Positions 1 to 64,000 of a stretch of DNA of 64,000 nt are shown in pieces. The notes under the pieces are model-generated. The model saw only the letters and a list, made by a program, of their open reading frames with translations, did not search any database and was not told the origin of the DNA. The position numbers were made by a program, and so were the translations under genes. Origin of the DNA: Sneathiella aquimaris (lineage in GTDB: Bacteria > Pseudomonadota > Alphaproteobacteria > Sneathiellales > Sneathiellaceae); the NCBI RefSeq assembly GCF_026409565.1, contig NZ_CP112881.1:3293501-3357500 (forward strand). Reading direction: 5' to 3'. Position 1 is the stretch's first letter. Every line of letters begins with the position of its first letter.

Positions 1-285
1 GAGATAATCAAGGTTGTGTTTACCGCGCTCCTGGGTACGTGGATAATTGCAAGCGCTCTTCAAGGGTATCTTGCTTGGGTTGGCAAGCTCGATATTCATC
101 CGCAAGGACGCTGGATTATTCGTGGCTTATTGCTGATCTCTGGTCTTGCTCTTGCGACACCCGGCGGCGGTTTAATGCCGGTCAGCAACAATGAACTGGT
201 CTTCATTGCGGTAGCGCTTGCTGTACCAACCGTTCTCGTCGTATTGTTTGCAAATAGGAGAAATCAAACAATACGGAATGCCTGA
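1..285 (+). CDS. Probable TRAP transporter fused permease, C-terminal fragment
   Basis: The frame is open to the left edge of the window, so this is probably the end of a longer gene. A GTG at 16 could start an 89-residue protein, but the only purine-rich stretch lies 2 bases before it, too close to be a ribosome binding site. The visible part has about three hydrophobic segments. A stretch reading roughly ALQGYL, then WIIRGLLLISGLALATPGG, resembles the C-terminal tail of large fused TRAP permeases, which carry organic acids into the cell using a periplasmic binding protein. The assignment rests on this resemblance alone; an independent small membrane protein is the alternative. The next gene starts 3 bases after the stop. 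Confidence 0.5.
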   Translation, partial: EIIKVVFTALLGTWIIASALQGYLAWVGKLDIHPQGRWIIRGLLLISGLALATPGGGLMPVSNNELVFIAVALAVPTVLVVLFANRRNQTIRNA

Positions 286-288
286 TTT

Positions 289-1014
289 ATGAAACGTGGT
301 TTAACTATTGCGATGGCCGCCGGCTTACTTATCTTTTGTGCGGCCATCGTCACCGTTTATGTCTCTATCGGTTCGATTATCATTGATACGATAGAAGAAG
401 AAGGCACGGCCCTCACCCAAACGGAGGTCACGGTGCAAGACGCTGAATTTGCACCAACAACAGGCACCGCGACGTTGGTTCAGGTAAAAGTCGCCAATCC
501 AGCGGGATATTTGGGAAAAAATGCCTTCTCAATTGACAGGATTGATCTCTGGATAGACCCAGAAACCCTGAACAGCGACATCCTTCACATTAAAAGCATG
601 ATTCTCGTCGCTCCGGAAATCAACTATGAAATAGCAACCGAAACAGACAATCTTCGAACGCTAAAACAATATATTGATAATTCCGCACCGACAGGTGGCA
701 CCAAGAAGAAATTGATCGTGGACAATTTCTACCTGAAGAACGGGGTTGTCGTCGTACAGGCCAACGACTTGATTGGCCAACGCAAGACAGCCAAATTAGA
801 GGACATTCACCTGACAGGTATTGGACAGGCGGAAAATGGCCTGACACCTGCAGCCCTTGCAAGTCAAATATTGGTTCCTATTCTTCGTAACACCACCCTT
901 GCCGCGCTCAGTACGGATCTCAACCTATCCGATCAGGCCCGAAATATTATGAACGGTGCCCTGGACGAAACCGAAAAAGCGTTTCAGGCAATCCGTCAGC
1001 TCCTCAACCAATAA
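289..1014 (+). CDS. Envelope protein with N-terminal membrane anchor, AsmA/DUF748-like
   Basis: A 241-residue protein with one N-terminal hydrophobic segment (about residues 7-28) followed by an Asp/Glu-rich non-membrane region, so the body is probably periplasmic. The middle (about 75-165), with ILHIKSMILVAPEI and LIVDNFYLKNGVV, resembles the repeated beta strands of AsmA/DUF748-type proteins, which lie along the inside of the envelope and are linked to lipid transport and outer membrane integrity. The C-terminus is helical and polar. It starts 3 bases after the preceding permease fragment and may be cotranscribed with it. There are no catalytic motifs. The AsmA resemblance is weak; unknown envelope protein is the safe name. 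Confidence 0.6.
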   Translation: MKRGLTIAMAAGLLIFCAAIVTVYVSIGSIIIDTIEEEGTALTQTEVTVQDAEFAPTTGTATLVQVKVANPAGYLGKNAFSIDRIDLWIDPETLNSDILHIKSMILVAPEINYEIATETDNLRTLKQYIDNSAPTGGTKKKLIVDNFYLKNGVVVVQANDLIGQRKTAKLEDIHLTGIGQAENGLTPAALASQILVPILRNTTLAALSTDLNLSDQARNIMNGALDETEKAFQAIRQLLNQ

Positions 1015-1034
1015 GGAAAGACTAATTTAGTCTA

Positions 1035-1076
1035 TTGACAGACCTCTCCAACCGTTGTATTTAACAATCTAGTTAA
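1035..1076 (+). promoter_or_regulatory. Candidate promoter and ArsR operator
   Basis: A perfect TTGACA (1035-1040) is followed after 17 bases by TATTTA (1058-1063), a weak -10. Just downstream, TTAAC at 1061-1065 and GTTAA at 1072-1076 form an inverted repeat with a 6-base spacer, the TTAAC...GTTAA type found before many ArsR/SRPBCC pairs. The repeat would cover the start of transcription, which fits autorepression by the adjacent ArsR protein (inference). Confidence 0.4.
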
Positions 1077-1094
1077 TTAAAATGAATGTTAAAC

Positions 1095-1460
1095 ATGAAC
1101 ACAGATCCTCTATCGACAATTTTTGCAGCGCTTGCAGACCCCACCAGACGGGCCATTATTGACCAATTAACCCATGGCGAGAAAACGGCTGGCGAACTTG
1201 CAAAACCGTTTTCCATGTCTGCCCCCGCGATCTCTCGGCATCTGAAAGTCCTGGAAAATGCCAATCTTATTGACCGGACAGTTGATGCTCAATGGCGACG
1301 TTGCTCGCTTAATCCAAAAGGCCTCGAAGAAGTAAGTAACTGGGTTTCCCATTATCAAAAATTCTGGGCCGATCGATTTGCCGCGCTCGATGATTATTTG
1401 GAAGATCTGAAATCCCAAGGAGATAAAACCGATGAACGTGATGACAAGGGAAGAAAATAA
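1095..1460 (+). CDS. ArsR-family transcriptional repressor
   Basis: A 121-residue winged-helix repressor. The N-terminus IFAALADPTRRAII and the helix-turn-helix region MSAPAISRHLKVLENANLI are typical of the ArsR subgroup that is paired with SRPBCC proteins. No Cys-rich metal site (ELCVCDL type) is present, so it probably senses something other than a metal ion. ATG at 1095 is chosen because family members begin MNTDP; an ATG at 1086 would add three residues. Neither start has a clear Shine-Dalgarno sequence, so the mRNA may have little or no leader. The 3' end overlaps the SRPBCC gene by 29 bases, which indicates translational coupling. It most likely represses its own operon from the inverted repeat just upstream. 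Confidence 0.85.
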   Translation: MNTDPLSTIFAALADPTRRAIIDQLTHGEKTAGELAKPFSMSAPAISRHLKVLENANLIDRTVDAQWRRCSLNPKGLEEVSNWVSHYQKFWADRFAALDDYLEDLKSQGDKTDERDDKGRK

Positions 1461-1899
1461 AACAAATATTCAACTGGAACTGGTCCGTGAATTTGACGCC
1501 TCCCCTGAGGAGGTTTTCAAGGCATGGACCGATCCGGTTGCCCTGAAGGCCTGGATGGCGCCAGAGGGAATGACGTGCCCAGATGCGGAAGCAAACGCCA
1601 TCGTCGAGGGTTCTTATAAATTTCCAATGGTCAGTAGCAACGGTGAAGTAGATACGGCCGTCGGACATTACACTTGTGTGGAAGCCCCCTGCAAACTGGC
1701 TTTTTCATGGAGCTGGCTTCAAGAGGATGGCTCTGTTGGTCATCCAATGCATGTTACGCTGGAATTTGAACGCTTGCCCGACAATCGCACACGCATGAAA
1801 ATGCTTCACATTAACCTCGCCGATCAAGAACTGAAAGAACGCCATACATCAGGTTGGGAAAGCTGCTTCAATTGCCTTGATTCGTATTTGACGTCCTAG
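1432..1899 (+). CDS. SRPBCC (AHSA1-type) ligand-binding protein
   Basis: A 155-residue START/Bet v1-like fold protein. LVREFDASPEEVFKAWTDP and the later KLAFSWSW mark the AHSA1 branch, which forms a hydrophobic cavity and is often called activator of Hsp90 ATPase homologue 1-like. These proteins are usually encoded directly after an ArsR repressor, as here, and probably bind or modify the ligand that the repressor senses; the ligand is not predictable. AAGGAG lies 9 bases before the ATG. The gene overlaps the end of the ArsR gene. Cytoplasmic, with no membrane segments. Confidence 0.85.
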   Translation: MNVMTREENKTNIQLELVREFDASPEEVFKAWTDPVALKAWMAPEGMTCPDAEANAIVEGSYKFPMVSSNGEVDTAVGHYTCVEAPCKLAFSWSWLQEDGSVGHPMHVTLEFERLPDNRTRMKMLHINLADQELKERHTSGWESCFNCLDSYLTS

Positions 1900-1923
1900 A
1901 TCGGGGGCAAAAAACGCCTTAAC

Positions 1924-1945
1924 AAAACAGTTGCCTGTTTTTTTC
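1924..1945 (+). terminator. AT-rich terminator after the ArsR/SRPBCC operon
   Basis: AAAACAG (1924-1930) and CTGTTTT (1935-1941) pair around a TTGC loop and run into a T tract. The stem is short and AT-rich, so the signal is modest, but it sits where the operon should end. Confidence 0.4.
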
Positions 1946-2011
1946 AGTTGCCGCCCCTCAATTCAGAGGGCATAACCGAAAAGACCAACAACTGTTCGTT
2001 AGGGAAGTTTT

Positions 2012-2620
2012 GTGGCGGATTCAAAAGAAAAACATGACGATGGCCCCTACCGGAGTGACAATCGCCGGCAAGAATTAATGGCCTCTGCAGCCCATCTTTT
2101 TAACCAACGCGGTTATGATGCAACTTCCATGCGCGACATTGCTCGTGAGGCCGGCATGCTGGCGGGATCCATGTACTATCATTTCCCGTCAAAAGACGAT
2201 CTGATCATTGCGACCTATGAAGAGGGTACCCGCCTCATAACCGAAGCCGTTGAAACAGCAATTGATGGCGTTCAAGACCCATGGGAACGCTTGGAAAAAG
2301 CCGCCATTGCTCATATGAACACATTGTTCGGTGGCAACAATTTTTCCATTTTATTATGTGCGGATATCTCACGTACAGCGCCCGCCCTTCGGATCAGACT
2401 CATTGAAAGCCGGGATAGCTACGATGCCCTTTTCATGGCATTGATTGAGGCCCTGCCGCTTCCTGCCGATGTGGATCCCACTCTTTTGCGACTAAGCCTT
2501 TTAGGTTCCCTAAACTGGTCCAGCAGCTGGTATCGCCCCGGCGGACAAACCCCCGCGCAGATCGGCGCCTTGTTTGTTCGCCTCTTGAAAGACGGTCTAA
2601 AACTCCCAACTGATAAATAA
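2012..2620 (+). CDS. TetR-family transcriptional regulator
   Basis: A 202-residue regulator that starts at GTG 2012, with AGGGAAG about 9 bases upstream. The N-terminal helix-turn-helix (about residues 17-62) is typical of TetR: RRQELMASAAHLFNQRGYDA, then MRDIAREAGMLAGSMYYHF. The C-terminal part is the variable ligand-binding, dimer-forming domain and shows no recognisable ligand motif. Its neighbours, an SRPBCC pair upstream and korAB downstream on the same strand, do not point to a specific target. The 249 bases between it and korA are AT-rich and probably hold the korAB promoter, so control of korAB is possible but not supported by any visible operator. Confidence 0.88.
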   Translation: MADSKEKHDDGPYRSDNRRQELMASAAHLFNQRGYDATSMRDIAREAGMLAGSMYYHFPSKDDLIIATYEEGTRLITEAVETAIDGVQDPWERLEKAAIAHMNTLFGGNNFSILLCADISRTAPALRIRLIESRDSYDALFMALIEALPLPADVDPTLLRLSLLGSLNWSSSWYRPGGQTPAQIGALFVRLLKDGLKLPTDK

Positions 2621-2887
2621 CACACTAAAATTTTGTGTAATTATTTTATTTACATAATCAGATTATAAAATATATTTGCTGTGTGAGTGCAATTATCATT
2701 TGTACACATACAATAATTTGCGTTATTCTTTATTGAAACCAAGCCCCCTTGCGGGACTTATCACTAAAAAGAGTGTTTCAGTACGGTATGACAAGGCGTA
2801 AGATTAAACCTTACTATGGGTAACACCGGTAAGATCAGAACTGTCAGTGTGAACGAAAATACAATCTGATTGGAAGCGAGTAATAAA

Positions 2888-4759
2888 GTGAACGAACTAA
2901 ATACGAAATTGTCGGGACCTTCCCAACACAGAGCAAACGTGCCCTCTGTCGTCATCCGGTTTGCCGGCGATTCCGGTGACGGAATTCAAATCACTGGTAG
3001 TCGCTTCACCGATACCACGGCCCTTGCCGGAAATGATCTGGCCACTTTTCCGGATTTCCCAGCTGAAATTCGTGCCCCGGTCGGAACAACCTTTGGTGTC
3101 TCTGCCTTCCAGATTAACTTTGGAGCACGGCGGATTGAGACCCATGGCGATGAACCTGATGTTCTGGTAGCGTTAAACCCGGCCGCCCTGAAAGTAAACA
3201 TTCAGCGGCTACGTAAAGGCGGCTCTATCATTGTCGATAAAGGCGCCTTCAATACGCGGAATTTGAAGAAAGCCGGATATGATACAGATCCTCTGCAAGA
3301 CGGATCTCTTTCAAACTATAAAATCCTGGAAATCGACATCACCCGGTTGGTACTCGAGTCTGTTAAAGAGTTTGGTCTTAGCCAAAAAGAAGGCCTTAGA
3401 TGTAAAAACTTTTGGGTTCTGGGGCTGGTTTACTGGATTTATGGACGGGACCGTTCAGACACAACACAATGGTTGAACGTCAAATTTGCAAAACGCCCTG
3501 AAATCGCCGCGGCTAATATCGCAGCCCTGAACGCCGGACATGTTTATGGTGAAGCGGCAGAACTATCAGATTCCGTTGGCTTGTTTGAAATCGACCACGC
3601 TGAAATGAAGCCCGGCGTATACAGGACTGTCACAGGCGGCGAAGCCCTTGCATGGGGTCTGGTCGCCGGCGCCGAGCTCGCTGGCCTTGATATATACTTC
3701 GGCTCCTATCCGATCACACCGGCGTCTCCGGTCTTGCATACACTTGCCAAGATGAAACAATTCGGCGTTAAAACCTTTCAGGCAGAAGACGAAATCGCCG
3801 CTATTTGTTCGGCAATCGGCGCGTCCTATGCGGGCGCCCTTGGTATCACGTCTTCTTCTGGCCCCGGCATCGCTTTGAAGGGTGAAGCCATTGGCCTCGC
3901 CATTTCAACGGAACTGCCGCTGGTTATTGTTAACTCTCAACGGGCTGGACCGTCTACCGGCTTGCCGACAAAAACCGAACAGTCGGATCTATATCAATCC
4001 GTTTATGGTCGAAACGGTGATGCCCCGCTTGTTGTACTTGCAGCAAGTGGCCCGGCTGATTGTTTCGAAGTCGCCATTGAAGCCTGCCGTTTGGCGACCA
4101 AATATATGACTCCCGTTATGTTATTGACCGACGGGTATATTGGTAATGCTGCGGAACCATGGCTTATTCCGTCAGTGCAGGACCGTGAGCCTTTCAAAGT
4201 CACCCATTACACGGATGCTGAGAGCTTCGCGCCGTTTAACCGGGATCCGGAAACGCTGGCCCGGCCCTGGGCTATTCCTGGAACCGCTGGACTGGAACAT
4301 CGGATTGGCGGCATCGAAAAAGAAAGTGGCAGCGGCCATATTTCTTATGAGCCCGACAATCACCAAACCATGACGGATTTCCGTAGAAACAAGATTCTGG
4401 GGATTGCAAATGACATTCCGGCGCAAAAACCGGCGCAAGGAAACGAGAACGGTAAACTGGCTATTGTTGGCTGGGGGTCGACTTTCGGTCCGATCAGTCG
4501 CGCGGTCAGCAACAAGCTGTTGCAGGGTAAAGACGTGGCCCATATCCATTTGACACACTTATGGCCGTTACCTGCTAACCTTGAAGAGTTACTGAAAGGA
4601 TACGATACGGTTATCGTACCTGAGATGAACGATGGTCAGCTGAAAACAGTCCTAAGAGATCAGTATCTGATCGATGCCCGTCCGATTACCAAAGTAACTG
4701 GACAACCCTTTAAAATTGCCGAGATTGAAGAGGCAATTGATCAGGCGTTGGAGAAGTAA
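2888..4759 (+). CDS. korA: 2-oxoacid:ferredoxin oxidoreductase, alpha (fused gamma-alpha) subunit
   Basis: A 623-residue subunit of the enzyme that oxidatively decarboxylates 2-oxoglutarate (or a related 2-oxoacid) to the acyl-CoA, passing electrons to ferredoxin. The N-terminal gamma domain (about residues 20-190) begins with FAGDSGDGIQITG. The alpha domain starts near GGEALAWGLVAGAELAG and holds YPITPASP, the thiamine-diphosphate-side signature of the family. The C-terminal part (WGSTFGPISRAV, then HLWPLP) is the transketolase C-like domain. GTG 2888 is preferred because GGAAGCGAG precedes it with normal spacing; a TTG at 2870 would add six residues. korB follows after 1 base. This is the two-subunit type without its own 8Fe ferredoxin domain, as in Mycobacterium and many aerobes. 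Confidence 0.92.
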   Translation: MNELNTKLSGPSQHRANVPSVVIRFAGDSGDGIQITGSRFTDTTALAGNDLATFPDFPAEIRAPVGTTFGVSAFQINFGARRIETHGDEPDVLVALNPAALKVNIQRLRKGGSIIVDKGAFNTRNLKKAGYDTDPLQDGSLSNYKILEIDITRLVLESVKEFGLSQKEGLRCKNFWVLGLVYWIYGRDRSDTTQWLNVKFAKRPEIAAANIAALNAGHVYGEAAELSDSVGLFEIDHAEMKPGVYRTVTGGEALAWGLVAGAELAGLDIYFGSYPITPASPVLHTLAKMKQFGVKTFQAEDEIAAICSAIGASYAGALGITSSSGPGIALKGEAIGLAISTELPLVIVNSQRAGPSTGLPTKTEQSDLYQSVYGRNGDAPLVVLAASGPADCFEVAIEACRLATKYMTPVMLLTDGYIGNAAEPWLIPSVQDREPFKVTHYTDAESFAPFNRDPETLARPWAIPGTAGLEHRIGGIEKESGSGHISYEPDNHQTMTDFRRNKILGIANDIPAQKPAQGNENGKLAIVGWGSTFGPISRAVSNKLLQGKDVAHIHLTHLWPLPANLEELLKGYDTVIVPEMNDGQLKTVLRDQYLIDARPITKVTGQPFKIAEIEEAIDQALEK

Positions 4760-4760
4760 G

Positions 4761-5783
4761 ATGAATGTGATTTCTACAAAAGATAAAATGAAACCAGCTG
4801 ATTTTGCCTCTGATCAGGAAGTCCGCTGGTGTCCCGGTTGTGGCGATTACGCCATTCTGAAAGCTGTTCAACGGACTTTGCCGGACCTTGACGTTCCGAA
4901 AGAAAACTATGTTTTCGTATCAGGGATCGGCTGTTCTTCACGCTTTCCATATTATATGTCAACTTATGGCTTCCACACCATTCACGGTCGTGCGCCCGCC
5001 TTTGCAACAGGCATCAAGATGACCAATACAGACCTTGACGTTTGGCTGGTCACCGGGGACGGCGATGGCTTCAGTATTGGCGGAAACCATATGCTGCATG
5101 TATTGCGCAGAAATGTGGATATTCAGATTCTGCTTTGCAACAACGAAATTTATGGTCTGACGAAGGGCCAATATTCTCCAACGTCAGAACCGGGGCTACG
5201 CACCCCTTCATCCCCGACGGGGTCAGTTGACGCTCCGTTGAAACCTCTGGTCTTTTCATTAGGGGCCGGTGCCCGTTTCGTTTCGCGCGGGTACGATACT
5301 CAGAAAAACCTGCCAGACACCCTTAAACGGGCGCACGCCCACAAAGGGACCTCAATGGTGGAAATTCTACAAAACTGCATTGTTTACAATGATGCTGTTT
5401 TTGATGATGTGCTCGCCCGTGATATTGCCAAAGAAAAACAGCTTCATGTTGAGCATGGAAAACCGCTGATCTTTGGTGCAGAAATGGACAAAGGAATTCG
5501 CTTGAACACCCAGTCCCTGACCTTGGAGGTGGTAACACTTGGCGAAGATGGGGTGACGGAAGATGACATTCTAGTTCATGATGAAAAGAATAAAATGATG
5601 GCCACCCTTCTCGCTGATATGGGAGGAAATGGTTTTCCAACTGCGTTTGGCGTCCTTTATTGTGACCCTGCACCAAGCTATGAACTCAGTGTGGAAGAAC
5701 AGATGACCACGGCAAAACAAGCCTCATCAGCCCCTTCTCTGGATGCCTTGCTAAGAGAAGGCCATACTTGGGAAGTCAAGTAG
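4761..5783 (+). CDS. korB: 2-oxoacid:ferredoxin oxidoreductase, beta subunit
   Basis: A 340-residue partner of the preceding subunit that binds thiamine diphosphate and an iron-sulfur cluster. The N-terminal WCPGCGDYAIL supplies two of the cluster cysteines and GIGCSSR another. GDGDGFSIGG followed by NNEIYGLTKGQYSPTS is the thiamine diphosphate/Mg binding motif with the GDG...NN pattern. ATG 4761 has GGAGAAGTAAG directly before it and lies 1 base after the korA stop, so the two are translationally coupled. A start 45 bases further up inside korA is possible but lacks support. A strong terminator follows. Confidence 0.93.
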   Translation: MNVISTKDKMKPADFASDQEVRWCPGCGDYAILKAVQRTLPDLDVPKENYVFVSGIGCSSRFPYYMSTYGFHTIHGRAPAFATGIKMTNTDLDVWLVTGDGDGFSIGGNHMLHVLRRNVDIQILLCNNEIYGLTKGQYSPTSEPGLRTPSSPTGSVDAPLKPLVFSLGAGARFVSRGYDTQKNLPDTLKRAHAHKGTSMVEILQNCIVYNDAVFDDVLARDIAKEKQLHVEHGKPLIFGAEMDKGIRLNTQSLTLEVVTLGEDGVTEDDILVHDEKNKMMATLLADMGGNGFPTAFGVLYCDPAPSYELSVEEQMTTAKQASSAPSLDALLREGHTWEVK

Positions 5784-5804
5784 CAGCGTTCCAAATTTGA
5801 TATC

Positions 5805-5834
5805 AAGCCGGTGCCCTGCACCGGCTTTTTTTTG
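5805..5834 (+). terminator. Rho-independent terminator after korAB
   Basis: GCCGGTGC (5807-5814) pairs perfectly with GCACCGGC (5818-5825) around a 3-base loop and is followed by eight T residues. Confidence 0.9.
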
Positions 5835-5883
5835 CATCCTTTTCAATTTCACGTTAACCTCGGTGTTTTATTAGAAGGCACGG

Positions 5884-6213
5884 ATGAACGTTCAGGAAGC
5901 AAAAGAAAAGTTGCTGGCCCGAAAAGCCGAACTAGAAGATATTATGGCGGCCAGTATCAATGATGAAAAACCGGTCGAATTGGATCAGTCCAGGGTAGGC
6001 CGGCTATCCCGAATGGATGCCCTGCAAAATCAAGCGATGGCACAGGATACTGTCCGCAGACGCAAAAATGAGATCACACGTATCGACGCGGCCCTCAAAC
6101 GACTTGCCGATGGCGATTATGGCTATTGCGTAACCTGTGATGAAGAAATATCAGAAAAGCGGCTCTCACTCGACCCCAGCACCCCTGTCTGTATCGAATG
6201 CGCTTCGGTTTGA
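5884..6213 (+). CDS. DksA/TraR-family zinc finger protein
   Basis: A 109-residue protein with an N-terminal coiled-coil region and a C-terminal four-cysteine zinc finger: CVTC, 17 residues, then CIEC. This spacing is exactly the DksA pattern. DksA proteins enter the secondary channel of RNA polymerase and, with ppGpp, retune transcription in starvation. The protein is shorter than DksA proper (about 150 residues) and lacks much of the N-terminal helical part, so it belongs with the short TraR/YbiI-like group. AAGG lies 6 bases before the ATG. It is transcribed alone after the korAB terminator and ends directly against the convergent DUF6460 gene. Confidence 0.88.
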   Translation: MNVQEAKEKLLARKAELEDIMAASINDEKPVELDQSRVGRLSRMDALQNQAMAQDTVRRRKNEITRIDAALKRLADGDYGYCVTCDEEISEKRLSLDPSTPVCIECASV

Positions 6214-6498
6214 TCAATCCGGTTTATCTGTCGGGCGCCCTTTTCGGCGTGACTTTGCCTGCAAAAAATTCATTCCTGCGACAATTGCCCATATGGGAAT
6301 AACAATGACAGCTCCCAGAAGAATATAGTCAGCAGCCCACCGGACAGTCGACAACGCCATTGAATATATTTCACCGATCGTTCCTGTCAGGTCTTTGAGA
6401 AGGTCCAGTGGTGTTATGTCAAACCACGTCAGCATCCAGCCGACAAAAAACGAGCCAATCAAAAGCTTTACAATTAAAGATCCAACATTTTTTGACAT
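6214..6498 (-). CDS. Small membrane protein, DUF6460 family
   Basis: A 94-residue protein with two or three hydrophobic segments (about residues 7-25, 28-45 and 56-76) and a basic C-terminal tail (QAKSRRKGRP). The pattern VGSLIVKLLIGSFFVGWMLTW followed by ITPLDLL is that of the DUF6460 family of small integral membrane proteins common in Alphaproteobacteria, whose function is unknown. Its stop abuts the end of the convergent dksA-like gene (6213/6214). No partner gene is obvious. Confidence 0.75.
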   Translation of the reverse strand: MSKNVGSLIVKLLIGSFFVGWMLTWFDITPLDLLKDLTGTIGEIYSMALSTVRWAADYILLGAVIVIPIWAIVAGMNFLQAKSRRKGRPTDKPD

Positions 6499-6596
6499 AC
6501 GACCTGCTCATCCATTCACATTGTTCAACGGCATCATACAGTCTATTTGACACCCGATACCAGCCAAAACTGAATAGCTGCCGTGAAACGTGAAAG

Positions 6597-6628
6597 CCAA
6601 AAAAAAGCCCGGCAGATTGCCGGGCTTT
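6597..6628 (-). terminator. Terminator of the first giant RTX gene
   Basis: AAAGCCCGGCA (6604-6614) and TGCCGGGCTTT (6618-6628) form a perfect 11-bp stem with a 3-base loop. Read on the minus strand the hairpin is followed by a T tract (the A run at 6597-6606). The core GCCCGGCA stem recurs in the terminator of the second RTX gene. Confidence 0.88.
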
Positions 6629-6654
6629 CTCAGTTTCATAGAAAGGTTTTGTAA

Positions 6655-9600
6655 TTAGCTTTCGTCACTAACCACAATTCCGTTCTGCGCCAGAAGCTGT
6701 TCCTGTGTCAGCGAACCGTCCCCTGTAAGGTCTGATCCCTGAACAGTGATGGAGAAATCTGACTGGCCATCGACGGTAATAACGGTATTGCCGCTATCCA
6801 ATGTCAGGTTGACCATATCTGCACGGGCATCCGGTGCAATTCCCAGTTCATCAAATACTGCATCCAGATTAATGGCATCATCATTTTCATCGAAATTCAG
6901 AATGATGTCATCGCCATCGGTATCGGCATCAGAGTAATGGAATGTATCTTCGCCGTCGCCAGCATCCAACACGTCATTTCCTTCGCCGCCAATCAACGTA
7001 TCATCACCGTCACCGCCGGAAATCGTATCAGCATCATCACCGCCGATAATGATTTCGTTCGCATCGCCACCGGCAAGGTAGTTTCCTGTCTGATACTGGA
7101 CGTCAACATGTCCTGTATCTTCCAGATCACCATCACTTACCTGGTAATCATAGTCACGGTCACCAACATAAACGTTGTCAATGTAACCGCCTTGCGTGTC
7201 TTCCGTTGGCAAGCCATGGAATTCAAGACGGGTTTCTGTTCCACTACCAGCTTCAACTTCAAAGGAGAACTCTGTCCATCCTTTTGTCGTCCCGCTTAAT
7301 GTCGTCAGAAGTTCACCATCCCAGTAGACTTCCACGTCGTTCGTAGAATTTGTCGAACGTGGGGAATACCAGAAACTGACAGTCAGCTCTTCACCTGGGG
7401 TGGTTGAAACATCCTGATAGACATGAGAGTTGCTTTGTGTGTAGCCCCCCTCGTTATGGCTATCCAGCTCCATTTTTGTGTTGCCGTCCTGAGCACCGAT
7501 ACCACCAGTACCACCAAACTGCAATTCGATCGGCGCATCCGCACCAGCCTGATCAATAAACCATCCAGGGACACTATTGTATGTGGCCCATGAACCATGT
7601 CCTACATTCACGTCAGTTCCATGATCTTCGAAACTACCGTTAATGATACGATTTGAGCCTGGAACATAAACGTCATCACCATCCAAAGAAGCATCTGGTG
7701 TAACGCTCGCAACATTCAATGGATCACCTTCGATATCAGTATCGTTGGCCAGCATTGCATATTGAGGAACATAGATACCGTCCAATGTATTGGTGATAAC
7801 AATGTCATCGCCAGCAACTGGCGCATCGTTCACACCGTTGATGTTGATGGTCACAGTTGCATCTTCAACGCCATCTACTGTTGCAGAATAATCAAAAACG
7901 ATCTGCGCCTGATCTCCATCATCCATAGGATCGTAAATTGTATCCTGACCAGCTGGAACATCCAGACTAACCTGAACATTTTCAGGATCGGAAGCATCGA
8001 ATGTCAAGGTACCGTAGTTATCAGCACCGTCGACAAGATCGATAGTCCAAACCTGTCCAACCTGGTTCCAGTCCCCTTCGGCAAATGTCTGCGGGAAGGC
8101 TGCTCCCGGCATGGTCACAGCGACCGCCCCAGGAGGATTAAAGGATACATCGCCGTCATTCGGAATGAAGTCCTGTGTCGGCGTTGACAGAGTCGCTGTA
8201 ATCGTGTTGCCAAGGCTGTCAACATTCTCGTCTGTTTCGATAAGATCATCGATCAGGACGGGGATTTCAACATTATCAACCATCACCGCAACATTTTCGA
8301 TGTTATTGGCAACCAGAGTACGGCCCCCAATTGTCAATGTCGCGTCGGTTTCACCGTTTTCAACACGGTTGGCAAATTCAGCGATTGCATCTTCGTTTGC
8401 ATCGAACTCTGCCTGTGTGAAGAACAATTCAAGCGTATCGCCATTATTGCCACCATTGTAAGTATCCGTAGAAACATTCTCCTGATCAGACATTGTCCAA
8501 CGCAGGGTGTCGTTTCCGCGACCACCTTCAACAGTATCGTCACCTGATCCACCGGTCAGCGTATCATGTCCACGACCACCAATCAGATGGTCGTCTCCTG
8601 AACCGCCTTCCAGATCATCACGGCCACGACCACCATCCAGAACATCGTCACCCGAATCGCCGCGAAGAACATCGTTGTTCCGACCGCCGTCAATAACGTC
8701 ATTACCGGCACCGCCTGACAGTGTATCATTACCGTCGCCGCCGTACATGACGTCCGCTCCGCCTTGGCCGAACACCCAGTCATCACCCGCGTCACCGGAC
8801 ATGCTGTCATCACCAGCATCCCCGCGCATGACGTCGTTGTCGTCACCGCCCAGCATGGTATCGTCACCAGATCCACCGCGCATGTTGTCCTGACCGGAAC
8901 CGCCTTCCATATGATCATTGCCACCTTCGCCGAACATCCGATCGGTACCAGCATCACCATAAAGCAGGTCATCGCCGTCACCGGTCCACATGGCGTCGTT
9001 ACCGGCACCACCTAGAACCGTGTCCTGGCCGCTATTAATGGAGTTGTCATCAAAGCGATCATTACCATCACCAAGATCAACATAATCATTACCGCTGGAA
9101 CCCACACCATCGTTGTGGTTGTTGTTACTACCGCCCCAGACAGTATCGTCACCGTCACCACCAGAAATATTATCATCCCCAGCGTCACCGAAGATCAGAT
9201 CATTGTGGGCACCACCGGACATAACGTCATTACCGGCACCGCCATACATGTCATCATTACCGGCGTCACCATACATAACGTCAGCACCATCATCGCCGAA
9301 CATCACATCATTACCGGCACCGCCAGACATATTGTCACGACCGTCATTGCCGTACATGACATCAGCTCCGCCTTCGCCGAACATCACATCATCGCCGTCA
9401 CCACCGCGCATAGTGTCATTGTCACCAACTTCGGCATCGTCGCCGTTGTCACCATACATCAGGTCGTTACCAGCACCACCATCCATGACATCAGCACTTC
9501 CGGCACCACCGAACATGGTGTCAACACCGTCGCCGCCTGACATATCGTCATTGCCGCTACCGCCATGCATCCAGTCATCACCAGCGTCACCGGACATGCT

Positions 9601-12600
9601 GTCATCACCAGCATCCCCGCGCATGACGTCGTTGTCGTCACCGCCCAGCATGGTATCGTCACCAGATCCACCGCTCATGTTGTCCTGACCGGAACCGCCT
9701 TCCATATGATCATTGCCGTTTTCGCCGAACAACCGATCGTTACCAGCATCACCATAAAGCAGGTCATCGCCGTCGCCGGTCCACATGATGTCGTTGCCGT
9801 CACCACCCAGAACCGTATCCTGCCCACTATTGATGAAGTTATCATCAAAACGGTCATTCCCTTTTCCTAGTTCAACATAGTCGTTGCCGCTAGAACCAGG
9901 ACCGTCGTTGTAGTTGTTATTACTACCACCCCAGACAGTATCGTCACCCGTTCCGCCAAGAATAACATCATCTCCAGCGTCACCGAAGATCAGATCATTG
10001 TGGGCACCACCGGACATAACGTCATTACCGGCACCGCCAGACATTGTGTCATGGCCTCTACCGCCATACATAAGGTCATCGCCTGCATCGCCGGACATGT
10101 CATCACGACCTCGACCACCGGACATAAAGTCGTTACCGGCACCGCCAGACATGTCATCATTACCGGCGTCACCATACATAACGTCTTCACCCGTATCGCC
10201 GGTCATTGTGTCACGACCGGAACCACCAGACATAAAGTCGTTGCCTGCACCGCCGGACATTTCATCCCGACCGGTTCCGCCAGACATAAAGTCGTTACCG
10301 GCACCGCCAGACATTTCATCATTACCGGCATCACCAAACATCACGTCATTGCCTGCACCGCCGGACATTGTGTCTCGGCCAGCACCACCAGACATAAAGT
10401 CATTGCCTGCACCGCCGGACATACTGTCGTTACCGGCATCACCATACATCACGTCATCACCAGCACCGCCGGTCATTGTGTCACGACCAGAACCACCAGA
10501 CATCTGGTCATTGCCAGCACCACCGGACATTTCATCGCGACCGGTTCCACCAGACATGATGTCATCGCCACCTTCGCCAGACATTGTGTCGTTTCCGGCA
10601 TCACCATACATCAGGTCATTTCCACCGGATGCGGCATCATCGCCATCATCACCAAACATGACATCATCACCGGCTCCGCCAGCCATCGTGTCATCGCCTA
10701 ATTCAGTTACGGCAAAATTTTCAACAGAAACGTTGAGAGTGTAGCTATCGCCGGCGTCGAGACTAGCGCCGCTGACATTAAACCCGTCAGATGCTTCGGA
10801 TGGGAAATCTGCAATCGCGATATAATAAACACCAGCGTTCAAAGTCGTACTGAGACGCGGATCAAGATTTGTTTCTACTGATCCAGAATCACGGCCATTG
10901 TCGTCGTTAAACGCGATCAGATTACCGGCAGCATCGAATAAGAAAAGTTCCGCGTCTGTGGCCCCTGTTGTATTACTATAGGTCATTCCACCATCAATAT
11001 CCAAAACGACCAAAGAGCCATCTTCTGTCACGGTGAAGCTATACCATTCTTTTCCACCGTCACTGACAGACGCGACAGATACATGAGGATCCGTTGCAGA
11101 ATTCTGAACGTTCGGATCTTCTTGCAACCCAAAACCACTATCCAGGTTCTGAGCGGTCAAATGGCTGGTATTACCACTAACACGATTGATATTAACATCA
11201 CCGTTCGCACTTGATCCATTTTCACCGATGCCATCGCCATACATGACATCTGCTCCGCCTTCACCGAACATATTGTCATTTCCGGCCCCGCCGAACATTG
11301 TGTCGTCATCACCGACTTCGGCATTATCACCGTTATCGCCATACATCAGATCATCACCGGCATCGCCATACATAACATCAGCACTGCCGGAACCGCCAAA
11401 CATGGTATCCGTACCATCACCACCAGACATATCGTCGTTACCGGTACCGCCGTGCATCCAGTCGTCACCATCTTCGCCAGACATGCTGTCATCACCGGCA
11501 TCACCGTGCATCGTATCGGCGCCTTCGCCGCCCAGCATGGTGTCATCATCTTCACCACCAGACATAGAGTCGCGACCTGCGCCACCATCCATCTGGTCGT
11601 TACCATCTTCGCCAAACATGACATCGCGACCGCCATCACCGGACATGCTGTCACCGCCAGTGCCGCCGTACATCAGATCACTGCCACCGTTACCTTCCAT
11701 GGTATCACGGCCGGCACCACCAAACATCGTATCGCGGCCAGCTCCACCGGACATGTCATCACGGCCAGCGTCGCCATACATGATGTCGTCGCCGTCGTTG
11801 CCTTCCATCGTGTCACGACCTGCGCCACCATACATGGCATCATTTCCTGCGCCACCTGTCATATCATCGCCAGCATCACCGCCATACATCAGGTCGTTAC
11901 CAGAACCACCACCCATATGATCATTGCCTGCACCGCCATACATGATGTCGTCGCCACTATCGCCGTGCATGTCATCACCTGCGCCGCCGCCATACATCAG
12001 GTCGTTACCAGAACCACCACCCATATGATCATTGCCTGCACCGCCATACATGATGTCATCGCCACCATCACCGTGCATATCATCGCTGCCTGCGTCGCCA
12101 TACATGATGTCGTCGCCGTCGTTGCCTTCCATCGTGTCACGACCTGCGCCACCATACATGACGTCGTTGCCTGATCCACCGCTCATGGTGTCGTCACCTT
12201 TGCCGCCATACATCAGGTCGTTACCAGAACCACCACCCATATGATCATTGCCTGCACCGCCATACATGATGTCGTCGCCACTATCGCCGTGCATGTCATC
12301 ACCTGCGCCGCCGCCATACATCAGGTCGTTACCAGAACCACCACCCATATGATCATTGCCTGCACCGCCATACATGATGTCATCGCCACCATCACCGTGC
12401 ATATCATCGCTGCCTGCGTCGCCATACATGATGTCGTCGCCGCCGTTGCCTTCCATCGTGTCATTGTCGTCGCCACCATACATGACGTCGTTGCCTGATC
12501 CACCGCTCATGGTGTCGTCACCTTTGCCGCCATACATCAGGTCATTGTCTTCAAGGCCGAACATACGATCGTCGCCATTATCGCCGAACATTGTATCATC

Positions 12601-14985
12601 GCCCGTGTCGCCGATCAGCAGATCATGACCGCCGTTACCGCGGATCATGTCATTGCCTGACCCACCCGCAACCGTATCGTTGCCGTGGCCTGCCAAAATA
12701 GCATCATCGCCGCCCTGACCGAAAATAACGTCATGCCCCCAGCCGCCGTAGATCAGGTCTGCACCGCCATAGTTCCATTCCACAGCGTTACGGTACGCAG
12801 AAACAGCACCTGCTGTACCATTATAGAGACCGAACATGATCTGGAAATAAAGGGAGTTGATGTCATCTGGCGTAAACTCTTCCGCGTCCTGTCCGAATAT
12901 ATCCAGACCCGCATTATCGCCATAAATAATGTCGCTTCCGTCACCTGCAACAATGATATCCCGCATATATTGCTGCGGATCACCGAACTGGTCGTTTCCA
13001 ATACCGCCCTGTAGAATGTCGTCTTCTACAAACAGAGCATTCGGAGAGAAATCACCATTTTGAATAGGGAACTCTTTTTTGCCGAAATCATTACCCCAGC
13101 CACCTGAGATGATTTCATCACCGATCAACAGATCACCCGTCCCGTATTCATTATATCCGAACGGATTTTCATTGCCGATTTCGTCGCCACCTTCTGAACC
13201 ATAAAACCCTTTACCCAAAGGCAAAGGCTTGCCGATGTCATTTCCAGAACCACCGTCCAGTGTGTCATCTACACCGTCCCGACGACCAAAAATGACGTCA
13301 GTTCCAGTGCCGCCAACCAACATATCCCGGCCCTGATCATCAATGATCACATCACCGCCGCTGTCGCCCATCAGAATATCGTTGCCAGCGCCACCGTCCA
13401 GATAGTCGTTATGCTCGCCACCGCTCAGTGTGTTTTCTGTTTCGTCACCGATAAGGAAGTCCTGTGCCCGGCCACCTTCGACCACACCAGTTTCATCATT
13501 GGTGAAATCTTCGTCATTTGTTCCCACAACGATGACATTCTGACCATCATTATCGATCAGCTCTTCCGGTGTTGGCTCCGGTCCTTCTGCCTGCCCCGGA
13601 TTCATATCATCATTATACGGATCCTGAGGGTTCGGATCGTAGGCATCATTGTTGTTGCCAACAGTTGGTGTCAGGCCTGTTGTCCAGTCCCCCGCCGTGT
13701 TGGTATCGGCATTGTCGACACGCGCAAAAACATTATTAATATCGATGTCGTGGAAGAAATTTTCGCCAAGTGGGCTTTGCGCAACCATGTCATCGAGACT
13801 AATAGGCGCATATTCATCGAACACCTGTTCCGCAACAACTTCCTGCGTCGCGATTTGACCATTGAACGTTTCGCTATCTCCAAAGATGTCAAGACCGACA
13901 CCGCCGTCTGGAGAGCCTTCCCAGCCAGAATTCAAAAAGGCCGGTTCAAACTGTGCACCATTGGCAAGGAACGTATCCAATTCAGTAACGTCACCGTTCA
14001 AGGCCCAAGTCAGAAGCACGCCCAATGGCTGTGTTGTGTTGAGACCCATTGGCCAGTCACCACTTGTCACACCGCCAGCACTTTGCGGGACGCCGTCTCC
14101 GTCAAAGATAACGTAAATTGTCTGTGGCGCGCCCTCTTCCTCTTGTGATTCAAGCTGCATGATAACCAGCTTACCGTTCGCAGGAATATCAACAGTTGGA
14201 AGATCGAAAGTGACCGGGTCACCATCCGGGCCAATAATTGAAAGCGATGTAATGCCGTCACCAACCGTTGACGGTCCGTTGCCAGCTGTCGACTGTACAA
14301 GATTTGTCGTGTTGCGAAGTTCAATAAAATCAACAGAACTGTTTCCTGCAGCATCAATGAAATTTGTAACTGTTGGGTTGCCTAATGCCAACAAAGCTTC
14401 CGTCAGAGCTTCATCACCCTCGTCTTCGCTAGCAACACGCGCTGAGCGTTCTTGCTCATCCCGTGGTGTCGAGAAACGCAGAGCGCCCAACCCAATTTCA
14501 TTCAGATCCAATTCAGGGGCGCCAGGGATTGCGATAAATTCTTCTGGTGGGCCATCAGCAGGAAAACCAAGTTCCGTTGGATCAAGCAGGTTAGAAATAC
14601 CGATACCATCACCAATGCCGTCGTCACCATATGCACCGAAGGAAGCACCGCCGCCCGTTCCGCCAGCACCAGGACCACCCGCTGCTGGGGCAACCAGATC
14701 TGGATTGAACTCTTCGACAAGGCCAGTAACATCTGCTGCTGTTACAACAGAGCCATCAGAAAGTGTTAGTTGAGGAGGAAGGTCGGTCGCAGCTTGAGAG
14801 AAAAAGCCATCAAGAACCACAGAGGTGCCATCAGCAATTGACGTAATAACCAAGTTACTGCCGTCTTGTGAAAAGACGACCAAATCCGCATTTTCAATAT
14901 CCAGAAGAATATTCTGACCTGCTTCAACTTCGACAATTGTGCCGCCGGAGGTACCTGTTACTACGCCGTTTTCACTTTTAGCCAT
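6655..14985 (-). CDS. Giant LapA-like RTX adhesin, copy 1 (2,776 residues)
   Basis: A secreted calcium-binding repeat protein. Residues 1-103 are a beta-rich N-terminal module ending in APAAGG (PAAG at 100-103), like the LapA retention module with its LapG cleavage site, followed by a Gly-rich linker. Then come a lamin-tail-like region (about 195-400), RTX blocks from about 500, a pre-peptidase C-terminal (PPC)-like domain (about 1272-1428), a second RTX array to about 2160, a VCBS/cadherin-like domain (about 2270-2400), a DUF642-like carbohydrate-binding domain (about 2440-2605), last RTX repeats and a VCA0849-type type I secretion target. There is no Sec signal peptide and no cysteine-rich part. 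The start MAKSENG at 14985 matches the paralogue and has AAGGA 9 bases upstream; an in-frame ATG at 15039 is less likely. Most RTX positions that usually carry Leu or Ile hold Met. No type I transporter lies in the window. Confidence 0.88.
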   Translation of the reverse strand: MAKSENGVVTGTSGGTIVEVEAGQNILLDIENADLVVFSQDGSNLVITSIADGTSVVLDGFFSQAATDLPPQLTLSDGSVVTAADVTGLVEEFNPDLVAPAAGGPGAGGTGGGASFGAYGDDGIGDGIGISNLLDPTELGFPADGPPEEFIAIPGAPELDLNEIGLGALRFSTPRDEQERSARVASEDEGDEALTEALLALGNPTVTNFIDAAGNSSVDFIELRNTTNLVQSTAGNGPSTVGDGITSLSIIGPDGDPVTFDLPTVDIPANGKLVIMQLESQEEEGAPQTIYVIFDGDGVPQSAGGVTSGDWPMGLNTTQPLGVLLTWALNGDVTELDTFLANGAQFEPAFLNSGWEGSPDGGVGLDIFGDSETFNGQIATQEVVAEQVFDEYAPISLDDMVAQSPLGENFFHDIDINNVFARVDNADTNTAGDWTTGLTPTVGNNNDAYDPNPQDPYNDDMNPGQAEGPEPTPEELIDNDGQNVIVVGTNDEDFTNDETGVVEGGRAQDFLIGDETENTLSGGEHNDYLDGGAGNDILMGDSGGDVIIDDQGRDMLVGGTGTDVIFGRRDGVDDTLDGGSGNDIGKPLPLGKGFYGSEGGDEIGNENPFGYNEYGTGDLLIGDEIISGGWGNDFGKKEFPIQNGDFSPNALFVEDDILQGGIGNDQFGDPQQYMRDIIVAGDGSDIIYGDNAGLDIFGQDAEEFTPDDINSLYFQIMFGLYNGTAGAVSAYRNAVEWNYGGADLIYGGWGHDVIFGQGGDDAILAGHGNDTVAGGSGNDMIRGNGGHDLLIGDTGDDTMFGDNGDDRMFGLEDNDLMYGGKGDDTMSGGSGNDVMYGGDDNDTMEGNGGDDIMYGDAGSDDMHGDGGDDIMYGGAGNDHMGGGSGNDLMYGGGAGDDMHGDSGDDIMYGGAGNDHMGGGSGNDLMYGGKGDDTMSGGSGNDVMYGGAGRDTMEGNDGDDIMYGDAGSDDMHGDGGDDIMYGGAGNDHMGGGSGNDLMYGGGAGDDMHGDSGDDIMYGGAGNDHMGGGSGNDLMYGGDAGDDMTGGAGNDAMYGGAGRDTMEGNDGDDIMYGDAGRDDMSGGAGRDTMFGGAGRDTMEGNGGSDLMYGGTGGDSMSGDGGRDVMFGEDGNDQMDGGAGRDSMSGGEDDDTMLGGEGADTMHGDAGDDSMSGEDGDDWMHGGTGNDDMSGGDGTDTMFGGSGSADVMYGDAGDDLMYGDNGDNAEVGDDDTMFGGAGNDNMFGEGGADVMYGDGIGENGSSANGDVNINRVSGNTSHLTAQNLDSGFGLQEDPNVQNSATDPHVSVASVSDGGKEWYSFTVTEDGSLVVLDIDGGMTYSNTTGATDAELFLFDAAGNLIAFNDDNGRDSGSVETNLDPRLSTTLNAGVYYIAIADFPSEASDGFNVSGASLDAGDSYTLNVSVENFAVTELGDDTMAGGAGDDVMFGDDGDDAASGGNDLMYGDAGNDTMSGEGGDDIMSGGTGRDEMSGGAGNDQMSGGSGRDTMTGGAGDDVMYGDAGNDSMSGGAGNDFMSGGAGRDTMSGGAGNDVMFGDAGNDEMSGGAGNDFMSGGTGRDEMSGGAGNDFMSGGSGRDTMTGDTGEDVMYGDAGNDDMSGGAGNDFMSGGRGRDDMSGDAGDDLMYGGRGHDTMSGGAGNDVMSGGAHNDLIFGDAGDDVILGGTGDDTVWGGSNNNYNDGPGSSGNDYVELGKGNDRFDDNFINSGQDTVLGGDGNDIMWTGDGDDLLYGDAGNDRLFGENGNDHMEGGSGQDNMSGGSGDDTMLGGDDNDVMRGDAGDDSMSGDAGDDWMHGGSGNDDMSGGDGVDTMFGGAGSADVMDGGAGNDLMYGDNGDDAEVGDNDTMRGGDGDDVMFGEGGADVMYGNDGRDNMSGGAGNDVMFGDDGADVMYGDAGNDDMYGGAGNDVMSGGAHNDLIFGDAGDDNISGGDGDDTVWGGSNNNHNDGVGSSGNDYVDLGDGNDRFDDNSINSGQDTVLGGAGNDAMWTGDGDDLLYGDAGTDRMFGEGGNDHMEGGSGQDNMRGGSGDDTMLGGDDNDVMRGDAGDDSMSGDAGDDWVFGQGGADVMYGGDGNDTLSGGAGNDVIDGGRNNDVLRGDSGDDVLDGGRGRDDLEGGSGDDHLIGGRGHDTLTGGSGDDTVEGGRGNDTLRWTMSDQENVSTDTYNGGNNGDTLELFFTQAEFDANEDAIAEFANRVENGETDATLTIGGRTLVANNIENVAVMVDNVEIPVLIDDLIETDENVDSLGNTITATLSTPTQDFIPNDGDVSFNPPGAVAVTMPGAAFPQTFAEGDWNQVGQVWTIDLVDGADNYGTLTFDASDPENVQVSLDVPAGQDTIYDPMDDGDQAQIVFDYSATVDGVEDATVTININGVNDAPVAGDDIVITNTLDGIYVPQYAMLANDTDIEGDPLNVASVTPDASLDGDDVYVPGSNRIINGSFEDHGTDVNVGHGSWATYNSVPGWFIDQAGADAPIELQFGGTGGIGAQDGNTKMELDSHNEGGYTQSNSHVYQDVSTTPGEELTVSFWYSPRSTNSTNDVEVYWDGELLTTLSGTTKGWTEFSFEVEAGSGTETRLEFHGLPTEDTQGGYIDNVYVGDRDYDYQVSDGDLEDTGHVDVQYQTGNYLAGGDANEIIIGGDDADTISGGDGDDTLIGGEGNDVLDAGDGEDTFHYSDADTDGDDIILNFDENDDAINLDAVFDELGIAPDARADMVNLTLDSGNTVITVDGQSDFSITVQGSDLTGDGSLTQEQLLAQNGIVVSDES
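8776..10045. repeat. 795-bp period duplication inside RTX copy 1
   Basis: Matching landmarks recur 795 bases apart: CCAGTCATCACC at 8776 and 9571, CCCGCGCATGACGTCG at 8821 and 9616, and CCAGACAGTATCG at 9136 and 9931. The period equals 265 residues, so the frame is kept. The duplicated block includes the non-repeat insert with NSGQDTVLGG and WTGDGDDLLYGDAG as well as RTX nonapeptides. The copies have diverged at scattered bases, and the second copy contains further RTX units. Confidence 0.8.
11881..12528. repeat. Two near-identical 324-bp tandem units inside RTX copy 1
   Basis: GCCATACATCAGGTC begins at 11881 and 12205, and again at 12529 where the copy breaks off. Each 324-bp unit encodes 108 residues, that is twelve RTX nonapeptides. 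Units differ at only a few places, for example GTCGTTGCC against GCCGTTGCC near their ends. Inside each unit a 108-bp sub-repeat is also visible (11881 and 11989). Confidence 0.85.
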
Positions 14986-15096
14986 ATTCGTAATCCTTAC
15001 CCTCATATCCCCTGATAGGAATGTATTTACCTGTTTCATCCATTGCAGATGACAGAACTATAATTGAGAAGGAGACTATTCAGTTAATCAACTGAT

Positions 15097-15181
15097 GTCA
15101 TACCTCATAACGGGGACAGGAATGCCTTTTTTGAAATTTCGTCTAAAATAGTTTGCTTTTTTTATCCCCCTTATTGGGGAT
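15097..15181 (-). promoter_or_regulatory. Upstream control region of RTX copy 1 with motif shared with copy 2
   Basis: GTCATACCTCATAACGGGGA (15097-15116) matches 16 of 20 bases of a stretch before RTX copy 2 and lies 112 bases from the start codon, against 113 for copy 2. Slightly further out, ATCCCC (15164-15169) and GGGGAT (15176-15181) form an inverted repeat with an AT-rich spacer. The flanking sequence is otherwise not alike, so the motif may be a conserved regulator binding site (inference). Confidence 0.4.
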
Positions 15182-15185
15182 GCCA

Positions 15186-15216
15186 ACAAAAAGCCCGGCA
15201 AAAATGCCGGGCTTTT
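15186..15216 (-). terminator. Terminator of the second RTX gene
   Basis: AAAAGCCCGGCA (15189-15200) and TGCCGGGCTTTT (15205-15216) form a perfect 12-bp stem around AAAA. Read on the minus strand it follows the end of RTX copy 2 and ends in a T run. It separates the two RTX genes, so each is probably its own transcription unit. Confidence 0.88.
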
Positions 15217-15247
15217 CAAAGACTTTATATTCAGTGAGCTTCAGAAA

Positions 15248-18200
15248 TCAGCTTTCGTCACCTACGTTAATACCCTTGGCTGTCAAAAGGTCAGAGGCAG
15301 AAACGTCTCCGTTATGGTCCCCGAGGTCAACGTTATAAAGGGTTATGGAAAAATCGCTCTCCCCACTAACCGTAATGGTCGTGCTTCCCGCATTTTCGTC
15401 CAAAATGACCAAATCGGCCCGATTCTCGGCCCCTGCTATTCCCAATTCATCAAACAAGGCATCCAGATTGACCACATCCTCGTTCACATCAAAATCAAGA
15501 AGGATGTCATCGCCATCGTCCACATCATAAAAATGAACGACATCTGCTCCGGCACCGCCTTCGATAACGTCATTACCGCCGCCACCGGCGATCGTATCGT
15601 CACCGCCACCGCCGACAATTGTATCAGCCCCGTCACTACCAATTGCAATTTCGGAACGGTCATCACCTTGCAGGAAGCCTGAATGCAGAACCGGTTTTCC
15701 AATTCCCTGATCAAAGCCCTGATACTCAACGGTAACATCAGCAGAATCACCATCATTTCCGTCTGATGCTTCATATCCAAAAACAACATCCGCATTTGGA
15801 TCACCTGATGGTGTAACAGTCGAATATCCACCCGCAGATGTTGCTGGACTATCGACAGAGCCAACAGACAAAGCATCGCCTTCCGGATCAACATCATTCG
15901 CCAGCATGCCATATTCAGGAATATCAATAGGGGCTTCCGAATTGGTGATAACGATGTCATCGGCAGCAACAATCGGCTCGTCCTTACCGTTCACTGTGAT
16001 GGTGATCGTAGCTGTTTCAGAACCTTCCTTATGAGCACCGTAGTCAAATGTTACCGTCCCTGACTGGCCATCAATCAAATCATCGAACGAAGATCCGCCC
16101 GCAGGAATATCCAAGGTGACTGTTACATTCTCTGGATCAGACGCATCAAAAATAAGATCACCGTAATCGTTTCCGAAAGCTTCAAGAGACATACTCCAGA
16201 CTGAACTGCCATTATCTACCCAATTAATTACAAACCAAGTTGTAGTCACATTAGGTACAGCGACAGTCACCTGGTCCGGCATATCAAAAACGGTTCCGCC
16301 AGCATTCGGAATAAAATCCTGACCTGGCGTCGCAAGATCCGCTGTAACGCGCGCCGTAATATCCGTATCTTCATCCGTTACGAAACTGTCATCGATCAAA
16401 ACAGGGATTTCCAGACCATCCACATGAACCGCGACATGTTCAACCTGTTCAGCCGTCAGTGCGCGACCATTAATAACAAGGGTATCCGATTCACCGTTCT
16501 CAACGCGATTTGCAAATTCAGCAATAGCAGCCTCATGCGCATCAAACTCAGCCTGCGTCAGGTAAAGCTCAAGTGTATCCGTGCCGCTGCCACCTGAATA
16601 AGCATCTGTCGAACCGCCGTCCTCTTCACCGGCTGTCCAGCGTAGAAGGTCGTCGTTCAGACCACCGTCCAACGTATCATCACCGACGTTACCTTCCAGC
16701 GTGTCATTACCAGCGCCACCTTCCAGAAGATCAGAACCTGTTTGGCCTGCAAGGAAATCGTCGCCTGCATCCCCGTGCAAACTATCCCCTCCACCGTTAC
16801 CAAACAAGGTATCCCCGCCGGCGCCGCCGAATAGAATATCATCATCGCCGATCAGGGCATCCGCGCCATCATCGCCATATAGCAAATCATTATTGTCACC
16901 ACCATACAGGACATCAAAACTTCCACTACCACCGTAAAGCGTATCATCACCCCCAGCGCCAAGCATCACATCATCGCCTGCCTCGCCATACATCAGGTCA
17001 TCATCCTGACCACCATCCATGACGTCGTTGTCAGCGCCCCCATAAAGAGTGTCGTTGCCGGTACCACCATACATGCGGTCATTACCTGCATCGCCAAACA
17101 TGCTGTCATTGCCGTCGCCGCCATGCATGTCATCCTGACCATCATCGCCGAACATGGCATCCTGACCGTCATTGCCGACCATTTCATCATTTCCGGCACC
17201 GCCATACATAAGATCGTCACCCTGATCACCGTGCATGTCGTCACTGGCGTCGCCGCCATGCATTATATCGTTACCGCTGCCACCGCCAATGTGATCATTA
17301 CCAGCACCGCCATACATAATGTCATTGCCGTTACCGCCATGCATTTCGTCCCGACCATCGTCGCCATACATAACGTCCTGACCGTCATTGCCGTCCATTT
17401 CATCATTTCCGGCACCACCATACATTAGATCGTCACCCTGATCACCGTGCATGTCGTCATTGGCGTCGCCGCCATGCATTATATCGTTGCCGCTGCCACC
17501 GCCAATGTGATCATTACCAGCACCGCCATACATAATGTCATTGCCGTTACCGCCATGCATATCGTCCCGACCATCGTCGCCGTACATAACGTCCTGACCG
17601 TCATTGCCGTCCATTTCATCATTTCCGGCACCACCATACATAAGATCATTACCAATTCCGCCGGTCATTTCGTCGTTGCCATCACCGCCATAGAGAAGGT
17701 CATCATCTTCCTGACCATGAATTACATCAGAGCCGGCGTCGCCATAAATGGTGTCGTTACCTGTATCGCCCAACAGGAAGTCATACCCGCCATTGCCCCG
17801 TATTTTATCGGCGCCGGAACCACCCGCAACCGTATCGTTGCCGTGGCCTGCCAAAATAGCATCATCGCCGCCCTGACCAAAAATCAGGTCAGCGCCCCAA
17901 CCACCATAGATCAGATCTGCGCCACCATAATTCCATTGAACTGCATCGCGATAAACTTCTGCAAAGTCTTCTGCACTGGCGCCATATCCCAGACTGCTCA
18001 GGATCGCGTAATAAAATGAATTAATGTCTTCAGGTGTAAATTCTTCTGATGCATTGCCGTAAAAACTAAGACCTGCATTATCACCATAAATAATGTCGTT
18101 TCCATCTCCGGCCACCATGATATCGCGCATATATTGTTGCGGATCACCAAACTGGTCATTTCCAAATCCACCAACGAGGATATCATCCTCTACAAGAAGA

Positions 18201-20209
18201 GCCCGTGGACCAAAATCACCATTTTGCTCAGGACCTCCTTTCTTACCGAAATCATTACCCCAACCACCAGAGATAATGTCATCACCTATAAGCAGGTCTC
18301 CCGTACCATACTCGTTGTAACCGAAAGGGTTTTCGTTTCCAATTTCGTCGCCCGCCTCTGCGCCGAGCAATACCTTACCCAAAGGAATAGGCTTGCCGAT
18401 ATCATTTCCTGAACCACCGTCCAGCGTATCATCCTCACTGTCCCGGCGCCCAAAAATCACGTCAGAACCAGTACCACCAACCATCACGTCCTGACCTTGA
18501 TCATCAATAATCACGTCACCGCCGCTGTCACCCATCAACATATCGTTGCCAGCGCCGCCATCCAGATAGTCGTTATGCTCGCCGCCGCTCAGATCATTAT
18601 TGTTTTCATCACCAAACAGGAAGTCCTGACCACGCCCACCATTGACCACGTCACTTTCACCGTCTGTGAAGTCATCATCATTAACGCCCACAATAATGAC
18701 ATTCTGACCATTATTGTCGGTTTCTTCCCCGGGCGCCGCCTCAGGCCCTTCTGCCTGACCCGGATTCATATCGTCATTATACGGGTCTTGCGGATTGGGG
18801 TCGCTAACATCATTGTTTTCGCCAATAGAATGTGTTTGACCTGTGGTCCAGTCTTCTGCTGTGTCTGTATCCGCGTTATCGACGCGGGCAAAAATATTGT
18901 TGCCAGCGATATCAAGGAAGAAAGTCTCCGCAATCGGGCTGCATTCAACCAACTGTTCTGCACTAATCGGTGCATAGGCATCAAAAATACCGGGCGCAAC
19001 AACTTCCTGCAGAAGGATTTTGCCGTTAAACGTGCCGTTATCTCCAAAGATATCCAGCTCAACAGGATCTCCGCCGACCTCCGGATTGGCAAGCCAACCT
19101 GCATTGAGGCTCTCTGGCTCAAACCGGTAACCATTAGCCAGGAAAGTATCCAGTTCAACAACATCCCCGTTCACAGCCCAGCTCAGAAGAACGCCCAGTC
19201 CGCTTGACGTATCACTGCCTACTGGCCAAGCTTCACCTCCGTCAGAAACAGTACCCCCACTAACAGGGTCGCCATCGGCATCAAAGACAACGTAGACTGT
19301 CTGAACAGCGCCTTCATCTTCTTCATCGTCTCCTTCAAAAGACGCCTGCATAATGACGAGCTTTCCGTTGGCAGGCACCTCTATGACCGGAAGATCAAAA
19401 GTAACAGGATCCCCGTTTGGACCAATAATCGAAACACTGGTAACGCCGTCAGGAGAGTTTACGCCCCCATTGCCCGCCGTTGATAACGGAGCATCAGACG
19501 CATTCCGGAGCTCGATAAAGTCAACTTTGCTGCGACCTGCGAAATCAATGAAGTCGTCAATTTCCGGATTACCAAGCGCCAACAGCTTTCCGGTCAGCTC
19601 TAGATCACCTTCAGGCTCGATATCATCATAAACGCTTTTCTGAAGTGTTGGGATTTCACTCTCATCATTTGGTTTTTCCCGCAGAAACCCGAAGCGGATG
19701 GCGCCTAAACCAATTTCATTCAACAACAGATCGGGCTGTCCTGGCAAAATACTAACGAACTCTTCAATGACATCATCCCCACCGAAGCCGAGTTCCGTTG
19801 GATCAAGCAGTCCGGCAATACCAATGCCGTCACCAATGCCATCATCCCCATAAGCGCCAAAAGAAGCACCACCACCGGTACCGCCACCAGCGCCAGGACC
19901 ACCGGCTGCAGGTGCGACGAGATCAGGATTAAACTCTTCCACCAGGCCGGTAACATCTGCTGCGGTCAAAACAGACCCATCAGACAGAGTTAACTGTGGC
20001 GGTAGATCCGTTCCTGCTTGAGAGAAAAAGCCTTCCAGAACAATAGAGGCCCCATCTGCAATAGAGGTGACAACAAGATTGCTACCCTCTTGCGAAAAAA
20101 CGACAAGATCGGCATTGGCGATATCCAGCAGGACATTCTGCCCAGCTTCCACCACGACCAGAGTACCACTTGAACTACCTGTAACCGCGCCATTTTCAGT
20201 TTTAGCCAT
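15248..20209 (-). CDS. LapA-like RTX adhesin, copy 2 (1,653 residues)
   Basis: A paralogue of the neighbouring giant RTX protein with the same domain order but a shorter repeat array. The N-terminal module starts MAKTENG and ends APAAGG, with the predicted LapG-type site PAAG at residues 100-103, followed by a Gly-rich linker. Then come a lamin-tail-like region (about 200-390), RTX repeats with IYGDNAG and WNYGGADLIYGGWG segments, the main array (about 783-1186), a VCBS/cadherin-like domain (about 1293-1420), short terminal RTX repeats (about 1516-1556) and a VCA0849-type type I secretion signal ending VGDES. It lacks the PPC and DUF642-like domains of copy 1. Calcium would fold it outside the cell. 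It is likely an outer-surface adhesin held in its exporter until cleaved (inference from LapA). Confidence 0.88.
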   Translation of the reverse strand: MAKTENGAVTGSSSGTLVVVEAGQNVLLDIANADLVVFSQEGSNLVVTSIADGASIVLEGFFSQAGTDLPPQLTLSDGSVLTAADVTGLVEEFNPDLVAPAAGGPGAGGGTGGGASFGAYGDDGIGDGIGIAGLLDPTELGFGGDDVIEEFVSILPGQPDLLLNEIGLGAIRFGFLREKPNDESEIPTLQKSVYDDIEPEGDLELTGKLLALGNPEIDDFIDFAGRSKVDFIELRNASDAPLSTAGNGGVNSPDGVTSVSIIGPNGDPVTFDLPVIEVPANGKLVIMQASFEGDDEEDEGAVQTVYVVFDADGDPVSGGTVSDGGEAWPVGSDTSSGLGVLLSWAVNGDVVELDTFLANGYRFEPESLNAGWLANPEVGGDPVELDIFGDNGTFNGKILLQEVVAPGIFDAYAPISAEQLVECSPIAETFFLDIAGNNIFARVDNADTDTAEDWTTGQTHSIGENNDVSDPNPQDPYNDDMNPGQAEGPEAAPGEETDNNGQNVIIVGVNDDDFTDGESDVVNGGRGQDFLFGDENNNDLSGGEHNDYLDGGAGNDMLMGDSGGDVIIDDQGQDVMVGGTGSDVIFGRRDSEDDTLDGGSGNDIGKPIPLGKVLLGAEAGDEIGNENPFGYNEYGTGDLLIGDDIISGGWGNDFGKKGGPEQNGDFGPRALLVEDDILVGGFGNDQFGDPQQYMRDIMVAGDGNDIIYGDNAGLSFYGNASEEFTPEDINSFYYAILSSLGYGASAEDFAEVYRDAVQWNYGGADLIYGGWGADLIFGQGGDDAILAGHGNDTVAGGSGADKIRGNGGYDFLLGDTGNDTIYGDAGSDVIHGQEDDDLLYGGDGNDEMTGGIGNDLMYGGAGNDEMDGNDGQDVMYGDDGRDDMHGGNGNDIMYGGAGNDHIGGGSGNDIMHGGDANDDMHGDQGDDLMYGGAGNDEMDGNDGQDVMYGDDGRDEMHGGNGNDIMYGGAGNDHIGGGSGNDIMHGGDASDDMHGDQGDDLMYGGAGNDEMVGNDGQDAMFGDDGQDDMHGGDGNDSMFGDAGNDRMYGGTGNDTLYGGADNDVMDGGQDDDLMYGEAGDDVMLGAGGDDTLYGGSGSFDVLYGGDNNDLLYGDDGADALIGDDDILFGGAGGDTLFGNGGGDSLHGDAGDDFLAGQTGSDLLEGGAGNDTLEGNVGDDTLDGGLNDDLLRWTAGEEDGGSTDAYSGGSGTDTLELYLTQAEFDAHEAAIAEFANRVENGESDTLVINGRALTAEQVEHVAVHVDGLEIPVLIDDSFVTDEDTDITARVTADLATPGQDFIPNAGGTVFDMPDQVTVAVPNVTTTWFVINWVDNGSSVWSMSLEAFGNDYGDLIFDASDPENVTVTLDIPAGGSSFDDLIDGQSGTVTFDYGAHKEGSETATITITVNGKDEPIVAADDIVITNSEAPIDIPEYGMLANDVDPEGDALSVGSVDSPATSAGGYSTVTPSGDPNADVVFGYEASDGNDGDSADVTVEYQGFDQGIGKPVLHSGFLQGDDRSEIAIGSDGADTIVGGGGDDTIAGGGGNDVIEGGAGADVVHFYDVDDGDDILLDFDVNEDVVNLDALFDELGIAGAENRADLVILDENAGSTTITVSGESDFSITLYNVDLGDHNGDVSASDLLTAKGINVGDES
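17161..17645. repeat. 216-bp tandem units inside RTX copy 2
   Basis: CCTGACCGTCATTGCC occurs at 17161, 17377 and 17593, giving two full 216-bp units and a partial third. Each unit encodes 72 residues, eight RTX nonapeptides. Units differ at a few bases only. The period differs from that in copy 1 (324 bp), so the arrays expanded independently after the gene duplication. Confidence 0.85.
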
Positions 20210-20540
20210 TTTAGTAACCTCTCACACTTCCGAGCTGGAGTGGAACAAATCTATTTATTGAAATCAATATTTCACGGATTTCGCATATTTGACAAAAAAC
20301 ATACAGGGGTAAAAAGAACTCGTCATACCCCATATGGGTGAATTTTAACAAAAAATTTACTTTTATTTAAAAACTCTGAAAACTTCGCCTTGAAACAAAG
20401 GAAACCTGCATCGTTTGTGAAGAGTGTGACGGAAAAACCAAGTACGGGAAGAGGCAAAAAACAAATTGTCGCATTTTTTGAGAAGAAAGATTATTGTTAC
20501 ATTTGTTTGTTAAAGCTTGGAACTTGGGGAAGCCAACATA
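20210..20540. other. Intergenic region between RTX copy 2 and flbT
   Basis: This divergent, AT-rich region must hold the promoters of RTX copy 2 (minus) and flbT (plus). The only clear signal is the motif at 20322-20341 shared with RTX copy 1. GGGGAAG before the flbT start is the ribosome binding site. No small gene is seen. Confidence 0.5.
20322..20341 (-). promoter_or_regulatory. Candidate operator of RTX copy 2, shared with copy 1
   Basis: GTCATACCCCATATGGGTGA holds the palindrome CCCATATGGG (20329-20338) and lies 113 bases from the RTX copy 2 start. Sixteen of 20 bases agree with the stretch 112 bases before RTX copy 1. The palindrome form suggests a dimeric regulator. The regulator is not identifiable. 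Confidence 0.4.
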
Positions 20541-20930
20541 ATGTCTTTGAAATTTCGTATTCCAGCCGGAGAAAAAATTATTGTCAACGGCGCCGTCATT
20601 ACCAACACCAGTACGAAGGCCATGCACTTCTCGTTGGAAAATGACGCTTCAATTATGCGGGAACGTGACATTATTCTTCCGGGCAATGTTAAAACCCCCA
20701 TTGATGGCGTTTATCTGCATATACAGATGATGTATATCGAACCTGAAAACCATGAGGCCCATTATAGAGCCTTTCAGGAAGCCGCCCAAATCGCGTTCCT
20801 TTCCCAGAATACAGAGGACTCACCTATTAAAGCGGTTATCTTTGAGGTTGTCGGCCTTGTAGGCGAACGGAACTTCTATGGCGCATTAAAATTACTTCAA
20901 AAAGTAAGGAAGCAGGAAAGCGCGGCCTGA
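20541..20930 (+). CDS. flbT: Flagellin synthesis regulator FlbT
   Basis: A 129-residue protein. MSLKFRIPAGEKIIVNGAV and the middle MYIEPENHEAHYRAF are typical of FlbT. In Caulobacter FlbT binds the 5' untranslated region of flagellin mRNA and lowers its translation and stability until the hook is complete; FlaF acts with it. Both FlbT and FlaF are present here, bracketing two flagellin genes. ATG 20541 is chosen over an in-frame codon at 20517 because GGGGAAG precedes it with normal spacing and the family starts here. It is cytoplasmic. A first flagellin gene follows after 313 bases. Confidence 0.9.
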   Translation: MSLKFRIPAGEKIIVNGAVITNTSTKAMHFSLENDASIMRERDIILPGNVKTPIDGVYLHIQMMYIEPENHEAHYRAFQEAAQIAFLSQNTEDSPIKAVIFEVVGLVGERNFYGALKLLQKVRKQESAA

Positions 20931-21243
20931 TTTTTATTCATATTTTCAGGTTTTTCTGGACTCGCATCCCCTAAAATATTCACAATCCAAAAAAAAATTG
21001 AAAAAAATTTCGCCCTGTTTAACTGCGCGCATTTTTACAAATTGGCGGTTTTCCAAATACCCTAGTGGTTAACAAATTCTTTACATTCAATTTTATCTAA
21101 TTTTCCTTCCTCAAACCCACACAGATTAACGAGTTGTTAGGAAATTCCCCGCATAGTCTGTCTCACGGTTTCGAAGTGAACCGGGGCTCAAACGAGCCGC
21201 TTTCGTTGCACAGCAACATCTCTAGAATGAGGAATTTGATAAA
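20931..21243. other. Flagellin 1 upstream region and 5' leader
   Basis: This AT-rich region holds the flagellin 1 promoter and leader. No good sigma-54 or sigma-28 promoter is visible, unlike before flagellin 2. In the leader, GGCTC (21185-21189) and GAGCC (21194-21198) form a hairpin with an AAAC loop about 45 bases before the start codon, a possible FlbT target. GAGGA before the ATG is the ribosome binding site. Confidence 0.4.
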
Positions 21244-22422
21244 ATGGCTTTTTCAGTAAACACTAATTCTAATGCCATGGCCGCACTGCGGTCACTTAGC
21301 TCCACTCAGAGCAACATTACTTCCATTCAGTCTCAGATTCAGTCTGGTTTGAAAATCGGAAGCGCGACAGATGATCCATCAACATTCGTGATTTCGCAAG
21401 GAATGCGCGGCGATGTAGGATCACTGAAAGCTGTTCAGGAAGGACTGAACTTTGGTAAAGCGACTGTTGGTATGGCTCTTGCTGCTGCAACGCAGATCTC
21501 AGATCAGCTGACTTCACTTCAATCAAAAGTTACTCAAGCGAAAAACGAAGGCCTGGATACAGCCGTTCTTCAGTCAGAAGCTGACGAGATGGTTGCACAG
21601 ATCTCTGGTATCGTATCAAGCGCAGAGTTTAACGGTATTAACCTTCTCGACAATGGTGGCACAACATCCGGTCTTAATGTTCTTTCCGGTCTTGGCGGAA
21701 CAACTTTGACGGTTGCTGAACAGAACGCTACCACAACTGGTTTGGGTATCGACGGTCTTGATTTGACCGCTGAATACGCTCGTATCACAGTTGCAGACGC
21801 CTTTAACCCAGCTGAATCAAACACTTTCACAGTGACTATTCAGGATGGTGCAAATGCGGACGTTGAAACACATATTTTTGAATTGACTGGTGACGGCAAC
21901 GCGCTGACATCTGCTCCAGACGAAAGTAATGCGGTTCCTGTATTTGTCCATGCCGTTGACGTTGACTTCACAGCCAACACAGGTGACTCCGGTCAGGCAA
22001 TCATTGGTAAACTTGCTGATGTAATGCGTGAAGAAGGCTTCACTGTAACAATCAACGAAAGTGGTTCATTCGACATCTCTAAAGGTGGTCAGGAACTTAA
22101 CGTTGCAACAACTGTTGCCGCTGGTACAACTGTCGCTATCGACCAAGCTGGTTCAGCTTCAACCGACATTGCTGCTGCCAAAGCTAGCATCGGCGCAATC
22201 ATGACGACCCTTGGTACTTATTCCAACCGTTTGGATAGTCAGGCTGAGTTTACTCAGGTCCTGTCTGATAAACTGGAAGAAGGCCTCGGAATTCTGGTAG
22301 ACGCAAACCTTGCTGAAGTCTCCGCTAAACTGCAGTCTGAACAGACTAAAGAACAGCTCGGCATTCAGTCATTGTCAATTGCCAACCAGGCTTCTCAGTC
22401 TATCCTGGGTCTGTTCCGATAA
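21244..22422 (+). CDS. Flagellin (copy 1)
   Basis: A 392-residue flagellar filament subunit. The conserved N-terminal D0/D1 helices (MAFSVNTNSNAMAALRSL, with DDPSTFVISQGMRGDV) and C-terminal D1/D0 helices (LDSQAEFTQVLSDKLEEGLG, ending SILGLFR) are intact. The middle (about 150-300) is the variable, surface-exposed part and is Thr/Ser/Ala-rich. Exported by the flagellar type III apparatus without a cleaved signal peptide. It is closely related to the second flagellin in the window, with the same shared TADGNALTSAPDES-like segment. A strong terminator follows, so the gene is probably monocistronic. Confidence 0.95.
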   Translation: MAFSVNTNSNAMAALRSLSSTQSNITSIQSQIQSGLKIGSATDDPSTFVISQGMRGDVGSLKAVQEGLNFGKATVGMALAAATQISDQLTSLQSKVTQAKNEGLDTAVLQSEADEMVAQISGIVSSAEFNGINLLDNGGTTSGLNVLSGLGGTTLTVAEQNATTTGLGIDGLDLTAEYARITVADAFNPAESNTFTVTIQDGANADVETHIFELTGDGNALTSAPDESNAVPVFVHAVDVDFTANTGDSGQAIIGKLADVMREEGFTVTINESGSFDISKGGQELNVATTVAAGTTVAIDQAGSASTDIAAAKASIGAIMTTLGTYSNRLDSQAEFTQVLSDKLEEGLGILVDANLAEVSAKLQSEQTKEQLGIQSLSIANQASQSILGLFR

Positions 22423-22445
22423 AATCGGATTTCATATTGACAATC

Positions 22446-22471
22446 AAGGCGGCCTTCGGGTCGCCTTTTTT
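22446..22471 (+). terminator. Rho-independent terminator after flagellin 1
   Basis: AAGGCGGCC (22446-22454) pairs with GGTCGCCTT (22459-22467) around a TTCG loop, with one G-T pair, and is followed by a T run. Confidence 0.9.
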
Positions 22472-22646
22472 GTTGGCTTGTTCCCGCCAAATTAAAAACA
22501 TTAACGGAATATTAATACTCCCACTGTTAAAATCATGCTTCCTGAAGTGCGCCTTTTCCACGAATACAAAAAGGCTGCTGCGGGAATGACAAATTACCGC
22601 AAGGTAGTCAGTGGCTTTTTTATTTAGGAAAAGTACAGGATCGATT

Positions 22647-23432
22647 ATGCAGTTGTCAGCCAATAGTTCATTGCTTTGGTATAAGCTTGCCGGCACACAA
22701 AAAGACGCCCACATGAGATTGTTCGAGGCGCAACCAACAACTGCGCGTGATATTGAAAAATTCAAAGAGGACATTGTCAAGATCACCTCCGTTGAAGAGT
22801 TGATGAAAAACAGAACACTCCTTGGTGTTACCCTTTCAGCCTTTCAGCTTGAAAGCGAGATTGACAAAACAGCGTTCGTCAAAAAAATGCTGACGGAAGA
22901 TCCTGAAAGTGATGACAGCCTTGTTAATAAACTAGTTGAACCGCGTTGGACAAAGCTGTCTAAGGCCCTTTATCCTTTAAATAGCGATCCTGCATTTTTT
23001 CAGAACGAGAAAAATGTAGATGCTATTCTGGAAGGGTACAAAACCAACGAGTTTGAAAAATTTGAAGGAACAAATGCGCCTGGCGTTCGTGAAGCCATGT
23101 ATTTCAAACGTATCGCAGGAGATGTAACTGAGATCCCGCAGGTTCTGGCAGACAAATCCCTGATGACAGTTGTTCGTGTGGGCCTCGGGCTACCCGAAAG
23201 CTTTCAATCACTTACCTATGAACAACAAAAAACCCGCCTGGCAAAAGAAGTTGATATCGAAGATTTCGCGGATCCCGCCAAAATCGACAAAATGATTGAA
23301 CGTTATTTGATCATGACAGAAATCAACAATACGGACGCGGCCTCAAATCCAATGCTGACACTCTTTCAGCCCGTTGGCGGCGGTGGCGGCAGTATTGGCC
23401 CGCAACCGATCTCCCTCAATCTGAATGTGTAA
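22647..23432 (+). CDS. DUF1217 flagellar-locus protein
   Basis: A 261-residue helical protein. SSLLWYKLAGTQKD at the N-terminus and DKTAFVKKMLTEDPESDDSL, then VNKLVEPRWTKLSKAL, are typical of DUF1217 proteins, which occur in the flagellar clusters of Alphaproteobacteria and whose exact role is unsettled. No signal peptide or membrane segment is seen. It ends in a Gly-rich tail (VGGGGGSIGPQP). The start ATG 22647 has ACAGGA 6 bases before it; an upstream frame start at 22611 is less likely because it would lie next to a T-rich leader. It sits between flagellin 1 and the TPR-methyltransferase on the same strand and may be cotranscribed with the latter (gap 72 bases). Confidence 0.8.
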   Translation: MQLSANSSLLWYKLAGTQKDAHMRLFEAQPTTARDIEKFKEDIVKITSVEELMKNRTLLGVTLSAFQLESEIDKTAFVKKMLTEDPESDDSLVNKLVEPRWTKLSKALYPLNSDPAFFQNEKNVDAILEGYKTNEFEKFEGTNAPGVREAMYFKRIAGDVTEIPQVLADKSLMTVVRVGLGLPESFQSLTYEQQKTRLAKEVDIEDFADPAKIDKMIERYLIMTEINNTDAASNPMLTLFQPVGGGGGSIGPQPISLNLNV

Positions 23433-23504
23433 AAAAATTCCTTAGATTTTTGTTAACTATAAGTCCTTATGGTTCTCTGATCGAGACATATTGGGCAGGA
23501 AAGC

Positions 23505-25763
23505 ATGCAGGATTTTTCTACTAAGGAACAAAAAAAGTTCCATAAGCTGGCGATCAATGCCGCAAAATTCTATTCAAATCATCGCATTAGCGAGGCCCGG
23601 CGGCCCGTAAAAAGCCTGCTTGAGAGCAAATGGTCAGACCCCATGCAATTCTTTCAAACCGGAATTGCCGCCTATAATGCCTCTGATCTGGAAAGTTCTC
23701 TCGCTCTTTACAAGCGAACATTGACCCTTCCCGGAACAGAAACGGTAAAGCATTCGGATGTCCACTTGGCGATGGGACTCGTCTACGCTGCAAAGCGCGA
23801 CTATGAAACAGCTATTCAACATTATGACAAAGCCTTCGAAATCAATCCTCAGGATGCAAACATTCTCAACAATAGAGCGATTGCAAATTCCAGGCTGGGA
23901 AAACCGGAAGATGCCTTTCAAGATTTAAAGAAAGCATTTTCGATTTGGCCACATAACACAAACATTCTGCTTAATCTTGTGCGGGCGTACCGCGAAAAAG
24001 GCGAAACTGAAAACGCCTTGAAGCTTCTGGAAGAAAATCTGCCGTTTAACCCTGATAATGTGGACATTCTGGTTGCCATCGGGAACATCAAAAAACTGAC
24101 GAACCCCTTTGAAGCCATTCCTTACTATCGCAAAGCAACCCAGCTTGACCAAAACCATACGGTTGCCTTTAATCAGTTTGCTGGCCTGTTCGACCTTATG
24201 GGGAACATGAGTACCTATGATGGATTGGATCACGACCTTCTGACGTTGTTATCCAATGATCGGGTCCAATGGAAGAAACTCCATACGGCCATACCGCGAC
24301 ACCTCAAAGCACAACCGGATTTTGCGGAATTACTTCCATTGCTTCAGCAGTCTGTCAACACGGCCAAACCAGCTAATCTGGATTTTGGCAAGGTTGTCAA
24401 ATGTATGACGAACAATGTGTTGCTGGCAGGGATGAAACGCATTCGTTTGACCGATCCATTTATTGAACGGTTGCTGGAAACGTTCCGGCGCCAGACATTA
24501 ACCGCCCTTGTAAGCGATATTGAGCTCGACAAAAATCTTTCTTCGCTGCTGCTTGCCGTTGTTGCACCGCTTGTGAACTACAGTTTTTCGTCTGAATATG
24601 TTTTCTCGGAAACCAAGGCGGAAGCGGAAGCCTGCCAGAGTCTTCTGGACACCTTGAAGTTGGTTGGCAAAAAACCTACTGAAAACGACCTTCTGAAATT
24701 TTCAATTGTCGCCTGTTATCAACAACCATATCGAAATGACACGCTTGTCTCCTTGGCCAAACGCTGGGGGAAAACAGGGAACGCTGCCTTTGACTCATTG
24801 ATTGAACAAACGATTAACGAGCCTTTATACGAGCAAGACCTCTACCCGAAAATTCCGCAGCTAACACCGATCAATGACGCAATATCATTGTCTGTGCGCG
24901 AGCAATATGAGGAAAATCCTTATCCCAGATGGAAACATTTCCCCTTTTTAGGCAGCACCAGCCTGCAGAATAACCTGATCACCATTCTTCCTTCACTAAA
25001 TGGGCAGACACCAAACTTCCCGGAGAATCCAGAAGTCCTGATCGCAGGTTGCGGCACTGGACAACAACCCATTTCTACTGCGCTCGCCTTTCCAGAGGCC
25101 CGACTGACAGCAGTTGACCTTAGTCTTGCCAGTATTGCGTATGCAAAACGCAAATCTAAAGAAATGGGGGTCAAGACCGTTCAATATGGTCAGGCTGACA
25201 TTATGGAACTGCGGCAGCTCGATCGTCAGTTTGACGTTATTGAGTGTGCGGGCGTTCTTCACCATATGCACGACCCGATTGCTGGCTGGGAAGTTTTATG
25301 TGATCTGTTGCGAGATGACGGCTACATGCTCATCGCATTGTATAGTGAGATCGGTCGGCAAGATATCGTTGCTGCCCGACAGTTCATTGAAGACAATAAT
25401 TTTACCAGTGATGCCCATGGAATTCGCACCTGCCGCCAGACAATACTTACCCTGCCGGATGACAATTTGGCTAAGCATGTCAGTCGTCATGGTGACTTTT
25501 ATTCAACGTCGGCCTGCCGGGACTTACTGTTTCATGTTCAGGAACACCGTTTTACTATTCCTATGATCGAAGCAGCTCTCGAAAAACTTGGCCTGGAATT
25601 TCTGGGCTTCACTATCGCGTTCCAGCACCAGGAGGATGCTTACAAAAAAGCCTATCCTGAGGACACGAACCTGACAAACCTGAAAAACTGGGAAGCCTTT
25701 GAGAAAAAGAACCCGGATCTTTTCTCTGCAATGTATAAATTCTGGGTCAGGAAAAAGAGATAA
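23505..25763 (+). CDS. TPR and SAM-dependent methyltransferase fusion, likely flagellin-modifying
   Basis: A 752-residue two-domain protein. The N-terminal part (about residues 45-245) holds tandem tetratricopeptide repeats, for example YETAIQHYDKAFEINPQDAN and ENALKLLEENLPFNPDNV. The C-terminal part is a class I methyltransferase: motif I VLIAGCGTGQQP near residue 510, the acidic ribose-binding LTAVDLSLASI, and FDVIECAGVLHHM near 580. It lacks cysteine clusters of the FliB radical type. The location between two flagellin genes, and the analogy with Caulobacter FlmG (a TPR protein with a glycosyltransferase domain that binds flagellin), suggest that the TPR part captures flagellin for methylation (inference). 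A methyltransferase acting on a flagellin glycan is an alternative. A terminator follows. Confidence 0.85.
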   Translation: MQDFSTKEQKKFHKLAINAAKFYSNHRISEARRPVKSLLESKWSDPMQFFQTGIAAYNASDLESSLALYKRTLTLPGTETVKHSDVHLAMGLVYAAKRDYETAIQHYDKAFEINPQDANILNNRAIANSRLGKPEDAFQDLKKAFSIWPHNTNILLNLVRAYREKGETENALKLLEENLPFNPDNVDILVAIGNIKKLTNPFEAIPYYRKATQLDQNHTVAFNQFAGLFDLMGNMSTYDGLDHDLLTLLSNDRVQWKKLHTAIPRHLKAQPDFAELLPLLQQSVNTAKPANLDFGKVVKCMTNNVLLAGMKRIRLTDPFIERLLETFRRQTLTALVSDIELDKNLSSLLLAVVAPLVNYSFSSEYVFSETKAEAEACQSLLDTLKLVGKKPTENDLLKFSIVACYQQPYRNDTLVSLAKRWGKTGNAAFDSLIEQTINEPLYEQDLYPKIPQLTPINDAISLSVREQYEENPYPRWKHFPFLGSTSLQNNLITILPSLNGQTPNFPENPEVLIAGCGTGQQPISTALAFPEARLTAVDLSLASIAYAKRKSKEMGVKTVQYGQADIMELRQLDRQFDVIECAGVLHHMHDPIAGWEVLCDLLRDDGYMLIALYSEIGRQDIVAARQFIEDNNFTSDAHGIRTCRQTILTLPDDNLAKHVSRHGDFYSTSACRDLLFHVQEHRFTIPMIEAALEKLGLEFLGFTIAFQHQEDAYKKAYPEDTNLTNLKNWEAFEKKNPDLFSAMYKFWVRKKR

Positions 25764-25788
25764 GAGATTGAAACTCCTAGATAGGAAT

Positions 25789-25819
25789 AAAGCGGGTGAT
25801 TTCGTCACCCGCTTTTTTT
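25789..25819 (+). terminator. Rho-independent terminator after the TPR-methyltransferase gene
   Basis: AAAGCGGGTGA (25789-25799) pairs with TCACCCGCTTT (25805-25815) around a TTTCG loop and is followed by more T residues. Confidence 0.92.
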
Positions 25820-25960
25820 GTGACTCTGGTCTATCCTTTCCTAGTTTAGCCCGGCAACTCTTTCCCCGCTAAGAAGAATCTACCATGTTCACGTTTTGAT
25901 TCATCACACACTTCCCATCCAAAACTTCAAAACCCCCACAAAACTGCCATTTTTTAAAAC

Positions 25961-25975
25961 TGGCACACCTTTTGC
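25961..25975 (+). promoter_or_regulatory. Sigma-54 promoter of flagellin 2
   Basis: TGGCAC (25961-25966), 5 bases, TTGC (25972-25975) is a full match to the -24/-12 sigma-54 consensus with the required GG-N10-GC spacing. Transcription would start near 25987, about 55 bases before the flagellin 2 ATG. Late flagellar genes of Caulobacter use sigma-54 with FlbD, so the same kind of control is likely here. Confidence 0.88.
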
Positions 25976-26041
25976 TTTTAGTCCTGTGAGTGAAATTGTA
26001 ATCGAATGATTGCGAGTTGAAATTGCTACAGGAGAAGAAAA

Positions 26042-27235
26042 ATGGCTTTTTCAGTCAATACAAATGTAAGCGCAATGGCGGCTCTCCGCACATTGACGAT
26101 AACACAAAGTGCTTTGAACAGCACACAGAGACAAATCGAAACCGGCCTTAAGGTCGCCGAAGCCAAAGACGATCCATCAACCTTCACGATTGCCCAGGGC
26201 ATGCGCGGAGATGTTGGTTCTTTGAAAGCCATTCAGGAAGGGCTTTCTTTTGGTCAAGCAACAGTAAATATGGCCAATGCTGGTGCGTTGCAGATTTCAA
26301 ACACCATCATTGATATGAACAAAAAAGTGACTCAGTCCTTCAATGAAGGCCTGGATATCACTGTTCTTCAGGAAGAAGCCGACGCTCTTGTCGCTCAGAT
26401 CAATTCAATTGTTGCCACCACGATCTTTAACGGTGTCAATCTGATCGACGGCTCTGGCACAGACCTTGAAGTATTGTCCGCTCTCGGCGGTGTTACACAA
26501 ACAGTAACCTCTCAGGATGCGACAACAGCCACTTTGGGTCTTTCAGGTTTCGACCTTTCAGCAACAGCATCCGTTATCTCAATTGACGATAACTATGCAA
26601 TCGCTGAAAATGACGTTTACACACTGACTTTATCAGATGCAAACGGAACCACTGCGATCCACCGCTTTGAAATCACTGCGGACGGTAACGCCCTGACTTC
26701 TGCACCGGATGAGAGTGCAACACCGCCAGTATACGTGCATGCCGTGACGGTTGCCCCAGGCACCCAGTCAGTGCAAGAAATGACCGGTATTATGGCGGGC
26801 GTCATGCGTCAGGAGGGATTCGCTGTAAAAATTGGTGAAAGCGGCACAATTTCCATTTCACATGGTCAAAATATTGCAGTTTCTGCTGCCAATGGCGGTA
26901 ACGATCTGACAACAACACCAGCCCCACCAAACGCTATTATCAATGCAATTGATAACACTGGTAACGACCCACTGGCTGTTCTTGAAAATGCAGAAATGCT
27001 TGTTGGACAGATCATCACAACGCTTGGTACTGCGGCTAACCGCTTGGATAGTCAGTCAGAATTCACCCAGCTGCTTGTTGATAAACTGGAGGAAGGTCTT
27101 GGTATCCTGGTGGACGCGAATCTAGCAGAGGCCAGTGCCCAACTTCAGGCCCTTCAGACCAAGGAACAATTGGGTATTCAGTCCTTGTCAATTGCCAACC
27201 AGCGGCCACAGTCAATCTTAAGCTTGTTCCAGTAA
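26042..27235 (+). CDS. Flagellin (copy 2)
   Basis: A 397-residue flagellin with intact terminal domains: N-terminal MAFSVNTNVSAMAALRTLTI and DDPSTFTIAQGMRGDV, C-terminal LDSQSEFTQLLVDKLEEGLG and SILSLFQ. The middle is the variable region and differs most from copy 1. Compared with copy 1 the DNA is clearly diverged, so this is an old duplication and not a recent copy. It has its own sigma-54 promoter and a GGAG ribosome binding site. flaF follows 61 bases later on the same strand with no clear terminator between them, so the two are probably cotranscribed. Confidence 0.95.
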   Translation: MAFSVNTNVSAMAALRTLTITQSALNSTQRQIETGLKVAEAKDDPSTFTIAQGMRGDVGSLKAIQEGLSFGQATVNMANAGALQISNTIIDMNKKVTQSFNEGLDITVLQEEADALVAQINSIVATTIFNGVNLIDGSGTDLEVLSALGGVTQTVTSQDATTATLGLSGFDLSATASVISIDDNYAIAENDVYTLTLSDANGTTAIHRFEITADGNALTSAPDESATPPVYVHAVTVAPGTQSVQEMTGIMAGVMRQEGFAVKIGESGTISISHGQNIAVSAANGGNDLTTTPAPPNAIINAIDNTGNDPLAVLENAEMLVGQIITTLGTAANRLDSQSEFTQLLVDKLEEGLGILVDANLAEASAQLQALQTKEQLGIQSLSIANQRPQSILSLFQ

Positions 27236-27296
27236 GGGTTTCGTAAGGATTTTCGGTGAAAATCCAAACTCCCTTAGGAAATAGTAGAGTTATAGA

Positions 27297-27698
27297 ATGT
27301 CTGTAGCAGCCTATCAAAACGCAAGTCGTGTTACCGAGAATCCGAGACAAACGGAATATCGGGCATTTGCAATCTTCACTCGTGCTTTGGAAGAAGCTGA
27401 GGCAGAAGGTCCAGTCGCAGTCGTAAAAGCCGTCGCTGACAACCGTCAACTTTGGCTCACCCTGCAAATGGACCTGATCTCTCCTGAAAACGGGCTCCCA
27501 AAAGAGCTTAAAGCCCAGCTTCTTTCCATCGCTATTTGGGTGAACAGATACAGCGACAATGCAATGAAAGGCGAAGCGTCATTGGAGCCTCTGATTTCAG
27601 TCAATAAAGAAATAATGGAAGGCCTGCGCGGTGCTCCAAAAAATGATCAACCATCAGAAGAAACAGCGCCTGGGAGCGTAAATCCGGTAAAGGCATAA
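27297..27698 (+). CDS. flaF: Flagellar regulator FlaF
   Basis: A 133-residue protein. The pattern AYQNASRVTENPRQTEYRAF, then LWLTLQMDLISPENGLP and LKAQLLSIAIWVNRYSD, is that of FlaF. FlaF is needed for flagellin synthesis in Caulobacter, where it acts opposite to the repressor FlbT and works as a secretion chaperone for flagellin. The C-terminal 25 residues are polar and variable. Downstream of flagellin 2 and probably in its transcript, so under sigma-54 control. Confidence 0.9.
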   Translation: MSVAAYQNASRVTENPRQTEYRAFAIFTRALEEAEAEGPVAVVKAVADNRQLWLTLQMDLISPENGLPKELKAQLLSIAIWVNRYSDNAMKGEASLEPLISVNKEIMEGLRGAPKNDQPSEETAPGSVNPVKA

Positions 27699-27799
27699 GG
27701 CCTCTCTGGTATCCCTCAAAATTTCAAATACAACATAGCCGCTCATGACCTATTCCGGTACTATGCTTAAAACAAGCCAGTCAAGCGCCGGATGGAAAA

Positions 27800-29353
27800 A
27801 TGAGTTGGGAAAAAGAAGTAAACGAACTAGCCCGCATTCGTGAACTCGCGAAAAAACAAGGCGGAGAAGATGCTGTAAAAGCACAGCATGATAAAGGTCG
27901 ATTATCTGTTAGAGAACGCCTCGACCGCCTCCTCGATCAAAACAGTTTCAAAGAACATGGCAGCCTTGCAGGCGCCGCCACCAGAAACGATGCTGGCACC
28001 TTAACTGATTTCACCCCCGCAAATTATGTAACCGGCCTCGGTAAAATTAACGGCAGACAGGTTGCTGTCGGGGGCGAGGATTTCACATTAAAAGGCGGCT
28101 CACCGAATGCCGCAGGCCTTAGAAAAAGTGTCTATGCTGAAGAGATGGCGCTCAACTATAAAGTCCCCTTGGTCAGGCTTCTGGAAGGCGGCGGCGGCAG
28201 TGTCGCAAGCGGCAAAGGTCAACAAGGTCCTGTTGGAAGTCCTGTTTATGAAAAGCCAAGATTTCAATCAATTTCCAAGCTCATGAGCATCGCTCCTGTT
28301 GCGTCTGCGGCCGTTGGGCCGGTAGCGGGCTTTCCCGCCGCGCGCTTCGCAGCATCTCATTTTTCTGTGATGACCAAAGAAATCTCTCAGGTGTTAATCG
28401 CCGGGCCAGCGTTGGTTTCCCGTGCCCTTGATGTCAATCTGAGCAAAGAAGAATTGGGAGGTGTTGCCGTTCACGCCAGAAACGGTGTCTGTTCAAACAT
28501 CGCAAAAGATGAGGATGATGCTTTTCAACAAATCCGTCAGTTTTTGAGTTACCTGCCGACAAATGTGTGGGAACTGTCAGCGAAAACGCCATGTGACGAC
28601 CCGGTCGACCGGTGTGAGGACAAATTATTAGATATTGTGCCGCGTAACCGCAGACAGCCTTTTGACATGCGAAAAATTATCAAATTCACTGTCGATACGG
28701 GCAGTTTCTTTGAAATGCATAAATCCTATGGACCAAGCCTGATCACAGCCTTTGCGCGTCTCAACGGACAGGCTGTTGGGGTTATTGGAAACGATTGTCG
28801 GTATTATGCAGGTGCGATGAGTGCGAGCGCTGCTGAAAAAACACGTAAATTTATTGAACTATGTGATCTTTTCCATCTACCCATTTTGAATTTTGTGGAT
28901 GAGCCTGGCTTTATGATCGGGCCTGATTCTGAAAAAGCCGGAACAATCCGCTATGGTACTTCTGCCGTTGCGGCCGCTGTTCTGTCGGTCGTACCCTGGG
29001 CCACAATTGTCGTAAAAAAAGCCTTTGGTGTGGCGGCAGCTGCTCATTTTAGTGATGACGGATATGTCCTTGCCTGGCCAAGTGCGGAAATGGGGGCCCT
29101 TCCTGTAGAAGGCGGTGTCGCAGTTGCCTTCCGGCGACAAATCGCCGAAGCAGAAGATCCGGACGCAAAACGGGCTGAACTTGAAGCAGAGCTTGCCGCA
29201 AAACAATCCCCTCTTCCGCGCGGGGAAAGTTTCAGCGTTCATGATGTTATTGATCCGCGGGAGACACGCCCTCTTTTGTGTGAATGGCTGAATTGGGTAA
29301 CCCCCAGCCTGGAAGCCTTGAAAGGTCCCGTCACATTCGGCTTTCGACCTTAA
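27800..29353 (+). CDS. Acyl-CoA carboxylase, carboxyltransferase (beta) subunit
   Basis: A 517-residue carboxyltransferase of the propionyl-CoA/methylcrotonyl-CoA carboxylase family, which moves CO2 from biotin to an acyl-CoA. The N-terminal GRLSVRERLDRLLDQNSF and the glycine-rich RLLEGGGGSVASGKG are the N-half of the crotonase-like fold; the C-half holds NFVDEPGFMIGPDSEKAGTI (acyl-CoA/biotin site) and the oxyanion glycines. The biotin carboxylase subunit is not in the window, so the substrate cannot be assigned. GGATGGA precedes the ATG. The PEBP-like gene follows after 60 bases in the same direction. It belongs to the divergent group in which the LEGGGGS motif replaces the usual DSGGA. Confidence 0.85.
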   Translation: MSWEKEVNELARIRELAKKQGGEDAVKAQHDKGRLSVRERLDRLLDQNSFKEHGSLAGAATRNDAGTLTDFTPANYVTGLGKINGRQVAVGGEDFTLKGGSPNAAGLRKSVYAEEMALNYKVPLVRLLEGGGGSVASGKGQQGPVGSPVYEKPRFQSISKLMSIAPVASAAVGPVAGFPAARFAASHFSVMTKEISQVLIAGPALVSRALDVNLSKEELGGVAVHARNGVCSNIAKDEDDAFQQIRQFLSYLPTNVWELSAKTPCDDPVDRCEDKLLDIVPRNRRQPFDMRKIIKFTVDTGSFFEMHKSYGPSLITAFARLNGQAVGVIGNDCRYYAGAMSASAAEKTRKFIELCDLFHLPILNFVDEPGFMIGPDSEKAGTIRYGTSAVAAAVLSVVPWATIVVKKAFGVAAAAHFSDDGYVLAWPSAEMGALPVEGGVAVAFRRQIAEAEDPDAKRAELEAELAAKQSPLPRGESFSVHDVIDPRETRPLLCEWLNWVTPSLEALKGPVTFGFRP

Positions 29354-29413
29354 CAAGCGGATGATCCTTTGCTAGGCTCAAAAAAAACAGAAACCACGTT
29401 CGAGGAGATCACC

Positions 29414-30052
29414 ATGCCTGCCAACCTGACCGTAACGATTGATAGCTGGGAGAACGGACAAGCCATTCCCGGAAGATTTGCATTTGGCGTTCCGGCCACC
29501 GAAGGACATGTCGCGCTGAGTGATAACAAAAACCCTGAGATCCAATGGTCAGGGGCGCCGGCAGGAACAAAAAGTTTTGCGCTGATCTGCTCTGATCCGG
29601 ATGTCCCCTCGTCAGGAGATGATGTCAATCAGGAAGGGAAAACAGTGCCCGCCGATCTTCCAAGGGTCGATTTCTATCACTGGGTAGTATCGGATATCCC
29701 AGCGGACCGCACCAGTATTTCAGAAGGAGAAGACTGTGACGGCATTACCCCTAAAGGAAAAACGCCAGGCGAAAAACCATACGGCATTACTGGCTTGAAT
29801 AATTATACGGACTGGTTTGCCGGCGACGATGATATGGGCGGCAACTATGGTGGGTATGATGGCCCCTGCCCGCCGTGGAACGATAGTATCGTTCATCACT
29901 ACCATTTCACCGTATACGCCCTCGACATTGAAACAACGCAGCTTAAAGGAAACTTTGGTGGACCAGATTTACTGGCCGCAATGGAAGGCCATATCTTGGC
30001 GCAGGGTGAGCATGTCGGCACCTATAGCCTGAACCCGGCCGTTTCCTACTAA
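29414..30052 (+). CDS. YbhB/YbcL-type PEBP family protein
   Basis: A 212-residue phosphatidylethanolamine-binding-like protein. SPEI-type start of the fold is seen in NPEIQWSGAPAGTKSFALIC, followed by DPDVP and the ligand-binding YHWVVSDIP; the later NYGGYDGPCPPW and HHYHFTVYALD complete the pattern (DPD, GPCPP, HHY). Such proteins bind phospholipid or phosphate groups; the role in bacteria is mostly unknown. ATG 29414 has GAGGAG 7 bases before it; an upstream in-frame start at 29369 is less likely. No signal peptide is seen, so it is cytoplasmic. It follows the acyl-CoA carboxylase gene, with no obvious functional link. Confidence 0.88.
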   Translation: MPANLTVTIDSWENGQAIPGRFAFGVPATEGHVALSDNKNPEIQWSGAPAGTKSFALICSDPDVPSSGDDVNQEGKTVPADLPRVDFYHWVVSDIPADRTSISEGEDCDGITPKGKTPGEKPYGITGLNNYTDWFAGDDDMGGNYGGYDGPCPPWNDSIVHHYHFTVYALDIETTQLKGNFGGPDLLAAMEGHILAQGEHVGTYSLNPAVSY

Positions 30053-30086
30053 CAGGACAACCAGTCCCGATTAACCTGAACAGGGC

Positions 30087-31826
30087 TTAACCCAACACAT
30101 GCCGGAAGAGCGAACGTCCAAGAAACCGGGCCTTCGTTCCGGCTGGCAAACGCTTGAAGTTGGTCTTTACGGTTCCTTTCGTGAACGCTGTCTTTTTGGA
30201 ATAATCAATTTCAACATCAACGACCACCGGCTTTCCTGTCGCGGCGATGCTGGCAGCCTCAGCCATGGCATCAGCAGGAGTACTTTGCCCAGACATTTTT
30301 AAAAAATGGGAGCCTGTCGCCGTCGCCACCCCTGATAAATCCAGTCCGCCCAAAATAGTACAGGGCTTGCGGTTATAGGGGATCGCCTGTGCCTGGGATA
30401 TCTGGGAAAGCTCCCCATCATTAAAGACAAAAATTATGACGCCAAGGCCATTTCGAGTAGCCGTCAATAACTCCATACAGGTCATCGTAAATGCACCATC
30501 CCCCACAATCGCCGCGACCTGTCGGTCAGGCTGGGCTATTTTCGCCCCGATCGCGGCCGGCACTGCATATCCCATGCAGTTGAAATCAGAGGGGCAGATG
30601 AATTTCTGCTTTTCTCCAACCGGGAACAGCTCCGCCGTCAAAAAAGTATGATTACCGTCATCCACCGCAAGAATGGCATCCGGCGATAATTCCCCCTTCA
30701 GATCTGCAAAAAATCGTGCCGGATTGACGCGCTGTTTACTGTCATGATCCAGCCATTCTTGAAGATAATCCTGTTTCGATTGAGCAATGATAGCCGGGAC
30801 TTCACTATTTTCGCGCACTACTTCCCCACTGTCATTCCCAAGGGCGGCAAGCAATCGATCCAAAACAAGACCGCTATCACCAACAAGCCCGGCTGCCGCC
30901 GGATAATTGGCGTTTATGACATCTGGATTTATGTCTATATGGATAAGGTTTTCAGGAATTTCACACCCAAAACTGCCCGTTGGAATTTCACTGAAACGGG
31001 TTCCAATGGCAATCAGGCAATCCGTATCCCTGAACGCATTTTGCGCCGCCGGGACGCCGGATGGGCCAAACCCCATTCCCGTATGCAACGGATGCTCTGA
31101 CGGGAATACAGAGAGCCCCTGTAATGTTGTCGAAACAGGAGCTCCCAATCGATCAACCAGAGTATGCAACTGTTTCCGCGCCCCCATGGCGCCCCAACCC
31201 GCAAAGACTGTTGGTCGTTTTGCCTTGCGGATTAACGCGACCGCTTTCTCAATGTCCCCCTGGATCGTGTCGCTGATATGGGGAGGATTTTTCTGGAAAT
31301 CCGGCATCGCGCTCACCGTACCGGACATCAGTTGTATATTAACCGGGATTTCCACGAAAACCGGACCAGGCTCTGATGATGTTGCAGTTTGATAAGCTTC
31401 ATATAGCATCGGAATAACGTCTTCATGACTTTGAACATGAAACGTCGCTTTCGTCAGTCCTTTCATAAACTGGTGCTGGTCCATCTCGTGAAGCTGGTAT
31501 CCATAGTCCAGATCATTACGAATGCCACCGCATATAACCAGCATCGGAATGCCGTCCAGATACGCTTCGCCAATACCGCTTGCAGCATGTGTTAATCCCG
31601 CGGCTGGCACAACAACCAGCGTCCCGATATGGTTGCTTACACGGCTGACAGCATCTGCCATGAAAGCGCCTCCGCCTTCATGTGTCACCATAATGGGTGT
31701 GATCTGCGTTGAATTATTCAGTTGATCGTAAAGTTCAGTGTTATGGACACCTGGAATGCCGAATGTATGTTGAACTCCAATTTTTTCCAAAGCAAAAACA
31801 GCAAGCTCCGCTCCCGTTTTCTTCAT
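30087..31826 (-). CDS. Thiamine-diphosphate-dependent enzyme, acetolactate synthase-like
   Basis: A 579-residue member of the large-subunit acetolactate synthase/2-oxoacid decarboxylase family. The N-terminal pyrimidine domain has the activating Glu in VTHEGGGAFMADA. The C-terminal domain has GDGAFTMTCMELLTA followed by FNDGELSQI, the thiamine diphosphate/Mg motif, with ND in place of the usual NN. It has no regulatory subunit next to it, so it is unlikely to be the amino-acid biosynthetic enzyme. It starts 1 base after the stop of an FAD-dependent dehydrogenase gene; the pair forms an operon. AAGGGG lies just before the ATG. Substrate unknown: a degradative 2-oxoacid or oxalyl-like compound is possible. 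Confidence 0.82.
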   Translation of the reverse strand: MKKTGAELAVFALEKIGVQHTFGIPGVHNTELYDQLNNSTQITPIMVTHEGGGAFMADAVSRVSNHIGTLVVVPAAGLTHAASGIGEAYLDGIPMLVICGGIRNDLDYGYQLHEMDQHQFMKGLTKATFHVQSHEDVIPMLYEAYQTATSSEPGPVFVEIPVNIQLMSGTVSAMPDFQKNPPHISDTIQGDIEKAVALIRKAKRPTVFAGWGAMGARKQLHTLVDRLGAPVSTTLQGLSVFPSEHPLHTGMGFGPSGVPAAQNAFRDTDCLIAIGTRFSEIPTGSFGCEIPENLIHIDINPDVINANYPAAAGLVGDSGLVLDRLLAALGNDSGEVVRENSEVPAIIAQSKQDYLQEWLDHDSKQRVNPARFFADLKGELSPDAILAVDDGNHTFLTAELFPVGEKQKFICPSDFNCMGYAVPAAIGAKIAQPDRQVAAIVGDGAFTMTCMELLTATRNGLGVIIFVFNDGELSQISQAQAIPYNRKPCTILGGLDLSGVATATGSHFLKMSGQSTPADAMAEAASIAATGKPVVVDVEIDYSKKTAFTKGTVKTNFKRLPAGTKARFLGRSLFRHVLG

Positions 31827-31827
31827 T

Positions 31828-33438
31828 TCATTCCCCTTTTACGATTGACCGAACGGCATGCCGCGCTGTCAGGATGCATCCCCCAAGGAATGTACCTTCC
31901 AAAGCGCGCAGCCCATGCGCCCCCCCGCCCCCAAATCCGGCCGCCTCTCCGACGGCGTATAATCCACTTACCGGCTCACCCGTTCCATCAAGCACCCGAC
32001 TTTGCAGGTCCGTTTGAATACCACCAAGGCTTTTCCGACTAATAATAAACTGGCGAATAGCGATTAACGGCAAGGCTTTTTCATCAAGGATCTTTTGCTG
32101 TTTTAATGTTCTAAGCTTATCCCCGCGATACTGCCGCAAATGCTGTATCCGTCTTAACTGGTCATCATTTCGAAGAGACACCGGGCGTTCCAGTTGGGCA
32201 TCATACGCGTGAATATCACGTGCCATCCCTGCAGCATCCACTTGTACCGGATTACCCATATTATTCATTTTTTCAGCGAGTTCGCTGACGGAGCTCGCAA
32301 CGATAAAATCCGCGCAATTTTCAAGCATGTCTGACAGAAGCGGCTTATTTCCAAACAGCACAGTCAGAATAAATTTCAATTTCTGTTTATCGCGCACGGA
32401 CGGATTAAACTCTGCGCCGGAAATCGCCAACTCTTTCAATGCAATTTTTTTATTCATTATTGCCCAGGAATATTTATGCTCCTGCGCACAAACCCGCCGA
32501 ACCAGTTCCCAAGTATCAAATCCCGATACCAATGGTTCAGGACCAAATCGACGCCCACGGGCATCCATCCAAAGGGCAGACTTGCTTGGTACAAGACTTA
32601 AGCCATGCCTTTCTTTTCTCGGCCTTGGATGATGGACTCCGGCGGCGTAATTCCACATACGATCCAGATGAGAAACGGTCCCGCCTACTTGATTGGCGGC
32701 CTGATGGATTTTTCCGTCTGCAAATTTATGAGAACCGTTCAAGACACGATCAGGGGCTGTTTTTCCCCATCGTTGTGGCCAGTGCTCTCGGATCATTTCA
32801 TCGTTTCCGTTAATACCGCCTGAGGCGATGATCACGATTGGCGCTGAATAGGAAAAGGCATCACCGGTCGCTTCGCAATAGCCCTGTACACCAGCAACGG
32901 CTCCCCCCGTTTTGTCGAATGCCGTGACACATTTTTCAAATATGATCTCGATATTTTTTGATTTGATATGGTCGCGCAAATGTGCGACGAAAATCGAGGA
33001 CAGTTCATGTCCGGATCCCCAGACCAGATGGAAACGAGGCACCGAATTGCCGGGTTGATATTGACCGCGTTCCACCCAATTGACCACAGGAAAGAAGTCT
33101 ACACCTCGATTTGTTACCGGCTCGTATATATCTGAAACACTGTTTTCAACGTAACATTGCGCCCATTTCCTGGGCCAATGATCCCCTTCGTCAAATTCGG
33201 CGAACTGACACCAGTCTTGCCAGGCAAGCTCTGGGCTGTCTTTTATTTTTCCTTTGCGCTGCTGCGGACTATCAACGAAAAACATGCCCCCAAAACTTTC
33301 CTTCGCAAGCCCCCCTAGATTTTCTTTTTTGTCCCGATCAAGCAGCAGTATTTTTTTGCCATTTTCGGCAAGTTCAAGCGCGGCAACAATACCTGCAATT
33401 CCCGCACCGACAACAATGGCATCATGTTTTCCCGTCAT
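31828..33438 (-). CDS. FAD-binding dehydrogenase (KsdD/fumarate-reductase-like flavoprotein)
   Basis: A 536-residue flavoprotein. The N-terminal VVGAGIAGIVAALELAENGK is the Rossmann dinucleotide motif for FAD, ESFGGMFFVDSPQQRK follows, and the C-terminal SGLYAVGEAAGFGGGGAHGL is the second FAD contact. It matches the group of putative FAD-binding dehydrogenases related to 3-ketosteroid delta-1-dehydrogenase (NFxVDSPEQR, WPRKWAQCYV, FHLVWGSG patterns). The length fits the family (about 540-550). AGGGAAATA precedes the start. It is the first gene of a two-gene operon with the TPP-dependent enzyme. The substrate is not predictable from sequence; steroid or other cyclic compounds are options. Confidence 0.85.
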   Translation of the reverse strand: MTGKHDAIVVGAGIAGIVAALELAENGKKILLLDRDKKENLGGLAKESFGGMFFVDSPQQRKGKIKDSPELAWQDWCQFAEFDEGDHWPRKWAQCYVENSVSDIYEPVTNRGVDFFPVVNWVERGQYQPGNSVPRFHLVWGSGHELSSIFVAHLRDHIKSKNIEIIFEKCVTAFDKTGGAVAGVQGYCEATGDAFSYSAPIVIIASGGINGNDEMIREHWPQRWGKTAPDRVLNGSHKFADGKIHQAANQVGGTVSHLDRMWNYAAGVHHPRPRKERHGLSLVPSKSALWMDARGRRFGPEPLVSGFDTWELVRRVCAQEHKYSWAIMNKKIALKELAISGAEFNPSVRDKQKLKFILTVLFGNKPLLSDMLENCADFIVASSVSELAEKMNNMGNPVQVDAAGMARDIHAYDAQLERPVSLRNDDQLRRIQHLRQYRGDKLRTLKQQKILDEKALPLIAIRQFIISRKSLGGIQTDLQSRVLDGTGEPVSGLYAVGEAAGFGGGGAHGLRALEGTFLGGCILTARHAVRSIVKGE

Positions 33439-33591
33439 TATTTCCCTGCAATCTGTTTCCCCCTGTTGAATAATGAAATCAGAAATTAGAAAAGTAAAAC
33501 ATTCTGTGATCGGAGTACGGCCGAAATATTTGCTCTTTCTTCAGAGCACTCTATCCTTGTTGTTGAAACGGCACTTTGGGGACGGCGCAAA

Positions 33592-35187
33592 ATGAAACGA
33601 CACGAAAATCCGGCTGAATTATCCAGCGGTGCTGATACCGCTTTTTATAGCTTGGATATTTCCCCAGCGGCAAACAGGATCAGAGGCTATAAATCAGGTG
33701 TTCTGATCTTTGATTCACGACAATGCTTGTTGATGAACGAAACGCATCATGATCCGGTTTATTATGTGCCAAAAAGCGACATCAATATGTCTCTTCTAAC
33801 GCTGTCAGAATTCCGCACATTTTGTCCGTTTAAGGGAAATGCCTCACACTGGTCCCTCGAACTTGATGGTCAGAGAACGCAAAATGTTGCCTGGTCTTAC
33901 GAATCCCCCTTAAAAGATGCTGAGCCAATCAAGGGATATCTTGCTTTTTATGATCTGTCGCTTGACCAGATGTATATCGACGATGATTTAACAAACCCAC
34001 AGGATCATGATGCACCATCCGGGACGGATTCATTAACCGAATGGTTGGCTCAAGGGCGGTGGAGCAACGACAATTCAATGATGCTGACCCGACAGCTTGT
34101 AGACAGATTGTTAGCAATCGGTTTTCCGATAATGCGGCTGAATGTAGCAATCCGTCAGCTCCATCCCTTAATCGCAGGTGAGAGTTATCTTTGGCAGCGC
34201 GAGACGGATACGGTGGTCACTAATCAGATGTTTCATGAAAATGCAACGTCAACACAATATCTTCAAAGCCCGCTTAAACTTGTGACAGAAGGACTGGGCG
34301 GTATTCGGCAAAAGCTCACGGCAGACCAAACCGAGTTTGATTTTCCTATCATGAAGGATCTAAGGGACCAAGGGGCAACGGATTACGTCGCCTTTCCGCT
34401 GATTTTTTCAGATGGACATATCCACAACCTGACCTTGACGTCTGATGCACCTGACGGTTTTTCCACATCACATCTTGGCCAGATCTATGAAGCGCTTCCC
34501 ATGATCAGCCGTCTTTATGAAGTGCACAAACTGAAAGCCAATGCAAAAAGCCTTCTTCAGTCTTACCTTGGCAAATCTGCAGGTGACAAAGTGTTGTCAG
34601 GCCTGACAAAACGCGGAGATGGCGGGACAATCGAGGCGGCTATTCTCTATTGTGATCTGGTGAATTCAACCCTGCTCACAGAAACCCTGAGTCAAGAGGC
34701 ATATCTGGACTTGCTGAACAGCTTTTTTGACGCTGTGGCCCAAGCCGTCTATGCAAATCATGGGGATATTCTGAAATTCATCGGAGATGCCGTTCTGGCA
34801 ATTTTTCCAATTGAAGACAGCAGCAACAAAAGCCGGAGAGAAGCCTGTATCAGTGCTGCCAAGGCGACAAAAGAAATATCACACAACATTGCCCAGTCCC
34901 CATTTTCGGACAATCTTTCCAGCAAAACAGGATTGCATTTTGGACAGGTTCGATACGGGAATATAGGAAGCGAACAACGCCTTGATTTCACCGTCATTGG
35001 AAGTGCCGCCAATGAAGTGGCCCGTATCACTGATATTTGTTCAACCCTGGGAGAAACAGCCCTTGTCTCAGAGCAGATCGCCAGCGATTTATCATCCGGC
35101 TTGAAATCTGCCGGTAAATTCAACCTGAAAGGGTTTCACAAAGAACGAGAGCTATTCAGTTTTGACCCTGACAAATTCGAGCCTTAG
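33592..35187 (+). CDS. Class III adenylate/guanylate cyclase
   Basis: A 531-residue protein with a C-terminal class III nucleotide cyclase domain (about residues 340-520). YCDLVNSTLLTE carries the first metal Asp, FIGDAVLAIFP the second, and GLHFGQVRYGNIGSEQRLDF with VIGSAANEVARI the transition-state-stabilising Asn and Arg region. The N-terminal 320 residues contain no membrane segment and no recognised sensor domain; they are rich in charged and aromatic residues and may be a cytoplasmic regulatory region. It is transcribed away from the FAD dehydrogenase operon and its stop overlaps the convergent codA stop by 4 bases. It makes cAMP or cGMP as a signal; the specificity is not settled here. 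Confidence 0.88.
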   Translation: MKRHENPAELSSGADTAFYSLDISPAANRIRGYKSGVLIFDSRQCLLMNETHHDPVYYVPKSDINMSLLTLSEFRTFCPFKGNASHWSLELDGQRTQNVAWSYESPLKDAEPIKGYLAFYDLSLDQMYIDDDLTNPQDHDAPSGTDSLTEWLAQGRWSNDNSMMLTRQLVDRLLAIGFPIMRLNVAIRQLHPLIAGESYLWQRETDTVVTNQMFHENATSTQYLQSPLKLVTEGLGGIRQKLTADQTEFDFPIMKDLRDQGATDYVAFPLIFSDGHIHNLTLTSDAPDGFSTSHLGQIYEALPMISRLYEVHKLKANAKSLLQSYLGKSAGDKVLSGLTKRGDGGTIEAAILYCDLVNSTLLTETLSQEAYLDLLNSFFDAVAQAVYANHGDILKFIGDAVLAIFPIEDSSNKSRREACISAAKATKEISHNIAQSPFSDNLSSKTGLHFGQVRYGNIGSEQRLDFTVIGSAANEVARITDICSTLGETALVSEQIASDLSSGLKSAGKFNLKGFHKERELFSFDPDKFEP

Positions 35188-36461
35188 GTGAATTTGAAAT
35201 CAATCTTGTTTTCTTCGACTCCCCAATAAACAGTCGTATGCTGCTCGGGTGTAGACGCCAGTAATTTTCCTTTTCGGTACACCCTCAGTCTAGCTGGCTT
35301 CAACCGAAGTGCTTCAATTTCATCTTTTGCCTGCAGAACAACCAAATCGGCATGACACCCAACGTCGAGGCCATACTTTTCCAATCCCAACGCCTGCGCG
35401 CCATTAACAGTGACAGATCGGAACATTTGTCTCATTTCGTCCTGCCCGGTCATCTGCCCCACATGAAGCCCCATTGAAGCGACCTCCAACATGTCGTGAC
35501 TACCCAAAGAGTACCAGGGGTCCATCACGCAATCATGACCGCATGCAACGTTGAGCCCTGCCGCCATCAATTCCTTCACCCGGGTCATACCGCGACGCTT
35601 CGGATATGTATCATGCCGTCCCTGTAGGGTAATATTGATGAGCGGATTGGCGATCACCTGCAAATCCGCTTCGGCCATCAACGGAATTAACTTGGAGACA
35701 TAATAATTATCCATAGAATGCATAGATGTCAGATGAGAGCCGGCCACCCGCCCCTGCAATCCAAATCGCACCGTTTCCTGCGCCAGCATTTCCACATGGC
35801 GAGACAACGGGTCGTCGCTCTCATCGCAATGCATATCCACACGCAGGCCTCTATCCGCAGCGAGCTTACAAAGCGCGGTTACGGACGCGCTACCGTCTTG
35901 CATGCTTCGTTCAAAATGCGGTATGCCCCCCACAACATGAACCCCTTTATCCAATGCCCGGATTAATAGTTCTTCGGCCTGCGGATCTCGATAAAATCCG
36001 TCTTGCGGAAAGGCCACCAGTTGAAGATCAATATAGGGCTTCACCTCGTCCACAACTTCCAACAAGGCATCCACCGCCAAAAGGGACGGGTCACAAATAT
36101 CGACGTGCGACCGTATGGCAAGGGTGCCATTTGCCGCTGACCAACGGCAAAGCTTATGCGCCCGTTCTTTGATATCAGCCGCGTCCAGCGTTGGCTTAAC
36201 CTCACTCCAGAGTGCAATCCCTTCCAGAAGGGTGCCAGATTGATTAACACGTGGTCTGCCATAGGTAAGGGTCGCGTCCATGTGAAAGTGGCTATCCACA
36301 AAAGGGGCCGAGACAAGATGTCCACCCGCGTCATATTCCTCCTGCGCCTCTGCTACCAGGTTTGGCTCAATCGCAATAATCATGCCGTTCTGACATCCAA
36401 TATCAACCAGCGTTTCAGAGCCACCTGCCCGTCGGGCATTTCGAATGATTAAATCCAGCAT
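35184..36461 (-). CDS. codA: Cytosine deaminase CodA
   Basis: A 425-residue metal-dependent amidohydrolase that turns cytosine into uracil. It aligns over its full length with E. coli CodA: HFHMD (metal His58 and His60), LQLVAFPQDG (base-binding Gln153), MHCDESDD (His211, catalytic Glu214), SHLTSMHS (His243), and GHDCVMDPWYSLG (metal Asp310). The residue after Asp310 is Cys311, where E. coli has Asp314, a position known to alter activity on 5-fluorocytosine. It is the last gene of an operon after a BMP-type nucleoside ABC transporter (12 bases after the permease), so it acts on imported pyrimidines. The stop overlaps the convergent cyclase gene. No signal peptide: cytoplasmic. Isocytosine or related bases are possible alternative substrates. 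Confidence 0.9.
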   Translation of the reverse strand: MLDLIIRNARRAGGSETLVDIGCQNGMIIAIEPNLVAEAQEEYDAGGHLVSAPFVDSHFHMDATLTYGRPRVNQSGTLLEGIALWSEVKPTLDAADIKERAHKLCRWSAANGTLAIRSHVDICDPSLLAVDALLEVVDEVKPYIDLQLVAFPQDGFYRDPQAEELLIRALDKGVHVVGGIPHFERSMQDGSASVTALCKLAADRGLRVDMHCDESDDPLSRHVEMLAQETVRFGLQGRVAGSHLTSMHSMDNYYVSKLIPLMAEADLQVIANPLINITLQGRHDTYPKRRGMTRVKELMAAGLNVACGHDCVMDPWYSLGSHDMLEVASMGLHVGQMTGQDEMRQMFRSVTVNGAQALGLEKYGLDVGCHADLVVLQAKDEIEALRLKPARLRVYRKGKLLASTPEQHTTVYWGVEENKIDFKFT

Positions 36462-36473
36462 AGTAGGTTTTTC

Positions 36474-37415
36474 CTATCTTTGACCACGTCGGAACGGCAC
36501 CAAAAGCGCTTTTGGATAGGCCGCTTTGCGAGACATTACAATCAACGCCAGAATACTGAACACATACGGCATCATAAGGTAAAACTGGTAGGGAATAAAC
36601 GAAGCACTGGATTGTTGAACGCGAATTTGGATCGCATCAAACGCCGCGAACAAAACCGCACCCAACAGAGCCTTTCCCGGCCGCCAGGACGCAAAAATGA
36701 CAAGAGCCACACAAATCCAGCCCCGCCCATTTATCATATCAAAATAGAAGGCATCAAAAACCGAAATCGTTAAAAACGCACCCCCCACAGCCATAAACCC
36801 GCTGCCGACCATAACGGCCGCTGTCCTGACACGATAGACATCAATCCCCTGCACTTCCACGGCCATCGGGTTTTCCCCAACCATGCGAACCGCGAGCCCG
36901 ACCGGTGTCCGGTAAAGACCATATGCCACGACACCGACCATAATGAAGGCAAGATACGTCAAGGGCGACTGGTTGAAAAAGGCTTCCCCGATCACGGGAA
37001 TGTCCGACAGGAACGGGACGGCCCAAGACTGGAAAGGTTCGATTTTTGGAGGCGTTGTAACGCCCGGCAATAACATTCTGAATGAATAATAACTCAGGGA
37101 AGTGGACAAAAGCGTAATGCCAATTCCCGTCACATGCTGGGAAAGCCCCATATATACCGAAAAGATACTATGTAAATACCCAAACAGCATCCCGAAGGCC
37201 GCGGCCACAAGGACTGCCGTCCATAAATCGCCACCTTGATACACCCACATCCAGGCAACCATTGCGCCCGTTGTCATGATGCCTTCAATACCAAGATTAA
37301 GAACCCCGGCCCGTTCGCAAATCAGTTCACCAAGCGTTCCGAAAATCAGCGGTGTGGCCATCCTGACTGTGGCAGCCCAAAACCCGATATTAAGGAACAT
37401 ATCAAAGAAATCCAT
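36474..37415 (-). CDS. Nucleoside ABC transporter permease (second)
   Basis: A 313-residue inner membrane permease with about eight hydrophobic segments, of the BmpB/YufQ type found in BMP-family nucleoside/base importers. The start LICERAGVLNLGIEGIMTTG is the conserved hallmark of this permease group. The paralogous permease follows upstream by 11 bases. Together with the ATPase and the binding protein it imports nucleosides or bases; the downstream cytosine deaminase points to pyrimidines. It ends with the basic tail PFRRGQR. Confidence 0.9.
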   Translation of the reverse strand: MDFFDMFLNIGFWAATVRMATPLIFGTLGELICERAGVLNLGIEGIMTTGAMVAWMWVYQGGDLWTAVLVAAAFGMLFGYLHSIFSVYMGLSQHVTGIGITLLSTSLSYYSFRMLLPGVTTPPKIEPFQSWAVPFLSDIPVIGEAFFNQSPLTYLAFIMVGVVAYGLYRTPVGLAVRMVGENPMAVEVQGIDVYRVRTAAVMVGSGFMAVGGAFLTISVFDAFYFDMINGRGWICVALVIFASWRPGKALLGAVLFAAFDAIQIRVQQSSASFIPYQFYLMMPYVFSILALIVMSRKAAYPKALLVPFRRGQR

Positions 37416-37426
37416 ACTGTTCCTCC

Positions 37427-38476
37427 TTATCCGAACCGGACGCGCATGCGGGTCAACATGACGGCCAACATCACCATTAGTAAAGACGCCGCCGTAATGA
37501 CATCCGCGATATAATTGGAAACATCCATTGCCCGGCTCATACTATCAGCCCCATTGTAAATGCCTGCAATAAACAAGGCCGCGGCAATGACGCCCAACGG
37601 ATTAAGCCCCGCCAGCATGGCAACAGCTATGCCCGTATAGCCAAAGCCTGGCGATATATCGAGCGTTAGATATTCTTTTGTCCCGGCTACTTCCGTCACG
37701 CCCGCGCAAGCCGCAAGACCTCCGGATATCAAGGCGGTACGGATAATGGTTTTATTTATCGGAATGCCGGCAAAACTAGCCGCATCCTGATTTAATCCAA
37801 CCGCACGTATTTCAAGTCCCCATTTGGTCTTGCTCATGACAATCCAGATGCAGACAGCGGCCAATACTGAAAAAATCAATCCACCATGAAGCCGGGTCTT
37901 CGCGATCAGGTTCGGCAGAATTCCGCTATCAACAATGGGTGCCCCTTGAGGCCAGCCCATCGCCATAGGATCTTTCCATGGTCCGAAAAGCAGGTAGTTG
38001 GTCAGCAGCAAAATCACGAAATTCAACAAGAGGGTGGTAACAACCTCATCCACTTTAAGCCGGGTTTTCAGCAAGGCCGGGATCAACAGCAAGACCCCTC
38101 CTGCGATCGCGCCCACCACAAACAGAAACGGTATCATCAATGGGGCTGGCAGAGTAATAAGACCAGTTCCAAAATAAGTGGCTGCTAGCGCTCCCATATA
38201 TAATTGGCCTTCACCGCCAATGTTCCAAAGCTTCGCCCGAAACGCCACAGCGGCAGCCAAACCGGTCAGGATCAAAGGTGTTGCCCGCACCAGTGTCTCC
38301 GCTATCGCAAATTTCGATCCAAACGCTCCAACGAACAAAGCAAAATAAGACTCTAGCAAAGGGGCTCCCGCCCAAAGAATAAGCCCGCCGCACAGGATCA
38401 GAACGATAAAGACCGCCGCGATTGGGGCAAGGATTGTCATCCAAAGGGGCGTATGGGTTCTCGGTTCAAGCAGCAT
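37427..38476 (-). CDS. Nucleoside ABC transporter permease (first)
   Basis: A 349-residue inner membrane permease of the YufP/branched-chain type with about nine hydrophobic segments. The motif FRAKLWNIGGEGQLYMGAL is the typical loop of this family. It overlaps the ATPase gene by 11 bases, which suggests translational coupling. It pairs with the following permease as a heterodimer. Confidence 0.9.
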   Translation of the reverse strand: MLLEPRTHTPLWMTILAPIAAVFIVLILCGGLILWAGAPLLESYFALFVGAFGSKFAIAETLVRATPLILTGLAAAVAFRAKLWNIGGEGQLYMGALAATYFGTGLITLPAPLMIPFLFVVGAIAGGVLLLIPALLKTRLKVDEVVTTLLLNFVILLLTNYLLFGPWKDPMAMGWPQGAPIVDSGILPNLIAKTRLHGGLIFSVLAAVCIWIVMSKTKWGLEIRAVGLNQDAASFAGIPINKTIIRTALISGGLAACAGVTEVAGTKEYLTLDISPGFGYTGIAVAMLAGLNPLGVIAAALFIAGIYNGADSMSRAMDVSNYIADVITAASLLMVMLAVMLTRMRVRFG

Positions 38477-40013
38477 GGCTGTCCTCCCTATCGGCAGACA
38501 AAAACCCTTCGCCGCTCATCAAAAGTCCCAACTGTTGCAGGGTAACCTCTTCTACCGGCATCTGCTTGCTTAGCTGACCCTGATACATCACAGCAACCAG
38601 ATCCGAAATGGCCAGTAATTCTTCTAAATCTTCAGAAATCAAGACAACTCCTGCGCCCCGGCCACGGGCCTTTAATAACTGTTCATGGACAAATGTTGCA
38701 GCCCCCACATCCAGACCCCGCGTCGGCTGGTTGGCCAGAATAATTTGCGGATTATTTTCAAGGATACGGGCAAGAATGACTTTCTGCATGTTACCGCCTG
38801 AAAGCCCTCTCACGATTGTATCCGGCGCGGCTCCCCGGATATCAAATGCTTTGATAAGCCGTTCTGCATGCGCTCGGATTGCGCCGGCCTGCAACCATCC
38901 CTTTTTTGAAAATTCCTTGTTGGAATATTGTTCAAGGATCAAGTTTTCCTCAACCGAGAAATCCCCAACAACGCCTTCGACATGACGGTCTTCCGGCACT
39001 CGCCCGACACCTTGCTCTACCATGTGTAATGGATGAAAATTATGTACCATCTCGCCGCTCATCTCGACGGTCCCCTTGCCGGGTTGAAGGGTACCGCAAA
39101 TCAGATCGGATAGGGCTTTTTGTCCGTTTCCTGAAACACCGGCTATTCCGACGATCTGGTTTCTCCGTAAATGTAGAGACACTGATTTCAACTGGGTCTG
39201 GCCCGATTCATCATCGAAACCAACACCGTCAATTTTCAACAGCGGGTCTCCTGCGGGCAACGTTTCGCGGACCGGCTGCGGGATAACCTCACCCACCATT
39301 TTTTCTGCAATAATTTCGCGAGAAGCCTCAGAAACCGGAAAGTTTGCGACAAGTTTACCATGTCGAAGAACCGCAATATCATCCGCAATATTCATGACTT
39401 CACCCAATTTGTGAGAAATGAAAATGACGGAGAGTCCGCGCGCCAGCATATCTCTTAGAATAACAAAAAGCTGGTCACTTTCCTGCGGGGTAAGGACGGC
39501 GGTAGGCTCATCCAGAATGAGGATTTTAGCGCCCCGATACAGGGCCTTAAGAATTTCTACCCGCTGTTTTTCGCCAACGGTCAGCGATTTAATGGAAGCG
39601 TCCGGATCAACGGTTAAACCAAATTCTTCCGATAGAGACATCAATTTGTCTCGAGCCGTTTTCTTTTCCTGTCGAAGGGACCAGAGTTTTTCCGTTCCCA
39701 GTATAATATTCTCCAGAACCGTCAGATTATCAGCCAGCGTGAAATGCTGGTGCACCATTCCCACGCCTAATGCAATTGCCTGCGCCGGGCTGGAACTATC
39801 CAGCCTTTTGCCAAACACCTCGATATGACCTTCATCGGCGGCATAGTGACCAAAAATGATATTCATCAAGGTCGTTTTGCCAGCGCCGTTTTCCCCAAGA
39901 AGGGACAAAACCTTACCTTTTTCCAACGAAAAACTGATGGCATCATTTGCTGTCAGATTGCCAAACCGCTTCGTGATTTGATCAACGCGCAGCACTATCT
40001 CAGACTGGGTCAA
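38466..40013 (-). CDS. Nucleoside ABC transporter ATPase (two ABC domains)
   Basis: A 515-residue protein with two ATP-binding cassettes, as usual for BMP-type nucleoside importers and sugar importers. The first domain has Walker A LLGENGAGKTTLMN, signature LTVGEKQRVEI and Walker B LILDEPTAVLTPQES. The second has the degenerate Walker A GIAGVSGNGQKALSD and the signature LSGGNMQKVILAR. It sits on the inner face of the membrane and powers import. The gene is separated from the binding-protein gene by a stem-loop (54-base gap), and overlaps the next permease. Confidence 0.92.
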   Translation of the reverse strand: MTQSEIVLRVDQITKRFGNLTANDAISFSLEKGKVLSLLGENGAGKTTLMNIIFGHYAADEGHIEVFGKRLDSSSPAQAIALGVGMVHQHFTLADNLTVLENIILGTEKLWSLRQEKKTARDKLMSLSEEFGLTVDPDASIKSLTVGEKQRVEILKALYRGAKILILDEPTAVLTPQESDQLFVILRDMLARGLSVIFISHKLGEVMNIADDIAVLRHGKLVANFPVSEASREIIAEKMVGEVIPQPVRETLPAGDPLLKIDGVGFDDESGQTQLKSVSLHLRRNQIVGIAGVSGNGQKALSDLICGTLQPGKGTVEMSGEMVHNFHPLHMVEQGVGRVPEDRHVEGVVGDFSVEENLILEQYSNKEFSKKGWLQAGAIRAHAERLIKAFDIRGAAPDTIVRGLSGGNMQKVILARILENNPQIILANQPTRGLDVGAATFVHEQLLKARGRGAGVVLISEDLEELLAISDLVAVMYQGQLSKQMPVEEVTLQQLGLLMSGEGFLSADREDSHAA

Positions 40014-40034
40014 ACCCTTCGCCCCCGAATATAT

Positions 40035-40063
40035 GGAAAAGGGTGAGCGATACGCTCACCCAT
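40035..40063 (-). terminator. Stem-loop between binding-protein and ATPase genes
   Basis: GGGTGAGCG (40041-40049) pairs perfectly with CGCTCACCC (40053-40061). On the minus strand it is followed by TTTTCC only, so it is probably a partial terminator or an mRNA-stabilising hairpin that lets the upstream binding-protein gene be expressed at a higher level than the rest of the operon. Confidence 0.7.
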
Positions 40064-40067
40064 CATT

Positions 40068-41060
40068 TTAGAATGTAGATTTTGGTTCGTCGTCGTTGAT
40101 CTCGACAACGAATTCACCTGACATGATTTTCGCTGTAAGCTCTTCGACTTTTGCTTTCGCAGCAGCAGGAATTTTGCTGTCGAATTCATAGAAAGAGGAC
40201 AAAGAGGCGCCGCCTTTCTGCATCATCGTCCATTCTTTATAATTGGACGCTGTAAACGTTCCAGCTTTCACATCTTTGATCGCATTATCAATCGCATTTT
40301 CCATGTGCCACAAAGCCGAAGCGACGACAACGTCTTTGCCATTTTCTTCTTTATTCATGTCGTTCACATTACCGAATGCCAGAATGCCTTTTTCCCGAGC
40401 GGCATCAACAACACCCGCACGTTCTGCATATAAAACATCAACACCAGATTCGACCTGAGCAAAGGCAAACTCTTTTGCTTTTGGTGGATCGTACCAAGAA
40501 CCAATGAAGGATACTTTGAACTCGACATCTGGATTAACCGAACGCGCACCCGCCATGAAGGCGTGGAAAAGCCGGTTTACTTCACCAATCGGATATCCAC
40601 CGATCATCCCGATTTTATTGGTTTTCGTCATCGAACCTGCGATGACCCCCATCAGGTAGCATGGCTCGTGGATATAGTTATCAAAAACCGAAAAATTCTT
40701 GCCATATTTGTCACCGGGATCGCCCATTAGAAATGCGACTTCCGGATAATCATCCGCCACTTTTCGAGCCTCACGGCTAATACCAAAAGCTTCACCAACA
40801 ATCAGTTTGGCGCCGCCTTCAGCATATTCGCGCATTACGCGGACGTAATCTGTATTGGCAGTTTTTTCAGAGAAAACATAGTCGATTTTCCCTTCTTTTT
40901 CCGCTTTGACCAACGCTCTATGCAATGTGCCAGCCCATTTTTGCTGTACTGGAACTGTGTAAATACCGGCAACTTTCAATTTATCGGCCTGAGCAACGGT
41001 CGCCCCCAGTACCATCATCATGCCGACGGCCAAGGCCGTCATCATCTTCCGTATCCCCAT
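40068..41060 (-). CDS. BMP-family nucleoside-binding lipoprotein-like protein
   Basis: A 330-residue periplasmic binding protein of the Bmp/Med/PnrA type (nucleoside ABC importer). It begins MGIRKMMTALAVGMMMVLGATVAQA, a Sec signal peptide with an AQA cleavage site; no lipobox Cys follows, so it is a soluble periplasmic protein. DKLKVAGIYTVPVQQKWAGTLH and VMREYAEGGAKLIVGEAFGI are typical of the group. The start at 41060 is chosen because GGAGAGCGAG precedes it; longer starts would add a non-signal extension. It is the first gene of the five-gene operon that ends with codA, behind the RutR-like palindrome. Confidence 0.88.
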   Translation of the reverse strand: MGIRKMMTALAVGMMMVLGATVAQADKLKVAGIYTVPVQQKWAGTLHRALVKAEKEGKIDYVFSEKTANTDYVRVMREYAEGGAKLIVGEAFGISREARKVADDYPEVAFLMGDPGDKYGKNFSVFDNYIHEPCYLMGVIAGSMTKTNKIGMIGGYPIGEVNRLFHAFMAGARSVNPDVEFKVSFIGSWYDPPKAKEFAFAQVESGVDVLYAERAGVVDAAREKGILAFGNVNDMNKEENGKDVVVASALWHMENAIDNAIKDVKAGTFTASNYKEWTMMQKGGASLSSFYEFDSKIPAAAKAKVEELTAKIMSGEFVVEINDDEPKSTF

Positions 41061-41188
41061 CTCGCTCTCCATGTTGGGTTCACATGTCATAACGTGAACC
41101 AGATTGACATTCTTAAGCATTCTGGTCTTCAAAAACCGTGCCAGACTTGCTGTCAATTCTTCTCATTAGAAAAACCATACATAAAAAC

Positions 41189-41202
41189 TGACCAATTGGT
41201 CA
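41189..41202. promoter_or_regulatory. RutR-type operator
   Basis: TGACCAATTGGTCA is a perfect 14-bp palindrome that matches the TTGACCAnnTGGTCAA consensus of RutR except for its outermost left base. RutR is a TetR-type regulator that senses uracil and thymine and controls pyrimidine use. The site lies 129 bases before the binding-protein start, which fits control of the nucleoside/cytosine operon. No rutR gene lies in the window. Confidence 0.75.
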
Positions 41203-41333
41203 AATTTTCCCGGCATTACTTCTCTAAATTCCGTGCAGAACCGCTCGTTATTCTGTTTAATTCTGATCCCACTTCATAAGGAGTTACCCTTTCTGTTGCA
41301 ATTTTATTTATCGTTTGCACAAAAAAATAGCAT

Positions 41334-41372
41334 AAAAAAACCTACATCAAATCAATGATGTAGGTTTAGTTT
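41334..41372 (-). terminator. Bidirectional-type terminator after the GST gene
   Basis: AAACCTACATCA (41338-41349) pairs perfectly with TGATGTAGGTTT (41356-41367) around a 6-base loop. The A run before it gives a T tract on the minus strand, where the GST gene ends at 41377. T residues follow on the plus strand too. Confidence 0.88.
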
Positions 41373-41376
41373 TTGC

Positions 41377-42024
41377 TTATTGATCGATCACCCAGACTTC
41401 TTTTTCAGCCGCTGTACGCCACTCTTCAAATGCCGGCAATTGCCAAACTGCATCGCAATAACGCCGGCAGACATCTGACACCGGAACAGATCGGCTTTTA
41501 AGGCGTGCGACAACAGGAGCAAAGGCGGCATCTGCTAAAGATAACGCCCCAAATAGATACGGCCCTTCAGCGGAATACGTCTGGAGACAATCCTCCCAAA
41601 TCGACAAGATACGCTGCACATCCTGTTCGACATTTTCCGGTAATGGTTGATAGGCTTCACATTTCGAAAGGTTCATGGGAACATGCTCACGCAAAGCAAA
41701 AAAACCACCATGCATTTCTGCAACAATTGAACGGGCCCTTGCTCTCGCATGGGGGTCAATTGGCCAAAGTGGCCCGCCCATACTGTTTTCCGCCGCAAAT
41801 TCCATGATAGAAAGGCTATCCCAAATACTATACCCATCCTCTACCAGAACAGGTACTTTCGGTGGGGCACCCGGCGCCAGAGTCTGAATAGTGGCATGCG
41901 TTTGTGTTTCGAACAACGGGACGACCTGCTCCTCGAACTCAAGACCGGCAAATTTCAGGGCCAAAAACCCTCTTAAAGACCACGAGGAATATCGTTTGTT
42001 ACCCATCACTAATAGCCGCGCCAT
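41377..42024 (-). CDS. Glutathione S-transferase family protein
   Basis: A 215-residue protein with a thioredoxin-like N-terminal domain (MGNKRYSSWSLRGFLALKFAG, with Ser residues near the usual catalytic position, then PPKVPVLVEDGYSIWDSLSI, the cis-Pro and glutathione site) and a helical C-terminal domain. It conjugates or reduces with glutathione in the cytoplasm; the substrate is unknown. It is last in a four-gene operon (1-base gap after the LysE gene), with a strong terminator. Confidence 0.9.
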   Translation of the reverse strand: MARLLVMGNKRYSSWSLRGFLALKFAGLEFEEQVVPLFETQTHATIQTLAPGAPPKVPVLVEDGYSIWDSLSIMEFAAENSMGGPLWPIDPHARARARSIVAEMHGGFFALREHVPMNLSKCEAYQPLPENVEQDVQRILSIWEDCLQTYSAEGPYLFGALSLADAAFAPVVARLKSRSVPVSDVCRRYCDAVWQLPAFEEWRTAAEKEVWVIDQ

Positions 42025-42025
42025 T

Positions 42026-42655
42026 TTACGCTTTCTCCATAAAGAATAAATTCAGGGCCAGTCCGACGAACAGACTGCCAGATAAATAAAATAAACATTT
42101 TCTCAACACAGGGCGGTCAGACATCACCTGTCCTGCACGCCCCGCCAAAACCCCCACAGCGCCATTGACGACCAAACCACTTACGCCAACAAAACAGCCC
42201 ATCAAGAATATGGTTAGTGTCAAATGTTGGGTGGTGGGGTCAACAAACTGAGGGAGAAAAGCAATAAAGAACAATCCCACTTTGGGGTTAATGACATTAG
42301 TCAGAAATCCACGAAAAAATAAATGCCGCTTTGAAGGATGGGTATCTACGGTCGAGACACGGACCGGCTTTCTGGCTTCCTGAAAAGTCTTAAACCCGAC
42401 CCACAACAAATATAGGGCTCCTGCCACTCGCAACAGATCATACGCAAACTCTGAACGTGCCAAAAGGGCTGTCACACCAACGGCGGCAAAGGTGGCGTGA
42501 ACCAGCGCACCAGAGGCAACCCCTGCCGCAGAGATCAACCCTGCGCGGCTGCCCCCTTTCATTCCGCAGGCCGCAGAAAACAGCATATCCGGCCCGGGCG
42601 TTAAGTTTAAAACCAGAACGGCTGCAAAAAACAAACCAAAAGCAACTGGATCCAT
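42026..42655 (-). CDS. LysE-family amino acid exporter
   Basis: A 209-residue inner membrane protein with about six hydrophobic segments. NLTPGPDMLFSAACGMKGG near the N-terminus is the LysE/RhtB family motif, and the hydrophobic pattern and length are typical. It exports amino acids or similar compounds; specificity cannot be given. The gap to the GST gene is 1 base and to the DUF1737 gene 10 bases, so they are cotranscribed. Confidence 0.9.
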   Translation of the reverse strand: MDPVAFGLFFAAVLVLNLTPGPDMLFSAACGMKGGSRAGLISAAGVASGALVHATFAAVGVTALLARSEFAYDLLRVAGALYLLWVGFKTFQEARKPVRVSTVDTHPSKRHLFFRGFLTNVINPKVGLFFIAFLPQFVDPTTQHLTLTIFLMGCFVGVSGLVVNGAVGVLAGRAGQVMSDRPVLRKCLFYLSGSLFVGLALNLFFMEKA

Positions 42656-42665
42656 TTTCTGATCT

Positions 42666-42863
42666 CTACTTCCCTTGCTCGCCTTTTATCACGGCCTGTG
42701 CAACCAGCATTCGATTTGCTTTTGGATCAAATGTGCAGGAAGGACTGCCATAAAGAACATATCCCTCTTCCAGCGCTTCACTGACACGCACACAAAAAGC
42801 ATGAGTATCTTCACCTGTTAGCAAACGATAATATGGTTTTTCTTTATCCTGGTTTTTACTCAT
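42666..42863 (-). CDS. DUF1737 family protein
   Basis: A 65-residue protein. YYRLLTGEDTHAFCVRVSEALEEGY, then LYGSPSCTFD and RMLVAQAVIKGE, is the full DUF1737 pattern. These small proteins are common in Proteobacteria and of unknown function. There is no signal peptide or membrane segment. It lies in an operon, 2 bases after the upstream membrane protein gene and 10 bases before the LysE exporter. Confidence 0.85.
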   Translation of the reverse strand: MSKNQDKEKPYYRLLTGEDTHAFCVRVSEALEEGYVLYGSPSCTFDPKANRMLVAQAVIKGEQGK

Positions 42864-42865
42864 TA

Positions 42866-43414
42866 TCAGTTTTTCCTATTTCTAATTTTGCTAAAGACAA
42901 CAACCCAGCCCAACAAAAAACATCCCCCGGCCAACGCCATCACAGACCAGTTCAAAGACCTTACATTCCGTCGAAACTTCAGCGAAGCACCACGAATGTT
43001 GGCTTTTTTCTGTTTTAAAGACCAATTAGCCTGATAAAGACCGTCGGTTATTACATCAAAGGTATCCGCAATATGGGTCATGCGGCTTGCCTCATAGTTT
43101 GGCCCCTGGTCCTCTCGCTTCACGACATGGCTGCCATCTGCATTTCCAACCTTTCGGCCTAACGGATCTAATACTTCAACGACATACTCATAGGCATTAT
43201 TCGTTTCATCCTGAATGTTGATCTCGTAATCAACTGTTACCAAGACCCGAACGGGTGACATTACCGACGTTAATCTCAGGCCGCCGACCTCTCCGGAATT
43301 ACCCTGCAAAGGATGGACGGATATTTCCTCTCCGCTATTGCTGTAATCATGGAACTCCCAGCCAGCAAGACCGATCGACCCCACAAAAAGTAATAATACC
43401 AAGACCTTACTCAT
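42866..43414 (-). CDS. Unknown protein with signal peptide and C-terminal membrane anchor
   Basis: A 182-residue protein of no recognised family. The N-terminal MSKVLVLLLFVGSIGLAGW is hydrophobic and the C-terminus holds a second hydrophobic segment (about 155-175) followed by a basic KIRNRKN tail, giving a periplasmic middle held by one or two membrane segments. The middle has beta-rich stretches (VLVTVDYEINIQD and YVVEVLDPLGRKVG). ATG 43414 has AGAGGAG before it, which decides against an in-frame upstream ATG at 43486. It opens an operon with the DUF1737, LysE and GST genes and is divergent from the secreted protein gene. Confidence 0.65.
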   Translation of the reverse strand: MSKVLVLLLFVGSIGLAGWEFHDYSNSGEEISVHPLQGNSGEVGGLRLTSVMSPVRVLVTVDYEINIQDETNNAYEYVVEVLDPLGRKVGNADGSHVVKREDQGPNYEASRMTHIADTFDVITDGLYQANWSLKQKKANIRGASLKFRRNVRSLNWSVMALAGGCFLLGWVVVFSKIRNRKN

Positions 43415-43666
43415 AAAGGCCGCTCCTCTATCATCGCCTGAATTAACTTTCCGGATGATGATGCCTGCGTGCAAGCCCCGACGCAAGAAATCTTCGTTTC
43501 CTTTTCAACACAGACTTGAAAAATTAAACCACTGCGTGGCTCTTAAACGTAAAGGTGTTTTTTTGATCGTTATCGCATATCATAATTTTCTTTTTGAACC
43601 TATTGAGGCCGAACGACGACACACGTGCAGACCCTTTGTTATAAACCAACATTAAGTGGAAAAATC

Positions 43667-44875
43667 ATGAGACAGATTGCAACATTTGCCATTACAGCAA
43701 TATTAGCAACCCTGCTTGCGTCGCAAAGCCATGCCGTCAAGCCAGCAACACACGGATTGAGCATCAATCAAGAAATCAATGTTCACGATGTTGGCACAGT
43801 TCCAACGATTACGGTTCGAAATACCTCTGTAAATAAACAGCTGAGTGCCCTTTCTCTGCAAGCGGAAAAAAACAGCATCCAAATCAAAATGAAAGGTGAA
43901 GTCGAGTGCGGCGGTACCTATTTCGATAATTATCGGAAACGCCAGGGATATACGTTTAAAGAAGGTCGTCTCGGTGTCGGAACAGAAGAGGACATCTATT
44001 GGGACGTCCAGGCCGGAACAAGCAATAATATTAACAAAAGCAGCCATGCAATTACAAAAACACTCACGGTGAACCTTGCCCATTTCAACGGCACCGAACA
44101 CGAAATCAATGCCGCTGCCTATGTTCTTCAAAAAGCGAACCAACATGCCGGTAATGGCGGCAATAAAATAAACTACCTCCGTCAGGACCATGTTTATTAT
44201 GTCAAAGTACCCATTCGTTTTCAGGCAGATTGCCGAAAATTCACTCGCTACAAAATAAAAAAGGAAACGGTGATGGAAAGCGGCGCGGACAATATCGTTG
44301 CCACTCGGCTCATCAATGTCAAGATTGCGTATAAAGGAGACAAAAACCTGACAGGAAGCCTGTCGGCTCAACTTATCCCTAATCAAGGACAGGGAAACAC
44401 GATCAATGCAGGCCCACAGAATTTTATCTCCGTCGACAGCGGAACCTTCCTTCAAGGCATTAAGAAACTGAAAGGAAAATGTGTTCTGGAACCCTTTTTC
44501 AAAATTGAATTAAAAGGCTCTGGTAACGGTCAGGTCAAAATACGGATTAATGACGGCGGTTCTACAATTTTAGACAGCGCCCCTGTTACCTTCAGTAAAG
44601 GCAAAGCCGTCTTTACCTTTTCTAAGAAAGTCGGTTTACCAGGTTCAAATCAGCTAAACAAAACTTACCAGCATGATTATCAGGTATATGTCCGGACAAA
44701 AACCGACAACGAAGCACAATTTCCAGCCGCTTTTCAGATCGTTAATGGTGCGGCTCTTAATTGGGAACACACCTGTATCCAACCCGTTGTTGTTAATCCA
44801 GCCATTGGAAATACGGGAAACAATGTCTTCGCACCAAGCACCCCTCAACCAAAACCCGCCCGCAAAATCAACTGA
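43667..44875 (+). CDS. Secreted protein of unknown function with four cysteines
   Basis: A 402-residue protein that begins with a clear Sec signal peptide (MRQIATFAITAILATLLASQ, cleavage probably after SHA). It is beta-rich, with Asn-, Lys- and Gly-rich stretches (GNGGNKINYLRQDHVYYVKV, LIPNQGQGNTINAGPQNF). Four cysteines lie in ECGG, ADCRK, KGKCVLEP and HTCIQP and could form two disulfides. The C-terminus is Pro-rich (PQPKPARKIN). No family is recognised. ATG 43667 is chosen because the signal peptide begins there; an upstream in-frame start at 43625 would break it. It is transcribed alone, divergent from the membrane-protein operon, with a terminator after it. Confidence 0.7.
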   Translation: MRQIATFAITAILATLLASQSHAVKPATHGLSINQEINVHDVGTVPTITVRNTSVNKQLSALSLQAEKNSIQIKMKGEVECGGTYFDNYRKRQGYTFKEGRLGVGTEEDIYWDVQAGTSNNINKSSHAITKTLTVNLAHFNGTEHEINAAAYVLQKANQHAGNGGNKINYLRQDHVYYVKVPIRFQADCRKFTRYKIKKETVMESGADNIVATRLINVKIAYKGDKNLTGSLSAQLIPNQGQGNTINAGPQNFISVDSGTFLQGIKKLKGKCVLEPFFKIELKGSGNGQVKIRINDGGSTILDSAPVTFSKGKAVFTFSKKVGLPGSNQLNKTYQHDYQVYVRTKTDNEAQFPAAFQIVNGAALNWEHTCIQPVVVNPAIGNTGNNVFAPSTPQPKPARKIN

Positions 44876-44898
44876 ACAAATGGCATGCGAACGATTAG

Positions 44899-44924
44899 AG
44901 GCTGCCTTCGGGTAGCCTTTTTTT
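44899..44924 (+). terminator. Rho-independent terminator after the secreted protein
   Basis: AGGCTGCC (44899-44906) pairs with GGTAGCCT (44911-44918) around a TTCG loop, with one G-T pair, and is followed by T residues. Confidence 0.9.
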
Positions 44925-45044
44925 GTCGGCGCCCTTTTCCCAAAAAAAGGAGCGGACATGATCACAGGCTTCATACCGATTGCAATCGCACCCGGCACCC
45001 AGGAGGTCGGGCTTTGGTTATCCGCGTAAGCAGCCGCAGCCTGA

Positions 45045-45911
45045 TCAGGAAAAAAGCGTCTTGATAAGTGGATTAGGAAACCGCCGTTCCAGCGAAATCG
45101 CGAAAAATGTTTCTGAAATACCGGGCAACTGCTCAATCTCCAAAAGGGTGCCCGCCTCCAATTCGTCTTTCACGACAATCGGCGGAATGGCCGCAATTCC
45201 AGCCCCTTCGCGCGCCATCAGTCGCATCATCGCCATATCATCAATTTCTGCAGCTATTTGGGGCGTCACGCCCAACCGGTTGATCAAAGCATCAATCCCT
45301 CGCCGCAACCCACTGGATCGGGTTGGGAGTAATAGAGGACTGCTTGCCAACCGATCCGGGAGTGACATTTCCTCTGAGCAAAGCCTTTGTAATCCGATCA
45401 GACTGACCGGCTGCTCATCCAGTCGATGGGCGATAAACGGGGTCATCGCATCGGCCTGCGGTTCCTGATTGGTAAGCACCAGATCAAGTTGCATGGCGCT
45501 CAAGGCGCCCATAAGCTCGGCGGAACTCCCTGTACGCAAAATGATTTCAACATCTGTGCGCCCCAAAATCGGTTTCAAAAATGACAATTGAAAGTTGCGG
45601 GAGAGGGTCGATATTGCGCCCACGCGCAACGGCTGACGCGAAAACCCGGTTTGTTGCAGTGTCGCCAGCAATTCCTGCCCTGTCGAAAAGATGACCTCCG
45701 AATGATCGAGCGTTATCCGGCCAGCCTCTGTTAAATGCAGAGCCCGACCTCTTCGTTCAAAAAGCTTCAGGCCAAGGCGCTCTTCAAGCTGTCGTATCTG
45801 CGAGGATAGCGCCGACTGAGACACATTCAGATGTTCCGCTGCCCGGGTAAGATGTCCTTCGCGGGCGACAACGTAAAAATAATAGAGATGGTGGTAATTG
45901 ATATTCGCCAT
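45045..45911 (-). CDS. LysR-family regulator (NhaR-like), likely controls dabBA
   Basis: A 288-residue regulator with the N-terminal helix-turn-helix (VVAREGHLTRAAEHLNVSQS, then ALSSQIRQLEERLGLKLFER) and a C-terminal effector-binding domain. MANINYHHLYYFYVVAREG resembles the start of NhaR (INYNHLYYF), which supports ATG 45911; a GTG at 45920 would add three residues. It is divergent from dabB with a 101-base gap that holds a palindrome. LysR-type proteins usually regulate the divergent neighbour, so control of the carbon-accumulation genes is likely. Confidence 0.85.
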   Translation of the reverse strand: MANINYHHLYYFYVVAREGHLTRAAEHLNVSQSALSSQIRQLEERLGLKLFERRGRALHLTEAGRITLDHSEVIFSTGQELLATLQQTGFSRQPLRVGAISTLSRNFQLSFLKPILGRTDVEIILRTGSSAELMGALSAMQLDLVLTNQEPQADAMTPFIAHRLDEQPVSLIGLQRLCSEEMSLPDRLASSPLLLPTRSSGLRRGIDALINRLGVTPQIAAEIDDMAMMRLMAREGAGIAAIPPIVVKDELEAGTLLEIEQLPGISETFFAISLERRFPNPLIKTLFS

Positions 45912-45951
45912 ATCGTTCACTTTAACAGAACGAAAACTAATAAACTATGTA

Positions 45952-45967
45952 TTTTTATTAATAAAAA
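45952..45967. promoter_or_regulatory. Candidate LysR operator between lysR and dabB
   Basis: TTTTTATTAATAAAAA is a perfect 16-bp palindrome located about midway in the divergent gap, 46 bases before the dabB start. LysR sites are often T-N11-A palindromes in AT-rich DNA. The AT-rich nature also makes chance more likely. Confidence 0.35.
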
Positions 45968-46012
45968 ATATTCGTTAGCTTCCCGGAATTCGCCATCAAG
46001 GAGCTTTGTTCG

Positions 46013-47584
46013 ATGAATTTTTTGTATTTACTGCCGGTCCTCGCATCTGCTCTTTTGTTTGTTGTTGCTGCCCTTGCAATCGTACCCGACACGAAACGAT
46101 CTGATTTGTTCTTCAAGGGGGCTGAAGGCGCCGGCTTGATCACCTTTCTGATGGCGATCGGCGCAACAGCAACCCTTTTCTCGCACGGGGCGGGAACCAG
46201 TATGCTGCTTGGTCTGGGTGATTTTGGCTTTAGTGCCAGAATAGATGTTATTAGCGCAACCATGTTTTGCCTTGTATCCTTCATCGGCTGGATCGTGTTG
46301 CGCTATTCACGATCTTACCTGCAGGGAGATGCTAATCAGAAATTTTTTATAGGGTGGATGGCGGCAACGCTGGCGTCGGTTTTGATGGTCGTCTCCAGTG
46401 GGAACCTGTTTCAATTGGCGGCCTTCTGGATATTGACCAGCCTGTTTCTTCATAAGCTTCTTCTATTCTATCCAGACCGACAAGCCGCCGTGCGGGCGGC
46501 CCGCAAAAAATTTGTGATTGCCCGTGTCGGCGATGTGACCATGGTTGGCGCCTGCATGGCACTTTATCTCAGCTTTTCGACAACCGACATTGCGACCATT
46601 CTGACCGTTGCAAAAACAGGAGACGCAACCTTACTCGTTATTCTGGCCACGGTGCTGGTCGCTGTTTCAGCGATTTTGAAATCGGCACAATTTCCAACCC
46701 ATGGGTGGCTGACAGAGGTTATGGAAGCCCCGACACCGGTATCTGCACTGCTCCATGCGGGTGTTATAAATGCTGGTGGTTTTCTTCTAATTCGGTTTGC
46801 CGATGTTATGCTGCTCGCCCCCGGGGTTCTTGCAACTCTTGCAATGATTGGCGGGTTTACTGCCCTGTTTGGCGGCGCGGTCATGCTGACACAATCGGCC
46901 GTCAAAACTTCACTGGCGTGGTCCACAGTGAGCCAGATGGGTTTTATGGTCATGCAGTGTGGCCTTGCCCTGTTTCCATTGGCCCTTTTGCATATTGTGG
47001 CGCATTCTTTATATAAGGCACATGCATTTCTGGGATCGGGAACAGCAGTTGAACTGGTTTCAAAAAATCGCCAGCCAGGTCCCGTTGCCGTTCCCAATGG
47101 GAAAGCGGTGCTGAGGGCCTTTGTCGCCGCGTTGGTAATCTATGGGTGCGTCGGCCTGGGTTTCGGGTTTGACGGCAAATCACCCCAAGCAATTGCACTG
47201 GGTGCCATCCTGATTTTTGGTGTGGCCTACCTGATCGCCCAGGGTTTAGCGGACGATGCCCCACGGGCCCTGACCATCCGCACCAGCATTTATGCCCTTG
47301 CCGCATCCATCAGTTACTTCACCCTGCAAGAAGGCATCAATTATCTTTCAGGCGCGGCATTACCAAAAACACCAGCACCCGGGCCTCTGGAATGGGCCCT
47401 GATCGTTCTGGCTCTGCTCAGCTTCGGCTTGGTTGCCCTTGCGCAATCCACATTTCCCCTTTGGGCTCACCATCCGGCAACGGCGGGCTTGCGGGTCCAT
47501 CTTGCAAATGGCCTTTATTTCAATGCGATGTTTGACCGTCTGATAGGCGGCTGGGCAACAACCAAGACACACAAAACATCCTGA
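46013..47584 (+). CDS. dabB: DabB, ion-coupled transmembrane subunit (NuoL-like)
   Basis: A 523-residue integral membrane protein related to the antiporter-like subunits of complex I (NuoL/MrpA). Hallmarks include the helix with TLASVLMVVSSGNLFQLAAF, KSAQFPTHGWLTEVMEAPTP (lysine/His helix), VSALLHAGVINAGGF and SLYKAHAFLGSG. Next to a DUF2309 gene this is DabB of the DAB complex, which couples a cation gradient to the one-way conversion of CO2 into bicarbonate by DabA. Thirteen or fourteen hydrophobic helices are expected. It is divergent from a LysR regulator and followed by dabA after 12 bases. Confidence 0.9.
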   Translation: MNFLYLLPVLASALLFVVAALAIVPDTKRSDLFFKGAEGAGLITFLMAIGATATLFSHGAGTSMLLGLGDFGFSARIDVISATMFCLVSFIGWIVLRYSRSYLQGDANQKFFIGWMAATLASVLMVVSSGNLFQLAAFWILTSLFLHKLLLFYPDRQAAVRAARKKFVIARVGDVTMVGACMALYLSFSTTDIATILTVAKTGDATLLVILATVLVAVSAILKSAQFPTHGWLTEVMEAPTPVSALLHAGVINAGGFLLIRFADVMLLAPGVLATLAMIGGFTALFGGAVMLTQSAVKTSLAWSTVSQMGFMVMQCGLALFPLALLHIVAHSLYKAHAFLGSGTAVELVSKNRQPGPVAVPNGKAVLRAFVAALVIYGCVGLGFGFDGKSPQAIALGAILIFGVAYLIAQGLADDAPRALTIRTSIYALAASISYFTLQEGINYLSGAALPKTPAPGPLEWALIVLALLSFGLVALAQSTFPLWAHHPATAGLRVHLANGLYFNAMFDRLIGGWATTKTHKTS

Positions 47585-47596
47585 GGAGACGACCCC

Positions 47597-50029
47597 ATGA
47601 ATAGCCTTGAAGAAAATATCATCGCGCCGCCCCTTCAATTGAAAAATGCCATTGATGCTGCCGGGCAAATGATCCCGCCCTCGTGGCCTCTGGACAGCTC
47701 GGTGGCGGTTAATCCTTTTTTCGGCCAAAGCACAGAAACACTGGCCCATGTTGCAGCCCGACTTGATCGGATTGGTGGCATTGACATTGTGATGCCCAGA
47801 AACTGGTATCAGGACAAAATCGAACGGAACGAGATCACTGATCAAGACCTTGAGGATGCCCTGAACGCCACCCCTTATCAGAACAGACCCGCAGATATAG
47901 AGGCGCTGAAAAATGCTCTCAACGCCCCCGTTGAAATGGGACGCCGTCTCAATACCGTCTCAGAACTGGCCGCAAAAGCAAGCGGTACGGATTGGGGGAG
48001 TATTATTGACGACCGTTTTGGTCTTTGGGCAGGCGGTTTTTTTGATCAGGGACAAGCCCTATGGGCCACGTCCCGCAGAACCGGTGCGTGGAAATCCTGG
48101 CGGTCATGGGCAACCCATGACTTAACGCCACAGATTTTGGGCCTGAAAGACTTCTGCACCTATGTGGATCTGCTACCCAGTTCCCCGTTTGAAGCCATAA
48201 CACGGGTTGTCAGTGCTCTGAACATTCCCCAGCAGGCGATGGACACTTATTTCCACCAACTGTTATTATCGTTAGGGGGGTGGTCCCAATATGCCCGCCA
48301 CGAAGTCTGGAAAGACGAGTTGGAGGGCAAATCGAACACCATTATGATGGAACTTCTGGCCATACGGCTATGCTGGGAAGAAACCCTTTATCGGCAATAC
48401 CAAAAGACAATAGAGACAGAATGGCACGCGATCCTGGACAAACATCAGGAACCTGTTGTCCCCTCGTCCCATCAGGTTATCAACGAGATCCTTCAGGAAG
48501 CTGCCGAGCGGTCGGTCCAACGGGCCCTTTCCAAGACCTTTGCCTCCAATACCGCAAGCAACACCAGACCATCGGCCCCGCTCCTACAGGCTGCCTTTTG
48601 TATTGATGTTCGTTCAGAAGTTTACCGGCGGGCACTGGAAGTAGTGGACCCCGGCGTTCAAACACTGGGCTTTGCAGGTTTCTTTGGTCTTACGACCGAG
48701 CATAAAAGCTTCGGTTCTGATGTGGCAGAAAACAGGTTTCCAGTGCTGCTCACTGCCGGATTGACGTCTCGGACGGGGAGTCCAGACGCTTCCATGGACG
48801 CGACCGAAAAAAGTCACAGATATCAGGCCCGCTCCCTCCGGGCATGGGGACGCTTCAAGTTGGCGGCGGTTTCCTCCTTTGCCTTTGTCGAGGCAATGGG
48901 CCCTGCGTATGTGGTTAAACTGTTGCGGGGGGCCTTTGGATTGCAAAAAATGAAAAAAGGTGACAGCCACGCGCCTCGGTTTGATCCAATGCCGGTTGTT
49001 CAGGATCGTATTGACGCTGCCGAAAAAATTCTGCGGGCCATGTCCCTGACCGAAAATTTTGGCAAGATTGTTCTGATAACCGGGCATGGCGGGAATGTGG
49101 TCAACAATCCCTTTGCCAGCGGCCTGCATTGCGGTGCTTGCGGTGGCCATGCGGGCGATGTCAATGCCAGACTGCTTGCAACCGTTTTAAACGATAGAGA
49201 GGTTCGGTCCGGCTTAACCTCACGCAACATCCACATCCCGGACGATACTCTCTTCATTGGGGCCTTGCATGATACGACCACGGATCGGGTCACGGTTTAT
49301 GACGGAGACTGCGCGTCGAAAATCCATAAAAACAGCCTCAAGAAGATACGAAAATGGCTGGACAAGGCCAGTGCTCTCGCCAGAAAAGAACGGATGCACA
49401 GACTTCCCGACGCCAAGACGGAAAAGGAAATTCGGGCACGGGCGCAAAACTGGGCGGAAGTGCGTCCCGAATGGGGCCTTGCCGGATGTCAGGCGTTCAT
49501 TGCCGCGCCCCGCACAAGAACCGCCGATCAAAAACTGGATGGTAAAAGCTTTTTGCATGAGTATGACTGGAAACAGGATCAGGCCCATGACTTTAGTGTT
49601 CTGGAACTGATCATGACAGCGCCTGTTGTGGTCGCCAGCTGGATCAGCCTGCAATATTATGGCTCCAGCGTTGCCCCGAATGTTTTCGGCTCGGGCGACA
49701 AGCTTCTGCATAACGTTGTTGGCGGGATCGGTGTTCTGGAAGGCAATGGCGGAAAACTGCGGGCCGGCTTACCCTGGCAATCTGTCCATGATGGCACCAA
49801 ACTTGCCCATGAGCCTCTTCGGTTGTCAGTTTGTATCGAAGCCCCGATCGACGCCATGACGGCCATTCTGGACAAACATGAAAGTGTTCGGGCACTGTTC
49901 GACAATCGTTGGCTACATCTTTTTGCGCTGGATGAGACAGGCAAAATGGCCTGGCGCTATGCTGGAAATCTTAAATGGGAGCTATTTTCAACCACGGACC
50001 ACACAACACCCATGGCGAAAGCATCCTGA
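47597..50029 (+). CDS. dabA: DabA, carbonic-anhydrase-like subunit (DUF2309)
   Basis: An 810-residue protein of the DUF2309/UPF0753 (YbcC) family, DabA of the DAB inorganic carbon system. It binds zinc much like a beta-carbonic anhydrase. All four predicted active-site residues are visible: Cys335 and Asp337 in FCIDVRSE, His497 in TGHGGNVV and Cys512 in LHCGACGG; the His-to-Cys spacing of 15 equals that of the Halothiobacillus protein (His524, Cys539). It has no long hydrophobic helices, so it sits on the cytoplasmic side of DabB. The protein lies 12 bases after dabB in the same operon. Chemolithoautotrophs use it to build up bicarbonate; in a heterotroph it would supply carboxylases (inference). 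Confidence 0.92.
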   Translation: MNSLEENIIAPPLQLKNAIDAAGQMIPPSWPLDSSVAVNPFFGQSTETLAHVAARLDRIGGIDIVMPRNWYQDKIERNEITDQDLEDALNATPYQNRPADIEALKNALNAPVEMGRRLNTVSELAAKASGTDWGSIIDDRFGLWAGGFFDQGQALWATSRRTGAWKSWRSWATHDLTPQILGLKDFCTYVDLLPSSPFEAITRVVSALNIPQQAMDTYFHQLLLSLGGWSQYARHEVWKDELEGKSNTIMMELLAIRLCWEETLYRQYQKTIETEWHAILDKHQEPVVPSSHQVINEILQEAAERSVQRALSKTFASNTASNTRPSAPLLQAAFCIDVRSEVYRRALEVVDPGVQTLGFAGFFGLTTEHKSFGSDVAENRFPVLLTAGLTSRTGSPDASMDATEKSHRYQARSLRAWGRFKLAAVSSFAFVEAMGPAYVVKLLRGAFGLQKMKKGDSHAPRFDPMPVVQDRIDAAEKILRAMSLTENFGKIVLITGHGGNVVNNPFASGLHCGACGGHAGDVNARLLATVLNDREVRSGLTSRNIHIPDDTLFIGALHDTTTDRVTVYDGDCASKIHKNSLKKIRKWLDKASALARKERMHRLPDAKTEKEIRARAQNWAEVRPEWGLAGCQAFIAAPRTRTADQKLDGKSFLHEYDWKQDQAHDFSVLELIMTAPVVVASWISLQYYGSSVAPNVFGSGDKLLHNVVGGIGVLEGNGGKLRAGLPWQSVHDGTKLAHEPLRLSVCIEAPIDAMTAILDKHESVRALFDNRWLHLFALDETGKMAWRYAGNLKWELFSTTDHTTPMAKAS

Positions 50030-50044
50030 CCCCTGACGCCAGTT

Positions 50045-50082
50045 CCACAGCCTAAGCAATCAAACAAAAGCTTAGGCTGTGG
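50045..50082 (+). terminator. Stem-loop after dabA
   Basis: CCACAGCCTAAGC (50045-50057) pairs perfectly with GCTTAGGCTGTGG (50070-50082) around a 12-base loop. There is no T run, so it may act as a weak terminator. It marks the likely edge between the core dab locus and the foreign island. Confidence 0.6.
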
Positions 50083-50130
50083 CCCTGAAAATTGACGATC
50101 CCGTCGTAGACCTGCTGTCCCGTGAATGGG

Positions 50131-50376
50131 TTAAAATATCACTCTGTCAGACTTTTTCTCAGGATATCCAGTATCGATTTTTTTTAATACCTTTTCACAA
50201 ATATCACTAAAGGTGCCATTCGGCCGCGACCGTAATTCATTATAAGCTTTTTTCATTTCCGAATTAGATATCGAAGGACCAAAGTCCTCCGGATCACGTT
50301 CTCTTGCATAAGGAGCCAATTTATTAATGTAAACTTTGAGCAAAACAGTATCGTAAATGAGGGTAACGTCCGGCAT
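50131..50376 (-). CDS. Small hypothetical protein of the island
   Basis: An 81-residue protein rich in charged residues. No family is recognised. It has a helical pattern, with SNSEMKKAYNELRSRPNGTF in the middle, and no membrane segment or signal peptide. GAAGG lies about 10 bases before the ATG. It is the first gene of the AT-rich island between dabA and tRNA-Thr. It could be a toxin, antitoxin or regulator piece, but nothing in the sequence decides this. Confidence 0.5.
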   Translation of the reverse strand: MPDVTLIYDTVLLKVYINKLAPYARERDPEDFGPSISNSEMKKAYNELRSRPNGTFSDICEKVLKKIDTGYPEKKSDRVIF

Positions 50377-50804
50377 TCTAACATCACCTTCAAGAGTAAT
50401 CCGACTATGGTATAATGAACATCAGTGTCAGCACTCAGAACCCCGCAATTTCCTTGAGGTCAAAGTTCAAGAATGGCAGAGGGTTTTGTGAACACTCTGC
50501 TTTGGCTAGGAACTGAACAGAATGTGGAGGTGAGAGGAAAGCTAGCAGTGAAGAAAAAGAATTAGTGGAGGTGTTAGGCGCAGGAAAATGATTGCACAGC
50601 CACAGTAGAGTAGGCTTTTTCATCCGCAAGTGGGGCATGGGGGGAGTAAGCCGCGCCAGTAACGTAATATACCCGCTCAGAAATTTGCCTAGAAAAAATG
50701 CTTCTTGGTGTTAATTTAAATCTACTCCATTTTTTGGTGTTGTTAATCGAACCCTGAACGTTAATATGTGTTCAACAAGTCAACGATTAAGGGGTGAAAT
50801 TGTA
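50377..50804. other. Intergenic stretch before the methyltransferase gene
   Basis: AT-rich DNA with no convincing gene. A TATAAT at about 50412 could be a -10 element but lies about 390 bases before the methyltransferase start. Clear promoters for the restriction-modification pair are not seen. Confidence 0.4.
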
Positions 50805-52016
50805 ATGGACACAGTAGAGCTATTCGCAGGCGCGGGCGGGCTTGCAATGGGCCTGAGTTTTGCCGGATGTAAACCTAAAGCAGTTATTGAGTGGGATAAG
50901 TGGGCTTGTGATACAATTCGGGAAAATACGACTAATGCTTTTCCTATCGTGAAAGATTGGCCCCTCATTGAGGGTGACGTCAGGGACTATAATTTTCAAA
51001 CCCTAGAAGGAAAAATCGATATTGTAGCTGGAGGTCCACCTTGCCAACCATTTTCTCTCGGCGGCAAGCACAGGGCGTATAATGACGATAGAGACATGTT
51101 TCCTGTAACCGTCGATGTCATCCGACAACTAAAACCAAAAGCCTTCATAGTAGAAAATGTCAAAGGCCTTACTCGACCAAGCTTTGCCAACTATTTTCAA
51201 TATATTGTTTTGCAACTGACATATCCGGATATAGTCAGAAAGCCTTCAGAAGAGCCGCACCAGCACTTAGCTCGATTGGAAAAAGCCAAGTCATCCAACA
51301 CTAAATCTAGCCTAAAGTATCAAGTCATTACGAGAGTGGTGAATGCTGCAGACTATGGTGTGCCACAAAAGCGTGAAAGGGTATTTTTTGTCGGGTTTCG
51401 ATCGGACTTAGGAGTACAGTGGTCATTCCCTGAACCAACTCATAGCTATGATGCATTATTGGAATCTCAATGGATTAATGGAGAATATTGGGATCGTCAT
51501 AATATGTTTGCCAATGCCAAGCGATTAACCCCGAGGGAAGCAAAAAGAATCGAGCGGCTGAGAAAATCTAATGTTCGCCCGTTGAGTAACAGCAAGCCTT
51601 GGATGACCGTACGTGATGCGCTCTTTGACCTTCCTGACCCTGCGTCCCAAAAAAGCTCACTCATCCATCTAAATCATAAGTTCCAAGCAGGAGCAAAACA
51701 GTATCCCGGCCACACTGGCAGCCCATTGGATTTGCCGTCTAAAGCACTAAAGGCAGGGGTTCATGGGGTGCCGGGCGGCGAAAATATGATGGTCTTAGAT
51801 AATGGTCGCGTAAGGTATTTTACCGTCCGTGAAGCAGCCCGCCTGCAAACCTTTCCCGATGGATACCAGTTTCATGGCGCTTGGTCGGAAACGATGAGAC
51901 AATTAGGGAATGCTGTACCTGTCCATCTCGCTCAAGTGGTTGCCTCAAGTGTCGTTCAGAAACTTTTGACCCGCGAAGAGAGAGAACTCAAACTTCACCA
52001 TTCAAAATTAAATTAA
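50805..52016 (+). CDS. DNA (cytosine-5) methyltransferase of a type II restriction-modification system
   Basis: A 403-residue m5C methyltransferase that protects host DNA from the nuclease encoded next to it. All key motifs are visible: I (LFAGAGGLAMG, residues 6-16), IV (GGPPCQPFS with catalytic Cys80), VI (VENVKG, residues 116-121), VIII (QKRERVFFVGF), IX (REAARLQTFPDG) and X (QLGNAVPV). The variable target-recognition region lies between VIII and IX and is typical of short type II enzymes. ATG 50805 is chosen over an in-frame 50766 start because motif I follows at the usual distance and AAGGGG lies 10 bases before it. The nuclease gene follows after 1 base. AT content is higher than in core genes, which suggests transfer. 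Confidence 0.92.
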   Translation: MDTVELFAGAGGLAMGLSFAGCKPKAVIEWDKWACDTIRENTTNAFPIVKDWPLIEGDVRDYNFQTLEGKIDIVAGGPPCQPFSLGGKHRAYNDDRDMFPVTVDVIRQLKPKAFIVENVKGLTRPSFANYFQYIVLQLTYPDIVRKPSEEPHQHLARLEKAKSSNTKSSLKYQVITRVVNAADYGVPQKRERVFFVGFRSDLGVQWSFPEPTHSYDALLESQWINGEYWDRHNMFANAKRLTPREAKRIERLRKSNVRPLSNSKPWMTVRDALFDLPDPASQKSSLIHLNHKFQAGAKQYPGHTGSPLDLPSKALKAGVHGVPGGENMMVLDNGRVRYFTVREAARLQTFPDGYQFHGAWSETMRQLGNAVPVHLAQVVASSVVQKLLTREERELKLHHSKLN

Positions 52017-52017
52017 A

Positions 52018-52632
52018 ATGGATCAAATCAAACCATACAATCCACTAGACAAGCGGCATCTTGGAGAAAGTGTAGCGGAAGCTTTATTGCGAAGCCCAAT
52101 TCATCCGATGAGCAGCATACCAGAATTTGTCGGCGCTGGTGTTTATGCTATTTACTACACTGGAGAATTTAAGCCTTATTCAAAGATATCAGAACAAAAC
52201 AAAGAGGAAGAGTACTCACTTCCGATTTATGTAGGCAAGGCCGTACCCGCAGGTGCACGAAAAGGCGGACTAGCCGATGGTGCTCCTCATGGAAAAGCCT
52301 TATACAAACGCCTAAATGAACATGCGAAAAGTATTGAAGTTGTAGGCAACTTGGATTTAACCGACTTTGCGTGCAGATTTTTGGTCGTTGACGAAATTTG
52401 GATTCCTCTTGGTGAGAGCTTGTTAATATCAAAATTCAAACCACTTTGGAATCAGCTGATAGATGGCTTTGGAAACCATACCCCCGGCAATGGCAGATTT
52501 AATCAAGCTCGATCAAGATGGGACACACTCCACGTGGGACGTGAATGGGCTGCAAAGTGCCAAGAAAGAGGCGAAAAGGCAGAAACTATCAGCAATGAAA
52601 TTGCCTCACACTTAAGAGTAATGTATGGTTAA
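52018..52632 (+). CDS. Eco29kI-family GIY-YIG restriction endonuclease
   Basis: A 204-residue type II nuclease. The GIY-YIG catalytic residues are all visible: Tyr43 (GVYAIYY), Tyr71 (IYVGK), Arg98 and His102 (KRLNEH), Glu133 (GESLLI) and Asn145 (PLWNQ). The spacings Arg-His 4 and Glu-Asn 12 equal those of Eco29kI (Arg104/His108, Glu142/Asn154). Eco29kI cuts CCGCGG; the specificity of this protein is inferred and may differ. It starts 1 base after the methyltransferase stop with no own Shine-Dalgarno, so its synthesis depends on read-through coupling. That order (methyltransferase first) helps protect the host. No controller protein gene is nearby. Confidence 0.85.
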   Translation: MDQIKPYNPLDKRHLGESVAEALLRSPIHPMSSIPEFVGAGVYAIYYTGEFKPYSKISEQNKEEEYSLPIYVGKAVPAGARKGGLADGAPHGKALYKRLNEHAKSIEVVGNLDLTDFACRFLVVDEIWIPLGESLLISKFKPLWNQLIDGFGNHTPGNGRFNQARSRWDTLHVGREWAAKCQERGEKAETISNEIASHLRVMYG

Positions 52633-52675
52633 ATCAACCTATCAATCAATCTCCAGATGAATAGCCCCTAGTTTT

Positions 52676-53551
52676 CTAGACGCCTTCGGTTCTCATTTTC
52701 TGCTGCCGTTCGAATTCGATGGGCGACAACATCCCGTTTCTTACGTGTTTGCGTTTTGGATTGTAGAACATCTCGATGTAGTTGAATACATCCTGTCTGG
52801 CATCCTCTCTGGTTTTGTAGGTTTTGCGTCGTATCCGTTCACGCTTGAGCAGATTAAAGAAACTCTCTACGACGGCATTGTCGTAACAGTTCCCACGTCG
52901 GCTCATGGAGTGTTCCAAATTGTGAGCCTTAAGAAAGGAAGTCCAATCAATACTGGTAAACTGGGAACCCTGATCGGAATGGATCAGGATCTTATTCGTT
53001 GGCTGCCTTCGCCATATAGCCATAAGCAGCGCTTGTAGCACCATATCTGTCGTTTGCCTGCTTTGCAGTGACCAACCGACAACACGGCGGGAGTACAGAT
53101 CAATCACAACAGCCAGATAAGCAAACCCTTCTTGTGTCTTGATATAGGTGATGTCCGTCACCCAGATCCTGTCAGGGGCCGCTACATCAAACTGTCGGTT
53201 CAGCCTGTTGTCGACATTCAGCGAAGGTTTACCACCGTAACTGACGGGACGTCTTTTGTATCCGACCTGCGCCTTGATGCCCGCCAGTCTCGCCAGACGT
53301 GCGACACGGTTCGGACAAGATGTTTCTCCCTGATCGAGAAGATCATCATGAAGCTTGCGATACCCGTACACCTTGCCACTTGCTTGCCATGCATTGCGGA
53401 TAAGTTCCGTCTGACGAGCGCCCTCTTTAGCCCGGCGGCTCAGCGGGTTCTTAAGCCAAGCATAGAAACCGCTGGGATGGATGCGGAGGCAGCGACACAT
53501 TGTCCGCACCGGAAACAACGGACGATGATCGGCGATGAACGCGTATCTCAT
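52676..53551 (-). CDS. IS3-family transposase OrfB (DDE catalytic part)
   Basis: A 291-residue frame with the DDE transposase core: WVTDITYIKTQEGFAYLAVV (first Asp), HSDQGSQFTS (second Asp) and AVVESFFNLLKRE (Glu). It ends near residue 291 with EFERQQKMRTEGV, shortly before the left inverted repeat. It overlaps orfA by 4 bases (ATGA). Its frame stays open upstream of the ATG to the A7 run at 53581-53587, so the active enzyme is probably an OrfA-OrfB fusion made by a -1 frameshift. Confidence 0.92.
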   Translation of the reverse strand: MRYAFIADHRPLFPVRTMCRCLRIHPSGFYAWLKNPLSRRAKEGARQTELIRNAWQASGKVYGYRKLHDDLLDQGETSCPNRVARLARLAGIKAQVGYKRRPVSYGGKPSLNVDNRLNRQFDVAAPDRIWVTDITYIKTQEGFAYLAVVIDLYSRRVVGWSLQSRQTTDMVLQALLMAIWRRQPTNKILIHSDQGSQFTSIDWTSFLKAHNLEHSMSRRGNCYDNAVVESFFNLLKRERIRRKTYKTREDARQDVFNYIEMFYNPKRKHVRNGMLSPIEFERQQKMRTEGV

Positions 53552-53814
53552 TTTACATCCTTGGCGAAATACGCGGTGGCTTTTTTTAGGATGTCACGCT
53601 CCTCAGTCACTCTGGACAGTTCCCGCTTCAAGCGCAAGATCTCGTCATCCTTGTTGTCCCTGCCGGAGGACGACGCAAACTTCTTCCTCCAAGCGTATAG
53701 TGAATGCTGGCTCACACCCAACCGACGCGAAACCTCCGCAACTGGATAGCCCCTTTCGGTGATCTGTGCCACCGCATCTCGTTTGAAATCATCACTGAAA
53801 TTAGTTTTAGCCAT
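53548..53814 (-). CDS. IS3-family transposase OrfA (DNA-binding part)
   Basis: An 88-residue helix-turn-helix protein that binds the IS ends: FKRDAVAQITERGYPVAEVS, RRLGVSQHSLYAWRKKF, then a leucine-zipper-like helix ending ILKKATAYFAKDVK. It overlaps orfB by 4 bases. The codons CTA AAA AAA GCC near its end form the A7 slippery site for a -1 frameshift into OrfB. Confidence 0.9.
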   Translation of the reverse strand: MAKTNFSDDFKRDAVAQITERGYPVAEVSRRLGVSQHSLYAWRKKFASSSGRDNKDDEILRLKRELSRVTEERDILKKATAYFAKDVK

Positions 53815-53870
53815 AATAGCCTCCTCCCCTCAAATTTAGGTTAGAAAGTGTCTACATATCTAGGGGCTAT

Positions 53871-55640
53871 TCAAGATGACCTAATCATCAAATGCGTTAT
53901 TTTAATGTCTCGGTACTGCAGCTTCCGAATCTCCTCATCCAATTTCTTAAGCATATATCCACGGCCATACCGACCTGACATGCCCTCCTCGCCATGCCCC
54001 TGCAGGGCGTCCATGATCTCTTTACTGACACTGCTCTCACGGCAAGCATCTTCAAAATTATGCCGGAAACTGTGAAATACTTCTTTGCTTGATTTCTTAA
54101 TACCAAGCGATTCCAATAGCCTTCTAAAATGCCTTGAGTATGGAGTTGAATAATAGCCGTCCGACCCCATCTTTAACTCAGGGAACAACCTATCTTCCCC
54201 CTGACTTCTCCTCAACTTAACCAAATCCAACAACCCAATTTTGATCAAGTCTTGATGAATAGGAATATCTCTTCTAGAAGTACTAGTCTTAAGCCGCTGG
54301 TCTTCCTCAGCATTGGTGAGGTGGAAGTAATTAATACCATCCGCTTCTCGTATATCGTTGAGGCGTAGCTGAATAATTTCTCCTGATCGCGCTCCAGTAT
54401 ACAATGCAATCAACGGCACCCAAAAGCGACCATGATCTTTTGGAATATGATTGCCTTTTATGCCCCAATGTCTCGCAGATTTACAGCCAGTATAAAGAGG
54501 GCTGGAGAAGATCGCTTTAAGCTCATCCATAGTGAAGGGGTCGCGTTCATCCCTCGCCTTAACTCTGATTTTGATCTTCATTCCTTTAAACGGATTGCTG
54601 AGATTTTCATCATAATTGACGGCTGCCCATCCCCAGAACGCCCCAACAAACCCCATCAACTTGTTAATATTCTTGTCCGACATTGGAGTAAGATTAAGCG
54701 CAGCGGCCCGTTCAGCTGCATCTGAGATTTTTAGCCCCCTCAGTTCGTCTTTCTTATTCCAATTCGCGGGAAGCCTCATGAGCAAGTTCTTGAATTGTCG
54801 TGCATCTGCCTTCCCATACTGATCAATGGGTTTATCTCCAATCACAGAAATAAAGTGGTCCATCCAAACACGGTGCTCTCTCTCAGTTTTCTCGACCCAG
54901 TTTCTGACAGACTTCTCTGCAATCCATTCCTCTTTTGCCTCAGATAGAAGCTTCCCGTCTGAATGTTTGGCGCTACTGCTTACATCGGATTGGACAGGAC
55001 TTGGTGTTTCAACAATCTCACCAGTATTTCTCTGCCGTCTGACTTCGTTTGCTTTTAACAAGACCTCTTGAAGCGTATGGGCAAGTTTCCGCCAACTTTG
55101 AGAACCCTCAGATAACTTGAGGGAAATTTCTGGATAGGAGAGAACGCTTCGCACCATATGGTGATCGTCTTCATCGACAATTCGTTGTGCATACTTATGC
55201 CGCAGAATTGCATTTACCTCATCGACTTCATCAATATAATCACCAAAGTCAGGTAGCTCCTCCTCCTCAGCAGGGACAACAACTAGAGGCAAATCACGCA
55301 CTCTGTATTCTCCAAACCCCTCCAATCTTGTCTCCTCGTCCGCCTGCACGAGCTGCTGGAAATACGTATCAGCAATGAACCCGATCTGCTCGTCGGATAG
55401 ATGCTCCAAAGGAGGTTCCCGATCCTTCACAAGTCGCAACCGATGTTCATCGAATTTTCGATCAACGCCCGCTGCTGCCACGCGAACCTTTTTCAGTGCC
55501 TCCTGATAGTCGGAGGTTCCCAGTGAGAAGGTTTCTTCAGATTTAGGGTATGTCGCCTTGATATCTTGAGGGATGGCTGCGCGGTGGTAATACCGGTTGC
55601 CACGAAGGATTAGTCTGGGATGTTTGGGCATGTCTTCCAT
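53871..55640 (-). CDS. Tyrosine recombinase (integrase), C-terminus altered by IS insertion
   Basis: A 589-residue phage-type integrase with an N-terminal DUF6538 domain (HPRLILRGNRYYHRAAIP), a core-binding region, and the catalytic core at about 370-565. The conserved residues are visible: Arg418 (ALYTGARSGEI), His523 and Arg526 (HSFRHNF), His549 (QGHGEEG) and the nucleophile Tyr558 (RYG). Its start is 85 bases from the 3' end of tRNA-Thr, the usual place for an element integrated in a tRNA gene. The last codons run into the IS: the stop is the TGA of the IS inverted repeat. Rejoining the ends shows the original probably ended in Gly-Asp after RSS, so only two residues were lost and the enzyme may still work. 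An alternative start codon, M4, is possible. Confidence 0.9.
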   Translation of the reverse strand: MEDMPKHPRLILRGNRYYHRAAIPQDIKATYPKSEETFSLGTSDYQEALKKVRVAAAGVDRKFDEHRLRLVKDREPPLEHLSDEQIGFIADTYFQQLVQADEETRLEGFGEYRVRDLPLVVVPAEEEELPDFGDYIDEVDEVNAILRHKYAQRIVDEDDHHMVRSVLSYPEISLKLSEGSQSWRKLAHTLQEVLLKANEVRRQRNTGEIVETPSPVQSDVSSSAKHSDGKLLSEAKEEWIAEKSVRNWVEKTEREHRVWMDHFISVIGDKPIDQYGKADARQFKNLLMRLPANWNKKDELRGLKISDAAERAAALNLTPMSDKNINKLMGFVGAFWGWAAVNYDENLSNPFKGMKIKIRVKARDERDPFTMDELKAIFSSPLYTGCKSARHWGIKGNHIPKDHGRFWVPLIALYTGARSGEIIQLRLNDIREADGINYFHLTNAEEDQRLKTSTSRRDIPIHQDLIKIGLLDLVKLRRSQGEDRLFPELKMGSDGYYSTPYSRHFRRLLESLGIKKSSKEVFHSFRHNFEDACRESSVSKEIMDALQGHGEEGMSGRYGRGYMLKKLDEEIRKLQYRDIKITHLMIRSS

Positions 55641-55724
55641 CGCTCCGCTGTAACAGTCCGATGGAACAATGCAATTTCAAATGCCTTACAAATCAGTAAG
55701 TTATTGATTTTATTATGGGGAAAC

Positions 55725-55799
<75 letters not shown>

Positions 55800-56024
55800 G
55801 AAATCGGTAGGAACTGCGCGGAATATATAAGGTTTTATGACCTTGTCAAAGAGTTTGTGAAAAATCTCAATTCATTGGAAATTCCGTCTGATCGGGAATA
55901 GCGTGCGAAGAACCTCTCTGCCCAAATTCGCCTCATGGAACGGCCGCCCCTTTGCCCGTGATCCGGTGCCTTCATCCCCTGTTACCCCGAAGCCGACAAG
56001 TAAACTCCGTCTCAGGCAGGTCCG

Positions 56025-56588
56025 TCAAATTCGGGTTTGAGTATGCCGGAAAAGCAGGACCGCCGTCAGGATGAAGAGGAGAAGTAATGTCATACTTGCC
56101 GCGCCCCAACCTGCGGCGATCGTCTCTGCCAGTTGAACACCCAGAAAATATCCGCAGCCCACCAGAATGCTGGCCCACAGCAATGCCGACGCAGCGTTCA
56201 GCATCGTAAACTGAAACCAGGGCATCGGGGTCAGACCCACCGGTAGCGCCCCGATCGTGCGCATTCCTTTAGGATAACGGTACATGAATATATATGTGAC
56301 ACCATATCGGTCAATCAGGCGTCTCGTGGCCTCCATTGGTTTTGAAAGTTTTGGAAACCGCGTGACCAACCCCTCCCCATATTTTCGCGCCACGGCAAAG
56401 CGAAGCTCATCACCAAGATATCCGCCCAGAAAGGCTGCGCCACCGATCAGGTAGGGATCAAGGGCCGCTTGGGGCGCCAGCGCCGCCGCTAAAAAGGGCA
56501 GCGCACCGCTTTTTAACGCGCAATATGAAAAAACCATCCCATAGACCAGCGCTTCGTTCATCTCCAGCCATGTTAAAATCTGCTGCAT
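56025..56588 (-). CDS. DedA/VTT-family membrane protein
   Basis: A 187-residue inner membrane protein with about four to five hydrophobic segments. GGAAFLGGYLGDELRFAVARKYG and the arginine motif FMYRYPKGMRTIGALPVGLTPM, with MPWFQFTMLNAASALLWAS, are typical of the DedA/SNARE-associated Golgi (VTT) family, whose bacterial members act in lipid carrier flipping. An upstream in-frame ATG at 56705 would add 39 basic residues; the start at 56588 (MQQILTWLEMNE) matches family starts better, but its ribosome binding site is weak. Confidence 0.82.
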   Translation of the reverse strand: MQQILTWLEMNEALVYGMVFSYCALKSGALPFLAAALAPQAALDPYLIGGAAFLGGYLGDELRFAVARKYGEGLVTRFPKLSKPMEATRRLIDRYGVTYIFMYRYPKGMRTIGALPVGLTPMPWFQFTMLNAASALLWASILVGCGYFLGVQLAETIAAGWGAASMTLLLLFILTAVLLFRHTQTRI

Positions 56589-56837
56589 CCTGCAATTTTC
56601 CAACCGAACATCAGGGTGTCTCCTTATTACGAGACGCGGCGTGGTTTGGATCTGTTTTGGCCGCCGGCCTCGATGAAATACGGCTCTCCTGTTGCGTAAT
56701 GGCAAGTTTCTTCATCCGAGGCATTGGCGTTCGCTTGTCGCTCGCCTATAGTGAGTGGAGTAACAATGTATCGTGCCCCCTAACGGGCTTGCCTTTCCGA
56801 TCGTTGTTCAGGAGAGTCAGGCCATAAAGCGAGTGAT

Positions 56838-57245
56838 ATGGCAGACCAGTCTCTATCAATTTACGCCGCTATTACCGATTTGTTAGTGGCTATTCAGGAA
56901 AATAAGCTTCGCTATAAGGCGCTGAGCCAACCCGTTCAGCAGGAAATTGCCTTTCACATCGAACAGGCTGACCTTTCAAACAAAACAATCGACATTTCAG
57001 GTTTGTCTGTTGCAACCAATCATTCTCGCAACACGATTAAAAAACAGCTGAATGCCTTGATCGAGGCGGAATATGTATCCATGATTGTCGACCCGAATGA
57101 CAGCCGGCGCAAAATTCTAAAATCAACACAAAAATTACGGGAAGAACTTGAAAATTTTGCCAAAAGCCTGTCCCCCACCATCACCAAGGCAAGCTATCAA
57201 ATTCAAAATACTGCGTGGTCCACGCCTGTCCAAAAATCAGAATAA
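56838..57245 (+). CDS. MarR-like winged-helix regulator
   Basis: A 135-residue protein with a MarR-type fold: IDISGLSVATNHSRNTIKKQLNALIE is the recognition region, followed by the wing EAEYVSMIVDPNDSRRKI. The first helices (SLSIYAAITDLLVAIQENKL) form the dimer interface. No ligand motif is recognised. The gene lies between the DedA-like gene and a PAS-type gene, with intergenic gaps on both sides, so it is transcribed alone. Target unknown. Confidence 0.7.
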   Translation: MADQSLSIYAAITDLLVAIQENKLRYKALSQPVQQEIAFHIEQADLSNKTIDISGLSVATNHSRNTIKKQLNALIEAEYVSMIVDPNDSRRKILKSTQKLREELENFAKSLSPTITKASYQIQNTAWSTPVQKSE

Positions 57246-57584
57246 TCGCATTTATGCTCAGTTTTGATCACAATAGTTCTTGCAACCGGGCTTCTAATCC
57301 ATCAACATTCTAAAATAGAAATGGGCGCACGGCTACTCTCCTTATTCGGGCGATTATCGTATTTTTACGGTTCGGAATAATGCCGCCACAAACGAGTACA
57401 TTGCAATATTCTAAATTATTCAATGGGTTAAGAGAGAAGCGAACAGATTCCCAAGAAGAGTAAATATTATTTTTTGCCGAATAGGTATGTCATGACCGCC
57501 TCTCTAATTACTGGTGGAACTGTCCTGACTACTGTTAATGGCGGACCTTTGCGCCAACGGTTTTGATTACTGGAAAGATGATAG
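57246..57584. other. Intergenic region before the PAS-type gene
   Basis: AT-rich DNA with no credible gene or strong repeat. It must hold the promoter of the gene that starts at 57585. GGAAAGATGATAG before that start is its ribosome binding site. Confidence 0.4.
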
Positions 57585-58301
57585 ATGCCACTCGATCCGT
57601 TACATACCCGCACCTGGCAGGACGAAAGCAGTCGCATTGAAGAGCACCAATTCACGACGGAAAGTGCCTCATTGATTTCCCCGGATATGGACACGCTTAT
57701 CAAGCATCTTTACCAAATCGGCGAACTGACGACCATTGATGACATCAATTCCGTCGAAAATCTGCGCTGCGGTTTCCCAAATATCCTTTTTCACCGCATT
57801 GATGTGAAAGACAACAACCCTTTGCACTACAAGGTTCTGGAATACGACCCTAAGACCCGCATGGATAATTTCCAGGATCACACGGGACTGGTCCTTGGAC
57901 AGTGGGAAAACGAAATCGCCAAGGAAGCAATAATTCTCGCGTATTCAGCAACAGTGATGACCGGATTGCCCCGTCTCGCCCTAACCACCAAGAGCACGCC
58001 GCGGAACAGTCGGAGCTACCTCCATCTGACTTGGCCTTTGCGCGAGAACGGCCAGATCACTCAGATTCTCGTTGCCGCAGTTTACGATAATCTCCTGATC
58101 CCGGCGAGCAAGGGCGATAACGTCATCAAGACCCGTCCAGACAAAATAGGCTTTTCGTCGATCATTGGTCGGGGGAAAAAACTCCGTTCCATCAAAACAC
58201 AGGGCCGAATGGCTATGCCCGTAAACCCTGAATGTAAATCCATTTCCATGCAGATCCGCAAGGTTATGGCTGACGGTGAAATCAATGCCCTGGTCAATTG
58301 A
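57585..58301 (+). CDS. PAS-type protein (PAS_5-like), possible extended C-terminus
   Basis: A 238-residue protein. Residues up to about 165 look like a PAS_5 domain: ISPDMDTLIKHLYQIGELTT, LRCGFPNILFHRI, then the typical end RSYLHLTWPLRENGQITQIL. Such small PAS proteins are common in Alphaproteobacteria and sense small ligands; the signal is unknown. From about residue 166 the sequence no longer looks domain-like (KGDNVIKTRPDKIGFSS and so on) and it overlaps the opposite gene by 321 bases. The real stop may have been lost, giving a run-on tail, or both genes may simply overlap. Confidence 0.65.
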   Translation: MPLDPLHTRTWQDESSRIEEHQFTTESASLISPDMDTLIKHLYQIGELTTIDDINSVENLRCGFPNILFHRIDVKDNNPLHYKVLEYDPKTRMDNFQDHTGLVLGQWENEIAKEAIILAYSATVMTGLPRLALTTKSTPRNSRSYLHLTWPLRENGQITQILVAAVYDNLLIPASKGDNVIKTRPDKIGFSSIIGRGKKLRSIKTQGRMAMPVNPECKSISMQIRKVMADGEINALVN

Positions 58302-58721
58302 AATTAATGACACCAAACGCGGCAAGACCCATGAAAGGCCTTCTTTGCGATGACTTTTTTTAACACAGAGCCCTCCCCGATACAGGATGGATCCGCCCAT
58401 GCGAAACCCCTTGGGAAGCGCAAGTGTCAGGCGATCGTGGCGCGGATGATCAGCCCAGACTTTTCCGGTAGCCATCATCTCGACGAAGTCAGGGGTATCA
58501 AAGCGACGGGCGGCAATGACGGCAACGACCTCCCGTTCGGCGGACGTAACTTCAATCCAATAACTGTTGGATTGATCGCACTGCATAGGATCAAAAGTAG
58601 GCATAACCACCTGATGGTCAGGGTCAAGCTGCTGACGGGTTTCCGCCCATCGGCTCATATCAAAACGGACAGCATAACTGTATCCGGCCTGATTTAGAAC
58701 TGAGACCAGCGGGCGCAGCAT
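57981..58721 (-). CDS. Unknown protein, GNAT-like features, overlapping the PAS-type gene
   Basis: A frame of up to 295 residues (start as far as 58868), shown here from the ATG at 58721 (MLRPLVSVLNQAGYSYAVRF), about 246 residues. It contains a beta-rich stretch and GGLCVKKSHRKEGLSWVLPRLVSLIS, which resembles the acetyl-CoA-binding region of GNAT acyltransferases, but no family is firmly recognised. The C-terminus (YGHSHSALCFDGTEFFP) reads like real protein. The last 321 bases lie opposite the PAS-type gene. The start is uncertain; no ATG with a good ribosome binding site is seen. A GTAGGAG sequence near 58790 may mark a non-ATG start. Confidence 0.6.
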   Translation of the reverse strand: MLRPLVSVLNQAGYSYAVRFDMSRWAETRQQLDPDHQVVMPTFDPMQCDQSNSYWIEVTSAEREVVAVIAARRFDTPDFVEMMATGKVWADHPRHDRLTLALPKGFRMGGSILYRGGLCVKKSHRKEGLSWVLPRLVSLISIDQGIDFTVSHNLADLHGNGFTFRVYGHSHSALCFDGTEFFPPTNDRRKAYFVWTGLDDVIALARRDQEIIVNCGNENLSDLAVLAQRPSQMEVAPTVPRRALGG

Positions 58722-58935
58722 TGAAATGAGATTGCCTGATTTAATAAGGTCACGACTATAAGTTGAGTGAAATATATTAATTTCTCCTACATTAATTTGT
58801 TCGAATATGAATGATAGGGGAAGACAGCCCCTCTTGCCATCTGAAGCAAGGTTGCAACGAGGTCGCAAACGACAGAAAACTGTCGTTTCGTTGGACAGAG
58901 ACTTGAAAAAAGCAGCTATTGAGAGAGGATTTATT

Positions 58936-59334
58936 ATGTCTAAAGTAGCAAAACGTGTCGGAGACCATGTGGGTGAACGTATCAGAACAAGACGGACCCA
59001 ATTGGGCCTGACCCAACTTCAGTTGGCTGAGGCATTGGATATTTCCTATCAGCAGGTTCAGAAATATGAAACCGGCGCAAACCGCATTTCTGCGGGGCGT
59101 CTGTATGAGCTTTCCGTCAAACTTCAAGTGGAAGTTTCCTATTTCTTCGGGGATCTGCAAATTCAGGAAAGCACGCCCCCAATGGAGCATGGCGGAAAAG
59201 GCCGTGCAACGATCGAGCTAGTGCGAAATTATAACGAAATATCAGACCCTTCCGTCCGGGCGTCAGTAAACAGTCTTATTCGAGCCCTCTCTGACCCCAA
59301 CACTTCTGAAATGCTGACCAGGGAGGCGATTTAA
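58936..59334 (+). CDS. XRE-family DNA-binding regulator
   Basis: A 132-residue protein with a classic helix-turn-helix near the N-terminus: RIRTRRTQLGLTQLQLAEAL, DISYQQVQKYETGANRISAG, RLYELSVKLQVEVSYFFGDL. This is the compact regulator type widespread in Alphaproteobacteria. The C-terminal 55 residues are helical and without a known domain. ATG 58936 is chosen because GAGAGGA lies 9 bases before it and the motif start is normal; an in-frame extension to 58807 would overlap the divergent unknown gene. Target unknown. Confidence 0.85.
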   Translation: MSKVAKRVGDHVGERIRTRRTQLGLTQLQLAEALDISYQQVQKYETGANRISAGRLYELSVKLQVEVSYFFGDLQIQESTPPMEHGGKGRATIELVRNYNEISDPSVRASVNSLIRALSDPNTSEMLTREAI

Positions 59335-59439
59335 GACGCCATTATCCCAATTTGATGAAACCTATCATCTCTCTTGTTGTCAATGTCCTGATTTAGCGAT
59401 ACTGAAGGGCATTGACTGAAGCAGAGAAGACAGAGACAG

Positions 59440-59610
59440 ATGACTGACAATCAGGATAAATCGTCCCAAAAACAAAAATTGAAAGATGAAAAAGCCGACC
59501 GCCTTGCGGGTGCCTTGCGGGAAAATTTGCGAAAACGCAAATCCTTGCAAAGAGGACGTGGAGAACAGGCGCCGGACGCAATCAAGAACAAAAATAAACT
59601 CATCGATTAA
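59440..59610 (+). CDS. Small basic protein (56 residues)
   Basis: A 56-residue protein beginning MTDNQDKSS with a very basic, helical body (ENLRKRKSLQRGRG). Short basic proteins with an ALRENLRKRK pattern are found near murA in many Alphaproteobacteria, which supports reality. The sequence context has a GACAGAGACAG run before the ATG but no strong Shine-Dalgarno. Possibly a nucleic-acid-binding protein (inference). It lies between the XRE regulator gene and dcd, same strand. Confidence 0.65.
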   Translation: MTDNQDKSSQKQKLKDEKADRLAGALRENLRKRKSLQRGRGEQAPDAIKNKNKLID

Positions 59611-59705
59611 CATTTCGCCCTAAACAGGCACGGTTATGCCTTGGCCCGTGCTCGAGTTATCTATAAGATGACCCAAATTTCGCACTATTTCTGGAGAAAA
59701 GCTTA

Positions 59706-60260
59706 ATGTCCATCCTGTCAGATAAATGGATCCGGTCTGCCGCACAAAATCAGAGAATGATCGAGCCATTTGTAGAAAGTCAGAAACGGGAAGATATGAT
59801 TTCCTATGGTCTGTCTTCTTATGGATATGACGCCCGCGTTTCCGATGAATTTAAAATATTCACAAATATTGATTCTGCGACAGTAGATCCAAAAGCGTTT
59901 TCCAATGACAGCTTCGTCGACCGGAAAACAGATGTTTGTGTTATTCCGCCCAATTCATTTGTTTTGGCGCGAACTGTTGAATATTTCCGCATCCCGCGTG
60001 ATGTGCTGGTTATCTGCCTTGGAAAATCAACCTATGCCCGGTGCGGTATTATCGTCAATGTAACGCCGCTTGAACCCGAATGGGAAGGGCATGTGACACT
60101 GGAATTTTCCAACACGACACCTTTGCCTGCAAAAATTTATGCCAACGAGGGTGCGTGCCAGTTCCTGTTCCTGAAAGGAAACGAGCCATGCGAAGTGTCG
60201 TACAAAGATCGCGCTGGCAAATATATGGGCCAGGAAGGTGTGACACTTCCGCGGCTTTAA
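59706..60260 (+). CDS. dcd: dCTP deaminase
   Basis: A 184-residue enzyme that converts dCTP to dUTP in pyrimidine deoxynucleotide synthesis. [12 protein letters not shown] near the N-terminus and [20 protein letters not shown] then [15 protein letters not shown] are the family's nucleotide-binding and catalytic region; the Glu of EGHVTLE acts as the general base. It ends [10 protein letters not shown], as in the E. coli enzyme. CTGGAGAAAAGC precedes the ATG. It starts the conserved dcd-murA-DUF2948 neighbourhood. Confidence 0.93.
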
Positions 60261-60395
60261 ACGCCCTAAGCTCGACATAATTGATCGGCATAAGGACTTA
60301 TAATCGAGGGGCGTGGTTTTCCAGGCTCCTTTTGCAATTCTAATAGACAAAAATGGTGCCTGCTCTTTGACAGGCAACCTGGATTGAAAACAAGT

Positions 60396-61685
60396 ATGGA
60401 CAGTATTCGTATTCGCGGCGGGAAGCCCTTAAACGGTAAAATCGAGATTAGCGGCGCAAAAAACGCAGCCTTGCCCTTAATGGTCGCGTCCTTGTTAACG
60501 GAAGAAACTGTAACGCTCAGTAATTTACCCCATGTTGCAGACATCTCGACACTGATCAACCTGCTGTGCCAGCATGGCGCACAAGCCCACTTGAACGGTG
60601 AAAACGGGAACAGCAATGGCCGCGCTATTTCGCTTACTGCCAAAACAATCACAAGTACAGAAGCCCCATATGACATCGTTCGCAAAATGCGTGCTGGCGC
60701 CTTGGTTTTGGGTCCGTTGCTGGCTCGGATCGGCAAAGCAAAAGTCTCTCTTCCGGGCGGCTGTGCCATTGGAACCCGCCCTATGAACCTGCATCTTGAT
60801 GGATTGGAAGCAATGGGCGCGACAATCGACATTGTCGGCGGCTATATGGTTGCGGAGGCACCCAACGGATTGAAAGGTGCCGAAATCAGATTTGATACGG
60901 TATCGGTCGGCGCAACAGAAGATCTGTTAATGGCGGCCTGCCTTGCCGATGGGGTCACCCTCCTTCAAAATGCTGCGAAAGAGCCTGAAATTACCGATCT
61001 GATTCGCCTTCTGAAAGCAATGGGCGCCGAGATTGAAGGCGAAGGGACAAGCAATCTGACCATTACCGGTAAAAAATCCCTGCATGGTGCACGGTATTCC
61101 GTAATGCCAGACCGCATCGAAACAGGCACTTACGCTATTGCGGCTGCGATCACGGGCGGACGAATTGAACTCACCAATACCGATGCAGACCTGATTAGCT
61201 CAGTCCTTGAAATTCTTGAAGCCGCAGGTGCGGATATTCAGATCACAGAAGAGGGTCTGATTGTATCTCGTGACCCAAAAGACCCGATCAGGGGTGTTGA
61301 TATCATGACGCAACCCTATCCGGGCTATCCAACAGATATGCAGGCCCAGATCATGGCATTAATGACCGTGTCAGACGGCGCGTCCATGATCACAGAAACC
61401 ATTTTTGAGAACCGCTTTATGCATGTTCCTGAGCTTACCCGTCTAGGGGCGAACATCACCGTTCATGGACATTCGGCGCTTGTGCGGGGCGTGAAAGAAC
61501 TTGTCGGAGCCCAGGTAATGGCGACCGATTTGCGCGCGTCTGTTTCATTGGTTCTGGCTGGCTTGGCAGCGGCCGGGGAAACCATTATTAATCGGGTTTA
61601 TCACCTCGACCGTGGATACGAGCGACTGGAAGAAAAATTAGCCGCTTGCGGCGCTGATATCGTAAGGTTACAAGCGGAACTATAG
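60396..61685 (+). CDS. murA: UDP-N-acetylglucosamine 1-carboxyvinyltransferase MurA
   Basis: A 429-residue enzyme for the first committed step of peptidoglycan synthesis: it adds enolpyruvate to UDP-GlcNAc. Lys22-Asn23 (GAKNAALP) and the catalytic Cys123 ([10 protein letters not shown]) are both visible, so the protein is fosfomycin-sensitive in type. [19 protein letters not shown] near the C-terminus is the conserved DLRA signature. ATG 60396 ([12 protein letters not shown]) is the family start, chosen over an ATG at 60384. Cytoplasmic. Confidence 0.95.
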
Positions 61686-61710
61686 TCACAAGACAGGTCA
61701 GGATAAAAGA

Positions 61711-62157
61711 GTGGCAAATGGACTAAAACTTAAAGCAGCTGAAATAGAAGACATTTCTGTTTTCTCGGCAGCGATTGAAGGAGCGATTACAAGCCCTGGA
61801 GAGCTTGGCTATTCTGCGATCAACCGAACTTTCACCCTGACCGCCTCTCGTTTCATGTGGGAACAGTTCCAGACATCACCGGAAAATGCCTTGCGCACGC
61901 GGTGCGGGTTGCTGTTCAGCGATGTATTATCGGTAAAAGCACAAGGGATCTCTCCGGACCGCCCCACTGAAGTACTGGAATTATTGTCCATCACCTGTAC
62001 CCCGGGTGAGGATGGCAGTGCGATATTAAATTTGATTTTCGCCGGAAACGCGGCCTTGCGACTTTCAGTAGAATGTATAGATATAGCCCTAACCGATGTT
62101 GGAGCCCCATGGGAAACCGACAAAATCCCGGACCACGCTGAGACGGATAAAAATTAA
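61711..62157 (+). CDS. DUF2948 family protein
   Basis: A 148-residue protein of the DUF2948 family, almost always found between murA and hisD or hisG in Alphaproteobacteria. The start is GTG at 61711 with AGGATAAAAGA before it. KLKAAEIEDISVFSAAIEGAIT and the RFMWEQF motif are typical. Function unknown. No membrane segment. It starts 25 bases after the murA stop, so it is in the same operon. Confidence 0.82.
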   Translation: MANGLKLKAAEIEDISVFSAAIEGAITSPGELGYSAINRTFTLTASRFMWEQFQTSPENALRTRCGLLFSDVLSVKAQGISPDRPTEVLELLSITCTPGEDGSAILNLIFAGNAALRLSVECIDIALTDVGAPWETDKIPDHAETDKN

Positions 62158-62223
62158 TCGCCCTCAATGTGAACAACCAGAACAGAATGCCGGGCCCCCC
62201 GGATAAAGGAACGGAGCAAACAC

Positions 62224-62886
62224 GTGTCTTCGAGTGAAGAGTTGGTAATCGCCCTGCCAAAGGGCCGAATTTTGAAAGAAGTAATGCCCTTGGTGCGCGC
62301 GACGGGAATTGAACCCGAAGCCGCCTTTGACGACCCGGCAAGCCGCCTCCTTCATTTCAAAACCAACCATCCAAATATTTCCATTATTCGGGTACGATCC
62401 TTTGACGTTGCAACCTTTGTTGCTTTTGGCGCGGCTCAACTTGGCGTTGCCGGCAATGACGTTTTGCTGGAACATAATTACCCTGAAATCTATGCTCCCG
62501 TTGACCTTGATATTGGACATTGTTATCTGGCTGTTGCCCAGCCAAAAAACATGGAGGACGATAAGGACCCCAGCCGGTGGAGCCATGTCCGGATTGCAAC
62601 AAAATACCCCAACCTGACACACCAGTATTTTTCCTCACAAGGCATCCAGGCCGAGTGTATTAAACTGTCTGGCGCGATGGAACTTGCACCAGGCCTGGGC
62701 CTCTGCAAGCGTATTGTGGATCTGGTTTCATCCGGTGCAACCCTTAAGGCAAACGGCTTGGTTGAAGTTGAAAAGATCCTCGACATTACCTCGCGTCTGG
62801 TTGTAAACCGCGCGGCTTTGAAAACACGATCCGTTGAAATGAATGACTGGATCCAGAAGTTCAGGACTGTGGTCGATGCCCGTTAA
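62224..62886 (+). CDS. hisG: ATP phosphoribosyltransferase, short form
   Basis: A 220-residue catalytic enzyme of the first step of histidine synthesis. It is the short form (HisGS) which lacks the C-terminal regulatory domain, so it should need a HisZ partner, not present in the window. The start is GTG 62224, with AAAGGAACGGAG upstream. [18 protein letters not shown], then [22 protein letters not shown] (PRPP and ATP sites) and [21 protein letters not shown], are conserved. It overlaps hisD by 11 bases. It follows DUF2948 by 66 bases in one operon. Confidence 0.93.
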
Positions 62887-64000
62887 ATTATCCGTTCAAG
62901 ATCAGAATTTCGAGACCGCGTTTCAGGATCTGCTTCTTCAAAAGCGGGAGACCGATGCCGATGTAAGCGCAATTGTTAACGACATTCTCGCAGATGTGCG
63001 CAAAAATGGCGACAAGGCGGTCCTTAATTACACAAACAAGTTTGATCGCCTTTCCCTAACATCAGCCGATGAAATCAAAGTCACTGACGCCGAAATAGAG
63101 CACGCCCTGAAAAGCTGTGACGCCGAAACGCTGAACGCTTTGAAAATAGCAGCAGCGCGTATTGAAGCCTATCATCAGAAACAAAAACCGGATGATCTGT
63201 TTTATACGGATACAGACGGTATTGAGCTGGGTCACCGCTGGACTGCGATTGAAAATGTCGGACTGTATGTTCCGGGCGGCCTCGCCACCTACCCGTCTTC
63301 TGTTTTGATGAACGCCATTCCGGCAAAAGTCGCCGGGGCCGAGCGCCTTGTTATGGTTGTTCCAACACCAGATGGCGTTATCAACCCGCTTGTTTTGGCC
63401 GCCGCCAATTTGTGTGGCGTCACGGAAATCTATCGGGTTGGCGGTGCACAGGCCGTCGCGGCGCTTGCCTATGGCACGGAAACCATCGCCCCGGTTGATA
63501 AAATTGTTGGTCCCGGAAATGCCTTTGTTGCGACAGCAAAAAAACAGGTTTTTGGGACTGTTGGTATCGACATGATTGCCGGCCCGTCAGAAATTCTGGT
63601 GGTTGCCGACGGAAAAAATGATCCCGCCTGGATTGCCGCAGACCTCCTGTCACAGGCCGAACATGACCCTGTTGCCCAAAGCATCCTGATCACGGACAAT
63701 GCGGATTTTGCAAATTCGGTCGAGCAAGCGATTGCGCATATCTTGAAAACATTGTCACGCTGCGAAATAGCCACGGCAAGTTGGGAAAACTACGGCGCAA
63801 TTGTCGTTGTTAATTCGATCGACGATGCCATCCCCCTGGTTAACCGCATTGCGCCGGAACATCTGGAACTGTGCGTCGATGATCCGGAAACCTACGCTAA
63901 AAATATCCGTCATGCGGGTGCTATTTTCATGGGCCGTTATACACCGGAGGCTATTGGTGATTATATTGCCGGTCCAAACCACGTTCTGCCAACAGCAAGA
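62876..64000 (+). CDS. hisD: Histidinol dehydrogenase, 5' part (runs off the window)
   Basis: A frame open for 375 codons that continues past the right edge. It encodes the first 375 residues of HisD, which oxidises histidinol to histidine in two NAD-dependent steps, usually about 430 residues. [60 protein letters not shown] (zinc ligand region) and PEHLELC are all present. ATG 62876 overlaps the end of hisG by 11 bases, which couples the two. Confidence 0.92.

Follow-up and report, generated by a model that had tools for sequence, protein, structure and literature searches.

A TPR-methyltransferase encoded between two flagellin genes of Sneathiella aquimaris: a candidate flagellin-modifying enzyme on the plan of FlmG

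The window analysed here, a stretch of 64,000 nucleotides from the genome of Sneathiella aquimaris, contains a flagellin locus in which a gene for a TPR-methyltransferase (23505-25763, + strand) is located between two flagellin genes. The surrounding genes, all on the + strand and assigned by Pfam, are FlbT (20517-20930), flagellin 1 (21244-22422, 392 aa) and a DUF1217 gene (22611-23432, true start likely near 22647) on the 5′ side, and flagellin 2 (26042-27235, 397 aa) and FlaF (27297-27698) on the 3′ side, in agreement with the placement between two flagellins in a flbT/flaF locus that was given in the preliminary description. Both flagellins have a central domain of about 150 aa. The DUF1217 gene is directly 5′ of the TPR-methyltransferase gene with a gap of 72 bp, and a terminator-like hairpin stands on either side of the pair, one 3′ of flagellin 1 (22446-22467, + strand) and one with a 12-bp stem 3′ of the TPR-methyltransferase gene (25789-25815, + strand), the regional number of such sites being not above that in shuffled sequences. 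An exact match to a sigma-54-type promoter site, TGGCACACCTTTTGC (25961-25975, + strand), lies upstream of flagellin 2, and a search for sigma-28-type sites found none. Because hairpins are present on both sides and flagellin 2 has its own sigma-54-type site, DUF1217, as the first gene, and the TPR-methyltransferase gene probably constitute one transcription unit.

The interval from the 2-oxoacid oxidoreductase genes (2870-5783) to flbT contains two genes for giant RTX-repeat proteins (6655-15039 and 15248-20209, both on the - strand). RTX genes related to these adjoin flbT only in the Sneathiella clade with long flagellins, described below, and are absent there in the short-flagellin genomes. 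On the other side of the locus, a proton-antiporter-like subunit and DabA (46013-50029, + strand) make up a probable DAB inorganic-carbon transporter, and an Eco29kI-type restriction enzyme and a cytosine methylase adjoining an IS3-like transposase and an integrase (50766-55640) form a probable mobile restriction-modification island.

The TPR-methyltransferase gene starts with an ATG preceded by AGGA and encodes 752 aa. Pfam matches to TPR families fell within residues ~44-231 and those to families of class I methyltransferases within ~503-617, all far over the cut-off. The AlphaFold model (mean pLDDT 94.4, pTM 0.89), taken together with Pfam, places a helical TPR array at residues ~7-231, followed by a helical linker domain up to residue ~449 and a PKMT/Rv2067c-type methyltransferase domain at residues 467-752 (24903-25760, + strand). 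Thus the open reading frame, the Pfam matches and the model all uphold the layout first described for this protein, TPR repeats joined to a class I methyltransferase in 752 residues, and Pfam and the model likewise support its resemblance to FlmG with a methyltransferase in place of the glycosyltransferase. The methyltransferase domain contains the motifs YEENPYP (468), GCGTG (515), VDLS (537) and GVLHH (583), and further on LYSE (612) and DFYSTSACRD (664). Structure comparison of the modelled residues 467-752 gave Z 24.4 over 265 residues for Rv2067c, 20.4 for PKMT2 and 19.2 for PKMT1, followed by another methyltransferase at Z 17.1, with generic ones at or below that value, and a sequence search agreed, matching most of the domain to Rv2067c (E 5e-22) and also finding PKMT2 (E 1e-8). 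The model also has the two-part dimerisation insert of the Rv2067c/PKMT type, namely a helical insert after beta5 (619-675) and a two-helix insert between beta6 and beta7 (707-735). The model suggests that the methyltransferase head folds as a protein lysine methyltransferase, with Rv2067c and PKMT as its nearest relatives. A stand-alone methyltransferase of 414 aa without TPR is encoded outside the window in the same genome (L002:1501-2265; G000:C1:713776-714540) and has 29% identity to this head.

The closest loci were those of Sneathiella, and 23 genomes of this genus were compared together with the window genome. A full-length orthologue was present in 7 of these 24 genomes (window genome included), with 43-55% identity over ~745 residues in the six others, and all seven copies lie between or beside flagellins at the same locus, in the gap that we call the slot. 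In a sister clade of 10 genomes the locus reads flbT-fla-DUF1217-fla-flaF, with the same outer neighbours and no enzyme, and a single flagellin ORF was seen at the locus in one of them (G013). Flagellins of the sister clade have 265-289 aa, versus ~380-400 aa in the slot-bearing clade, where an extra central domain of ~150 aa accompanies the slot. Trees of DUF1217 and of the carboxylase indicate that the division into long and short flagellins is a single clade split; the 9 versus 10 genomes are therefore not independent and amount to one evolutionary event, and we dropped them as independent support. Enzyme exchange inside the long clade is more informative. Two genomes with long flagellins and no methyltransferase (G005 and G009) hold TPR-sulfotransferases (PF13469 with TPR) in the slot, and in three others (G014, G016 and G018) methyltransferase and TPR-sulfotransferase occur there together. 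TPR-sulfotransferase fusions were observed between flagellins at L045, L047, L049, L065 and L066, with up to four in a row. PF13469 was found neither in the 7 short-flagellin genomes searched nor in the window genome, and none of the genomes compared showed a glycosyltransferase in the slot. Since TPR-sulfotransferases replace or join the methyltransferase, the slot appears to hold TPR-enzyme modules, and we tentatively suggest that it is an exchange slot, taking a methyltransferase, one to several sulfotransferases, or both, so that relatives may mark the same flagellin differently. Most slot genomes also have a second FlaF-like gene (~136 aa) between flagellin 1 and DUF1217 (L045, L046, L047, L049 and L050), which was not seen at that place in the window genome.

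With modest confidence, we regard a TPR-guided flagellin methyltransferase, built on the FlmG plan with another catalytic head, as the best explanation of these data. The TPR array would capture newly made flagellins 1 and 2 in the cytoplasm, and the Rv2067c/PKMT-type head would move methyl groups from SAM to protein side chains of the flagellins before export, lysine being the first choice of acceptor to judge from the fold. Points that speak against this reading include the position of most family members away from flagellins and the scarcity of lysine in the central domains.

Concerning the position of the family, TPR-methyltransferases that carry the QYEENPYPRW motif occur widely among Proteobacteria, and their range extends to Pelagibacteraceae and Prochlorococcus. 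Flagellin was absent from the examined flank in most of the best 80 loci. It did adjoin the enzyme at one locus in Gallionella, at an alphaproteobacterial hook-gene locus and at four loci in Thalassospira, in one of which a flagellin stands on each side of the enzyme, with FlaG and FliD coming next. On the tree of this first set, flagellin-adjacent copies gave four label changes, or origins, and a single origin was rejected (p 3e-37). An even set of 144 alphaproteobacterial genomes contained 28 TPR-methyltransferases in 24 genomes, and 4 of the 28 adjoin flagellin, two in Sneathiella and two in further families. The gene order is TPR-methyltransferase, flagellin, FliD, FliS, flagellin in G084, where the enzyme lies inside a FliD-FliS-FliK-FlgD cluster, and FlbT, methyltransferase, flagellin in G130, whose methyltransferase copy has 406 aa and no Pfam TPR match. 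Outside Sneathiella, 2 cases within 500 bp of flagellin were seen in this class sample, versus ~0.05 expected by chance (P 0.001). Counting Sneathiella together with Thalassospira, Gallionella, OFTM257, G084 and G130, the family has thus come to lie beside flagellins on about six independent occasions, more often than chance would predict. No flagellin was detected in 6 of the 24 carrier genomes of the class sample, and flagellin is therefore not the sole substrate of the family. The preliminary description had named orthologues commonly found away from flagellin genes as evidence against its proposal; this holds for the wider family, which is mostly elsewhere and occurs also in flagellin-less genomes, but not for Sneathiella, where all seven orthologues are in the slot.

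A further 13 Sneathiella genomes have no slot copy and carry a TPR-methyltransferase at another, unrelated place, mostly next to a betaine transporter, a Gcw_chp protein and a sulfate permease, and none was found in four incomplete or lower-quality genomes. The two kinds of copy never occurred in one genome among those compared, a pattern that might reflect a common function with no tie to flagellin. They separate on the tree; a joint clade was not rejected (p 0.137), and both may therefore do one job. These observations, together with the family's presence in flagellin-less genomes, would fit a single general Sneathiella TPR-methyltransferase that moved into the flagellin locus in one clade, by chance or for the sake of expression, and has a target unrelated to flagellin. 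We consider this unlikely, because such an enzyme would leave unexplained the repeated, independent recruitment next to flagellins, the slot position kept across seven species at the identities given above, and the TPR-sulfotransferases in the same slot.

Another point against TPR-guided methylation of flagellin concerns the acceptor. Central domains of the long flagellins have 0-2 lysines per ~150 residues (0.5% Lys), and flagellins adjoining such enzymes in other lineages are also lysine-poor, so that exposed lysines are unlikely to be methylated in the manner of FliB. Lysine enrichment was rejected as a methylation signature for the same reason, and lysine content is non-discriminating in any case since the sulfotransferase-only species are equally lysine-poor. 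Because the added domain is almost lysine-free, the target would be conserved D0/D1 lysines or another residue. Four lysines, K37, K62, K95 and K369 (flagellin 1 numbering), all in the helical core, do not vary among the 17 long flagellins analysed and are the best candidates if the acceptor is lysine. K62 is found in 17 of 17 long flagellins and in 0 of 19 short ones, but this reflects a single clade event, and K62 is also present in Thalassospira and not in Gallionella, leaving it only a candidate. Tyrosine was rejected as a sulfation site, with 0-4 Tyr in the central domains of slot genomes, some having none, and no conserved site. The flagellin 1 model was of moderate quality (pLDDT 77, pTM 0.54) and shows the centre only as a separate mixed domain.

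The composition of this central domain, with 20% Ser+Thr and almost no Lys, Arg or Tyr, raises the alternative that a sugar on the Ser/Thr-rich domain is methylated, and that the TPR-sulfotransferases of sister genomes, which occupy the same slot, sulfate the same sugar. O-methyl and O-sulfate groups are frequent glycan decorations. This alternative is nevertheless improbable in our view, given that NeuB, Maf-type (MptE-like) and GT41 enzymes, the families searched, are all missing from the window genome, that the slot holds no glycosyltransferase in any genome, and that the fold is closest to protein lysine methyltransferases. Thus, of the earlier proposal that the enzyme methylates flagellin or its sugar, the sugar option is weakened by the absent enzymes and the fold, and flagellin itself stays the presumed acceptor. 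It is very unlikely that the enzyme acts on some other surface protein, the most plausible candidates being the giant RTX proteins encoded nearby, which belong to the same clade-specific insertion beside flbT and recall the giant surface proteins modified by the relatives KmtA (AtaA) and PKMT1/2 (OmpB) (PMC11784438), because the Thalassospira, Gallionella, OFTM257, G084 and G130 flagellin loci have no RTX-like neighbours, the RTX proteins contain 0.5-1% Lys, and their genes are on the opposite strand.

An open-literature search found no prior report of a TPR-methyltransferase or sulfotransferase tied to flagellin. If TPR-guided flagellin methylation is true, it would be a second flagellin methylation route, unrelated to FliB, and the FlmG principle, a TPR adaptor bringing flagellin to a catalytic domain, would extend to methylation and, in sister species, to sulfation. 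A bacterial flagellin that is sulfated directly, and one that is methylated by a PKMT-type enzyme, would then each be new, according to the same search. The empty slot of the short-flagellin sister clade and the swaps in the long clade would together offer a comparative test of the added domain and its modification.

Among known proteins, Rv2067c of Mycobacterium tuberculosis (PDB 8HKR), with histone H3K79 as its reported substrate, is the solved structure most similar in both sequence and fold. It shares with the TPR-methyltransferase the LYxxxGR and DxxSxSA regions and the four-helix and two-helix inserts that form its dimerisation domain, whereas it has no TPR part and its C-terminal domain is missing from the TPR-methyltransferase. 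The outer-membrane protein lysine methyltransferases, rickettsial PKMT1 and PKMT2 and KmtA, have the next-closest fold, and PKMT2 shares the YxExPYP domain start. In the alignment the SAM-contacting Asp102 of PKMT1 is kept as D538 and His146 is replaced by A582; with this hallmark Asp retained but the His lost, the enzyme resembles PKMT without being one of the outer-membrane type. The middle and C-terminal substrate domains of PKMT are absent, as the TPR-methyltransferase ends at the last core strand (residue 752), and the TPR domain is its own addition in comparison with PKMT1, PKMT2 and KmtA. FliB, the flagellin lysine methyltransferase of Salmonella, has only the proposed substrate class in common with it and is an unrelated enzyme of another kind, whose CX4CX3CC motif binds a [4Fe-4S] cluster (PMC8598068). 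This motif is absent from the TPR-methyltransferase, which has eight scattered Cys, and with the Rv2067c/PKMT-type fold this substantiates the initial view that the two are not related. FlmG of Caulobacter, whose TPR domain is needed and sufficient for flagellin binding (PMC7591256), offers the nearest plan: both proteins have N-terminal TPR and a C-terminal transferase, FlmG acts on cytoplasmic flagellins, as the TPR-methyltransferase would, and both hosts have the alphaproteobacterial flagellar gene set including FlaF and FlbT. The window genome has no NeuB, unlike the FlmG system, and the head of FlmG is a GT-B glycosyltransferase, whereas that of the TPR-methyltransferase is a class I SAM methyltransferase.
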